From contig OY979728.1 in assembly GCA_963855995.1 (NCBI GenBank), positions 3,024,330 to 3,088,329 on the forward strand: a DNA stretch of 64,000 bases, read 5' to 3'. Positions 1-64,000 of the stretch are shown in pieces (position 1 is the first letter of the stretch; each line of letters starts with the position of its first letter). The position numbers were made by a program, and so were the translations under genes. Origin of the DNA: Muricea muricata. Lineage: Eukaryota > Cnidaria > Anthozoa > Malacalcyonacea > Plexauridae. Under the pieces are notes generated by a model. It was not told the origin of the DNA. It ran no database searches and worked only from the letters and a program-made list of their open reading frames with translations.

Positions 1-315
1 AGTAAAATTGAAAAGTTTGGTTGCGAAACGTTGTAAAATGTGGAAAATGTAAGCCTGTGAAGATTGCAAATTTTGAATATTTTAGTATTACGCACGGAAA
101 ATTGATACCAACATCGAGACAACGGTATCAATTTTCAGTGCGTAATACAAAAGTATACAAAATTCGCAAACTTTGCAGCGCTATATTTTCCTCATTCTAC
201 AACATTTCGCGACCAAACTTTGCAATTTTACTAATTTTAGGATGCTCTTCAATGCTGTGGTTATGAATTTTCCCACTTCAACTTTTTTCAAAATTCTGTC
301 CATAATGCAATCGGT
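1..315. repeat. Foldback element family F, copy 1 (cut by the window edge)
   Basis: Two arms of a long inverted repeat: tttggttgcgaaac..gcaaattttg on the left and its complement up to ccaaactttgc on the right, around a GTATCAATTTTC centre. Same family as 12221-12645, 15448-15834, 20368-20746, 23411-23804 and 26630-27045. It lies in the intron downstream of the gene A collagen exon. Confidence 0.75.
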
Positions 316-479
316 CCAATGGGAATCGAACCTAAAAACTTTGGAATGGTAGTCTAAAAATCGTAGGTTCAATTCTTGCAGTTGTCAAGCACGTATTAGC
401 TTCTATTTTAAACAGCTTCACACATTCTACTTGACAAGGAGCCAGAATGAACATCGCTCCAGATCAACATAGAGCTCAC

Positions 480-2624
480 CTTTAGCACCAGGAGCGCCAG
501 GATCACCATTGGGGCCAGGCATGCCTGGTTCACCATCGGATCCATGAAGACCATCGTCCCCACGTTCACCTCGATCCCCAGTTGCTCCTGGAACTCCCCT
601 TTCGCCTGTGTCCCCATCTTGACCGTTAGCTCCTTGTGGTCCTCTGGGTCCTTGAGGACCTTCTGGGCCGGGCTCACCGATGGGTCCAGCTGGACCTATT
701 GGACCACGTTCACCTGGAAAGAGTTAAAACTGTAATTAGCCAGTTATCTAGCTAGTAATTAGCTACTTAATAAATCACGTTAACTGTCCAATTGGTGCAC
801 TTGATTGATAGCTAGGACACAAACGTAGTTCCTACCTTTTATGAAAATGCTTATCTTGTAAATGTCATCATTTGACGGCTGAAAAAGTGTTGCTAGATTG
901 GCTAAATTAAAAAAATAAACAAAATTCAGGACAGTTTAATCACTATCTTGAACTATCATTTCCAGTGTCGGTAGTGCAGTCGTAAGCACAAGAAAATACA
1001 GGGTATTTTTTCACAGAGGCTTCTTCCAAATCCTACCACACATAGGTATAGTTTAAGGAATCCAATAAAATATGCTTTATTTAAATGTAGGAATGAACGC
1101 AATAGAAACAGTTTTATCCCGCACTGTGTTGCAAAATGGGATTCTCTGAATATTTCGTAAACTTACATGTCTGGAAGATAGTATAGTTTTGCATAATATA
1201 GACCTTTTTAACATTTGTATGGTGATTATGTACTTTTAACTGATTAGCATTATGTAATTTCAAGTTTTTCATATTGTTAATCTTAGATAGCAGTCTGCCA
1301 TTTGAAATTGTTAATAAATTCATTCACCACCTGATGAGACGATATAAAAAGAATACGACGTTTTGAGCGAAGCTCCTGCCATATTAGCTATACTGACTTC
1401 CAGACGAAAGACCTTCGCCCAAAATGTCGAATTCTGTTTATTACTTGAGCAGTACTACAAAACGATTCTTTCGTGCTAATTTTTCACTTTAAAAAGCTAC
1501 GTTTGAGAAGCTATATAAAGTGCTTTATCAAGCTATTTGAAATGCATATGTTATCAGCTTTAAAACACTTGGTTTCTTAAACCAGATACCGAAACACTAA
1601 TTTTCAAACACAACTTAATGAAATCGTGTTCGACAATGCAGGTTAAACCATAAAATTGTATTTAAAATTGCATACGGGAAGACTTCATCGAAATATATTG
1701 TTTTTCTAAAACACTGTGTGGGAATATGACAAGGCTGTCTTTGTTGATGTTGGCCTTCGCTTTTTAGGCAAAGATGTGACGCAAAAACAATATAAGTCGA
1801 AGTTTTTGGTAGCATTCAGATAAATTGTATATAATGTAATGAACAGGTTCTGAGAGAAAAGGTATACAATAAGCTTAAAACTCACCATCGAAGGCTGTTT
1901 TATGTGCATCTAAACAAAACAAAGAGGTTATTGTATTTAAGAAACGTCAATTAAAGATGCATGCCTGTTTCCTTATGGATCACGAATGCATTAAATTGAA
2001 ATAAACTACGAAAATGCTAATTAATGTACATCAATTCAATTTTGCACATTAGCAAAAAATCGACGTAACAAGTCCAAATTTGTTGAACATGTTGTATCAA
2101 GCGGAATTTAATTGGAGTTATTCATTTGAATAATATATTGTGGTCGACATAAACAACTAGAGCTTCTTAAAGTCTTAAAATACTGCCTTTTTGTGGCTCA
2201 TTCTTTAACTGAACATTCATATAGAGAGTTAATTTTTAATAGATTTAATTTTTAGAGAAAAAATGACGACAAACGTGTATTCGAGACTATACACCAACTA
2301 CAGTAAGACGTTGAGTTCAAGCAAGTGTAATCCGCCACAACAGACGTGTATTTTAAGACGACTACAAAAGTACAACAGTTTGAAGTTTACGCTAGCAAGA
2401 ATCTACCACGAGAAACGTATACTTCAAGACAACTAAACTATAAGACGTAAACCAATATCAAAACGCGAATACCTTTACTTAAATGCGTTAAAAGGCGACG
2501 AGAAACGTCAGTACTTTAACCACACGTGATAAGAATCTACTAGAATAAATATTAACGTAAGCTCCATACCTGTAATGCATGTAAGAGCGAAGACACAAAG
2601 TGCCAGCACGGATAGGGACGTCAT
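480..2624 (-). CDS. Gene A: secreted collagen-like protein, 5' part only
   Basis: Partial gene running off the left edge. Exon 1 (2624-2570, 55 nt) starts at an ATG and encodes an 18-residue signal peptide ([18 protein letters not shown]), ending ACA G before gtatgg. A probable 24-nt microexon (1909-1886) after tttgtttag encodes residues read DAHKTAFD across the junction. Exon (713-480, 234 nt) after ctctttccag encodes exactly 26 uninterrupted Gly-X-Y triplets and ends AAA G before gtgagc. All junctions are phase 1, so the Gly codon is split G|GN as in genes B and C. Skipping the microexon would also keep the frame. The 3' exons, expected to carry a cysteine-rich C-terminal domain by analogy with gene B, lie outside the window. 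Exon 1 length equals that of gene B exon 1, and the first collagen exon has the same 234 nt as gene B exon 3, so A and B look like recent tandem paralogues. The protein is probably an extracellular trimer. Confidence 0.75.
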
Positions 2625-2672
2625 ATTCACAGGCCGCAGTTCAGACTTAGTGACACAATCGCTTTAAGTTCG

Positions 2673-2680
2673 CTTTTATA
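2673..2680 (-). promoter_or_regulatory. TATA box of gene A
   Basis: TATAAAAG on the minus strand, 49 bp before the gene A ATG. Position and sequence match the gene B box (47 bp before its ATG), which suggests a short 5' UTR and a shared promoter design. Confidence 0.65.
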
Positions 2681-2682
2681 TA

Positions 2683-4690
2683 GGACGCTGTATAGCAAAC
2701 CCTCCTAGCTCTCTTCTCATTGGTGGACAAAAAAGAATTTTGAGTGGGCAAAATAGTTCGGTTGTCAAGGTCGTTATCATGGTATCGTTAAGTACCGTCA
2801 CGGGAAAAAGCGACAGGCAACAGCCACCTTAAGTACAATTCGTTCGCGAGCTTCTTTGTTTAAAAACAACGCGTTCGCATTGCACAGGAGAAGATACCGG
2901 GAGGCATGGGTTAAATTTTCTGAAAAGTAACGACTGGCCAAAAAAATCGGGCAAATTTCTTGCAAAACATTGAAGATTTCTTTGAGGGATTGGAAAAAAC
3001 AGGTCTGGAAATTCGACGCTGTTCATCCGAGACCACAAAAAGTTTTTAAAAGAAACTTTCAGAAAAGCTCGTTTCGAGTAGGGTCAAGTCTTTTTCGAGG
3101 GGGTACTTGAGCAGAAATCGTGGCCAGGAGTGGCCCTTGACCTTTCGAGAATCGGTACTTCATTAGCACTAATGAGAAGAAATTAAAAACTAATGACATA
3201 ATCTAGTGCTTAGCAACCTGTTACAGAGGCTAAAATTCACATTGGCATGCAACTCGACAAGAAGCAATATCAATTCGCAACAACACAACACAGTTTTCGT
3301 GATTCGGCGAGGAAGTAATCCTATATTTACCCATGATAACCCATCTAAGATCGCGGGTATTGTTTTGTTGCAACGTAACGCATATATTAAACGCTACGTC
3401 ATGGCTCTGTGGGTTACATAGGGTAAATTTCGCATCGATTGATCGGTAAATTTTACTTCAAATTGGGCATCTAAATATACACAAAACAGTTACAAGATTT
3501 TTTTTCCAAATAAGGGTTTCGATGAATAAGTGGTCTGCTTAAAGGCTTCATTTTACTCAGTGTTACTGTAATAGCTCATATATCGGTTTATAAACGCCGC
3601 GATTGTCATTCCCCCACTTTGGGCACTTTTTTGCTTGTTGTACTTGTCCGCTTGGGTCGTGGTAATATTGTACGGTTTTCTTTCATGTGCCAAGTTAGTG
3701 CAATTTGAAGTTGTGGAATTAAATTTGTGTGATTAAAACTTCTCATCTAACTGAGTAACTCGCAAGCTAAGATATTTTGAATAAATACTATTAAAAAACG
3801 TTTCACACAGGATAGATACCCGCTGGTAGTTAATGTAGAAGTGTTTCTCAATCTGCAAAAAATTGTGCTAATTCTGTGTCAGAGTCGTTAGGATCACCTG
3901 GTGTAAAACAAGTCCGATACCATGCCCGTTACAAGTTGTCAACAAATCGTCCTAAACTTGTTGGGACAAGCAGTTTAATTAAACAAACTCGTTCACAGAC
4001 TTTCTACAAGATGCAAGACTGTGGAGCGACGTTAGGAACCACTTTATCAGTGTGGTTATGGACACACCAAAACAGCAAAGGCATCTTTACCATTGCCAGC
4101 GTTTTCCAGGTCTAATTAAAGGTACAAAGAGCAACAAAGGCTTCATCGCAGAGCTTTCCAGCTCGTGTTACAGACGCACAAAAATAACAAACGCCTCTAT
4201 TCTTCAACTAGTGCTTTCCATCATACGTTTGTCACGTTTCAGAGCTTTTTGTCTTGCTTCATACTTTTTCAACACCGTAAAGAGCGCTATGGAAACCTAG
4301 ACCGCTGAAAAACGATTTGAACCTTTTCTCTTTTACGACTTCCCTTGGAGTTATGTCATTTGTATGAGATGACAGTTAGACAAAGAACGACAGCCCAAAG
4401 ACATTTCGACTCGAAATAGTAATTGAAAGAAACTCAAAAAATTGCTTTGATCGGATGCTACATGGAAAGAATTTGCAGCTAAGGAAACATTGTTCGAGAG
4501 TATTGTGTGTCAGGAAATGCATGTTTGCATGGATGCATGAAACTTCTGTTAAATTGAATTAGATGTTAAAGAATTGACCGTAGAAGCAGCAGAGATCAAT
4601 ATGAAATCAGCCAAGTCACGCCAGGTTAAGCACGCTATCTATTTTAGGAAACCTAAAATTTTATCGTCGGCTATGTACCTAGCTACTATT
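2683..4690. other. Intergenic, no gene seen
   Basis: Region upstream of gene A. A CCAATGAG block at about 2717-2724 (plus-strand cattggtgg) may belong to the gene A promoter. Otherwise only short, unsupported frames. Confidence 0.5.
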
Positions 4691-4694
4691 TACC

Positions 4695-4925
4695 ATTAGC
4701 AGAATCATACTAGTATACTATTGCGAATGCTGTAATTTGATTGGCTACTCCATTCGCTATCTATTCATCACTAGATAGCGAGTAGCGAAACAATCATCTT
4801 TCCAGAGATTTTCTTTCTAAAAATTGTTAAAAAATAAATTTTTTGTTGATTATTTCATGTTTAATCATTGATTCTACTAAAACAATTAGATTACTCGCTC
4901 TCAATTAGCTCGTATTCTAATTGTT
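4695..4925. repeat. Dispersed repeat, same family as 58060-58385
   Basis: Shares agtatactattgc, tgctgtaatttgattgg, a small hairpin ctatctattcatcactagatagcgag, caatcatctt and ttagattactcgctctc with the copy at 58060-58385. No open frame. Confidence 0.75.
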
Positions 4926-4939
4926 AATTATAAGGTTGC

Positions 4940-5275
4940 ACAGAATCCACTGCTGAGTTAAGCATGGTTAGATCATGCAGAGGTAGTATATGTTCTGGAA
5001 TGTAAGGTACCTTAAAGTAATCTGATGTTGTACACAACTCATTATTGTGCTAAGCATGGTTAGGTCATTCAGAGGTTGTAAATGTTCTTGAATGTGACCT
5101 ATCTTAAAATGATCTGGTGTTGTACAGAACTCACTGCCGTGTTAAACATGGTTAGATCATACAGAGGTAGTACATGTTCTTGAATGCGAGCTTCTTAAAG
5201 TGATCTAATGTTGAACAGAAATCGTTGCTGAGTTAAGTTTGGTTAAATCATATAGAGGTACTACATGTTCTAAGT
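4940..5275 (+). repeat. 91-92-bp tandem repeat, array 1
   Basis: About 3.6 units, each with the block agcatggttagatcatgcag, agaggtagtacatgttct and tgatctgatgttgtacagaac. Unit starts near 4964, 5056, 5148 and 5239. Confidence 0.85.
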
Positions 5276-7000
5276 CAATACTAATATTTTTTGAAGTATA
5301 TAAATCAACATGTGGAAAGGGACAGTGATTATAAACTTTAATCCAAGGCTATCACTATATCCAGCTTTGAAAACCCGCCCACATAATTTTATTACGGCTG
5401 CATTGTTCTTAAAACGTACCTTCATTAAGAATGTATTTCCGCAAGGAAGAGATTTAATATTATTTTACGAGTAAGATAATTAGGGATTGATATTACATAA
5501 TTATTTTTACGTGGGATGATCTCGTTTGCACTTCCCAATTTATGATATTTCTTACACAGAAAGCCAACACAATCTCTGGATGGAATTAATTGAGTTCCGT
5601 TAAGCGGGGGTGTGCGAAGACAGGACGCGCTAGACTGAACGTCTCCAACAACCACAAAAACGGCACAACGGAGAGCAATGGAAGAGAAAATATTTGGAAA
5701 CATTAACGATAGAAAATTAAACAGTTCGATCGCGAAATCAACTTGGATAACAGAATTAGGCGAATTATTTTCATCCTAATTCCATTACCCTAACTTCATC
5801 GTATTTCCAACTCAAATAGCTAATGATAAAGTAATGATATACTTCAAATATTTTTGCATAAAATTTCTGTCGCAGTAAAGCCTTGTCGAAAACTCTTCCT
5901 CAATTCAATCTTTTCTGTCATATTAAGTATGCCCTAATAATGCTCGTCTTTATTGTTGCAACTAAGTCATTTTTATCGATATTTTGAGCTATCAAAATCG
6001 TTAGACATGTTTTCTTTTCGGTGATTTCGACTTCAGTTTTCACTTTGACGAGTGTGATTAGTGAAAGAGCAATCTAGCTAAATATGCTCGGTGGGTGAGA
6101 CACACAAAAAATTTCTTACAAATTGAAGACAGTTTATAGTCTGCTCTGTGCATCGGTTCTGCTCGTAACGAAGGAGACTCCCAGATATGAAAATTACCTA
6201 AATTTCGATTCTTTCGAACTTTTTCTCAACTGAAACTGCGGTTTATATTAATTTATTAATTTATTTGGCAAAGCAAAACAGTGTCAGATATTCAGTTTAT
6301 TATATATATTAATACTTTACAAATCTTGAAGGTCAAAACTGTAAACAAACCCTTTGTTAACATAATGGACTGTAGAGGAGTATCAGAAGGACAAAATTGG
6401 ACCAGAGAGCTTTGCACTGTCAAATGCATCGCTCAAACACGATGGAGAATCTAGTATTTTGTATAACAGTAAAAAAAAACAAGGCATTGCATGTAGCATA
6501 GTTACGTCATGCGATATAAAATGACCTTCACAACATTGAATACATAACACTCATGTCTCATGTAATTTCCTGAGGTTACACAATAGTATACTGTAAAGGA
6601 TGACCTGAGACTGCACCTCAAATCAAGAAGAAAGATACTCTTGCAGGAGACTGAGAAATAACTTTAGTGTACACCTGTATTGCTAAAACAGCCAAAAATG
6701 AAACTAACGTTGCTAGTGTCAATCCAAAACACACAAAAACATAGGATCTTTCACTACTTGAAATGATATAAACAGAATTCGGCGTTCAAGCAAATGCCAT
6801 TCATCGAGAAGTCATATCATACCATTTAGTGAAAGATCCTAACTTCTAATCCTATGGCACATAGAGTCAACATAGCTATAGAAACAGTTACTGTCACTTC
6901 AAATCCACTGTCATGCAATTTCTCTACCGTAGATGCACCGATAAGTGGCCGACAGCGCGAGGCGGGGCATCAAGACAAAATACATTCGTTTCGTAAAAGA
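5276..7000. other. Intergenic, no supported gene
   Basis: Between the gene A promoter side and the gene B 3' end. Contains a small terminal inverted repeat (aggatctttcac / gtgaaagatcct, about 6743-6841) and a 92-codon frame with no domain or splice support (5425-5703). Confidence 0.5.
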
Positions 7001-7001
7001 A

Positions 7002-7036
7002 TTTATTCAAAAATTTTAAATCACAGAACATTTATT
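7002..7036 (-). terminator. Poly(A) signals of gene B
   Basis: Two minus-strand AATAAA hexamers (TTTATT at 7031-7036 and 7002-7007 on the plus strand) lie about 70 and 100 bp beyond the gene B stop codon. Confidence 0.5.
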
Positions 7037-7106
7037 TCAACATACATAAAATGTGCATATATAGCTAAATACACAGGGCATTATTCCCTTCATTTATAAG
7101 TTCAAT

Positions 7107-7360
7107 TTAACCTTCGAGAATCAATCGACAGCACATTCCTTTCGTGTGTGTGTGAGCGGAGGGACAATTACAATTACAGTTGCCGCCTTGGATGACCTTA
7201 TTCTGACAGGAGTAGCTACAGTAGCAGCCCATCATGCTGTAGCTTGAACCAGCGGGTAACGTGTTGCAGGTGACCACACCGCCTGCAGCCTCAACGGCGT
7301 GGCAAACCATTTCTTGATTTCTGCCTGGGTATCCTGGGTTGCCAGGATCGCCTATAGGAC
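7107..7360 (-). CDS. Gene B last exon: resistin-like domain
   Basis: Begins at ttgttacag|GT, completing a split Gly codon, with four Gly-X-Y triplets ([12 protein letters not shown] pattern) followed by the ten-cysteine domain. The first spacing, x11, equals that of human resistin; the core [17 protein letters not shown] follows its CxCxxxC..CxCxC..CC order. Collagen tail and cysteine domain share one exon of 254 nt, as in gene C. Confidence 0.85.
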
Positions 7361-10300
7361 CTGTAACAAAACGAGGCAAAGGTTAAAGGGATATCGCAAT
7401 TTATTTCATTTTTAGCTTAGCGACATTGTCCGCAACTAAGTTTTGAAATATTGAAGGACAATCCGCCGTCTTGGGAACCTCAGAACTCTTAGTAAGACGT
7501 CTTATAAAGACCACCTTGCTTGTGAAATGAAATTATGATAGAATTTTAAAACAAGATTGCGGATGGCTGTTGTCATTTGTCCTACAATATTTCAGAAACA
7601 AAGCATTTTAGACGATGAAGTCGACCCAGGCTATACATATAGAAGATGTACGTTTTTAGACACACAGTTCAGTAGGTGAACCTACCATCAGGTCCTGGGT
7701 TTCCATCAGAACCATCAACACCAGGATCACCACGAGGACCCCGAGGTCCAGGGAAACCAACCCTTCCCGGGGCACCCGCGTTTCCAGCATCACCGGTTGC
7801 CCCTGGGGCACCGTCCGAACCAGGTGTTCCTTGTGGGCCTTGGAGACCTCGCTCTCCGACGTTACCCTGGGGTCCAGCATCGCCAGGTTCACCGGTCGCG
7901 CCGCGTTCGCCACGCGGTCCGGCACTGCCTGGATCGCCATTTTCACCAGGTTTACCGGTTTGTCCTTTGGCCCCGTTGTTACCAGGATCGCCAATTGCTC
8001 CTACGAATACAACAGACATTGGTAAAGGTAATGAGTTTCAAGGAAGATTCTTGCGGATTAATGTAAGCTAGATTGAGTAATCGAGATCCTCTGTCTCCAA
8101 CAGGCTTTGCAAGCGGTTGTTTACAACAATGAAAGACAATAAACTGTATGGATTTTCTAAGGAACGAATCAGAAACAATGATAGTTTTTGTTTCACAGAG
8201 CTTGAACATTCACAAAGCCTGATCATTTGTGGTTGGTAACTTAGAGAAGAGACTCAAATCAAAACGTGTGATTTTTGGCTGTTGTAAATGTGGAAATTGC
8301 TGGTTTGTAAGAAAACCCACCGAACAGCCGTGGTAAATAGGGAAGAAGAGGGATGATTTACAACATACCAACAGATCCTTGAGGTCCTTTATCTCCTTTC
8401 TCTCCCTTGGCACCATCAACACCATTGTTGCCATCAGCTCCATCACTACCCCTGTCTCCTTGGTCACCCCTGTCTCCATCATCGCCGGGATCCCCCTGTG
8501 GACCAGGTCCGCCATCGGCACCAGGATTACCTGGAAGACCCTTTGCCCCCTGTGGACCTTGTGGACCTGAAATACAAACGAAACACGTCAAGTAAGAATG
8601 TCGCTTGTAGTTTGACACACGTGTTAAGCATGTTTAGATCATGCAGAGGTAAAACATGTTCTTGAATGTGAGCTATCTTAAAGTGTTGTGATGTTGTACA
8701 GAACTCACTGCTGATTTAGGCATGGTTAGATCATGAAATGAATTCTACGAGTAAAATAAGAAAATAAATTCTAAGAAATTTGAGCATACCTCGGTCACCA
8801 TCGTTTCCAGGATTTCCCTGGCCACCTCTGTCTCCTTTAAGGCCATCAGCACCATTGGCCCCATCGTTACCCGGATCCCCTCGAGTTCCTTTGTCACCTC
8901 GAGGTCCGGGATAACCCTTATCACCCTTGGGTCCGGTTGCTCCTACAACTCCCGGACTTCCAGTACTTCCCACTGGGCCTACATCACCTTTCTTGCCAAC
9001 TGGGCCATAGAGACCAGGCAATCCTACAAAGTACCAAGAAGCATTGTAAACCATGAGCACTTCTAGTCGTTCGGTCTTTATATTTTAGTTGATCTGACCT
9101 CGAGTAAAAGACCTGTATCTTATATCTTTTCTTTTCCTTTGTGAAACTTGCTGGAAATTGGTTTCACGTTCAGTAAAGTTACTTTAACACTATTACAAAT
9201 TTGGAACCAAAATAAGCCAGATTTCATGTGGAATTTGGAGTGATTTGGTTCGAAAAATGGACTTCTATTTGACAATTAGTTGAAGCATTTTCCGTTTTCC
9301 ATTTTTAATTCTCTAGCAAGGTTGAACTCTAGCCGTTACAGCAACAAATAACTTTGTCTTATGATATAAGATACCATTAAATCTAGGTATTGACTGGCTC
9401 TTTCATGTACAAGAATCTGATCTGCTACTTTGAGCATTTCATAAGTGGAATTAAACTTTAGATCGAGCTTTCTACCATATCAAAAATGGCTCTTAACGTA
9501 AACCTAACCCAAAGTCCTTTACTTTAAATTACGAACCCTAAAAGGGGACCAATTCGTGACGCAAGCGTATAGCGTTTTAATGGGATCACGAAGGGAAACT
9601 TTAGTAACAACATTAGAATACACAAACCTTTTATGGGGGGCTTGGGTCCCTTTGTCGGTAGGCTTGAGTCCCTCTGCTTTCCAGCCAAATGTCCGGCCCT
9701 TGGCGCCCCAACTACGAAGACATTGAAGCAAGAGTGAATTATTTTAAACAGGAACGTTACTTTGGCTTTATAGAAGAAATCCTGTCTTTCTTTACAACAG
9801 AACATTCACATAAACAATACAATGCCAATATTCTACATGAATTTATAATGATAAGTAACTCGACAAAAACATCGATTGAGAATGAAGCTCGTTCAGGGAT
9901 TACATGTATGAAACCAAAGTGCTAAATGGTATGTGGACTGTAACAGTTCGCGTACTGCGTTACACGTTTACAATACATATCCCTAATTTGAGCAAATGCT
10001 CTCAATTCGCAGTCGCTTTTACCCGATGACGAAATCTTCACATATAATTTTGAAGACTTTTTCAACATCGCATGAGACAAGTGATAATTTGGTGACAACT
10101 TCTAAGTTAGCAAAACTAAGTTGATGTATTTGATCTAATTCGTACATCGTGAATGCCCGCACTATTCGTAATCATGCCCACTTCAACAATGTATTTCATC
10201 ATTGACATTTAATACAAACCTTATAGTTACTAAAGTTAATGTTCAACAAAGCTGGGTATAAAAATCATCGTATACACACGGACATCTTGAAGATTTCTGT

Positions 10301-10488
10301 ACACGCGCAAAAAGTGATCGCGTGTACTCACTACGTTCATATCAGCCTGTGTCATGTACACAGACATCATGCACGCTTTGGAACATTAACTTTGTAATGA
10401 ACACTTCGTATAAAATGAGCAAGGTTTACTTACAGGTATGAAGCACAGCAAATGTACAGAAAAGTGCGAGGGCCAAATATGCCTTCAT
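7107..10488 (-). CDS. Gene B: collagen with resistin-like C-terminal domain (379 aa)
   Basis: Complete six-exon gene. Exons: 10488-10434 (signal peptide [18 protein letters not shown]), 9711-9628 (28-codon non-collagen linker), 9023-8790 (234 nt), 8566-8369 (198 nt), 8000-7686 (315 nt) and 7360-7107 (254 nt with TAA). The sum is 1140 nt. Every intron is phase 1 with GT..AG ends. The linker exon is required: splicing exon 1 straight to the collagen exon would create TGA. Residues 47-308 are an unbroken Gly-X-Y helix of 87 triplets with several RGD and KGD/KGE triplets. Residues 315-375 hold ten cysteines spaced C-x11-C-x13-C-x-C-x3-C-x9-C-x-C-x-C-x10-C-C followed by RL, the resistin/RELM arrangement. 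The product should be a secreted, disulphide-capped collagen trimer. In vertebrates RELMs are secreted trimeric cytokine-like proteins with a coiled-coil stalk, so a collagen stalk is a different architecture. Function here (matrix or humoral defence collagen) is inference. The linker exon is the least certain part. Confidence 0.85.
8617..8740 (+). repeat. 91-92-bp tandem repeat, array 2 (about 1.3 units)
   Basis: Same unit as 4940-5275, located in gene B intron 3 between the 234-nt and 198-nt collagen exons. Confidence 0.8.
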
Positions 10489-10534
10489 GTTGAACGATCT
10501 GTCAGAGAATAACATCGTCGCGTTCAAGGATTAT

Positions 10535-10542
10535 CTTTTATA
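10535..10542 (-). promoter_or_regulatory. TATA box of gene B
   Basis: TATAAAAG on the minus strand, 47 bp before the gene B start codon, matching the gene A box in sequence and distance. Confidence 0.65.
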
Positions 10543-11089
10543 CTGCGTTTCCCGGCGTGGGAGGGGCTAAAATCCGTCAAATTTTTGCATATTTCATCCG
10601 GTCAGAATGTTTCCAAGCGATATAGTGCCTCGTTGACCGCTCTCACAAGCCGAGTGTCTTTTTCGCACCAAAACCAATATCCAAAGGTCGAAAAGCAGGC
10701 AGTGCTGGAATGTTTTCGCGCAAACACAGATGCTAATTTCGGTCAGGGGTTAATAGCATTTTTCATCGGCTCAAACGTTGCCAGGTGAAGCTCGAGGCAA
10801 AGAGACAAAGAGCCGAAGTTTCTTTCTCGATTGAAAAAAATCGAATTTTCAATCAGTTCTGCTCGGTGTGTTTTGCATATACATACGTATAGAAATGATT
10901 TTAATTAGTTTTTCTCACGGAGGCTATTTTTGGCCTGTTTTGTTCCCACGTCAGTGAAGGTAGACCTACTCAACTATGCGAAGGGGCGCTATTCAAAATT
11001 GGAACTGGATATCTATGATTAGATGTGACAATGTTGCAAAATATCACAGTGTTCTGAATGTAACAGTGTTGCAAAATCATATTGCACGG

Positions 11090-11400
11090 TTATTGCACAA
11101 TTTGCATGATTTAACCGTGTTCAATTCGGATAACTAGTGCAACATCAGATCACATTAAGATAGCTTAGATTCACGAACATGTACTACCTCTGCATGACTT
11201 AACCATGCTTAACTCTGCAGTGAGTTCTGTACAACGTCAGATCACTTTAAGATAGCTCACATTCCAGAACATGTACTACCTCTGTATGATCTAACCATGC
11301 TTAACTCAGCAGCGAGTCCTGTACAACACCACATTCAAGAACATATACCACAACTGTATCAGAGAACATCTATCCAACAGTAAGTCGTGTACAGCAATAA
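11090..11400 (-). repeat. 91-92-bp tandem repeat, array 3, inverted
   Basis: About three units in the opposite orientation (catgtactacctctgcatga, ttaaccatgcttaactctgc), in the region between divergent genes B and C. Confidence 0.8.
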
Positions 11401-12220
11401 ACTTAAGCTCATCTTTGCTCTACATCAGAGAGAACGCAGGAAGAGTTAAGACATTCTTCAAGCCATGGTTCTTTGACTCGAGAGCCTATGAAGTCCTATC
11501 ACGGGTAACACGTATAGCCACAAATACCTCTCTTACGAAAAGGGTATGAGGAGTAAACGTATGTGAACCACTATAGATCAAGTACAACTGGAATTCGTTT
11601 TGGACATTGTCAACACATTTGTTTCTATACTTGTACTATGTGTGTATATTTTGTACAATGTATAAACATGTCACTTTTGAAAAAAAAAATGTTACATGCA
11701 TGTGTTATATTGTCCATGGACAATTAGCACCCTTGAGATAATCAATACATTATTATAGGATTAAAAGAAACAATTATGTACCTACGATTAGATTACGCTA
11801 ATTAAACTCACGAATGGAATTTTGCCTGGGGAAAATTTTCCAAAGAATAAACCAAATTTAGGTCATTTTTCACCGACCTCTAAAGCGAGGGGGAACATTT
11901 GCTGCTGATAAAAATTGTTAAATTGAAGTACCAAGTACTTTAGACTTAGGAGTAGTTCAATGAGAAGTGACAAATGCAACTGATACCACCGCTAATGGGC
12001 GATATTCTGTCAAGTTTACAGTACAATAATTGAAAATACTCTGCAAATTGTGTACATAAAATTTATGCTGGATGATTGTGCTTGAAATCTAAGCGTTTGT
12101 CTTGGCATTTAAAAGTATCGATATAAGAATTTAAAACAACAAAAGTGCATTTGAAATCTCATTTCCAACTCTCATGTCGATTCCTTTACGGAAAGCTGCG
12201 TCGTTTCTTTGTCATTGGTT

Positions 12221-12645
12221 CTAATAGACAATTTGCATAATAGACTAACATTCGATCTAGGCAAAAAGAACAGAATCTTTTACTACAGCTAGAAAGAGGA
12301 TCATACGATTAGTAGAATTGCAGAGTTTGGTGGCGAAATGTGGTAAAATATGGAAAATATGGCATTGCAAAGTTTGCAAATTTTGTATATATTTGTATTA
12401 CGCGCGGAAAAAGTTACCATTTTCGCGGCAATTTTAGCTCAAAAATGGTAACTTTTTCCGCGCGTAATACAAATATATATAAAATTTGCAAACTTCGCAG
12501 AGCTATATTTTCCGTATTTTACAACATTTCGCCACCAAACTTTGCAGTTTTACTAATTTTGAGATGCTCTTGTTAACTGTAGTAAAATATTTCGTTCTTT
12601 CTGCCTACTACGACCTTTAGTCTATTATGCAAATTGTCCATTACT
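12221..12645. repeat. Foldback element family F, copy 2
   Basis: Outer ends taatagacaatttgcataa / ttatgcaaattgtccatta, inner arms sharing gcaaagtttgcaaattttgtat and a palindromic AAAAAGTTACCATTTT centre. The outer ends differ from copies 3-5, so it is a subfamily. Confidence 0.78.
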
Positions 12646-13199
12646 ATATCCTATACAGTAATAAGATTACATAACATATATGCAAAAGAATACATCGACA
12701 AAAAGTTAAACAAATTAAATTATTTTTTCGAGGCAACTGCTATTTATTCGGCTGTTTGTAACATTTCTATCGAATGGATGTCAATTATTCCAATCAATGC
12801 ATGAATGTTCAAGAAGAACTAACACCCGAATACAGCCTGTTTTTATGCGATATTCACCCACGACAAATTAATTTAGCAACTTTCTACACCATTTTTTAAA
12901 TCAAATTACCACTTGAGGTAACCCATAACAAATTAGTGTTTTTCTTTGCGCTGAGAAAAACTCGCCGAGAAAAAATCGAACGAGCGAAATCGTGCAAGAG
13001 CCTTTGATTTCGTTACGATTCTTTTTGGGCCGGATGTAACTAAGTATATGTACGTGTGAGGGGTCAAGAGCCATTGAAATTGCCCTCAGATACGGATATT
13101 TTTAATGGGAATTTTCAAAGCTGAGGGCGGAGCTATTGAAAATCCGCTTCAACAAAGACGAGCTGAAAAAGAGCAAAGCCCACGTGACACCGCTGTAAG

Positions 13200-13208
13200 T
13201 ATATATAG
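13200..13208 (+). promoter_or_regulatory. TATA box of gene C
   Basis: TATATATAG ends 53 bp before the gene C ATG, the same spacing class as the gene A and B boxes. Confidence 0.6.
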
Positions 13209-13260
13209 TGAGTATTTGAGTTGGCAAGCACAATTCACAGGCGGTATTGATCGACATAAC

Positions 13261-16200
13261 ATGGCACACTGTGTTGCAACCCTGCTCGCCCTCTGGGCGA
13301 CTGCCTTTATTGGTGCATGTAAGTAGCTTAACGTTTTTAGTATAATAAAAGTATTAATGTAACATTTAATGTGGCGTTAGAGTTAAAAACTTCATCGTTA
13401 ACCAAGTGAGATACGTTTTGAAATGAATTCTCGCAATACCTTTAAATAATCTCGCCAGCCAAAGTATTTAAACTAATGGCGTGATTAGGGAAGATTTTCT
13501 GTAGTGATTACAAATATCCTAGAGAAGATCTCTTAACGAATTCCACCGACGTTTTGTAGACAAGAATCTGCGTCAAAGAACTTGCACGAATATACGACTC
13601 GTTATTGTTTACGTGCGCTGACTTAAAAGTACGATACGATTTCATGTTCAACGAATACCGCAACATTTTCTAATCGTATTCAAGTTATTTTGAACACTGT
13701 CAAATTATATTCTAGACTTCGTTGAAATATGTGCATGAATACTTAGGACTGCATTATCTTAAAGTGTTATTGCCACAGTTCAACATACGAGGCTTTTCCT
13801 TGAGTGGATATTGGTAGATTTTACATCGATTCAATTCATACAACTAAATATTTAGTATCTAGAGCTAATGGAGTAATAATCAATTGTACATGAATATAAA
13901 CTTGATTTCACATCGATTGTACTTCACACTGCATCGCATTATTGTTATAATCGATTGTATAATCGATTGTACTTCACACTGCATCGCATTATTGTTATAA
14001 TATAACAATAATGCGATGCAGTGTGAAGTACAATCGATGTGAAATCAAGTTTATATTTCATGTACAATTGATTATTTCGTATTCAACAAATGTATTAAAG
14101 TTTATATCTCCGTTACAAATATGAGCTATACATATTTAATGTCAAGATGTGCCTACATTGGGTTAAGGCCCTGTCACGCGGTACAATTTGTCTTGCAACT
14201 TGCAACGCAATTCTACTCTTAAGAGATGTAAATTTGTGACAAATGTTTGGTATGTTAAAAATATATTAACAAACTGTAATGGAAACTTGTATTTGTCAAT
14301 TTTACATCTCTCAAGGGTAGAGTTGCATAGCAAGTTGCAAGAAAAATTCTACCGCGTGACAGGGCCTTTACATTGACTATCAACACAATGTATTAAGCAT
14401 TTAAACACTCGACCCCACGACTGCACGATATCGATTACCAGCCCAGTTTTATAACATATATTATCTGTATGTTTTAGATGCCATCACACCTTTAGATCGC
14501 GTGTCCCAGGATGTCACCACGTACCCCTACCATATAGGTAAGGTTTTCTTTTGATGTAACAGAACAGACAAGGCAATTCGCTTGTTTAGAGCCCAAATTA
14601 GCGCTTGCCAAGGTTAAATATACTCAGCAGTTCTTATTAGCCTATTTCTGCACTTCTTTCGGTTTCACAAGGCTCAGAAATCCAGAACCTAGTTTATTAT
14701 GCCAGCTGACTCTCAACTGTTCCTTGTTGTGTGGTAAACAAATAACTGTCTTTTGTAATAGAAGGTTGAATTTAAGTACTACCGCCATTGTCTCTCACGG
14801 CCTTAATACGATTGGTTAAACGGGTTGATTGAAGGCCGCTGATTGGCTCATGACAGCGGTAACGAAAATTTGAAACTCCAAATTATCGCTGGCTCCAATC
14901 TCTTTGCTTTACTTGGTTACACCTTCATGTAACAAATTCAGAAAATATGATTGGCTGAGCACCTAGGGTAGGGAATTGGATTAGGGACTGATTTATTATG
15001 ATGATGCATCAAATATCATCATCGATAATCTATAATTGTTCAATCAAAACAATCAAAGCTTGATGGAGAATAGTGAGATTTTCAAAAAAAAAATGGAAAG
15101 GTAATAAGGCGCTCTCATAACTGGACCATCACTGGATGAAGTGGAGAACAGCAAGATTTTAAAAACAATGAAAAGATACTGGAACATTCTCATCGCTGAA
15201 TCAAAAAATGGAGAACAGTGAGTCTTTCAAAACCATGAAAAGACAATGGAACATTCTGATCACTGGATCGAGACTGTATGCCATGCATGGCGCACAACAG
15301 GGCTGTCGCAACAACAACAATAATACCAAGTGACACCAGCTGTTAAACGAGGCACATTTTGAAGTTTGTGTATACGAATGCTTTCCAAACGAATGCGATA
15401 AAAAAGACAGTCTCTGTTGAATTATCACTTTTGGAATTTCTGTCGTAATGGACCATTCCTCTATTAGACAAACTTTTGAATTCGGAAAATCAATTGGCAC
15501 AGCTGGAAAGAGCATTCTACATTTAATACAATTGTGAAGTTTGGTTGCAAAATATTGTAAAATGTGGAAAATATAGTCCTGTAAAGTTTGCGAATTTTGT
15601 ATACTTTTGTATTACGCACGGAAAAGTGTTACCACTATGTGGAAATGTGGTAACGCTTTTTTCCGCGCAATACAAAAGTATACAAAATTTGCAAACTTTA
15701 CATTACTATATTTTCGACATTTTTCAATATTTTACAACCAAACTGCACATTTCCACTAAATTTAGGAAGCTCTTTCCAGCTGTGCTAAAATTGTTTTTGA
15801 ATTTAAAAGGTTGTCTAATTGGGGAATGGTCCATTGATTCCTGTTGTGGCTTAGTCAGTTATTTCCATACATCAGATCGAAATCCCCCCCCCCCCCTACA
15901 CTTTTCATGCAAGTTTTAATGACTGACCGATATTGCTTGGCAGCTCGTGTTTCGTACTTCGCTTAGTAACCGAATAAATATAAGTCAACCGAAAAACAGC
16001 CGCAAAACAACACGAACGAAGTTTCCCACAGTGGGCGTTTGAGACGATGTATAAAAAGCACATTTATTGCCATAAATGCTCTCTATAATACCGTAATAGT
16101 TGGTTTGTCAGAAAATTAAAACACCGCGATGCTTCCGCCGCGAGCATTAAGTACAAAATTTTAGGAAGCGGTTTTAAAAAAGGTAATGCAATGAAATCCA

Positions 16201-19200
16201 TCGCGATAAACAAGAATATAGAAAAACATGTTTTCAAGTCTTGAGGCAATAAGTATAATATCGCTTATTGGAGCAAGGAAATAGTTTATATCTGTAGGGT
16301 AATTTAGGAATGCGCGAGTGACTTTAATGCGTCTTTAAGTATAAGTATATGTTATGTACAACAGTTTCACAAACCTTTCCATTTGCGAACGAGTGGTAGA
16401 ATCTTTAATATCTGCAAGAAAAAGCATTGAGATTGATGAAGATTGATAAAGTAGCTTCAGTGTTTGATGGAATTTTGCCCCCAATAATCTCCCAATGACC
16501 TTGTGTCCACATTCGTGTCAACATGGCACATGGAATACGTATACGTATGTCTTTGTCGAGAATATGTTTCACGAGTCCATCTTAAAGATGCTATGAAGTT
16601 CTTGATGTAACGATGCTTTGTTTACAGTTTAAATTTCTATATTTGTAAAATGTGATAGACTGAATATCAATATCTTCTTGTTTGCAATGATGATAAATGA
16701 ATATAAACCAGACTTTCGATTCGGAAATCTTCCGAAAGATGTGAAATTTAGGCAATGTTTACATCTGGAGGAGCCCTTCCCCCTTGTTATGAGCTGAATC
16801 GATGCGCACAAAGAACTTTAAAGCGTCTTTAAATTTTTGGGCATAAAACTTAGAAGAATAAACAAGTAAAAACAACGCCCCCTTAGAACACAACCAGCAA
16901 AGCATAGTTAACAATATGTCAAAGGTTTAACAGTTACAGTGAAACACAATAGAATACCCCGTACACAAAACCACAAAAAGATTTCTCAAGACAACCTAAC
17001 TCGAACCCCCTAATGGAGAAATAGTCATACCTTAAGGTTAAAAGTGCTTGGCACTATTCAGGGTATTCCCCTCCAGGAATTAAATTTCAAAGTGCAGCGA
17101 TAGGCAAGTGACAGCACAGTGACAAAATCGATTCTTGCAACGATAAATGAAATTATGTGCAATGATAAAAAACACTATTCTGTCACATTCTATCGCTTGT
17201 TACCAACTATAATACCCAAAGAAACTAGTTAACATTTTCATGTTCTTGTTAATCTTTTTTTTTACGAAAAAAACTAAACTATGAAGTATCAAAATAACCC
17301 TAACTGTAAAATCCTTTAGATTTCAAGACATGCCCCATCTCTATCGACATTGCCTACTTGATCGATGGTTCGGACAGTATCTCTGACGGAGATTACGAGC
17401 TAGAGAAAACCGTTGTCAAAGTTATGGCCTATTTCTTCGGCGTCATGAAACTGGGAACGCATAATGGCGTAGTGAATTATGGTCATGATGCAACGACTGA
17501 GATTAAATTCTTGGACCATGAAACCTTCATTTCATTCAGGGATGCTGTGAAGCCATTAAGGAAGGTCGGCGGTGGGACGCGTATCGATCGAGCTTTGGAG
17601 GAAGCCCACGATAACCTCTTCATGGGAGGCGGTGGTGCACGTGCGGCACGTTCTATCCCCAAAATTGCCGTGAGTTTTCACTCGTCTATCATTTACACAG
17701 CGAAAAATGCAACAGTTGTAACATTTCTATTGACATCTTGCAACAAATCAACAAGCCGATATCAGGATGCGTTCGTTGTTGACGCAAATCCGTTGAAAGT
17801 TGTCATTTCACTCGTTTGCACAATAGTTACAACATGTCAAAACAGCTTGCGGCAGGCCTGTGGATAACACGTTTTGCAAAAGCCAATATCGGATACGTTC
17901 GCATGGCTTGTGACGACAAACCAGTTACAAGTCGTCAACAGACTCGTTGCAAGTTGATTGCTAAAACTGTCATCCACAGGCTTGCCGCTTTGTTTCAACA
18001 TGCAGCAGGAGTCATCAGATAGACGACAAGTTGCAAGTGCAGATTTTAACAGACATGTTTGCCACTTGACGAAATTGACAAGTTTGTTGAAACGTATTGA
18101 TTAGTTGCCACAAGCTGATACAATTGACAACTCATCAAAAGTGAGACAATCCATAGTGAGGCTTGTTTGCGAAAAGCTCGTAAACTACGCCGGAAGCTAC
18201 GATTGCGATATATAGTTGAATTGTTGATTTAGCCATGTCGATGGTGAAGCATAAAAAATGTTCGATCAGCTTTACTGTGGGCGCCAGCCAATGCGGCGCT
18301 CACGAGAGGTTGGTTGCAAGTCAAGATAGCTCATGTCGTGCCAAAGAAAATTGGAACGGATAACTTGTTGCACATCCACGGGCACAACTTGCCTACAAAA
18401 CTTGCCAGAAGAAAACTAAACCTTCCTATATGCTCTTTCTAGGTTGTTTTCACCGACGGTGTTAGCGGCGGTCAATCGTTGGACGCTGCAGTTCAACAGC
18501 TTGTCAACAAAGGTGTTATTGTGTTCGCCGTCGGAGTTGGTCCAAATGTGGACATTAATGCATTGAGATTGCTCACCCCTCGTCACGACCTGGTCTACAC
18601 AGCCAACGACTTCTTAGATCTGTATATCAAAGCTGGATTCATTGCCAGGCAGATTTGTCAACACGCGCGTGAGTATGACTTTGGAAATCGCAATTATTTC
18701 GCGATGGGGATGGTGGTAGCGGTGATGTTGAATTAGTCGATGGTATATTGACGATGATTGTAGTCACGGAGTCTGTGATTGCTAACACCATCACCACATC
18801 ACCATCGCTCCACCACAATCATAACGACAGCATTACATTGACATCGAAAGGAACTAGATTTAGGTCAGGCATATCTTTCAGCTGGCCCGATGTGCATATA
18901 AACACAAAGTACAAAAAAAATCATCATCTAATGAAAGATACATAAACAAAAAGACTACATTGAAACAAAGGATACTTAGTGCTTAGGCATATTTTTCGAA
19001 TTGCCTGGTGTTGTTATAACACTACAAGTGTTGAGTAACACAACAAGTGCATGCACAGCATAAAGATACTTAAAACTTATGATTACACTTTAGATATACA
19101 TAGATGGAACTAGACTTCAGAACAGAACTAGACAGAACTGACCAGACATATTTTTGAGCCTGCCAAGTGTGGATATAAACTCAGAGTAACACCAGAAACA

Positions 19201-22200
19201 TCATTTTCACCTGAAAACACCAAGATAATAAAATCCCCATCATTAACTTTGGCCGGGTTAACCTTGGCCAAATTCAAGTCTAAACAATTGTATGTCCACT
19301 TTTATACAGAGAACCGTGGTGCAATCGGTCCAAAGGGCCCGCAAGGTCCAGACGGCGTGCCTGGTCCACAGGGACCAATTGGTGAGCCTGGCCGACCTGG
19401 AAACCGGGGAACTAGAGGTGGAGTTGGACCCAAGGGATTCAGGGGAAGCAAAGGCCCGACTGGGGAACCTGGAACACCCGGCACACCAGGAGCTGATGGC
19501 AACCCAGGACGACAAGGAGCGAAGGGCCCTAAAGGACAACAAGGAGGACCAGGTAGGATATATGAGTACATTGAACAACATCAATAGCTGGACCAACAGG
19601 ATACATAAGGACATGTAGTAGACGCATATTCCTGCCAGCATTTCCCCAAAGAACTTTTGTCCGCTTTTTTTTTGCCTACGAAATGCAACAAGCTATTTTT
19701 GTTAAACGTTTTATGTGTTAGTCTGAGGACAAATTTAGGGCTACTGAATGCAAATTCAAACCAAACATCGTCTTGTCAAACAATGGGGAGTAAACGTTGC
19801 GTTGATCATTATTGCCGTGGGATTGACTACCTCACGGGCGTTCTTTGTGGGTGCCGTCAATATTTTTGGCATGCGGTTGCTCATACAAATTCGTTATTTC
19901 TTCGTAAATAATCGTAAGACTATTCTCACTCACTGGGACTGTATCTACTTCACCAAATTTAGCTAAAGAGGGAGCGCGTAGCGCGACAATCATTACTCGC
20001 CCTTCGGGCTCGCGCTTTTGCTAAATTTGGTGAAGTAGATACAGTCCCAGTGAGTGAGAATAGTCTTACGATTATTTACGAAGAAATAACGAATTTGTAT
20101 GAGCAACCGCATGCCAAAAATATTGACGTCACCCACAAAGAACGCCCGTGAGGTAGTCAATCCCTATTGCCGTTATGTTGCAGGTGCTGAGGGATTACGA
20201 GGACAAACCGGTGACCCGGGTACCAACGGTGATCCAGGACCACGAGGACCCAAGGGAAATCCAGGACCTCTTGGATCAAAAGGCGATGCAGGTAACAACG
20301 CAATCTCATTACTTTACAAAGAGGGAAAAAAAACGATGCTGGAAAAATTTCCGCGTAATTTAGGGCATCGGACCATACCCTATTAGACAAAATTTTTAAT
20401 TCGGAAGATCTATTGGCACAGCTGGAAAGAACATCCTAAATTTAGTACAATTGTCCAGTTTGGTTTCAAAATATTGTAAAATGTCAAAAATATAGTTATG
20501 TAAAGTTTGCGAATTTTGTATATATTTGTATCACGTGTGGAAACGCGTTACCACTATGTAGAAATGTGGTAACGCTTGTTCCCGCCAAATACAAAAGTGT
20601 AAAAAATTCGCAAACTTTACATTCGACGTTTTACAAATATTTTGCAACCAAACTTCACAATTTCACTAAAATTAGGAAGCTCTTTCCAACTGCGCTAATT
20701 TGTTTTCGAACTCAAAAGTTTGTCCAATTGGGAAATGGTCCATTAAGCACAGTTTTAAGTAGTAGTTAAGTAAGATATCAGCAGGAGCGTAACTAGAGGT
20801 TTATTTGGAGGGAATGAATATTCATGTGTTCATTAGGACACTAATATAAAAAAGTACGAGATTTAACTAGGAAATTACAATTAGCTTCACAAATAAAGCA
20901 ACCTGCAGAAAACTTAGCCTGACCCAGACGAATATATTTGCTATTCTCTGGTTACAGTATGCTTGACGATATTCGAAATGTTACCTTGAGGATGTATGTA
21001 TGGCGCCAGCAAGGTCTAATGGGCTCAAACCATTTTTTTTTGCAGGAGAGAATGGAGCCAACGGAAACCCAGGCAGGAACGGTCTCGCAGGAGCAAAGGG
21101 ACGTACTGGTGATGCAGGCAACCGAGGAGAACAGGGTCCCCCTGGTGCAGACCAAGCTAATGGTGCACCCGGCGCCAAGGGTCAACCAGGTCTGCGTGGA
21201 CCACAAGGGCAGCCAGGACCAACCGGTGCGCCCGGACCTAAAGGAGATCAAGGCCCAAGAGGAGAGAAGGGTGACCGTGGAGAACAGGGTGATCCAGGCT
21301 ACCCGGGACAAAATGGTGAGCCAGGTGAAGCTGGTGACCCCGGTGATGATGGTTACCGCGGACCTCGGGGACCAACCGGGCCACCCGGAGCCAAAGGCGA
21401 ACAGGGTAGAGCTGGTATCAATGGCATCGATGGCTTCGAGGGACCCAGAGGTGAGATGTAATTCCATTGTCTGAAGCTTCATTCATCTGAGCGGTGCGTT
21501 TTACCTAACGCATCCTGAACAAAATGTTGGCATCGTCGGTTGAGGTAGCCCTAAGCGGCCCCTCCGAAAGGGGTGCTACCGAAGGGGCTGACTGGACTTT
21601 GTTCATCTTCTACCGTTGTTATTGGTTTTAATTTGGCTGTTTCGCACACCATATTAATACTTGTGCTCGTTGCTTACACTTACAGTATCATTCTTAGCCT
21701 TTTCACTGAACTTTATCACGCTATTTTTCAATTCTTTCTCAGTGTGCTAAAAAACTGGCACTTGCACCATCTGCACTCCTCATCCGCCTCGAGTCATGCA
21801 CGAGTTGCATGATAATGCCCCAGCATCTGACTGGATCCTATTAAGCCGCACCCCCCCGAATTTACCCCACTCTCCGATTCAGGTAGTGTTGATGAGTTCA
21901 CCGCGACTTCACCTACTTTGCTAACTTGAAACCCTATATTCATTAGGTCCGCGAGGCCGTGACGGTCCCGACGGCAGCGACGCCAACCAAAGCATCGCCT
22001 GTATCTACCTGCAATCACCAACTGGAGAACTCACGATGTCATGCAACAACCCATCCTACACCGCCACCGATTGTGGGTGCAGCCGGGGCTGCGGGGAGTG
22101 GAGGATCTCGAATGACGGTCAGACCTGTTCCTGCCAATGCAATACTTATGTTCCATCCACTTTTTACTCCGTGGGCGTCAATTGTTGCAGACTTCAATAG
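13261..22200 (+). CDS. Gene C: VWA-collagen-resistin-like domain protein (567 aa)
   Basis: Complete eight-exon gene: 13261-13318 (signal peptide [19 protein letters not shown]), 14478-14537 (20-residue linker), 17320-17669 and 18443-18668 (von Willebrand A domain), 19310-19552, 20184-20291 and 21046-21450 (collagen; 243, 108 and 405 nt, all multiples of 9), and 21947-22200 (254 nt with TAG). Total 1704 nt. Introns are phase 1 except the phase-0 intron inside the VWA domain, just before VVFTDG. VWA residues about 44-231 keep the MIDAS: D55-G-S57-D-S59, T126 in GGGTRID and D161 in FTDG, so metal-dependent ligand binding is plausible. Collagen spans about 235-493 with one break, where a QAN triplet replaces Gly-X-Y. 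The C-terminal ten cysteines are spaced C-x13-C-x9-C-x-C-x3-C-x11-C-x-C-x-C-x14-C-C and end RLQ; the CGEW..CSCQC core is very like resistin. It is probably a secreted adhesive trimer. It is transcribed divergently from gene B, 2.8 kb apart. Confidence 0.88.
13875..14080. repeat. Long perfect-looking palindrome in gene C intron 1
   Basis: Arms acttgatttcacatcgattg..gcatcgcattattgttata and their complement meet near 14000; the left arm has an extra partial duplication of the cgattgtacttcacactgc block. Confidence 0.8.
14166..14370. mobile_element. MITE-like element
   Basis: Inverted ends ggccctgtcacgcggtacaa / ctaccgcgtgacagggcc, followed inside by cttgcaacttgcaa / ttgcaag. About 205 bp, no coding capacity. 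Lies in gene C intron 1, about 100 bp before exon 2. Confidence 0.75.
15448..15834. repeat. Foldback element family F, copy 3
   Basis: Ends aatggaccattcc / ggaatggtccatt, subterminal ctggaaagag / ctctttccag, and a centre of gttaccactatgtgg / ccacatagtggtaac type. Lies in gene C intron 2. No coding capacity, so it is a MITE-like, non-autonomous element. Confidence 0.82.
17740..18140. repeat. Diverged CTTG/CAAG-rich dispersed repeat in gene C intron 3
   Basis: Fills much of the intron that splits the VWA domain; related in style (cttgtggataac, gcaagttg, gcagcagg) to 23895-24185 and 44800-45125, but the alignment is loose. Confidence 0.4.
19795..20168. repeat. Foldback element ending 16 bp before gene C exon 6
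   Basis: Arms of about 150 bp: gattgactacctcacgggcg..cttcaccaaatttagc and the complement gctaaatttggtgaag..cgcccgtgaggtagtcaatc, with a loop near 19970-20017 holding gcgcgtagcgcg. The splice acceptor of exon 6 (20183) is immediately beyond it. Confidence 0.85.
20368..20746. repeat. Foldback element family F, copy 4
   Basis: Same ends and centre as copy 3 (cggaccatac..aatggtccat). It sits in gene C intron 6, between two collagen exons. Confidence 0.8.
21947..22200 (+). CDS. Gene C last exon: resistin-like domain
   Basis: Follows tattcattag. It starts with a few Gly-X-Y triplets ([10 protein letters not shown]) and then ten cysteines: [16 protein letters not shown] and NCCRLQ are the recognisable blocks. 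Same exon length, same entry phase and same cysteine order as the last exon of gene B, but with two longer loops, so the two genes have diverged well beyond a fresh duplication. Confidence 0.87.
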
Positions 22201-22287
22201 ACAGTGGCTTGCGAATATTATGAACAGATATGTGCATGTTTTATATGAATTCAATATTATTAATGTTGTAACGAGATTTTTTGTATA

Positions 22288-22293
22288 ATTAAA
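22288..22293 (+). terminator. Poly(A) signal of gene C
   Basis: ATTAAA about 90 bp after the stop codon, the first acceptable hexamer downstream of gene C. Confidence 0.4.
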
Positions 22294-23410
22294 GTTTGCC
22301 GTTTTACCTAAACGTGGTGTCCTGTTGGTTTTCAATGCAACATGAAACGTGACTTGTTCTATATGCAGTAGACTTCTTGAAGAGAGTGGCTAATAAGGCG
22401 ATCTTTTTTTATGGTATATTTTGTTAGGAAGTTGTCCTACAAAGAAGTACAATGATTTTTGAAATTTGCGAAAACCATTAGGGATTTCTTCTTTTTTTTC
22501 TTCATATTTTGTGGCAAATACGTACTAATTAGGATTCAGAAAATGTCCAATATGTTGGATTTTTTATATTTGTTTTTTTTTCATCGGACAACTAGCTTAG
22601 CTCCAGATTTTGTAACTATCCAGTGTTACACCAATGTTAAATAATTGTGTTCAATAATGGCGCAGTATTGACCTCAACTGAGCTCCTAAACTTTGATTCT
22701 AAATCTGGTATCTATCCCCTGCAAAATATACCATACAAATATCATCGCACTATATTGAACTATATAGATCCTTAAATTCTAAACCACTGTGCGAATCCCT
22801 CTCGCATCGTTATGCTATATGTGCATAATTTGCAACAAAATGTTTGAAAATTGACAAAGGTTAACCGTAATGTTTAATCCCGCATTGGTATTCCTCAGAC
22901 TACAGCGGCTTTTAGATGGAATTGCTTTACTCTGCCTATACCACAAAGCATCGCGATTCAAATCTTAAATATCACTTCGGGGAAAACGCAGGTGCAGTGG
23001 AATTTAAAATTAAGTTTTTGCCAGAGTGGCTTTAATAACTTATCACATAGACAAGAAACTAAATCGATAAGCCGATCAGCAACTAATGACTTTATTATCT
23101 CCCGTTTATCAGTTTTACAAACCGAATATGACGTCCAGCAAAAAGCGGTTATTAAAACGCAGTTATTTACTGATAAAGTGGAAGAAAATTCACTTAGGAA
23201 GGAAAAAGGGGGAAAATGTGGTAAATCTGTGTAAATATATGAAAGAGTGGGTGTGTGAATTATTCCTATTTGCGGCTGAAAGCCAAGTTGAATTACGTGG
23301 AGCGCCGATCAACAGAGATCAACCAAGTTCAGTCAACGCTCTACTGAATGTCGAGGGTTTTTTCCGGTAATTTCGGTTTCCTTTCATAGGTAATGTTGAC
23401 AGGGTTGTTG

Positions 23411-23804
23411 TAATGGACCATTCCCCAATTAGACAAACTCTTAAATTCGTAAACAATTTTAGCACAGTTGGAAAGAGCTTCCTAAATTTAGTGAAATTGT
23501 GAAGTTTGGTTGCAAAATATTGTAAACTGTTGAAAATATAGTAATGTAAAGTTTGCGAATTTTGTATACTTTTGTATTACGCGGGAAAAAGCGTTACCAC
23601 ATTTCCACATAGTGGTAACGCTTTTCCGTGCGTAATACAAAAGTATACAAAATTCGCCAACTTTACAGGACTGTATTTTCCACTGACATTTTACAATATT
23701 TCGCAACCAAACGTGACAATTGTAAGAAATTTAGGATGCTCTTTCCAGCTGTGCTAATTGATTTTCCGAATTCAAAAGTTTGTTGAATAGGGGAATGGTC
23801 CATT
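23411..23804. repeat. Foldback element family F, copy 5
   Basis: Ends taatggaccattccc / gggaatggtccatta, with a near-perfect central palindrome gcgttaccacatttccac / ccacatagtggtaacgc. Best-preserved copy, about 394 bp. Confidence 0.83.
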
Positions 23805-23894
23805 AATTTCGAAAATTTTGGAAACCTTTGACAGTTGAGTTCCAGGACCTGTACACGTTTTGGGCTTCGTGACCCCTGCACGGCCAAGTTGCAA

Positions 23895-24185
23895 GCTTGT
23901 CATGAAGTCGGATCACGCCTGTTGGCTTCATCAAGTTGAATCATGTCTGTGAAAATCAGACTTGACGCAACTTGATATTTGGAGACTCGCTGAAAGTTAA
24001 TGAAACAACTTGGGTCAAGCTTGTGGATAAAAAGTCTTGACAAACAACTTGCATCAAGCCTGTGGACAACTTGCAGTAGACTTATCATTAAGACGGAGTA
24101 AGCGATGCGAACACATCCTGGTATCAACTTGATGACTGCAAGGTAACAAGCCAGCAGCAGACTTGCTGCAACTCAAGCGTTTCTG
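23895..24185. repeat. Dispersed repeat family G
   Basis: Shares cctgttggcttcatcaagtt, gcatcaagcctgtggacaac, gagtaagcgatgcgaac and cagacttgctgcaact with 44800-45125 and, in part, 43725-43930. No coding capacity. Confidence 0.75.
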
Positions 24186-26629
24186 GCTGTGTTCTACACA
24201 GCTTTCCTCCGCCACACTGTCAACGTTCCTTGTGGGAGGAAATCAAAACCGAAGTAAGCACACAAGTAAGCCAGGATCTTGGGGAGTTATGTCGCTTGCA
24301 CTGACGATTGTGCCGTCACATTAAGTTTTACTCTCGAAAATTTTACACTTTTTTGACGTTGCCTCGCAATTTCACAAAGAACCCCAAACGCAACTGCTTG
24401 GAGGCCTGTTGATTCTCGAGCCTATAGAAGGGCAAGCTTATTTATTAAACCAAAGTAGATTTTGGGTAATTGTAGATTTAGAGATCAGCAATTTCAGTCA
24501 GGGCAATGCTGTCTCCCAAATAGCAATCTGCAGTGAGTGATAAAGTAATGGGAAAACAAAGCAATTATTATCGAGTGTGGTTTCCCGGGTGTAACAAATG
24601 ATTATTAGAAATGGCATCGTTAGTAAAGGTTAATTAAGAGTTTGTTCTTATCACTTCAGAAACTTTGTGAAGGTGAATTTTTGAACATTTGATAACGAGA
24701 CTCGTCATGCCCCGAGATTAATGGCAGGAACAAGCAGATAAATCGCTATCCAGTCTAATCCTAAGATCAGTCTGTACATGGAATTAGCATTTCCTACGCC
24801 AACGACTTTACGTCAGGCGATTAACAACACATCTGGCTGGTTGACAAAACAATGAAATCAAAACACGCGTGTTTTCGCAGTACAATCGTCAGACGTCCGC
24901 GCTATAGAGTCACGCTGATAATTCCAGCTGTTTAATGTGAGAAAACTAATACGACCAAAGGTAGAAACCCTAGGAATATGCATTCATTGCTCGTCTAATA
25001 AACCTTACAAAACATCAAAACAAGACTATATATAGCGCTTCGTATGAAGACTCGTTTTTCCCAAGAAAAACATGGGATCTTTCACTTGTGGTATAGATTT
25101 CTGACTCTCAAGAATTTTCTTAAACATATTGCATCTTTAAACAAGTAAAGATTTGGTTTTTTTTTAAATCAATACTCAAGCGATTCTATAATTTCACAGC
25201 CGTTACATTAACTCTACCAACTTAGGAAGGGCCATCGCTCGAAACGTCGAATTTTGTTTACATCGATCCTTTCAGGTGGTAAAATTTCGTATGTTTTGAC
25301 AGCACTACCAAAACTGGCAAGTTGAGTTCGTTCATGTTAGCACACAGATCCTTTTAGAATTTGCTTTCGTGCGTGCGTGCTAGCCTGAACCAGAAGTTAA
25401 TCGACATGATATCGAGTCAGTGATTTCAATTGATGAAGGGCAATTTTATGCCAGGAACGAATGTTCATAAGAGTTGAAGGCGACCTTTATTTAATAACGC
25501 ACTTGAATTCTTTGAACAACATGCAGAAACTCTGAAAATATACAGTTTTATCAAGTCATCTTCATGGCAAACTTGCGTCAAGCTGGTAAAATCTACAAAT
25601 TGCATGCATATCAAGTCTGTGGCGTGTCTAGCTAGCGTTTCTAATCATTTGTCTGAGCTCTAAGCAATTGGCATGTGTTGATATTAACTGCTGCATGTGT
25701 AACCTATCTAGTAGAAGTAATTTATATCGTGTGTAAAGAAGGTAGAGTATACCTCACATGGGACTTCGAATCCCGTTTGCACTCGTGCCGTTTGGGTTTG
25801 GCTCAATTTATCTCCAATAAAGTTTACAATATAGCTGCGTGTATTCTACTCAAGTTGAAACCCGGTTGAAACGAGCGTTCTACTCTAGAACTCAAAATTC
25901 CCCTCTCCCTCTCACCAAAACGTGAGTGACGACAAACTCTTTTTCTCAAAAACTCGATATTTGTTAAAATCCCGTGAAAGGGTGTCGCAATCTTTATGCA
26001 GAATTGGACATTAGAAAGCTGCACTCGGAAATTGTATTCGGTTTGTCCGTTTGTAATCGTTTCTATAATTGCCTAAATACCAGTATATTGGTTGTTAAAA
26101 CTTGCGCAAGTTACTTGGCAGAAGCTTGTAACAGAGCGCATATTGAATATTCGCTTTAAGAGTGCTGGTGACGCAGGTGCCTCACCCTGCTACGATCGTA
26201 GACCCATTGTCACGTATCCCCCAAAAAAGATGACAAGGATGAGAGAAAAAGATGACAAAAAATAAACATGCTCAAATTCGTTCGTGCGGACAAGGCTTCC
26301 TTGACAAGCAACCTCGTTCCAAATCTGGTCATTTCATCTTTTCAGCCAGCAAAATTGTTCGCGTGTAAGATGACATATATGTTACATCACGGCAGGTGTG
26401 ATCACCCAATATTTTAATATTGACAAGAAGTGATTCGAACGAACCAGAAGCTCGTGCCAACTCGCTATATCACTTCATGCATTTTGTTAAAGCATTTTGG
26501 TCAACTTTTGAATGTTGATTTTTTGTGGATTTACCTGGCAGGTTATTGCCCAATTGATAGGGGGTCTGAGGTACCCACGGTTAGACATCCTTATCGAAAA
26601 GAGTCGAACTCTTACCATTTAGTAATGTC

Positions 26630-27045
26630 AATGGACCTTTAACCTTTTAGACGAAATTTTCGAAAAAAATCGAAATAGGAAAGAATATTACCACAGCTTA
26701 AAAAAGCATCCTAAACTTAGTAAAATTGCAAAGTTTGGTTGTAAAATGTTGTGAACTATAGAAAATATAGGCTTGCAAAGTTAGCAAATTTTCTGTAGTT
26801 TAATTTTGTATTATCCGTGAGAAATGCATACCCAAGGGTATCAACAGGCTATTACTTTTCACCCGTAATACAAATGTATACAAAATTTGCTAAATTCGCA
26901 AGGCTATATTTTCCATATCATAGAACATCTTACAGTCAAACTTCGCAGTTTTACTAAGTTCCCTAGCATGCTCTTTCAAGATTTGGTAATATTTTTGCCC
27001 GTTTTGAATTTTTTCAAAATTTCGTCTAAAAGGGCAAAGGTCCAT
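26630..27045. repeat. Foldback element family F, copy 6
   Basis: Ends aatggacctttaacc / ggcaaaggtccat; arms aaatttgc.. shared with the other copies; more diverged centre (cccaagggtatc). Confidence 0.72.
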
Positions 27046-27282
27046 ATAAAGGCAGCTGTTTCTCCTCAATTACTTTAAGACCTGGATTATAGAGGTTCGA
27101 ATAAGGCTCAGATCCTGGTCTCCTTAGCTTATGAGACCAGAGTGCATGACAAACACAACACCAACATGCTGGTTAAATTAATTCTTACTTTTATATTACA
27201 TATTTAATATCTTAACGTCATGTGATGAGCTTGAGAATTTATCCAAAATGGCGATCGGCTCTTATATTAGACGTTTCTTTGT

Positions 27283-27375
27283 TATAAAAACATATTTTGT
27301 CCTAACATTTCCCATATATAACTTATATATGTGAAATGTTAGGGCAAAATATGTCTTTATAACAAAGAAATGCCA
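27283..27375. repeat. Short palindromic element
   Basis: tttctttgttataa..acatattttgtcctaacattt and its complement around a TATATAACTTATATA centre. Confidence 0.75.
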
Positions 27376-28239
27376 TCTCTAGTAACCTTGTCGACGCTTT
27401 CGGATACCATTGTTGTTTGACTTCAAAACTTTGGAGAAAAAAAACTTATTTCCAACTCAGGACATCTTATACCCGGAAAGACCCACTCACAGCGACTTTT
27501 TTCTCAGAAACAAGTGGTCATGAATACAAGCAACAGTCGTATACAAGAAATTTCTGTAAACTTAAATAAGTAAAAAGCTTGACAACGGATAGTAAAACTA
27601 TCCGAAACGTCGCAAAAATAAAAAAAGTTGAATAAAAACCTTTGAGTTAGAATCCTGAGTAATATTTTATCATTATAACAAAAATAAGAAATGTATCCAT
27701 TTGAAGCGTCAGTCAGCACTAAATACTGCCACACGCGCGAGTTATCGATACCTATCGTGTACGGCCGGCTTAACCTTCGCTCGTCGTCTAACCCCTAGGC
27801 AATGCAGGCATTTCCTAGGGATTAGCCGTCTACTTGCTCTATATAAGTAAATTGGCTCATTAACAAAGCAAATGATACCTAATCCCTACATAGGCCGGGG
27901 ATTCAGGGGACATAGGACTTCACATTAGCTAGAGTATAATTATAAATTGGTTGTCATTGACAATACTAGAGGATCATATAGCGTAAAATGAAATTGTGTA
28001 GTTTGTGCAGTTAATACCACACGAAAGATAAAGGTTCTTTCTGAAACGATAAAGTGTATTGTCCTTTGTCAGGATGTCTACATTTATCGTTTCATGTATT
28101 GTAAAAGAAGCCAGTATTTCGTGAGTAGAGTTGCCTATATCTTGCATGTACTCAGTACTTCGAGTCAAATTATTAGTATTTCTATATTGATCAAAGTTGC
28201 TTTATATCGATTGCTAGGCCCATCTTCACATAATGTCTA

Positions 28240-29195
28240 TTCCTATTTGTACAACAATTGAAGAAATAGCATATGCGACTATATGAATAAAAATCAATTT
28301 ACTATCATGTTTCACTTACAGAAAAAAATACAATAGTATGTCATTGTATATAAAGAAAAATTAATGTAGTATCATGTAGCATTTAGATAAAAAGTAGAAA
28401 AAGTAGAACAAAAAACAGCACAATATGTTATTGTATGAATAAAAATCAATGTCTCATCTTGTTGCATTTCTATAAAAATACAACAAAAACAGTACAATAT
28501 GTCTTTCTATGAATACAAATGAATTCTTGTTTCATTTAGATAACAAAATTATCATGTTGTTATTATCATATGCTGCATTTCCATAAAAAAGACGACAAAA
28601 ACAGTACAATATGTCTTTGAATGAATATAAATCAATTCTTGTTGCATTTAGATAACAAAATACAACAAAAACAGTACAATATATGTTATTGTATATGTAT
28701 AAAAATGAATGCACTATTTTGTTGCATTTAGATAAAAAATACAACAAAAACAACACAATACGTCATTGTATGAATAAAAATTAATGTGCTATCATGCTGC
28801 ATTCAGATAAAATCCCACAAAAAAGTACAATATGTCTTGATATGAATAAAAATTAATGTGCTACCATGTTGCATTTCAATAAAAAATCCCACAAAAACAG
28901 CACAATATGTCTTTGTATGAATAAAAAATTAATTCTTGTTGCATTTAGATAAAAAATACAACAGAAACAGCATATACCATTGTATGAATAAAAACTAATG
29001 TGCTATATCATGTTGCATTCAAATAAAAATCCAACAAAAACAGTGCAATATATGTCTTTGTATGAATAAAAATTAATTCCCTATTTCCTAATAATTCCCT
29101 TCATGTTGCATTTAGATTAAAAATACTACAAAAACAACATATGTCATTGCATGAATAAAAAATAATTCTTTATCATGTTGCATTTAGGGAAGAAT
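28240..29195 (+). repeat. AT-rich tandem array (unit roughly 80-90 bp)
   Basis: Recurring blocks acaatatgtctttgtatga, ataaaaattaatg, catgttgcatttagataaa and tacaacaaaaacag in constant order, about a dozen diverged units. No gene within. Confidence 0.8.
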
Positions 29196-32054
29196 ACTTA
29201 AAAAGGCTGAAGTTGCAGAATGACAAAAATGTTTGTTGAGGACCCCATAAAGTGTTTGCAATACAGTTTATAATATAGTTTTGGCAGGGGATTCAGACAA
29301 TGTTTTTAATAAGGCTATCTGCACGGCGGAGTGACGGTATAGCGTTACTATTCCTAGCAATTACAGCGAATTACTCAACTATAATGGCCACTCATTAAAC
29401 TTTACCACACGCCTGACCACTGTTCAACAGGTGCCAATTACCGTGGTCATAAAATTGTCATGAATAATGAATACATGGCGTATGGCATACACTGTGATAT
29501 AAATATACAAGTACTTCACGCTGGACGAGAGTATCTTCTTTGACGTCGATTGCACAACCGCGCAGAAGAAAACCAAAGACAATTGCGACGTATGTTTGAC
29601 ATGTTGATGCACTTAACATATTGAAGTTAGGAGTGGTCAGACTGTATTTCTGTTTGCTATATAAATAATTGCGTATCGCTTATATCGCGATACTCGCTGT
29701 GGGTTTTGCGCACGACCTTTTTTAACGAAAGCTAAACTGAAGTTGATATTGCTGAAGGACAATTGTTCGTGCACGGTCATTCGGAATCTGGCTGGATTCG
29801 CAAGACGAAGTGAGTATAAAACCATCAATATATAATTTCTAAATATACAGTATAATCGATAAGATGTTTCATATTTGCTTCGCGGTCGTGCTACGCGACC
29901 TTATAAGCTGAAAAAATCAAGCTAAACTCTGACAACATCATTGCATGAATTTTGCTAAATTTCACGGTATGGTTAAATTAGTAATATCGGGTATATTTTC
30001 GCTATAGCTACTCCCAGTTACGTAAATAATCCTTGAAATCCTTAGAGAAATGAAAGCGGTATATATAATATAGCAACTTGTTTAGTGCAATTTGAAGGGA
30101 TTTTTTTTCGATGCCACCTGACAGTCACTCAGTTCACGACAATAGAGCCACTGGATTTTATAATGTTTCAAGCTTTATATGCACGAAATATGATAGAAGA
30201 CAATCAAGGTAACGAGAGCCGATGAGAGTCCACTCTCGTGCACCGGTTACAGTTTCCCAACATGAGAGTTTTTGCTTGTTTTTAGCAGAGAGTTATACGA
30301 GATTTGAATTTGTAATTCGTATGATAGAAAGCAGTTACAATGAGAATTACTAAGTGCATATCAGGCGTTGGTGAATAAATATTGATAATCCTAAGTACAC
30401 TTCATCTTCAATTTTGACCAACTCTCTTCACTCGTTTAAGCGAGTCACGACAGTTGAGAAGAATTTCATGGAAACCCTTCTTCTAAACTCTTATCAACTG
30501 TCACACCTAAACAAAGCTGGACGAGCGCTAAGCGTCTCTATAGGTTGAAACCAAACACAATGCCATCTACTTGGTATATATCCGAACGTCTGTTCATCGT
30601 ATGCAACATTCTGAAGTAGAGTTGAAAAAGGAAAATCAATCAATTTCGACAGGATTTCTGAAGAATGTATCCAAATTTAAAACATTTGCAAGAATGGGAA
30701 TATTAAGTGCCTTTTATACATTATCTTAAATACATGCACGGCCATGGTTGGAATCATGAAACGGTTGAATATGTTATAAGTCACCGAGGGTCCAACCCTT
30801 TCATATGATCTAATGACTATATACGATTAACGAATTAGTTTACTTGCATCTTAGAAAAATAAAACATATACTCGATATTGTAACTGCATGAAGACACTGA
30901 AAGTTAAGCGGATTGCAGACGAGCACTTTACACGACGATTTTTTTCTACGGCAAATATGCGATGTCTGTACGCGTACTTTGACAATATTTTTTTTTATGA
31001 CAAATGCACTAGCAGAAAAATGATAATTCTAGCATATACTATACGCTATCTTTTCAGCAAGTGCACTTGTTCTAGACGGCCAAGAATGGTAAAGTCCAAA
31101 ATTATTAACTTGTCGCAAAAAAACTTGTAAAAATTTTTATACGTCAAGGTAAAATTGCCAGGGAAAACTTGTTACTAGTGACAATATGGCCACTGCTTAT
31201 AATGTTTGGTGATTTGCATACGACATTAACGCAGTGCCAATGGACTTTGATTTTTAACGGGAAATTCATAGGACGCGCGGAAACATTTTTCAAAGATTAC
31301 AATAAGCCGGTTGCTCAGGCACAATTTGCTAACCTCTGGATGAACAAACAAGAGCTTTCTCAACGTTTTCAAACTTTTTAACGGGTGATTAAAGCGCTGT
31401 AGGATTTGCCTGGATGTTTTGAGCGCAGTTTGGATGCGATACAATCAAGAGTTCATAAGCCAATAAGGTAATCGGTGTCACGAATGTGAAAGTCTGTATT
31501 TTGAATAATATAACTTGAAATCTTTCACTTCGGTTGCGAATCTTTCGCTTCGACTGCGAAGAAGAAAAATTTTAGAAAATCTTTAAACGCTGTTTGCACG
31601 TTAACCGAAGCTTAATCATGTGGGCAAACCAATAAACGTGAAGCATATTCATTTTCTGGCCCGTAAAGATGAATTTCTGGCCCGTAAAGATGAATATGCC
31701 AACAAAATGTTGGAAATTTGAAAGTGACTGTTCTGTTAATCAAGAGGTCGCTAAACTGAGCATCATATTTGGTGTTAATTCTAGGGAAATATTTGCGTCC
31801 TATGTATTTCCTTATAAAAATGAAATGCCGTTGAGTAGGTAAATTAATATACAAATGTGCTCATCATGTCACCAGTGACTGGCAAAGCGTAGGAACTTTG
31901 TCCGACTGTAACCGGCTTGTAATCATGTCTTCACAAGTCACAATGGATTACACTTGGAGACAATGGGTTAGAATTTTACCGACTCGACCAGTTTATTACA
32001 TCGCGCGCATATACTATAGGATATAGAAAGCGTGTTGATATATAAAATTATACA

Positions 32055-32225
32055 TACGTTAACACTTTAATTTTGTGGAAACTCCACGTAAATTTGCTAT
32101 CGCTAAGCTTTCGACCCGTATGCTTGAGTCTTCATCAGTGCTAATGTAACACTGATGAAGATCCGGGCGCAAAGATCGAAAGCTTTGCAAAAAATTTTCG
32201 TGGTGCTTCCACAAAGTTCTATAGC
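32055..32225. repeat. Inverted-repeat element
   Basis: Complementary blocks ttgtggaa..cttcatcagtgctaatg / taacactgatgaag..ttccacaa; inner stem cttcatcagtg/cactgatgaag. Non-coding. Confidence 0.65.
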
Positions 32226-32902
32226 GATATTGATGTACTCACAATGTAAGCTTACAATGCTAACGATACGCTATATGAAATCTCAATGTAATACTTTCCG
32301 AGACTGACTAGTCTCATGACACCACATCTGATACGCCTGGTTTCATGAAGACATGTGGGCTAGACTTAACGACTTTGAATTATATGCATCTAAACATGTG
32401 TGATAAAGACATTACATTGAAGCGAAATCCGAAACTTGCAGGGGTCATGAATTATACTTAAAAAAACCGAAACAAAAACACACATGCTATATTATACTTC
32501 GTTGCACGTAATGCAGTGCACACGCTATGACCTTCAGTTATCTCATAGAAGATATAACAGACGGAGTAGGAATACATTGATACACTCTGTTTCGACTTTA
32601 CTAAGAGAACCTGTTCAACCAATTCATCATGCATTTATTAACTAAATCAGAGCTAGTAGCTGTTCCCATGGCTGTCAAAGTTCCCACACTAGGCAGGCTT
32701 AATGTACAGATAAGATTTTCAGTCGACAATAAACTGTATTCTTTGATAGGCTGGCCTATATCCTGCGGAGACGGTGTTATTACATCATGGTCATGAATGA
32801 ATGTTCAACTGCGAATACCGTTTATAAGCGGATATTGTAACAAACTTCCGAAGATAAGTGGATATATCATCGACGAAGGCGGGTTGCTCATAAAGTTGCG
32901 CA

Positions 32903-32908
32903 TATAAA
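32903..32908 (+). promoter_or_regulatory. TATA box upstream of the first GPCR
   Basis: TATAAA 39 bp before the proposed ATG. It would place transcription start only a few bases before the start codon, so an alternative upstream promoter cannot be excluded. Confidence 0.4.
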
Positions 32909-32946
32909 TTTTGGCGCATTTTCGACCAGCTACTCGAGGCGCCGAC

Positions 32947-34011
32947 ATGGCTTCGACGATTACGTCGCTGTGGCAAAACGGCAGCGAATCCTTGGTGGAA
33001 GAATGCGAGAACGGAGTGTACTACCTAAACAGGTCGCCGACTGGAGTGTACTATTATAACTATATGATAAACATCGTCTTTACTGCAATCACAACTTCGG
33101 TTGGCTGCGCTGCAAATCTCTTGGTCATCGCAGCCTACTTCAAAGCGCTTCGTCGACACGAGTTTAATACCACGCTTCTGGCGTACCTCGCCGTCGCCGA
33201 TATCTTGATTACCGGCTTGGTTCAGCCGTTGATGATCAGTCGCCTGACGATGGAACTATTCGATCGACACTATTGTCCGTACTGGCTTGTCATTCGACGG
33301 CTCTTTGAGTTCAGCGTGCCCGTCTCGTTTCTCTCCGTTGGGCTCATAACTTACGAGCGTTACCAAGCGCTCTTCTCGCCTGTGAAGTACCGGAGCAGCG
33401 CGTTGAGACGTCGGATCAAGATAGCAATGGTGGGAATATGGCTGTTTGCGCTCGTCACGACGTGTTTACGATTCTTCGACTTCTTCGTGGCAATCTACTA
33501 TTTTCTCGCGCTCTTCATCATAATCGCCTTGGTCGTCGCGAATTCTATTATTTATATTAAGATCGGGAAGATGGCTTCGGTGTATACCAAAGATCGACGC
33601 GCGACAGCCGAGAAGCTCAGCGACGCACGAAGCTCGAGAAAAATCCTCGCGAAGGACAAGCGAAGCACACGGACGCTATTCTATATCTTCCTTAGTCTGA
33701 TTATATGCTATCTGCCGATGCTTGGAGCGATTCTTTACACGATAATCGAGGGCCAAGAGAAGTCCCAATCCATGCAATTCCTTTTCGGATACCTCCCGTG
33801 GGCCGACGCGTTTGCGTTTTTAAATTCGACTCTAGATCCGTTCATATACTGCTTGCGCAATCCCAGGTTAAAGAACGCGGTTGTCGATTTCGTCTGCCGT
33901 CGTGGGTACAGGAAAAGGGACTCGTGTGCCGAGGCGGGAGCTAAAAATTCATTGATGCTACAGAACAGCAGTTCCGATAAGAAATGTCCGAATGATTCGC
34001 GGGCTTCGTGA
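32947..34011 (+). CDS. Rhodopsin-class (class A) GPCR, intronless, 354 aa
   Basis: Seven hydrophobic segments with class A marks: N57 in TM1 (AANLLV), D85 in TM2 (LAVAD), C110 at the head of TM3, ERY at 137-139, W165 in TM4, CYLP at 254-257 in TM6 and DPFIY at 297-301 in TM7. The second extracellular loop is only about 6-8 residues and has no cysteine, so the usual TM3-ECL2 disulphide cannot form; short ECL2 is known in melanocortin-type and many cnidarian receptors. The N-terminus has NGS as a possible glycosylation site. The ATG at 32947 was chosen as the first in-frame ATG; a TATAAA at 32903-32908 lies about 40 bp upstream, so an intronless gene with a very short leader is likely. Ligand unknown. 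It is a paralogue of the receptor at 47179. Confidence 0.9.
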   Translation: MASTITSLWQNGSESLVEECENGVYYLNRSPTGVYYYNYMINIVFTAITTSVGCAANLLVIAAYFKALRRHEFNTTLLAYLAVADILITGLVQPLMISRLTMELFDRHYCPYWLVIRRLFEFSVPVSFLSVGLITYERYQALFSPVKYRSSALRRRIKIAMVGIWLFALVTTCLRFFDFFVAIYYFLALFIIIALVVANSIIYIKIGKMASVYTKDRRATAEKLSDARSSRKILAKDKRSTRTLFYIFLSLIICYLPMLGAILYTIIEGQEKSQSMQFLFGYLPWADAFAFLNSTLDPFIYCLRNPRLKNAVVDFVCRRGYRKRDSCAEAGAKNSLMLQNSSSDKKCPNDSRAS

Positions 34012-37000
34012 ACGATCCGTCGTCAAGAAATAGCAATGGTTAATGCTACAAGGAACTGCTAATTCTTCAATGGAATTAACACCCAGGGAATCTTAGGATC
34101 CCTGTTCTTAGAATCTTCGTTCTTCGGTGAAAAACAATATGGTAATCTTAAAACAGGCTCATTACAAAATCTAAACCGAACTTTTGTAACTTTTTAAAAG
34201 ATAGTTGACAATTCGCATCGATTCTGAGGCAATTTGCCGTTTTTAGCTAGTCGTGTTCAACAGCATTTCAACGCACCGTGTTCCACGGATGGGAAATTTT
34301 ACATCTGTAGGCAGCAAAGTGGGCAGCATTGCTGCTGTGTTGGCGCGAAATTGCTTCAAATGCAAGTCCTCGCTTAATCGATGTGGCGTGTCAAGTATGA
34401 TCAACTATCAAAGCAACCCACTTACATTTGGGTACTTATAAAACAACATGTAGGTTTTTTGTACCTCATACCGCATTGTTTACAAGACACTTTGTCTGAA
34501 CAGCTGTAACTGTGCGTGAATTCGAAAGGTTAATGGAAAACGAAACACGTTAATTAACAGGATCTTTCTCGATGTCTACGGTGTTTGACAGCATTGTCAC
34601 TTAAAGAGGTTGTGACAACTTAAAGAGTATAACGGAATATATCAAAAGCGATAAGGTAATTTTTGTCAACAACTCGAGAAATGATCTTAGTGAGAAAATG
34701 CCTGCAAGGCAATGAGCTGAGAGACCATGTGGTAGAGATACGACTTAGCATTTTACGTCCATTGTTGGGCACTCAACTCTTAAAGCCTCTTTGATGATGT
34801 AAATGCTTCGCACGTGTGAACTGGTTGATCATGAAAAAGAAACAATAACTGATCTGGTACTTGCCATCGTCTAATTGTCTAAGACGGCAAGCGCACGCGA
34901 ACAAGCACAAAGGTCAGGGTTACGAATCGATAAGAAAGTTCAATCCCAAATTGACGTGTTTCTAAAACCGGCTAAATTCGATAAAAAAGATGTTTTGATA
35001 CCCAAATATCCTGCTTTCTTTGTTCAAAACTTTTGCATGAGCGATTTTCGGTTGTTACGCGAAATCATCTTGCATACAAATAGACCACAAGAAAAAATAT
35101 GTTAAAAATGTCTGGGAATCAAGCGAGGTGGATGAACTTGAACTTGTTGTCTTGTAGGCAATATTTCCTCTCGTCCACCCGCATTTAAGGAGGGAACATT
35201 TTCAAGACAGATCTCCAGAACGAACTGGCAAAAATTAGATAAATATAAATATATTGGCGGGTGTGAATACATAAAGTTATGTGAATTAGATATCCAATAT
35301 GTGATGCAGACGCATGTAAATACTGATATAAATATCGATTAATACAATTATATACTGCTACAGATCATGCATATATAGCCGGGAGGATTATTTTTGTAAT
35401 GCACTTAAAAAGTTACCAAGTGAAAAAAGTAGACAAAAAAGAAGTCTTTAGTGGCGAGATGGAATTTTCGTAAACACGTCACTCAATTCAACGTGAAGTC
35501 AATTGGACCATATGACAGAGTGCATGAGTTGCTTGGGAAAGTAACAAAGTTAACTTTAGCTAAGAAATATAGACGTCCATTTTTAATTAGCGAGTAGATT
35601 ACGAGCTCGAAATCTCAGTTCACGAGGGTGAAACTTGAATTAACTATCACCTTGCTACAGAAATGGAAAATAAGTTGATATGTTGACAACGTGACGTGTA
35701 CGTTATTTGAACGTCATTCTGACGTTTTTTTTCCAACGTGGGTTGAAAATTACCAAACAGACGTCCATATATATAACGTCCATTCGCGACGTGACTATAT
35801 GACGTCGATTTTTATCTTCTAATATAAAAGGAAACAAACTCCGAAAAGCATCATGCCGTAAACTCAAGATCTGGGTTATTTAAAAAACATGAAAAACAAA
35901 TTCTAGCAATATTTCGACTTTATTGCATATTGTCAAAAATCACCAGAAATTTAGGTTAAAATAACAGCAGAATTTTCGTGTCTTGTTTTCTTTAAATAAC
36001 TCATATCTGAGTTTACAAAATGGTGATTTTCGGAGTTTGTTGTCCAACGTTAAAATATGGTAGGTAATCAGTATGGCGATCTATTTCAATACAAAAATGC
36101 ACAGTACGGATAATGTATGGAAGTAGACTTAAGTCTCCATAATAGTTGTACATTTCCGTGTTATTGGGAACAACCACACTTATGGATTCCGACACGTTCA
36201 TATGGATTTGTCATTTTTTTCCAGCGTTGTTTCGACATTCAACTATAATGTACAATTTTGCCCTATAGCTATCGCTTCCTGAAAACTCTCCAAGAGGTTT
36301 TGTAACCATGCATTAATGAACTTCTCGTCCTGTAACTTGTATCCAAGCAATAGTTAGAAGAAGTGTACAGCTGAGTATCATGATGTTAGGCACTTAAAAT
36401 CAACCAAGTGGCTACCACTGTGAGTGCGCAATATATAAATTTAGATGCAAAATGAGCAGTTTCCCAGGCAATGGTAATTAAAGTTAATGTTGAAATTTTT
36501 TTCAAAATGCAAATACGGCATAAAATACTCACATGAAAATGTAATTGTGGGTTTTATAGCACACGAAAACGTCTGGATACCTTAACCACCTCGGAAACAA
36601 TAACTCTAACTTCCCTACTCACTCTCTGACCAAGGGTCTATATGCTGGTTGTTTGTATCCTTCAAGGTAGTGAAAGATCCAATGTTTTTTTATTTTATAC
36701 TATACAGACACTGGCGACGTTAGTGATGGATCTTGTAATGTACATGCATTAACAATTGTCTTCTTATAACAAATTCTTCTTAACAAATGTAGGAAAAACT
36801 TTGTTGATTTCTTTGCATGACATATAAAGCGACCGTTGGTTTAAACTCTTCAATTCTCTTTCCATTTTACGGATTTCGTTATATCACGCTGACACGACAC
36901 GAACGCCACTGATCTACATATTATATTCTAAGAACATAACCATGAATAAACTGTTTCGTGACCATACCGAAAGCAAACTATACAAAGCTTGTCAACATGT

Positions 37001-39014
37001 CACTCACTCAAAATGTTGTCCGTGTTTCTAAAAACGTTCAAGGACTATATTTTTTAACGAACACTTGAAAGAAATATTATCAACAGCACGCAAAGATAAC
37101 TGTACATAAACAATATGTGGGAAAATATACCAACCGCGAATGATCAGGCTTTTTGGTTAGCTTTTTGAAGGAAAGTTGCCATGTTGTGTGTGGTACTACT
37201 CTGAGAGTTTATATTCAATGCACGGGCTAGCATTTAATTTCAAAGATCATAGGTTCGATTACCACCGTGGTCAGGCCTACATTTTTCCAGCTTGTCTGGT
37301 ATGGATATTAACACAGAATAACATCCAAAGTTTTCTTTTCACGCGAGGAGAAATAAACAACAGTAAAAGACAAAAAGTTACCATTCTTCGTGATTCTTTC
37401 TTTAGAAAAATAACCTCTACTTAACCAACCATGCATTCCATAGTAAAGGTTTGAATACAGCAATTTATAAATGCAATCTCTGACTCAATTTGTTGCTTAC
37501 ATTTCGATTTTTCAGGCTTTTTACCTCATCAGCATAGGGCATTGCTTAATGTGTAAGGGGTGTCTTCCGTTTCTATAAAGGCTTCAAGTCTCCGGACGCA
37601 ATATTGTACAAGTTTACACCTGGTAAGTGATGATACAAGATTCCATGTCATATGGCCTTTCCTGTTGTAGCTATATTCTGATCGTGAGATCATGCAGCCA
37701 ACTTCTAGGCTGGCACTTTCCAACAGACGAGAAGAGAGCTTTGGAATGTGGGACCTTGACGGGTCAAAAATATTAGACGTTGCGTGTGGATTTTACTGAG
37801 CTTTATGGCGAGTGCAACCTTTTCTCTCGTATTAAACATATTTAATGTGAGGTAGTTAAAGTTTTTCTTCCGCAACTGCAAAGTTCTGCACTCATAAAAC
37901 ATATATCAAACTGAAAACATTAAATTTTGGTAAATTCAGTAAACAATAGAAAGCTATAGGGACTGGCTCTTCAGGTTCACTTCAAAGATTACGGCCAAGT
38001 TATGGTTTAGTCACTTACGCATGCAGTTCACTGGTATATATATATATACAGCTAATTGAATTAAGATTTACATCGACAATAGTGAAATGTGCAATATGAG
38101 GGACCAAAGAATAGTCGAGAAAATGTAGTTTCAAATAAAATCAGCACATTGGTGATCTTACAGGATTACAAATATAGTATTTAGTGTGATATATTTTTAC
38201 ATTTGCATGTGAAACTGTTATAGTCCTATTATTTTTTGTTGCTGCATATTGCACATTTGACTATTGTCGACGTCAACCTTAATTGAATTGGCTGTATATA
38301 CGCATTCTAAAGATCTTACGTCATCTGCACACAAGTTCTGAGGGCCTGAATACAACGGTTAAAATATATGAAAAAGTGCATGGATTTCCAATTGACACTC
38401 CCTGCACTTATAACTGCTTCACGTTCAAGCTGGTAAGAGCTTCCACAAAGAAGGTACACTTCAAGGCCACTACCAACGCTGAGATTGAAGTATTTGAAGT
38501 TCAAGCTAACGAGAATTAACCACAAAGAACGTGTGTTTCAAGACCACTACCTACACTGAGAACGAACTGTTTGAAGTTTAGAGTGGTTAGAATCTCAAAC
38601 GGAAGCATAATTCAAGAACAAGTCTAGCTAAATAAGGACCAGTTTACAGATTAGGCTATTGACAATCTACAACAAACCACTAGACGACTATACTTTGCCA
38701 AGTTCCATGTACTAGTTTTAAGTTTAGTAAAGTATAGAGTCTCAAGCGATGGAAGGATATTTCAAGACTATGTCTATAGCTATATGAGGACCAACGGTTA
38801 ACAGTGTACACCGTTGACAATCTACCTCTTCAAGAGCACCACCTACATTAAGAACCAACAGCTTGAAGTTTATCCTACTGGAAATCTACCACAAAATATG
38901 TGTATTTTTAAGACAACAATGCCTACACTGAAAAGAACGTTTAAAGTGCATATGACACGAAATGTTATATTTCAGAATCATAGAATACATCGTGCAGTGA
39001 TTATCACAGTGTAA
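34012..39014. other. Intergenic, no gene seen
   Basis: Downstream of the first GPCR. Only short random frames and a relative (35820-35960) of the inner palindrome at 57430-57640. Confidence 0.45.
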
Positions 39015-39305
39015 TTTATTTTTCAAAAACATGATGTTAAGGCGACTATTTAAACGTTTTAATAAATGACCGTGAGGCAAAAACTATTCTACGCATGGGA
39101 ACGAGTTTGCACCAAACTGACGTCATAATGACGTTAGTGGTTTTACCCAGAGTCATATTGAGTCAATGAACAGAAAATACATCTCATCAGTGGCGTCATT
39201 TTGGTGCAATTTCGTTCCCAGTCATAGGGCAGTTTTTTGCCTCACGGCCACGTATAAAAACGTTCAAATAATTCCCTTGGCATCATGTTTTTTAAAAATA
39301 AATTA
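39015..39305. repeat. Inverted-repeat (foldback) element
   Basis: taatttatttttcaaaaacatgatg / catcatgttttttaaaaataaatta and gaccgtgaggcaaaa / ttttgcctcacggcc pair, with ggtgca..cgttccca blocks inside. Non-coding. Confidence 0.8.
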
Positions 39306-39354
39306 CTCTGCGTAAGTCACTGCAGTAAGAGGTAGCAAAACACAGGATTCTTCG

Positions 39355-39545
39355 ATACCAGAAATGAGATTAGCAGAATGGATTCGACGTTTCGAGAGGG
39401 AAAGTTACTATAGTAGAGAGCTTCAGTCTTGACCTCCGCTACCTCAACAGGTGTGCTGGAGCTTCCTGAAGAAGGAGCTTCGCTCGAAATATCGCATTCT
39501 GTTTATACCGTTCCAGGTAGTGAAAGATTTTATGTTTTTGTGTGC
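39355..39545. repeat. Dispersed repeat with TTTCG..CGAAA blocks
   Basis: gattcgacgtttcgagag and gaaggagcttcgctcgaaat flank a core; related fragments occur at 1335-1440 and 25195-25330 (gctcgaaacgtcgaattttg). It directly precedes the LINE remnant. Confidence 0.55.
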
Positions 39546-39599
39546 TTTTGACTGCGCTACCGACGCGAGCAACGTTAGTTCGTGTTTTAATTAAGTCAA

Positions 39600-40150
39600 C
39601 CTACGATCTATACTGGTAAAAGCTAGATAAGAAGAAAAAGGCATTTATGTTATACAAGGATCCTAAGGAAACGACATATACGAGTATACATTGTACATTA
39701 CGAGTTTCAGCGCACAGATTGCCAGTAGAAATTGGCCGATGTAAGAAAATTGCATACTATTACAGAAAATGTAAACTTTGTGATCAGGGTGAAGTTGGAA
39801 ATGAACAACATTACCTAATGTCATGTGGTAACACAGTGCTTACTTTTTTGCGACAGAATTTTATTAATTCGGTTTACAAAATTAATCAATCATTTAAGTA
39901 TTTTGATACACAAAGTTTGTTCCATTATATACTAAGTATGAAAGATAGAAATATTCTGAAATTATCTTCAAAATATTGCTACGATATACTAAGAACTTTT
40001 GACATATTGAATGAGTTAATCTGAATAAAGTATTTGTAAGTTTATATACTGTAATGTCTTTTTTATATTTTATTTTTTTGTAACTAATGTATATTTAGGT
40101 ATTCAATGTACCAATATAGGTATTTGTTTGAATAAAGTATGTATGTATGT
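39600..40150 (+). mobile_element. 3' remnant of a non-LTR retrotransposon (LINE)
   Basis: A frame at 39647-40024 (125 aa) shows the tail typical of LINE ORF2 proteins: S-A-H-R-L-P-V-E-I-G-R followed by CKLCDQGEVGNEQHYLMSC, the cysteine/histidine motif after the reverse transcriptase. No reverse transcriptase core is present, so the copy is 5'-truncated. It ends with AATAAAG and a short (GTAT)n tract near 40136-40155, a common LINE tail. Confidence 0.72.
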
Positions 40151-40939
40151 ATGCATACGACACAAATCTTGACTTTCTGACTTTTCATTTTTGAGGACGT
40201 TTTCCAACAAGAATTTTTCGAGATTTCTTTGCATTTCTTCACAAGTTTCATATACACACTTATTCAAGGTCACTATCGCGCTACATCACACAAAAGCGAC
40301 TCAAACGAACCAATACACTGTCATACACGCTTTTCTTTACAGAGAATTACATGCTTTTCTTTTCAGAGAAATACATTTCCGAACAGCTGTTAAACCGTAC
40401 TGTATTGAATCACTGGGAACATATATAGTGACATGCATCTGTGCTATTTTGAAACGTCCATCAACGGAAACAAAGTTAAAATCACATTCAAATCAGCAAA
40501 TCAATTATATACGCCGCGTGCGAAAATCTTAGGTACACGGTTCCTACGTGAGCAAGAATTCGGATATTTACACATCTAATAGGTACTAATCGATATTAAG
40601 TCCTTCCTGAGAGATTACGCAAGGTTTATTGGGCAAAGCTTCTTAAAGCAAATACACGACAAGGCCTCACACCGAGAAACCACTTCACTTTATTGCAGGC
40701 TGATATTTATGGTTTGTTTAATCTTGAGTATGTGATAGGTTGTCGTTTAAAAAACTATAGCCGAACTGACTTTAATTGTACAGTATAGCTCTACATTATT
40801 CAAAAAATATTTTCCATAGACAGGTCGATTAAGTTCGCGTATAATAGAACAACCGCTGGTTCATAAAGAGATCGACCAAAGCTAACCTTGTACCTTAGGT
40901 ATACGGGATAGCTGTATTAGTCTTACATGCGCTGCTTGC

Positions 40940-41275
40940 ATAAGAATCCGCTGAGAGACATTTCTTGTTGGTCCATTTACTACGATAGCTTTATCAGTTC
41001 TAAACTGTTATCCTTGTATCCTCGAGACTGCGTTGGTTAAGGAAATCTAAACTAAACTAATTTTGTTTATACTGAATATATAGGTCTATCAGCTCCAGTT
41101 ACACTGAATAGCTCTACCAGTTTACATGTATCTACTGTTTATCAGAGGTCCATTAAGGATCATCTCTTATTGATGCAGTAGCACTACAGGAAGAAATCTA
41201 CACAATAAACTTAACTTCATTTATCCTGGATAGATCTATCACTTCTAAACTGACAACTAATATGTGGCGTTTTGC
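40940..41275 (-). repeat. 114-bp satellite S, degenerate inverted units
   Basis: Blocks aaactaaactaattttgttta, gatagatctatcacttctaaactg and aggatcatctcttattgat match the minus strand of the unit at 41690-42310. Confidence 0.6.
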
Positions 41276-41689
41276 AAAGCCAGACTCGAAGCACTCGTCG
41301 TACATGAAACTATAATCTTATTCTATTCTCCTCATCGATATTTCGATGTTGCAGCAAATACAGAAGGCGCGTGGCAGTAAGTCAGCGTAGCTGGAAATCC
41401 TCAATTAAATCACCTAATTCAAATACGTCTCGTCGAAGTAACTAGCCTAGAAAGCTCTATCCAATCACACTGGATATTATACTGTTTTGTTTGGTTTGCA
41501 TTCGTCTCTTGCCAACCCAAGGGTCAACATATAATCTATAGTGTATCTACATGATTTTTACAATATCAAACATTTCATCTCCACACGACCTCTATCACAT
41601 GCGAGGCGCATGCTTGCTTTCAGTTTGACTCAGCAGTTTTCTCTGCTACTCGAGTTTAGCCCTATAATGATGTACATAAGATAATCCTT

Positions 41690-42310
41690 ACTATAGGCTC
41701 TAACGAAGAAGGACAGAGCAATCTAGTTTAGCTTCAGCTCTTGTGTAGTAACACCGGATCATTTATATCCGTTCGTGTATCTCTAGGAAAAACAACTGAG
41801 AGCTGATATAGGTATCCAGTATTAATAAAGTTAGTTTATAGTTCAGGTTTTCTTCTTCATGTAGAAACACTGGATCAAAGTAAGAGATGATCCTTACTAG
41901 ATCTGGAAGAACAGTTTAGAGTTTATAGAGCTATCCACTATAGATAAAGTTAGTTTAGTTTAGGTTTCCACTTGTAGAAACACTGGATCAATACGAGATA
42001 ATACTTACTGGATCTTCAGGAAGAACAGTTTAGAACTGATAGAGCCATCCACTATAGATTAAGTTAGTTTAGTTTAGGTTTCCACTTGTAGAAACACTGG
42101 ACCAATAAGAGATAATACTTACTGGACCTTCAGGAAGAAAAGTTTAGAGCTGATAGAGCTGTACACTATAGATAAAGTTAGTTTAGTTTAGGTTTCCACT
42201 TGTAGAAACATTGGATCAATGAGAGATGATCCTCACTGGACCTCTAGGAAGCTATCTAACGTAGATAAGATAGCTAAGCTTAATAGGTTTCCTTCTGTAG
42301 TAACACAGGA
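41690..42310 (+). repeat. 114-bp satellite S, array 1
   Basis: About four to five units: cactggatcaataagagatg, ggaagaacagtttagaactg, agttagtttagtttaggttt. Same family at 55195-55915 and 62745-63480. Confidence 0.85.
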
Positions 42311-42682
42311 TATAGATACAGATGATTTTTTACAAGACCTCTGGGATGCAATCAGTACAATTTTACCTTCCCTTACGAAGTTACATCGCATAAACAAGAG
42401 ATGACTCTAGCTGGGCATTCAAATTATAGTTTCTAAAATTAATATGATATGGGATGCCTTACACATGCAGCACCTTAAAAGGAACAGTATCGACTGAACA
42501 TAATAACAGAACAATATAAATGGCTTGAACTATGAAACACTCCGTGGGAGCAAGTCCGAGCTGCAAGTAGAAAATTTCCGGAAACATTTGGCTTAGTATC
42601 GGAATTCTGCATGGAAACCTCCCAGACAATATGTACAGCATATTTCGAAATTCACCGAAACATTGCAAAATATCATCAAAGC

Positions 42683-42894
42683 AGTGGCGGATCCAGGGTA
42701 AGTCAAAATAAATTATAGCAGCTCAATTTTAAATTCAAAATAACTTTATAACAATGTCATAGGTTATGAATTTGAAAAGACTAAAATCTAACCAATGAAG
42801 TTGCCTTGAAGGTATTTTAAAATGTAAATATATCCTAGAATGAGCTGTGGTAATTTATTTTGACTTACGCTAGATCCGCCACTGCATCAAAGTC
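42683..42894. mobile_element. MITE with GCAGTGGCGGATCC ends
   Basis: Inverted ends gcagtggcggatccagggta / agatccgccactgc and subterminal agtcaaaataaatta / taatttattttgact. About 210 bp, non-coding; the cut-and-paste superfamily cannot be assigned from this copy. Confidence 0.8.
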
Positions 42895-43724
42895 ATCCGA
42901 CTGTTTGCTTATGCTCAAGTGTATGGTAAGCACATAAATTTATATTTAGGAGCAATTTAAAGAGGATGTGTTTTAAATTTGGCGCCACGTTTGAGGTTTT
43001 CCTGTGGGATGAATGTTGTTTTCACCGATGCGAGAAATGCACAAAGATCCTTTCTGATAACTGTCTATCATTGTCTGCATGTTGCGGCGGGTAGGACATT
43101 ATATAAAAATTTGGCAAAAATTTTTTAAACTTTATCCAAGGGCAAGAGGTCGCTACGGATCCACAGGTATACTACAAGTGCATGGTTAGTTGCAACAATG
43201 AAAGACAATGAAAGACAATGAACGATCAAATTGGTTTTCTAAGAACGAAACACAAACAATGCATGGCGACTTTGGTTTCAAAAAGCCAATAACAATGTCT
43301 GAACATTTTAGCCGAGAGGCTATTTTCCTTTCCAAGCTGCGTTAAACTGTTATAAGTAAAGGATGTATTAACCCTATTCGTGCTGATTTTAAATATAAGC
43401 TGCTTACCAGATCATAGTTATAACTGGTTATGATTTTAATGCAATAAATGATCGGATTAGACCGTATTGAATAGTCTGTTGGAAGTTAGCTCAAAATATT
43501 TCTTCTAAAATAATATCTGAATGAGAAGTGGAATATCTATACCATAAGAACATATGGTACCTATTAAACTATGAGAGCAAAGAAAGCTACTAGCTCAACA
43601 AATAATGCCACCGACACCTCTCAAAATACCGATCCTCAACACCCATCCACAAACTGACTCGTTTTACATGCCAATGTAGCTTAATAGACAACATGGACAA
43701 AAATCTCAGAGTTGAATCTCAGTT

Positions 43725-43930
43725 CAGCTTGATACGAGCTTGTCATTAAGTTGCATCAAGTCTGTTGGCTTCATCGAGTTGGGTCAGCTCGGTGGAGATT
43801 AAACTTGATCATGCCAGGCAAAGGGTCTTGAGAATGCACTTGCATCATGGCTGATGAAGACTTGCAGCAGACTTGTGTTATCAACGTGCTAGCGTCGTTG
43901 CTGTGTAGCCATGAGCCGAATTGTGAAAGG
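43725..43930. repeat. Dispersed repeat family G, partial copy
   Basis: agttgcatcaagtctgttgg and gacttgcagcagacttgtg match 44800-45125 and 23895-24185. Confidence 0.6.
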
Positions 43931-44064
43931 CAACGATGAGCACTGTACTGCAAATCAGAAAATTTTGCAAAAGGCTTTAAAATCATGTACAGTTTATCTC
44001 GCATGCAGTCTATGCGAAATCTTTTTATTGAAATACGTCGTAATAAGCATGCCACAGATGCTAT

Positions 44065-44245
44065 GCCTGATTCCTCCATCCCTCCACCCCTTTACCCCCT
44101 GATTCCTCCACCCCTCCACCCCCTGATTCCTCCACCCCTCCACCCCCTGATTCCTCCACCCCTCAACCCCCCTGATTTCTCCACCTCTCCACCCCCCTGA
44201 TTCCTCCATCCCACCCCCGATTCCTACACCCCTCTACCCCCTAAA
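44065..44245 (+). repeat. Minisatellite, about 22-24-bp unit
   Basis: Repeats of ctgattcctccacccctcca about seven times. The apparent Pro-rich frame over it (43985-44200) is a by-product. Confidence 0.88.
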
Positions 44246-44799
44246 ACCGTCCTAATTTCTTATCCACGGACTGCTCACTCTTATTTAAGAATCTGATAAA
44301 AGTCTGTAAAATTCTGGTAATTTTTCTTATATTTTACAGTTAGTATAAACAGCATCTATCTGTATTCATGATGTCTTATGCGTGGTAACTTATATACGCC
44401 CCAACCTTTCGCGAGATTTTGAGACTTTAATTGCAACGAGGCAGACAATTTTCTAAAACAACACACAACAAACTGCACATCTGATTACCAGCCCACGTAG
44501 CTCACTTGACGCCAAGAATATCAGCCGTGTGTAAGAATATGGAGGCGTTTACGTGGGCGATATTTACAGCCTAATAACCCTATAACCGTGCATTTCATGA
44601 TTGTTTGAAGTGATGACAAATTATGCTCTGTTAGGTCGGTTCCAGTGCACAGTCAGAATGGCGCAAGTTCCAGGAGTCTGCTGCAGTCTTACTTGTTACC
44701 TTGCAGTCTTCAAACCGACAGCAGGATATGTTAACTCGCATCGCTTGTTCTGGCTAAATGGCGATAACAAATTCTGTTCCCAAATTGTCAAGAAGCTTG

Positions 44800-45125
44800 A
44801 TTCAAGTTGTGGGATTTTACCAGCTTGATGCAAGTTTGTCATTCAGGTGCATCGAGCCTGTTGGCTTCATCAAGTTGCATCAAGCCTGTGAAAATCAAAG
44901 TTAATACAACTTGTTGTTTTGCCGACTTGTGTCAAGTTGTTAAAACAACTTGTACATCAAAGCTTGTGGATAAAGCTTGTGAATTGTATCAAGCCTGTTG
45001 ACAACTTGCAGCAGACGTGTTATCATCAAGCCGGAGCAAGCGATGCAAACGCATCCTGATATCAGCTTAATGACTGCGAGACAACCAGCCAGTACTAAAT
45101 TTGCTGCAACTTGAACGTTTCTGCG
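44800..45125. repeat. Dispersed repeat family G
   Basis: Near full-length copy: aagccggagcaagcgatgca, tatcagcttaatgactgcga and tgctgcaacttgaacgtttc match the copy at 23895-24185. Confidence 0.75.
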
Positions 45126-47178
45126 TAATATTAATCAACATTTTCATCAGCAAAATGATTATTAAAAAGATTAATAGGATTCTGTACAGCCACAAAGCAT
45201 AACGAGAAATCTACTCGTATATATTTATTGTCCTGTGTTCTGCATGAAAAGGCGGATATGATTTGAAGTTTACACAAGGACAATTACGTTACTATTTGAC
45301 CAGCTGCAAATTTTCTTCAAACTCTGACAAGCACCTCAGTTTGTTATTAAAATTCTATTCATATGGCTAATTATTATAAAGGATTGTTTCCAAAAGCTGG
45401 GCTAACATGTTTTTTTCACTATGTAAATATAATTATATCTTCGTGTTACCTAATCCATTCTACGAATTATCAGAACGTAGATAACTAAAAATGCAAGATA
45501 CACTAATCCGATAGTATGAATGGGATAGCAACATAAGTGCATACATCCCAAATCAAAACGTTATGGAATTTACATAAATCTAAGCTCGTCAAAACAAGGA
45601 ATTAATGCAGTAATTAGTTTTGAAGAAGATGGGAAGTAGCTTTGCTATATCCTAAACAAAGGGAAAGCACATATTCTACGTACGCGCGAGACACGATAAA
45701 ATGTAAATTCGGTACAGCTAAAGATTAGATGTAGAACAAAGCTAAAAGTCGTGAGTGTAATTTGATAACTTCAGGTTCCTTTTAAAACTCCCTTATAATA
45801 AAACGCTAGAGATTTTCGATGAAAGTTGATGCTTTTAGTTATAGTTTTACTGAAGTAAAACACAGTCAAAACACTGATTCCTAGATTTTCATGCATGTGA
45901 GGCTCAAAAATGTGCCCTGTATATATGCATGTACCTGTGACAACAACACGACTCTCGCGGATTTCAAACAAGAATAAGATAAGCAACATAACGAAGAATA
46001 GCTTCTCCTTACGGAGACAAAGATGCAGTGAAATAATTTTCTTTCGAAATTGCTGTTGTTCTACTAGAGCTTATATGCTCGTAGTATTATGCTTGTGCTT
46101 CTGTCGATGCTGATGTCGCACACTTCGCTGCATTTCTTTGTTTTGTTTGACTCTGTGCTAGTGAGGACCACGCTTAAATTAGAAATGATACTTGCATGAT
46201 ATTGCAGATGAAAGTTTTGTGAAATATTCATACATACATAGCAAACCTTGTCATGACATGTTTTTTAATTAATTAATATCAACAGCCAACTCGATTTTGC
46301 CATATCATATCAGCGCATAATAGAACCGCCACTCGGTCGCCGGCAGCTGTGGAACGGAACAAAAAGACTTTAATCTTCTTGTAAGCGCAAAATAAACACG
46401 AGCGCAGTAATAAGACGATGAACATTGGTAAGAACTCCAAATAAGTCAACACACACGCAACATAGTGTCTTCGCTGCAGCAAAGTAGCAAAAGATTGATA
46501 CAAGCTGCAAAAGTTGAACGAAGCGTACCGGACTAACTGTAAACATTAGAATCTAAGAACTTGGCGTTTTTTAAGGATTGAATCAATGGTGATCACGTAA
46601 TATGCAAAAACAACACAAAAAGTAGCTTACCAAACACAAAGTAGCTAATCCGCCAATGTGTACACACACGGATACGAAGGATAACGATTTCTTAAAGTGT
46701 TGTACACCTAGAATTTGGATCAAGGACTCTTCAGTTTGGAGTAGAATAACTTTAGACACGGTGAAACAACACAAGATTATCGGAAGGGCATTTTGGACCA
46801 AGCACTGAACGATTAAAGGAAAAGATTTTCGAATATCGATTTGGCAAACGAAGCGAGTGGAAACAGCAACTGCAGAAAGCCTAATCGACGTGGCGTCTTT
46901 TTGAGCACAATACTACTAAGCGTTTATTAACAGGAACGAAGGTACAGCAATCTAGTACCGAAGCCATGCTTTTCTAACAGCAACAAAGGAAAACGGTTGT
47001 TGGAAAGAAATAGATAACCTAAAGTTTGCAGCATTCTTTTACGGACCTTTTCTACACTACCAGTTAAAAGAAACCACGGAACCATGCAATTAAATTGTGG
47101 ACAAAAGATGACGAGATAAATTCTTGCAATCACTCACAATCAAGAACGACAATAAACCTGCACCAGCATTGCACAGCA
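45126..47178. other. Intergenic upstream of the second GPCR, no gene seen
   Basis: No frame with recognisable domain and no clear TATA box close to 47179, so a 5' non-coding exon of the GPCR could lie here. Confidence 0.4.
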
Positions 47179-48942
47179 ATGCAACACAATAATACAGCGA
47201 ACGAAAGCGAAGCCCAGTTCACTCGATGTCTGGGAACCTATTACCTACTAGAGCGACCTACAGGGAGCACTTTCGGTACCTATATATCAGTAATTGTCGT
47301 TCTTTCCACATTTTCAGTGCTATCCGCTTTGGGTAATGGTCTTATAATCTACGTTTACGTTAAACAAAAGTCGCTTCAACGCACAAACACGCAGCTTTTA
47401 ATATGCTTGGCGTTTTTAGACTTCGTTTCGGCCGTTGTGCTGGAGCCCTTGTACGTCGTTCGGCTTTTGTCGGAAATCTTCGGCTTCACTTCGTGCGTGT
47501 ATATTCTCATAGTTCGTCGACTACTCGAGTACCTTCGGCCAGTTTCGTTCATGACATTGGCTTTGATAACCATCGAGAGATACTTGGCTCTATTTAGGCC
47601 AATCACCCATCGGAAAATGGCTACAAAACGACGTCTACTTCATGTAGTATTGGTGATTTGGTTCGCATGGTTTGTGGTGATTTTAATACGCTCGTTTTTC
47701 CCAAAGATAACTTCAGCTTTTTATACGTTTTTTACTTTTGTGGCATTCACATTACTGACAGGCAACCTTATTATGTACTGTAAAATCGGAAAGCTCGCTC
47801 GACTTCACAGTCGACCAACCAGGGTATCAAATGCTCCGGGGTCTTTAAGCGTAGTGTACGAAAAGCCGACCACAAGAGATTTCGGTACCGCAGGCAACGA
47901 AAACTGCCCGCAAGCAATCGTTCATTCAAAGACGGACGACAGCGTAAGTTATGCTATGAACGCAAACCGACGAAATTCGGCAAATCAGTCCTCAGAAATG
48001 GCAAAAAATAAACCGCATGTAAAAAACACACATGTTGACACGGCGCCACGCGTTGAAAAACGTGAACATCACGAAAATGCAACACGTCTTGAAAATTTAT
48101 CACATGTTGAAAAGACACATACTGATACTGTACTGGATGATGAAGAAAGACAAAATATTCAGATTTCAACGTATGTTGAAAACACATTAGTCGACACAGT
48201 ACGAGATGTTAAAGACACAGACAATGTTGAAAATTCAGCACATGTTGAGAAGACACATGTTGACAATGTACCACATGTTGAAGCGACAGACGATGTTGAA
48301 AATTTAGCACATGTTAAAAACACTTTAGTCGACACTGTACAAGATGTTAAAGAGAAAGGCCACGTTAAAAATTCAACACGTGCACGTGTTGAAAAGACAT
48401 TGGTCGACACCGTACAAGATATTGAAGAGACAGACAATGTTGAAAATTTAACACATGTTGAAAAGACACATGTTGACACCATTGAAAAGACAGAACACAC
48501 TAAAACCATTCATGAAATCAACAATAACCATTGTGAAACAACCGAAGACTGTAGTTCAGTAAAATTTCCAGACAGGCGAGCCACCCGCAGCTACCAGAAT
48601 GCTGAAACTTCCGAGAAAACCAACAAATGTCCCAATCAAATAGCCAACCAAGCAAAGTTAAAGAACACGGCCAAACTTGCGGCGGAAACGCGAGAACGCA
48701 ATGCCACATGGACTGTGTTTTATATTGTATCAATCCTAGCTTTTTCCTACATACCAATTTCAGCATTATTGCTGTACCTTTCGTTTCGGAAAGAACCCGA
48801 CGCAGCATCGTTGTTTATCTACTTGCCAATCGCCGATACACTAGCTTTGGTGAACGCGCTCGTAAATCCTTTTATATATTGTTACAAGAATAGGAAAATG
48901 CGGGCTGCGGTGAAGAGCGTCTTGCAAAAAAACAAGACGTGA
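47179..48942 (+). CDS. Rhodopsin-class GPCR with long repeat-containing ICL3 (587 aa)
   Basis: Intronless receptor. TM1 has GNG at 52-54, TM2 D81, TM3 C106 and ERY at 133-135, TM4 a Trp in VIWFAWF, TM6 YIP in place of WxP, TM7 NPFIY. As in the receptor at 32947, ECL2 is minimal and lacks cysteine; the blocks RRL.E, PVSF, LIT.ERY.ALF and KIGK are shared, so the two are paralogues. Between TM5 (ends about residue 207) and TM6 (starts about 511) lies an intracellular loop of about 300 residues, rich in Glu, Asp, Lys, Thr, Val and His. Residues about 280-445 consist of a 23-residue degenerate repeat (VEKTHVDTV..VE.TDNVENL.H, period 69 bp with one 75-bp unit). The first in-frame ATG is 47179; an upstream coding exon is possible but not seen. 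Ligand and G-protein choice unknown. Confidence 0.9.
   Translation: MQHNNTANESEAQFTRCLGTYYLLERPTGSTFGTYISVIVVLSTFSVLSALGNGLIIYVYVKQKSLQRTNTQLLICLAFLDFVSAVVLEPLYVVRLLSEIFGFTSCVYILIVRRLLEYLRPVSFMTLALITIERYLALFRPITHRKMATKRRLLHVVLVIWFAWFVVILIRSFFPKITSAFYTFFTFVAFTLLTGNLIMYCKIGKLARLHSRPTRVSNAPGSLSVVYEKPTTRDFGTAGNENCPQAIVHSKTDDSVSYAMNANRRNSANQSSEMAKNKPHVKNTHVDTAPRVEKREHHENATRLENLSHVEKTHTDTVLDDEERQNIQISTYVENTLVDTVRDVKDTDNVENSAHVEKTHVDNVPHVEATDDVENLAHVKNTLVDTVQDVKEKGHVKNSTRARVEKTLVDTVQDIEETDNVENLTHVEKTHVDTIEKTEHTKTIHEINNNHCETTEDCSSVKFPDRRATRSYQNAETSEKTNKCPNQIANQAKLKNTAKLAAETRERNATWTVFYIVSILAFSYIPISALLLYLSFRKEPDAASLFIYLPIADTLALVNALVNPFIYCYKNRKMRAAVKSVLQKNKT
48019..48510 (+). repeat. 69-bp intragenic tandem repeat (23 aa) in GPCR ICL3
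   Basis: Successive VEK/VEN units start at 48175, 48244, 48313, 48388 and 48457, giving steps of 69, 69, 75 and 69 bp, with older, more diverged units upstream from about 48019. All keep the reading frame. Confidence 0.85.
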
Positions 48943-50257
48943 TTCATAATGAAATACAGGATTAAAAACATCATAATTCGTGATCGCCCGAGTGTGTGTA
49001 CTGTTAATTCCTTGACTAACTTTGAGCTGCATGAAATCGATGAGTTGGTACACGACACAATGGGGAATGATGGGATTTTCGAAATACATTACCGACAAAG
49101 GGACAGTGAAATATATCAAAGAGTGAATTTTGACTACAGAACACCGTTATACTTATCCTGCGAAAGTGATTTGTAGAAATATTTACTAAATCCCATAATG
49201 CTAAGCGCGGACATTGTTTAGGCTAGCAAATCCCGCTAAAACCAAAACGGAAAGTCATCGCTTTGGAACTAGAAGAAGCTCTTACAACTCTTTTCTTTGT
49301 TAAAGCCTCGAGCTTATCATAGCTCCAAACCGACGACATTTTGTTTTTAGTATGGTGGAAGTTGGTACCCCAAACAATGTGCACGCAAAGCATTATGGGA
49401 TGTAATAAAAATAATGAATAATTGTGGAACTATTATGATGACCACAGATGACCAGACTATTAAACAACAAAAATTAAAACAATTGGATATTTTCGAAATA
49501 AATTAATGAAAGCATTAATTAGTTAATCCTCATTGAACAACTTGAAAAAATTCCTATCCTAATTGTCATCGTAATTTGAGAACAGTTTGCAAAACCTATC
49601 TAGCATATGATGACCAGTTTGAACATTTTTTGCGGGTAAAAATGACAAATTTTCTTGACGCATGTTATTTATAATTAGTGTCCATATTGATACAAAAGGG
49701 AAACGCGATTAGATTATGACCTCAAGATTACTATAGGGCAATAGAACGATTTAACTATCACTCAGAAATTAAGAGACAATGATGTAATTGTTTTTATGAG
49801 GAAAACATACTTTGCCAAAGTACCGTACTGAACTTAATAAACATGCCATTCAAGTAGATGTCTGTTTGCCTGTTTGATACAATCAATCACGGCCCATACG
49901 CAATCACACCATAGTCAATCAAATGTAGCATTAGCCATTGCAGAGCTGATGATGATGAGTATTAGATGATTTTTGTAGATAGTGATGTATGTTTCACTTT
50001 GATAAATGGTTTACCAATACCAATTCTAGCATAAATTGTATCATGAATATAATGCAGAAAAATTAAAAATACAGCTTAAACTTTGAACAGTTCTAAGTAG
50101 CAGAATATGGAGGGAATTTGTCCTTTCCATTCCTTTTTATCCATCATTTTCCCTTCCTCTTTACCTCCCTTATCCCTTCTCATCAACCCATATCCTCTTT
50201 CTATCCCAGACTTTTAGCATCACATTAGAGTGGCAAAATGGGAAATTTCAACAAACC
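48943..50257. other. Intergenic between convergent GPCR and ZCCHC9
   Basis: 3' flanks of two convergent genes; ATTAAA at 48961-48966 may serve the GPCR. Nothing else recognised. Confidence 0.4.
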
Positions 50258-52916
50258 TTAAAATTTCACAACATTTTCTTTTTGTTTTCCATGTTTCTTT
50301 TTCTGTTTAGGAATGTCAGTTCCCATAACGTCCTCAGCATCTGCGCTTTTATGACTTGATCCTTCTGTTACAGTCAGATTCACGAACTCTGCTGCGTTAC
50401 CTGTAGTAAAAAAAATATTACACAAACTGTTACGGCACACATTATAACAAGGCTGAGACCTTGCATAAACTTGGACACTTTTTGTGTAGTAACAAGTACA
50501 CTACAACATTAGTTCTGATAAAGTCATATATATAATATAATTTATGTAATTTTAGACTTTGCATGGTGAATTTTATTATAATTTATGTATAATTTGTGGA
50601 AACACCATGTTAATTTTAATTGATTTCATTATGAACTGTTATAAACTTAATATGTACCTTTGTTTTTCTTCTTCAAAAGTTCTGGACAATCACGTTTCAA
50701 ATGTTCAACAGAGCCACATATTTTACACCCTCCTCCTGTTTCAAAAGACAAATCAACTGAGTTTACTGTCAGATGATATAAACATACATGGTCACCCACT
50801 TCATACAGGATTCTTAAGGGGATAATTTGGGAGGTGGGCACATCTTCAGAAATGGTCCAGCACCTCCCTGACAAAAGTCACATAATAGATATATTCAAAA
50901 AATCAAAATCTAATAAAATTTGAGCATTTTACCCAATGGTTGCAACTTGGTTAATACAAACCAGAAATTCAACACAGCTATCCCTCATACTTTGAAATAC
51001 ATTAATTCCCATAATATTCACCAATGTCAAAATTGAAGTACAGACATTACAAAGAACAAATCTATTTCATAACAAGACCTGTTTCAGATCATCCTCAGAG
51101 TATGAAAAACTAGATTCTTATTAATCTGAAACTGCAGAAAACAATGAAAATTTGTTGTCTTGAGTAGGATTTGCATTTTTACCTAAGGGTTTCTAGTCCG
51201 CCAAGTGAGCTAGCATCAAGCCATGATCTAAAGAGCACTGGTTGAGAAACCCAAAGATGCCAGTTCAAAACCTACTGGAGACAACAAATTTTTCATTGCT
51301 TTCTGCAGTGTCAGACTAATACACAAGGAGTACCTTGTGGATATAATCCTCTGGGATTTTCAGGACATGATCTTGACAGATGTCCCATCTCCTGACAAAT
51401 GAAACATTTTGCAAATGGAAAAGGACCTAGAATAAAAACATCAAATAATATTAACTTCTGACCACTGACCACTCATAATCAAAATAGCTTTTACAAATTA
51501 TTTCTCATTGTTTGTCAATACCTGAGTCCTTATTGTCAATGTTCACTTTACAATTCTTTGTCGTATGATCGGACGAGCCACATTTGAAACAACTTCCAAT
51601 ATTCATATCACTCTTGTTTGGGCACTCTGATGCTTTGTGACCATGTGTCCTGCACACAAAACAACACTAAACAAAAAGTCAGATATCAGTACAGTGTTAT
51701 GGCACTTGTCATTGCAAAATTCCTATGAGCCCTTGGCGCTGTTTCAAAGACACAAGCCCAGGTAAAATATAAATAAAAATTTAGAGGTAAAATAAGCAGT
51801 GCCCGTTTTCCTTTGTATGTTTATATGGTTGACAGTTTACACTCTTGGAAGGATAACCTTTATAGAAAAAGCTGTACACAGCACACAGATTAAACATCCA
51901 GCTTATACATCCATCATTTTGGGCACTGTCTCTTCTTTTTTATTGCTTTCAGGTAGTGAAAGAACCTATACATTTCACGTGCAACATAAACCTAATTAAT
52001 ACCTTTTGTTTTTTCCTTCTAAGTCTTCGAGCTTCGATCTGTTTTTGTCTCTTTGGGTCTAGGACTGTCCCCTTCTTCTCTTGCATTGGGTCTTTCTTAT
52101 ATTTTGAAAAAATTTTCTTCTTCCTGCTTGGCAAAGGAGCATCGTCCTTTTGGTGTGTTGCATATTTAGGTGACTTATCTATTGACAAAATAGAACACTG
52201 TGAAAATTGGGAATCACAGCTTGGGGAGCGATGTGATATAAGTGGTGAAAATCTTCTTATAGAAGTGTTATATATGAATTTTTCAGTAGATTTAAGAGTA
52301 TTTTAACTTTCCATTCACCGTTTAAAGTTTCTGAATTATACTACTCAATGAAACAATTGCTTTACACATGAGCACTTTGAAAGTTCACATGCATCTAGGT
52401 ACATTACATATATACATGCAGTTACTACGGCTTGAGCATACATTTAAAAATATGATCAGTGTTTTCAGTGAAAATAGTCAAATGGGTACGATTAATATCT
52501 GGGCCGCCACAGGGTAGGCACATCTGAGTCGCCACCAAGTACGAGAGTATCTAGGCAACTAAGGGGTGTGGCTATTTGGGCAGCTATAGGGCGTGATTAT
52601 CTGGGCACATGCTTGGGTGTCAAGAGTATCTTTACTTGAGAATTTGAAATTGGTAGATGTAGAATCACTTTCTAGAGATAAGGATGCATTTCCCCAGCTA
52701 CAATGAGAATAACATGTGACAGGGTGGTATGTATTAAAAAAAGTACGAATAGCAGGTACGAATAGCACACCAAAGTTGGCGAACTGTTCCAGTACAACCA
52801 TGCGACTAGCCCCTGGGCAAGATTTATAACAAATATTGAAACATACTTGCTGACAAGTCATTCCAGCTTGAAGCTTCTAAAAACTTCCTTTTCCCAGCTC
52901 TCGCAAATCTTGTCAT
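50258..52916 (-). CDS. ZCCHC9: ZCCHC9: CCHC zinc-knuckle nucleolar protein (234 aa)
   Basis: Six exons: 52916-52847, 52178-52003, 51666-51522, 51426-51334, 50735-50658 and 50400-50258 (TAA). They total 705 nt with matching phases (1, 0, 1, 1, 1). The N-terminus MTRFARAGKRKF matches the animal ZCCHC9 start; a Lys/Arg-rich stretch follows (RRLRRKKQK). Four CCHC knuckles follow: CFVCRTHGHKASEC, CFKCGSSDHTTKNC, CFICQEMGHLSRSC and CKICGSVEHLKRDC. The order, spacing and joining phrases (FPFAKC, GLYP, GGGCK) and the C-terminal VVKF are as in human ZCCHC9, which is 271 aa. The family is nucleolar, binds RNA and is linked to pre-rRNA processing. The knuckles could suggest a retroviral Gag, but intron structure and end-to-end similarity rule that out. 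Confidence 0.93.
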
Positions 52917-53120
52917 GCTTGAAAAACTCAATAAAAGCGTTGTCAGTAACAACAAATTTCGTAGCTAGTTAGTATAAATTAAAAGTCTCCATGCAGGCGT
53001 TATACAAATCAGAAATTGCACATGTTGGCCGCCATATTGAATATAACCGCGCGAGGGCCTGGGAATGAGTTCAAAAACAGAAAATTATAGACTGTGATAG
53101 ATGTAGTGTATTTATTTATT

Positions 53121-53345
53121 GTTGGGTTTCACAAGGGCATTTTGCAGTAAATCTGAGTGGGGGTCAATCCAAAATGTATTGATGATTATACTGTACTGGA
53201 GAGAACAAATCTCACGAAATTGCACATACTTGCTGCCAAACACAAGCTCAACACATACAGTGAAAAATTGCTTCCCTCCAATGACTGTGTTCGATCTGGA
53301 GTTGACCCCCAGTGAAATTTATGACGTCACGTGAAACCCAAGAAT
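53121..53345. mobile_element. MITE-like element with TTGGGTTTCAC ends
   Basis: Ends ttgggtttcac / gtgaaacccaa and inner ctgagtgggggtcaa / ttgacccccagtg are inverted. It lies 200 bp upstream of the ZCCHC9 start codon. Confidence 0.7.
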
Positions 53346-54966
53346 AGTATAGTCCGAGGTGTAGTCTCTTACTCAAGTTAGGGTTGTCTTAATTGTCTAA
53401 AAAATCCTCTCAAAATAAGATATAATCTTAACTTGAGGCACCAAAACACGCCAAAAACAAAAGTTTGAAACAAAATTTTAAGATCATTTTCTTTATTTCT
53501 CGTATCCCTCGTAAATTATCCGTCGTCTCGCATTGTGCCATGCCGTACTTTCGAATTTCAAATATTTTGTTTCACCCGTGTTTGGACGGGGGTGGTTAAC
53601 GGGATCATAACCCATACAAGTATGAACCCATACTCTTGAATGACTCCGAAACTATTGTAACAAGGCCTGTTGTATAAAAAAAGTGTTAAATTAAGACTAA
53701 CTAGCTTTGATGAACTGTGAAACGATAAAGAAACAACTACTTAAAGGTCTCGCAGATGAGTCAATACGAAAATATATTACCACTATCCCCAAACTCTCAG
53801 ACCTTCATAATCGTGTCTTTCAGTCAACTCAATATCATCAAAGCCTATATCTACAGCCAGTACTAGTCCAAGCACATTTCAGGGAGTTCTTACTCTTCTA
53901 TATTTGGGAAGAAAGACCAAGCCTGAAGACGGACTGTTTTTGGGCGAGGCGTTAAAGATTGGGCGAAGGGGGGGGGGAAGGGGGGGGGGGAAGAGAGGGA
54001 AAGAGAGTCTGTGGACGACATTCATAATTGTAATAAGTTCTGACTTAAAATATATCCGACTTTTTCTGGATGCATAAACTGCCATTACTAATGCATCTCC
54101 GAGGTACGCCAAAGTCTTCATATCAAACACAAAATGTACACTGTTTAGAAATTTAACTTATAATCACTATATAATCACGTACAAGTTAACTAATTTAATT
54201 CTTGTACAAAAAATTAAAATGTTTTACATTTCATTAGGTAAGATGTATATACTATTATTACTGTATTTGGCTATACGTATGATAAGCCATATATCAGAAT
54301 TCCAGGGGCCGATTGTTCAAAGCTTATTTGGCGTTAATTCTAGGTTAAATGCTCCACCCACTAGTTTTCCTTCTATATTTCAACGCATCAATTTGCTTTA
54401 AAACTTGAGAAACTTCGATCCAGGAAAGATTTACGAAAAAAATATTTTATGTTCATAAACATGCAAGCTCTTGGAAGAATGGTTTTTAATTTTGATTGTA
54501 CTTGAGGTAACCTGCCTTTGAAAAGCAGGCCACTGGAAGACAAAATGTACGTTTAATAGATATTTATTATACGGCTCGCTGCAAACTGCTTTAATTTAAA
54601 AACTACCTGAAGCCTGAAGGTGAATCCAGACTGAATGCGACTTATAAAATCCAGAAATCCCTCTCAGGCACAGTGGTCTAGGAGTTTAACCCAGAGATGA
54701 AACATTGCTGTTCACCGTTTCTGCACTAGGACTTTTTACTGAACTAATAAGTCGGTGTATAGAGGCAGGAATTCAAAAGGTGAAAGCCAAGGTCCACAGA
54801 ATATTTCAACGCAGGCAATTATCAACGCCGAATAAAACAGCATTCTAGTAGAGCGAAAGCTAACTTACAGTGAATTTTACTAGCGTGACTTCCTGCACGT
54901 AGAAGTCACAAATTAACTGCCATTGAATGGATTTAAACTGTATTTTTATTTCAGTCGTCCTGTACT

Positions 54967-57900
54967 TTAAGTGTTCCTTTGAAGAATCACATTGAATACA
55001 AACACAATGTCATCACGGACCGGCGGGACTTCAACTTCGTTAAGAGCCAATTGTAAAGATCGGGCAAGATTGATGGGTTGGTTGTTTGGGCCAAGGCTCC
55101 ATTTCTAGTAAACGAAATATACTTAGGATAAAGGCACTTTGGAGAGATTACTTTAAGAGCCATCGACCGCAGTAACGTACTATAATTAAAGTTGGTTCAT
55201 ATACACCATCAACAATGGATGGTTCGTAGAGCTATCCAGTAAGTAGTGTAACACTGGATGAATAATACATGAACCTTACTGGAGCAACAGAAATAACAGC
55301 TTTGAAGTGATAGAAATGTCTAGTGTTAATATAGTTTTTAAAATAGTTCAGTTTAGGTTTCCAACTGTAGTAACACGGGATGAATAAGAGATGATCCTTA
55401 CTGGACCTTCAGGAAGAACAGTTCAGAACTGATAAAGCTATCTGATGTAAATAAAATTAGTTTAGTTTAGGTTTCCTTCTGTAATAACACCGAATCAAAA
55501 AGAGATGATCCTCACTGGACCTCTTGGCAGAACAGTTTAGAACTTATAGAGCTATTCAGTATAAATAAAGTTAGTTTAGTTTAGGTTTCCTTCCGTAGTA
55601 ACATTGGATGAATAAGATATGATTTTTACTGGGAAACAAGGAAGAACAGTTTAGAACTGATAGAGCTATTCAGTGTAAATATAGTTTGTTTAGTTTAGGT
55701 TTCCTTCTGCAGTAACATTGGATGAATAAGAGATGATCCTTACTGGACCTCTAGGAAGAACAGTTTAGAACTGATAGAGCTATTCATTATAAGTAAAGTT
55801 AGTTTAGTTCAGGTTTCCTTCTGTAGTAACACTGGATGAATAAGAGATGACCTTACTGGACCTCCAGGAAGAACAGTTTAGAACTGATAAATCTATCCAG
55901 GTTTCCTCCATGAGTTGTAGCTCTTACTGGAACCCCAGGGAAGATAGTTTATAATATAATAACTTAATTCAACTCACATACCTTATAACTCCCTGGACCA
56001 AGTGATAAGGTCAAGTTCAACCGTTTCTCTGCATTAGACCGAAGCCTGTTCGCAAACGTGAGCAAACACCCGCCACAGGCCTGCCTCACGTCACTTTCCA
56101 ACTTGTCAACTGACTGCTGTGGATTGTCGGAAGTGATCTTCCTCTGTATGGCTGCTTCAATCTCTCTGGTTTTTACCCGATCTATCACGACGTTTGTTTG
56201 ACCTGCGTCTGCCTGCACACTGGGATGGCTTGGGTAACTGGCAGTTGGATAGGAACCTGGATGAATGAAGCGAGCAATTTAGCGGTGGATAATTATGTAC
56301 GTTCTCTCGCAAAATGAGAGGATCGATTGAAATTGGAAAGCATAGTACTCCAGCTGATCTGACCATGAGTAAAAAGGCCTGGAAGTAGCTATCAAATAGA
56401 AATTTTAGCCATTCATATCTTTTATTTTCCTTCACGAAACTTGTTGAAACTTAGTAATTATGTTTGGTAAAGTAAATTGTACGTGTACCAGAAATTTGGA
56501 GCCGAACTAAATCATACTTAATGAGAAATTTGCTAGTTTGGCTCGAAAAATGGATTTCCATTTCACAACTAGTACCAGTACTTTTTCGTGCTTTCAGATC
56601 ACCTAGCTATAGATGAAGAGGGAGAGCCACTAGGTCGACAATACGTGGCCGGCTCTCTTTACTCCGCGAAATTGTCAGATAGGGCCTGTTTATATGATCC
56701 CGGCTAGACGAGACGGGACAGTTGACGCATACTGACATTAGCTTCATGTAAGCAAGTCTGCTGCATGATCGGATCTTACACGACTTGTAGCAGTCTCAAG
56801 ACCGACAGAATTTATCCACTAACCTCTACTCGGCTGTCTTGGAGGTTGTACGACTCTGACTGGTGTGGGGACGTCAAGAACGCTGGCACAGGTATCGCTC
56901 GTCCAGCGAAGAGTGAACTGTTCTTTGGAGTCTGGAGAGTTCCCAACGGCCATGACGCAGTTTGTCCCCTGGTATATTGCTTGTCGTATTTCTCTCGCTT
57001 GACTATCACTGAACGTCACAGTGATACCATCTAGAAAATAAGACACAAAATTACAGTGATACCTTTTCTCAGTGGCGCAACAATAAGACAAGGTGCCCCC
57101 CCCCTGATCCAAGGACCTTCTCCTATAAGTACTCCGGCGGAAATCGAATGCTCCGACCACTGAGCCAAAGAGTAAAGACTACAAAGAGGGACAGGTTCAG
57201 TCAAAAAAGCGTAAGGTGCTTGCGTGATGATTCGTCATGAGCGCCATGTTCCCAGCCAGTGCCCTAAACGGAAGCATTTCCACTTTAATATTTAAGGGGG
57301 AATGCTTGTGTTTAGGGCACTGGCTAGGAAAATGGCGCCCATGACGAATGCTTGCCCCCCCCCGAAATATTAAAAATGGCTATCAATACCGGGGGAAAAA
57401 ACCCATCACCAGCAGATAATTTAATAAAATATAAGAAAAAACATACTCCGAAAAACAACATCTTGTAAACTCAAGATTCGAGCTTTTAAAAACAAGACAA
57501 CAATTTTGCGGTGATTTTCTGGTTTGACAATGACTTTGAAATAGAGTCGAAATATCACCGCAAAATTGTTGTCTTGTTTTTAAAAGCTCGAATCTTGAGT
57601 TTACAAGATGTTGTTTTTCGGAGTATGTTTTTTCTTCTAATACCGGGGGAAATACTTCTGTTTAGGGCACTGGCTAGGAACATGGCGCCCATTATGAATC
57701 ATCACGCAAGCACTTTACGCTTTTTTGACCGAACCTGTCCCTAGCTCTTTGTAGTCTCTACTCTTTGACTGAGCTACAGGTACGGAGGAAGTTGACAGAG
57801 CATTGGGCAGACATCGCAAAGGCTTAGGTAGTTCTGATTCCTGCTGGAAGACCTACAGTTAACAATGAATTCGTCTTGAGTGTTTCCTTCTGTATTGTCT

Positions 57901-60900
57901 CTCGTGTGATAATATATGACGAAAATACATTATTTAGAGTATTTTTAAAAATCACTGACTCACAAACCTTCTACAACCTCGATGCCAAATCTGGTACTGG
58001 AATTGCAAGCATCGCCAAACGTTAAGACGAGGAGTATGGCACTGAATGCAAGATCTAAATGGAATTAGTAGAATCATGCTAGTATACTATTGCAAATGCT
58101 GTAATTTGATTGGTTACTCTACTCGCTATCTATTCCTCGATAGATAGCGAGTAGCGAAACAATCATCTTCCTATAGAGATGTCTTTTAAAAAAATTGCTT
58201 AAAAATCAAATTTTTTGTTCAATATTCCATGTTTGACCTCTGATTCTACTAAAACAATTAGATTACTCGCTCTCGATTTCTATGCGGTGATAGTTGATTC
58301 GGGCTTCGCTCTCATCAACTATCACCGCATAGAAATCGAGAGCGAGTAGAAATCGAGAGCGAGTAATCTAATTGTCAAATAAAAATACGCCGCAGAGGTA
58401 CACATGAAACTTCGACAAGAAACGAGATATAGCTTCCTAATTCAGTCAAAATTTGCACATTGACTGCTGGAACTATTCAAAGCCGACACAAAATACTCCA
58501 ACCGAGCTGTACAAAAAAATTTTGTCTGTTCATTTGAACAGTTTCTTTTAGAAATTCTAGACAGTGTCGGTGGTGCAGTTAAAAAATAGGACCATATATG
58601 GTTGTTAGAAGTTGATAAGTGTTGATAATAGTGGACAAAAGTTCATAGAGTTTCGACGAATCTCAACTTACATTGGTTTCTAGTTACAATCCGCTCGTCG
58701 CTATTTTGTAGGACAACAAAGCCTCTGCGAGCCGACGCCGTTTGGCTAAGAGAGTAAACGAAATGTCCGCTGGCCTCTGAAACGACGTCTCCGGCAATGG
58801 GAACAGTAACTGGCTTACTTTCGTCCACCAATAAACTATCCAACACACTGATAACCTACAAGGTACAGAATATGCATGACCACGATCTCTGTGAACCTCG
58901 ATATGTCTAAAAAGTCATGTAAGACCAATGAAAAGGCACTAGCTTAAGCGATCAAAAAACCTCTGGGAGGGAGTGTACATGACCATGTAAAGATGGAATC
59001 TCCCCCCCCCCCCCCCAATAGAAACAGATGGGCCCGGCAAACGGACACAAGCAAACAAACAAATACTGCACTCAAACCTCAGTCTGATAGGCGAAAGGCA
59101 ACTCCAAAACAACTTTACTGCCAGATTTTAAAATGTGGACGTCGGGAATCATAGCTTGGGGAATCTTGTTATGCTACAATTGAAATAAACAGTAGGGTGT
59201 TGAAATCATAGACAACCTTTCTCACATTTGACGTGAAATGCGGAGAAACCAGTCATACATGAAATTTGATTGGCTTGTCATTTTCTTGCGAACCAATTAA
59301 ACTTCGCGTAACAACTCACAACCGCATTTGACGTCATTATGAGACGTTTCTCTGCGCTGACGAAATTCATCTGCATTTTATACGTACCAGAAACTGATTC
59401 AAAGCAAAAAACGTGGAGTAGAACAACTCATTCGGTTCAATACCACAAACACTCGGCCGGTCTCTTGAGCTTATAGCTGGCGAAGGAAAACCTAGTCTCA
59501 AAAGAGACAACCAGAACGAGACGCTTCTATCAGTTGATATATCTCAAACAAGCTACACTGGAATTACAACGAACATTACACTGTCAGAAACAAATTAGTT
59601 CTTTAGATACATTTTACTGGAACAATATTTTACCGGTTAAAAAATAACAAACAATTTGGTTATTTCAACCAATTTGTTGGATGTATTGACCACATAATGT
59701 TAATAAAATCAAACTATATAAAAAACTTTATTTACCGAGGGTGCAAATGTCATTACTGAATACTTAGTAGTTTTCATGATGGCCCACGAACTATACATAA
59801 CAAACTGAATACATAACACTATATAGGTACAAACGAAATTACAGAAATCCAATATGCCTTGTCTACTACAAAGTCTTCACTTGAACGCTACTTCTCAACC
59901 TTATAGAGAGTACTGCTTTCTTAAAGTTATGATTGTATCTCTCATCCTCCGTTGAGGCGACCCTATGTCATGAACGATAATATGATCGCACTTACATTGC
60001 TGCTGCACGCCCAGAGCATTTAGCAATCTGGTAGGGACATACTTCGCACACGGCAGTTCAGCCCGCTTCAGTAAAATGCCAAAGAGTACCTCCTTCCCTG
60101 GGGAGTGATTTTGAATGAGCTTGGGCTAAAACAACAAAGTAAAACAGACGATGAAGGTCGACATGCATGCATACATGACTTTCTAAACAAGCTAGTGACG
60201 GCCATGGACACAACAGAATCCTTTTCCGGCTGATAATTTCAGCAGGTATAAAATGAATGTAATTCCGAATAAGAAGTGCATATTAATTTTACACAAGCTT
60301 CAATTAAACTGTATAGTTCGAATCAAATCAGATTCATCTTCAGCAGAGTTTGTGCGCCATATCTTGTACACTCTGCTGAAGACGTATCTGATTTGATTCG
60401 AAATATACAGTTTAATTGTGTATAATTAATATGCACTCCTTATTCGGAATTACATTCATTTTATATGGATCCCACAGCTTCCACGAGAACAATAGAAAAT
60501 TTTGGCTTGGCGTTTACGGCAAACGGCCAAGTGAGTTGTCCTAAATTCCGTTCGGGAGGGAGCCGAAGGGACAAAAATCAAACCTAACGTCTATAGAAAT
60601 TCTACTTACAGTTTTATTAACGTCTATGAAAAGGAATCCTGCATTCTCTAGGCTGCCAAGCAAAGGGTTGGTAAAAGCCAAGAAAGTTCCATGCTCAAAT
60701 CGTTCACCTGCAAAACGACGATAAAATATTCCATGATTCTATGAGAACAGTGGATATATAAAGGCCTGTTCAAACGAAGCCAACACGTTGGTGCAACATC
60801 ACTCGACATTGTTGGATGCAACATGTTGGCCTCGTTTGAACACCATGTTGGAAGATGTTGGCTTAATTTTAAACTTGCTTAAAATTTCGTTTAACATCAT

Positions 60901-62610
60901 ATGCAATATTGTTGGGCCAATAATGTTGCATGATGTTGGCTTCGTTTGAACAGGCCTTAAAGGAAACCAAGGTTTTCCCTGGTTTTTCCTTGGGTCCGCT
61001 TTGTATATTGGATCTAGGTGAATTGGAAAGGTCCGAAGCGGTTGGGATATTGTTTGAAATGAAATAAATGAAAAGAACCAATTCTAGTTATTTTCCTATC
61101 ACCATAATGCGTATTTTAGTTTTTCTTGGGTTGAGAATGGATTTCCAGCCGCCATTATTTTTTTCGGACTTACATCTGAAAAAGAATTCTTTCAATGACC
61201 AATTCAACTCAAACAAGTTCATTTCAATTGCGCTGAACGATTTGGTGGGAAGATTGACTTTCAAATTCAAAAGTCATTTCGTAATTGAGTGGAGGCATTA
61301 TGCCCCTACAGACTCCCTAAACAAACCCAGGATGTGAGAAGATTGATAAAGTAAGTAAGTTGCATTGGTTGATAAAATCAGAGGGTAATTGTGCCTTTAA
61401 CCCTACCACCATGTGTATGATTACCAGCCGAGATTAAGACACTTCAGGTCTTAACTCTTCAGGTGATTGGCACTGCAGATTGGAGCGAAAGGAAAAGAAA
61501 AGCTGGTCGGAGGAATACCAACCTCGATTGACAATGAATGAATAGATCGTGCGGTAAACCTTGACCATTTCATAAGGAAACACATCTTCCGCAAGGCGTT
61601 TTTCAAGTGCAAAAGCGATTTCTTTTTCCCCACAGCTCGAAAAGCCACTGCTGCAGAGAAACCATGCTTCGTGTAACTCTTGCTTGATCACAACTGAAAA
61701 CAACGTATATCGGTACAGTACAATTTAGCTATATACCATGATGTTAGGATCGGTCACTGTTTGTTATTTAAGGAGTGATTGGCGGATGCATAAAGCTATA
61801 TGCTGTGAACATCTTGTAACATGCTCGATAAGGACCATCAACCTAATTTTATAAAGTTTTCCCAACAAGACTGATACAAGTCATGATATTTCATAATTCT
61901 TCTAATTATGCGAATAATTGTTTTAGTATAATTTCTTTAGTGAAATTTACGTGTATAAATGCACAGTCATCTTTTATGAATACAGTTCACTTCTGAAAAT
62001 TCCTAAGTAAAGACTAAAGTTTACATTAATAATTTTTAAATAGCGAAAAAAGTATTTAATAAGGTATTTGCAAACGATCTATTACCTTAAGACGGTTTAA
62101 CATCAAAGTTTGTTTGTATTCCTTGAGTTTATATTAATGCAATTTTTCTTCATTTGCTAATTTTGGCAAAAGTATAATTCATCAAAAAGACTCTCATTGG
62201 CGTCCAGTTTGAAAAAATGCCGACTAGTAAATAATGCCTAATACTTACTAGTCAGGCAACCAATCAAAATGTTTGAAAACCATTATTTACTAAAGAAATT
62301 ATACCGAAACAATATTATTACAGCCTTGTGTTATCAACTTTGCGACAGTCTTGTTACAACAGGACTATATAAGAGGTGTTACATCAACCTTGTAATACAA
62401 GACTGATATTACGATTGATAACATTGCGAAAAAACTTGCTGATGGCTTGTTGACAAACAAGCTACTACAAGTTGTGAGCGTTTTATACGTCTGCACACAA
62501 CCACTTGTTTTCCATCGTGCACAGATCAACATCTTGATCATCTCTACCTTGAATCTTCCTGGCTGTTATGGCAAGATTAGTAGCGGCTTGTATCACAGCA
62601 CCTTCTTGGG
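54967..62610 (-). CDS. Unrecognised multi-exon gene (gene D), 5' end not found
   Basis: Eleven exons join in one frame with GT..AG borders and matching phases: 62610-62548, 61693-61523, 60707-60610, 60125-59996, 59476-59388, 59173-59078, 58855-58672, 58054-57968, 57030-56824, 56256-55982 and 55104-54967 (TAA). They encode about 512 residues; the first visible exon needs an upstream partner ending in phase 1. I do not recognise the family. Visible features: a helical, Glu/Lys-rich start (AITARKIQ, KEIAFALEKRL); an FTNPL..LENAG segment resembling an Ig-like or transglutaminase-type beta-barrel strand pair; a hydrophobic run LAFSAILLVLTFG near the middle, which could be a core strand or a membrane segment; a VRVVQPPRQPSRG proline-rich linker; and a Cys-Gly-Gly-Cys motif near the C-terminus. 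An AATAAA on the minus strand (54945-54950) follows the stop. Intron 10 is almost entirely 114-bp satellite. Individual exons are moderately sure; the joined model should be tested by RNA. Confidence 0.62.
55195..55915 (+). repeat. 114-bp satellite S, array 2 (inside gene D intron 10)
   Basis: Six or so units with a measured step of 114 bp (ggtttcc at about 55583, 55697 and 55811). It occupies most of the 877-bp intron between the last two exons of gene D, antisense to the gene. Confidence 0.88.
57215..57735. repeat. Nested inverted repeats in gene D intron 8
   Basis: Outer element: gtgcttgcgtgatgattcgt..ttagggcactggctagga and its complement ending tgaatcatcacgcaagcac. Inserted inside is a second palindrome: aacatactccgaaaaacaac..caattttgcggtgat with complement at 57555-57635. 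A relative of the inner unit lies at 35820-35960. Confidence 0.82.
58060..58385. repeat. Dispersed repeat with hairpin end, family of 4695-4925
   Basis: Matches 4695-4925 over the first 210 bp, then has its own inverted repeat: ctctcgatttctatgcggtg / caccgcatagaaatcgagag. Lies just upstream of gene D exon 58054-57968, in intron 7. Confidence 0.8.
60248..60465. repeat. Foldback element in gene D intron 3
   Basis: Arms ataaaatgaatgtaattccg..cttcagcagagt and the complement actctgctgaag..cggaattacattcattttat, loop near 60350. Non-coding. Confidence 0.85.
60762..60960. mobile_element. MITE with AAGGCCTGTTCAAACGAAGCC ends
   Basis: Inverted ends aaggcctgttcaaacgaagc / gcttcgtttgaacaggcctt, with several CAACATGTTGG/ATGTTGGC submotifs inside. 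Non-coding, about 200 bp, in gene D intron 2. Confidence 0.78.
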
Positions 62611-62744
62611 CTAAAATAGAAAGATGACACATTTATACTATATGGTCCTGGCTGCTGAATTACATCGTAAAATGTCAAGCTAACTATCCTTTTGTAAGAG
62701 CTTTTTTATCGATCATGAGTTGCTATTGCAAGAAAACGTAACTA

Positions 62745-63480
62745 AACTATCTTGATTTGCACTGGATAGCTCTATCAGTTCTACGTGAACTGTTCTTCCC
62801 AGAGATTTCATAAAACTCACCTTTTATTGTTCTAGTATTACTACAGAAGGAAACCTACACTAAACTAACTTTATTTATACTGGATAGCTCTAACAGTTCT
62901 AAACTGTTCTTCCTAGAGGTCCAGTAAGGATCATCTCTTATTGATCAAGTGTTACTACAGGAGGAAACCTAAACTAAACTAACTTTATTTACACTGGATA
63001 GCTCTATCAGTTCTAAACTGTTCTTCCTAGTGGTCCAGTGAGTATCATCTCTTATAGATCCAGTGTTACTACAGGAGGAAACCTAAACTAAAATAACTTT
63101 ATTTATACTGGATAGCTCTATCAGTTCTAAACTGTTTTTCCTAGAGGTCCAGTAAGGATCATCTCTTACTGATCCAGTGTTACTGCAGGAGGAAACCTAA
63201 ACTAAACTAACTTTATTTATACTGGATAGATCTATCAGTTCTAAACTGTTCTTCCTAGAGGTCCAGTAAGGATCATCTCTTGTTGATCCAGTGTTACTAT
63301 AGGAGAAAACCTAAACTAACTTTATTTATACTGGATAGCTCTATCAGTTCTAAACTGTTTTTCCTAGAGGTCCAGTAAGGATCGTCTCTTATTCATCCAA
63401 TGTTACTACAGAAGGAAACCTACAATAAATTAACTTTATTTATACTGGGAAGCTCTATCAGTTCTAAATTGTTCTTGACA
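62745..63480 (-). repeat. 114-bp satellite S, array 3 (inverted)
   Basis: About six units in the opposite orientation, between gene E and gene D. On the minus strand each unit contains ataaataaag, that is an AATAAA in sense orientation to gene E. Confidence 0.88.
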
Positions 63481-63535
63481 GAGGCCTTGTCCTTGCCTGC
63501 CTTGTCCTTGATTCAACGACATTAAAAAACTTATT

Positions 63536-63801
63536 TTAAAACTTATTCAAATAACCCTTACTCTTCAAAACTTTATTCAAATTCTTAAATTTTTTCTTTT
63601 GATCTTCAAAGGTCATATTCAAGTCACGACTTGTCCACGTGATGGTACGACCGGCGGGACGTGGTGGAATTTTCCATGAGTTTTCCACACGACTATCACC
63701 TTGTGAGAACGGGCGACTGAAATCCGATTCTTTACCGACCTGCATACGAACATTAGACGACGGCTTCACAACTTGAGGCGGCGAAGCCTGTACGGGAACA
63801 T
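63536..63801 (-). CDS. Last exon of an unrecognised gene (gene E), continues to the right
   Basis: After an acceptor (ttcttcaaacag) a phase-1 exon encodes 87 residues plus TAA, with no in-frame stop and a charged, conserved-looking end (FEDQKKKFKNLNKVLKSKGY). It has a Pro-rich start (VPVQASPPQVVKP) and a central SWKIPPRPAGRTITW stretch. Family not recognised. An internal CAAG|gtgata could also serve as a phase-1 donor, which would link this exon to gene D (next exon begins CC CAA GAA); that alternative cannot be excluded. Confidence 0.45.
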
Positions 63802-64000
63802 CTGTTTGAAGAATTGTTATAAAACTTTGAGCTTTCAGATTGTAATGCTGAATATTTCACTAGTTCACTACATGGAAGACTGAAGCGGCATTTTTCTAAA
63901 TATGAACATTGCTAAAAACTATTGTAATTTTGATGTTCGAAATAAGTCACTAAAAACTTTCAAAAAGGTTAGGTGCGCGACCAGGATTCATAATAAGGTC

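Follow-up and report, generated by a model that had tools for sequence, protein, structure and literature searches.

The window, that is, the whole 64-kb stretch of DNA analysed, carries the collagen genes B and C and part of a third collagen gene, A, located directly beside B. The gene B model comprises six coding exons on the minus strand (10488 to 7107) and encodes 379 residues, and that of gene C comprises eight coding exons on the plus strand (13261 to 22200) and encodes 567 residues. Exon borders in both genes were picked by eye, on frame and splice consensus; every intron of the two models is of the GT-AG type and the frame is open throughout. Of gene A (minus strand), the part at 480-2624 falls within the window; one more stalk exon and the head are located just beyond, the latter approximately 2.8-3.1 kb outside. 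The features are as follows:

480..713, minus strand: gene A stalk exon, 234 bases (six-frame reading, inferred model)
836..901, minus strand: gene A linker exon (inferred model, on frame and splice sites)
2570..2624, minus strand: gene A first coding exon, signal-peptide-like (inferred model)
7107..7360, minus strand: gene B last exon, with the end of the Gly-X-Y stalk, the ten-cysteine resistin-type head and the stop codon (pattern scan, Pfam, splice model)
7686..8000, minus strand: gene B stalk exon, 315 bases (by-eye splice model)
8369..8566, minus strand: gene B stalk exon, 198 bases (by-eye splice model)
8790..9023, minus strand: gene B stalk exon, 234 bases (by-eye splice model)
9628..9711, minus strand: gene B linker exon (by-eye splice model)
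10434..10488, minus strand: gene B first coding exon, signal-peptide-like (by-eye splice model)
13261..13318, plus strand: gene C first coding exon, signal-peptide-like by eye (splice model)
14478..14537, plus strand: gene C short linker exon (splice model)
17320..17669, plus strand: gene C exon, first part of the VWA domain with DGSDS (splice model, Pfam)
18443..18668, plus strand: gene C exon, second part of the VWA domain (splice model, Pfam)
19310..19552, plus strand: gene C stalk exon, 243 bases (splice model)
20184..20291, plus strand: gene C stalk exon, 108 bases (splice model)
21046..21450, plus strand: gene C stalk exon, 405 bases (splice model)
21947..22200, plus strand: gene C last exon, with the end of the stalk, the ten-cysteine resistin-type head and the stop codon (pattern scan, Pfam, splice model)

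The gene B product begins with a signal-peptide-like sequence, followed by a short linker, 88 unbroken Gly-X-Y triplets and the head (C1 to CC: 7128-7304, minus strand). The gene C product contains a VWA domain (PF00092; 99.9 bits on the full-length protein), in which DGSDS agrees with the DxSxS metal-site motif, and a stalk of 50 triplets, one imperfect triplet and a further 36 triplets, after which comes the head (C1 to CC: 22000-22188, plus strand). The full-length products of all three genes match the Pfam collagen family (PF01391; e-values: 7.1e-44 for B, 1.1e-42 for A and 6.9e-42 for C). An Rfam scan of the 64-kb window found nothing. The window also contains a single-exon GPCR gene, the product of which is 84% identical to a protein of the octocoral Paramuricea clavata, the sole organism-named entry among the 17 matches listed; by this one gene the assembly is most likely that of an octocoral, in agreement with the invertebrate of the initial annotation.

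The initial annotation described B and C as Gly-X-Y genes within 7107..22200 which both end in ten cysteines in the order C..C..CxCx3C..CxCxC..CC, and the spliced models bear this out. When all six frames of the window were scanned with a loose form of the pattern, exactly two places were hit, the ends of B and C, and the pattern was absent from 100 hexamer-block shuffles of the window. The finer details of that description can likewise be read from the sequence, in that the x11 first loop is preserved in B and CGEW..CSCQC in C, and the two heads both have CCRL at their end. The resistin spacing quoted there is also right, with the RELM-beta row in our profile alignment reading 11,8,1,3,10,1,1,9,0; the spacing is 11,13,1,3,9,1,1,10,0 in gene B and 13,9,1,3,11,1,1,14,0 in gene C.

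The 453 Mb assembly containing the window was searched with the Pfam Resistin profile (PF06954; curated cutoff: 25 bits), which scored over its cutoff at three loci, namely gene C and two further genes, D (contig C4) and E (contig C13). Gene E is located approximately 1.9 Mb from the window and is adjoined by a sixth gene, F; both A and F were recognised by reading the neighbourhoods of known members. The count of six is a lower bound. All six genes encode a signal-peptide-like start (by eye), a Gly-X-Y stalk and a head, with C1 of the head 1-6 residues after the end of the last triplet in 6/6 genes and with protein lengths of 219 to 567 residues, every one of them with a collagen stalk. The VWA domain occurs only in C among the modelled family genes. 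Collagen contributed to the recognition of A, B and F; for C, D and E, which were picked up through the head profile and nothing else, a collagen stalk likewise accompanies the head in 3/3 genes. The ten-cysteine order is present in four of the six genes (A, B, C and D), and thus in both B and C, while the E and F heads have eight cysteines and depart from it. The spacing is 11,9,1,3,10,1,1,17,0 in gene D, and the gene A head departs from the resistin spacing in its last loop only (11,8,1,3,10,1,1,15,0).

Pfam by itself gives a borderline answer on the identity of these heads. The Resistin match anticipated in the initial annotation is obtained for the isolated last exon of C (29.9 bits), while that of B falls short of the cutoff (23.6 bits), and as isolated heads D (31.2 bits) and E (28.7 bits) are over the cutoff, A (17.5 bits) is under it and F is unmatched. 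The assessment as borderline follows from the full-length proteins, where the scores fall to 24.5 bits (C) and 18.9 bits (B), both under the cutoff. The only other Pfam family returned for the B and C last exons was BTBD8_C (C; e-value: 0.66), far below its cutoff. Among ten shuffles of the C head in which the cysteines were kept, none matched Pfam Resistin and two matched other Pfam families (e-values: 0.0069 and 0.016); as shuffled heads reach such values, the Pfam e-value of the A head (0.0061) means nothing alone.

A coral-only profile was built from the six heads A to F with no vertebrate row and was compared against 177,635 distinct PDB sequences. Its top match was RELM-beta (1rh7; e-value: 7.6e-11; 45.5 bits), followed by two resistin entries (1rfx, e-value: 3.4e-8; 1rgx, e-value: 5.8e-8); these three were the sole PDB matches below an e-value of 1, the next standing at 1.8. 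Since D and E had first been found by means of the Pfam Resistin profile, the comparison was rerun with A, B and C only, and RELM-beta was again reached (e-value: 8.6e-7; 32.4 bits; next match: 0.064), with the resistin entries absent from the matches listed for this profile.

These profiles also bear on the alternative that the head is an unrelated cysteine-rich knot which has converged on the resistin spacing. The domain is short, A, B and F are under the Pfam cutoff, and the predicted models of the heads are of low confidence, all of which would suit convergence. Cysteine-only controls, in which the non-cysteine residues were shuffled within each of the six heads to give three sets, show moreover that the cysteine positions alone rank RELM-beta first, weakly, in two of the three shuffled profiles. 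The corresponding RELM-beta scores are, however, 19.4 bits (e-value: 0.0094), 12.9 bits (e-value: 1.3) and no match, against 45.5 bits for the real profile, although the shuffled scores are somewhat lowered by poorer alignment (100, 86 and 110 columns, versus 86 for the real heads). The cysteine frame alone thus points weakly to RELM, with the other residues adding at least 26 bits. Together with the RELM-beta match of the profile built from A, B and C alone, this makes convergence very unlikely in our judgement. Judged by its sequence, the head is a member of the resistin family and the whole protein is not a RELM. The central claim of the initial annotation, that the heads are resistin-type, is thus supported by the coral-only profiles with their controls and, at a borderline level, by Pfam.

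Structure prediction, by which the same annotation had proposed comparing the heads with resistin, gave a mixed outcome. The model of the C head (pLDDT: 61) has resistin as its best Foldseek match by e-value (1rgx; probability: 0.89; e-value: 0.3), which weakly backs a resistin-type fold. The B head model is poor; resistin and RELM entries make up its top three Foldseek matches with a probability of only about 0.1, and VIA-align does not prefer resistin for it. A further indication comes from the eight-cysteine heads. The disulphide bonds of resistin pair C1-C10, C2-C9, C3-C6, C4-C7 and C5-C8. In gene E, C4 is replaced by Gly and C7 by Ser with the spacing kept, a joint loss that is consistent with the resistin pairing; as two losses among ten cysteines are expected to fall on one of the five bonds with a chance of 1/9, it is supportive rather than decisive. 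Gene F may have lost either C3 or C4.

The combination of a collagen with a terminal cysteine domain in a cnidarian also brings to mind minicollagens or another nematocyst-type cysteine domain, and a better match to such a family was the outcome that the initial annotation had set against a resistin assignment. No such family was matched in the Pfam scans, although Pfam may hold no model for one, and the stalks of 33-92 triplets contrast with those of minicollagens, which are far shorter and accompanied by a six-cysteine pattern. We regard this origin of the head as scarcely credible. A C1q-type head was also considered and set aside, with no C1q match for full-length B and C (Pfam; e-value up to 1) or for A (e-value up to 0.01).

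We therefore consider it likely that this octocoral genome encodes at least six secreted collagens, each with a C-terminal, disulphide-rich beta head of resistin type that would serve as a putative trimerising cap. By analogy with C1q, it is plausible that the head trimerises the stem. It would then represent the C-terminal noncollagenous trimerising domain, which would bring three chains into register so that the triple helix could zip from the C-terminus, after which the trimeric head may act as a ligand-binding knob on a rod. With a collagen rise of 0.286 nm per residue, the stalks of A, B and C (88 triplets) would form a rod of approximately 75 nm, and the VWA domain of chain C may provide a metal-dependent adhesion module at its other end. 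C1q, the collectins and collagens VIII and X likewise have a collagen stem leading directly into a C-terminal beta head. The C-terminal domain of PCSK9 differs in this respect, its modules being carried on one protease-related chain without collagen.

The partnership of the chains was considered from the stalks of the three clustered genes. These contain 88 (A), 88 (B) and 87 (C, with one imperfect triplet) triplets, the distance from the first Gly to C1 of the head amounts to 268, 268 and 267 residues, and the stalk exons sum to 234+513, 234+513 and 243+513 bases, respectively. The identity at X and Y positions among them is, however, only 0.13-0.17, where shuffled triplets give 0.12; no pair but A-B exceeds this background, and that slightly (reached by 40/1000 shuffles). 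A recent duplication, as might be read from the similarity of the stalks, was rejected on this near-background identity. That the length has been kept while the X/Y sequence has been lost suggests that A, B and C may be neighbouring chains of a single heterotrimer of the C1q kind, in which the three resistin-type heads would all differ and one VWA domain would be present. C1q is itself encoded by three clustered genes, which the A/B/C cluster with its near-equal stalks resembles, although the head here is not a C1q domain. The members outside the cluster also differ in triplet number (D 33, with one interruption; E 92; F 74). Inherited length with rare indels would, however, give the same picture, A-B identity is slightly above background and the stalks of E and F, which are also neighbours, are of unequal length. 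We thus hold this narrower form of the proposal to be a genuine possibility, if a somewhat improbable one. The formation of homotrimers by each gene, with equal lengths in A, B and C inherited from tandem duplication, is in our view close to an even prospect; the tandem cluster with its common exon length sums and the differing stalks of the other members would be expected under it, while X/Y positions that are nearly saturated beside a length that is not suggest a constraint on length.

Compared with the RELMs, the A to D heads share the ten-cysteine C-terminal arrangement, in which the order is identical and the spacing almost so, but the last loop is x10-x17 rather than the x9 of RELM-beta, and E and F have eight cysteines. 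The RELM proteins have a length of approximately 110 residues according to the consulted sections of Hu et al. 2015 (PMC4467842), compared to 219 to 567 residues here, where chain C also has a VWA domain. The helical coiled-coil tail of the RELMs contrasts with the collagen helix of 33-92 triplets in the octocoral genes; in the portion consulted of a further study (PMC4474570), resistin is described as forming hexamers and probably trimers, with an oligomerising coiled-coil stem N-terminal to the head. The statement in the initial annotation that the domain is best known from vertebrates fits this literature. A cnidarian resistin domain had, however, already been tabulated, Pfam Resistin being listed in Table 2 of Ying et al. 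2018 (PMC6214176) as present in both sea anemone species studied and not in corals. The consulted part of that paper gives a table row with no architecture, collagen or function, whereas at least six octocoral genes are described here. A collagen-resistin fusion, its gene cluster or resistin in octocorals was not found in the open-licence literature. The collagen fusion, the gene cluster and the occurrence in an octocoral appear to be new to that literature, while the cnidarian Pfam Resistin domain was already known.

Within the vertebrates, the consulted sections of Hu et al. 2015 (PMC4467842) report resistin genes in 84 of 116 species, with presence in mammals, non-avian reptiles, one amphibian and the coelacanth and absence from birds, 17 ray-finned fish, one cartilaginous fish and one jawless fish, and caution that the searches were perhaps of low sensitivity; that paper was found to make no mention of invertebrates or non-vertebrates, of amphioxus (Branchiostoma), tunicates or sea urchins, or of collagen. 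The sturgeon was added to the carriers by a later review (PMC10043431, as far as consulted). On account of this patchy survey distribution and the later addition, the origin of the resistin hormone family had been open. When our own searches were extended to 14 control genomes, the Pfam Resistin profile (e-value up to 10) gave matches in two of them, none over the cutoff. Four weak genome matches (L013, L016, L018 and L020) were read in six frames and are taken as chance, as neither a collagen stalk nor a ten-cysteine frame was found in them. A protein database search with the C head alone, in a database that includes at least one octocoral protein and where intron-split genes are perhaps poorly predicted, found no relative, and a search with the full C protein returned four candidates, none significant, which does not speak for the absence of relatives.

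A recent transfer into the octocoral, or contamination, is unlikely, as six diverged, multi-exon genes occur in one assembly. The sequences suggest that the hormone fold is far older than its usual description from vertebrates implies, and it may first have capped collagen. Tentatively, and as something on balance doubtful, we propose that the resistin domain dates back to the cnidarian-bilaterian ancestor or earlier, where it would have begun as a collagen-trimerising cap, that the octocoral cluster would encode the chains of a heterotrimer resembling C1q, whose three different resistin heads and VWA foot would take part in matrix or innate recognition, and that the vertebrate resistins would be stripped-down survivors in which the collagen stem was swapped for a helical coiled coil. 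Such a swap would explain why vertebrate resistins form trimers and possess a stem. As a possible alternative to this descent, the domain may have passed horizontally between an early vertebrate and a cnidarian. If the proposed descent is true, the collagen-capping cnidarian heads would place the origin of the resistin family much earlier and would provide a structural reason for its plan of a stem plus a trimeric head, with an ancestral role that may have been in matrix or recognition rather than in metabolism.

A third collagen-resistin gene, gene A, is present in addition to genes B and C of the initial annotation, and the cysteine spacing in its head is exactly that of resistin as far as the last loop. 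Two adjacent family members, located on the same contig outside the window, have heads with eight cysteines each, and in one gene of this pair both the fourth and seventh of the ten head cysteines (C4 and C7) are missing.

480-2624, minus strand, continuing upstream of the window on contig G000:C13: gene A, collagen-resistin gene (head region, L005)
G000:C13, about 5.01-5.02 Mb, mutually opposite orientation: two adjacent family members (L002/L009 and L010)
4935-5271 and 11140-11328, opposite orientation to each other: two 92-base tandem repeat arrays
15447-15835, 20713-20744 and 23412-23804: repeated element with inverted ends (AATGGACCATTCC...)
32908-34011: intronless rhodopsin-type GPCR
47068-48942: intronless rhodopsin-type GPCR frame
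41785-42251, 55344-55900 and 62740-63476: three 114-base tandem repeat arrays

Gene B is flanked on each side by one of the 92-base arrays, which are similar in sequence. The end sequence of the repeated element in the gene C region has five matches against zero expected. The element is MITE-like, with two copies within gene C introns and one downstream of this gene.

The GPCR at 32908-34011 shares 84% identity with a Paramuricea clavata protein. The frame at 47068-48942 contains a long insertion composed of degenerate tandem repeats, probably in the third inner loop. The three 114-base arrays look like one common tandem repeat, with the array at 62740-63476 in opposite orientation to the other two.
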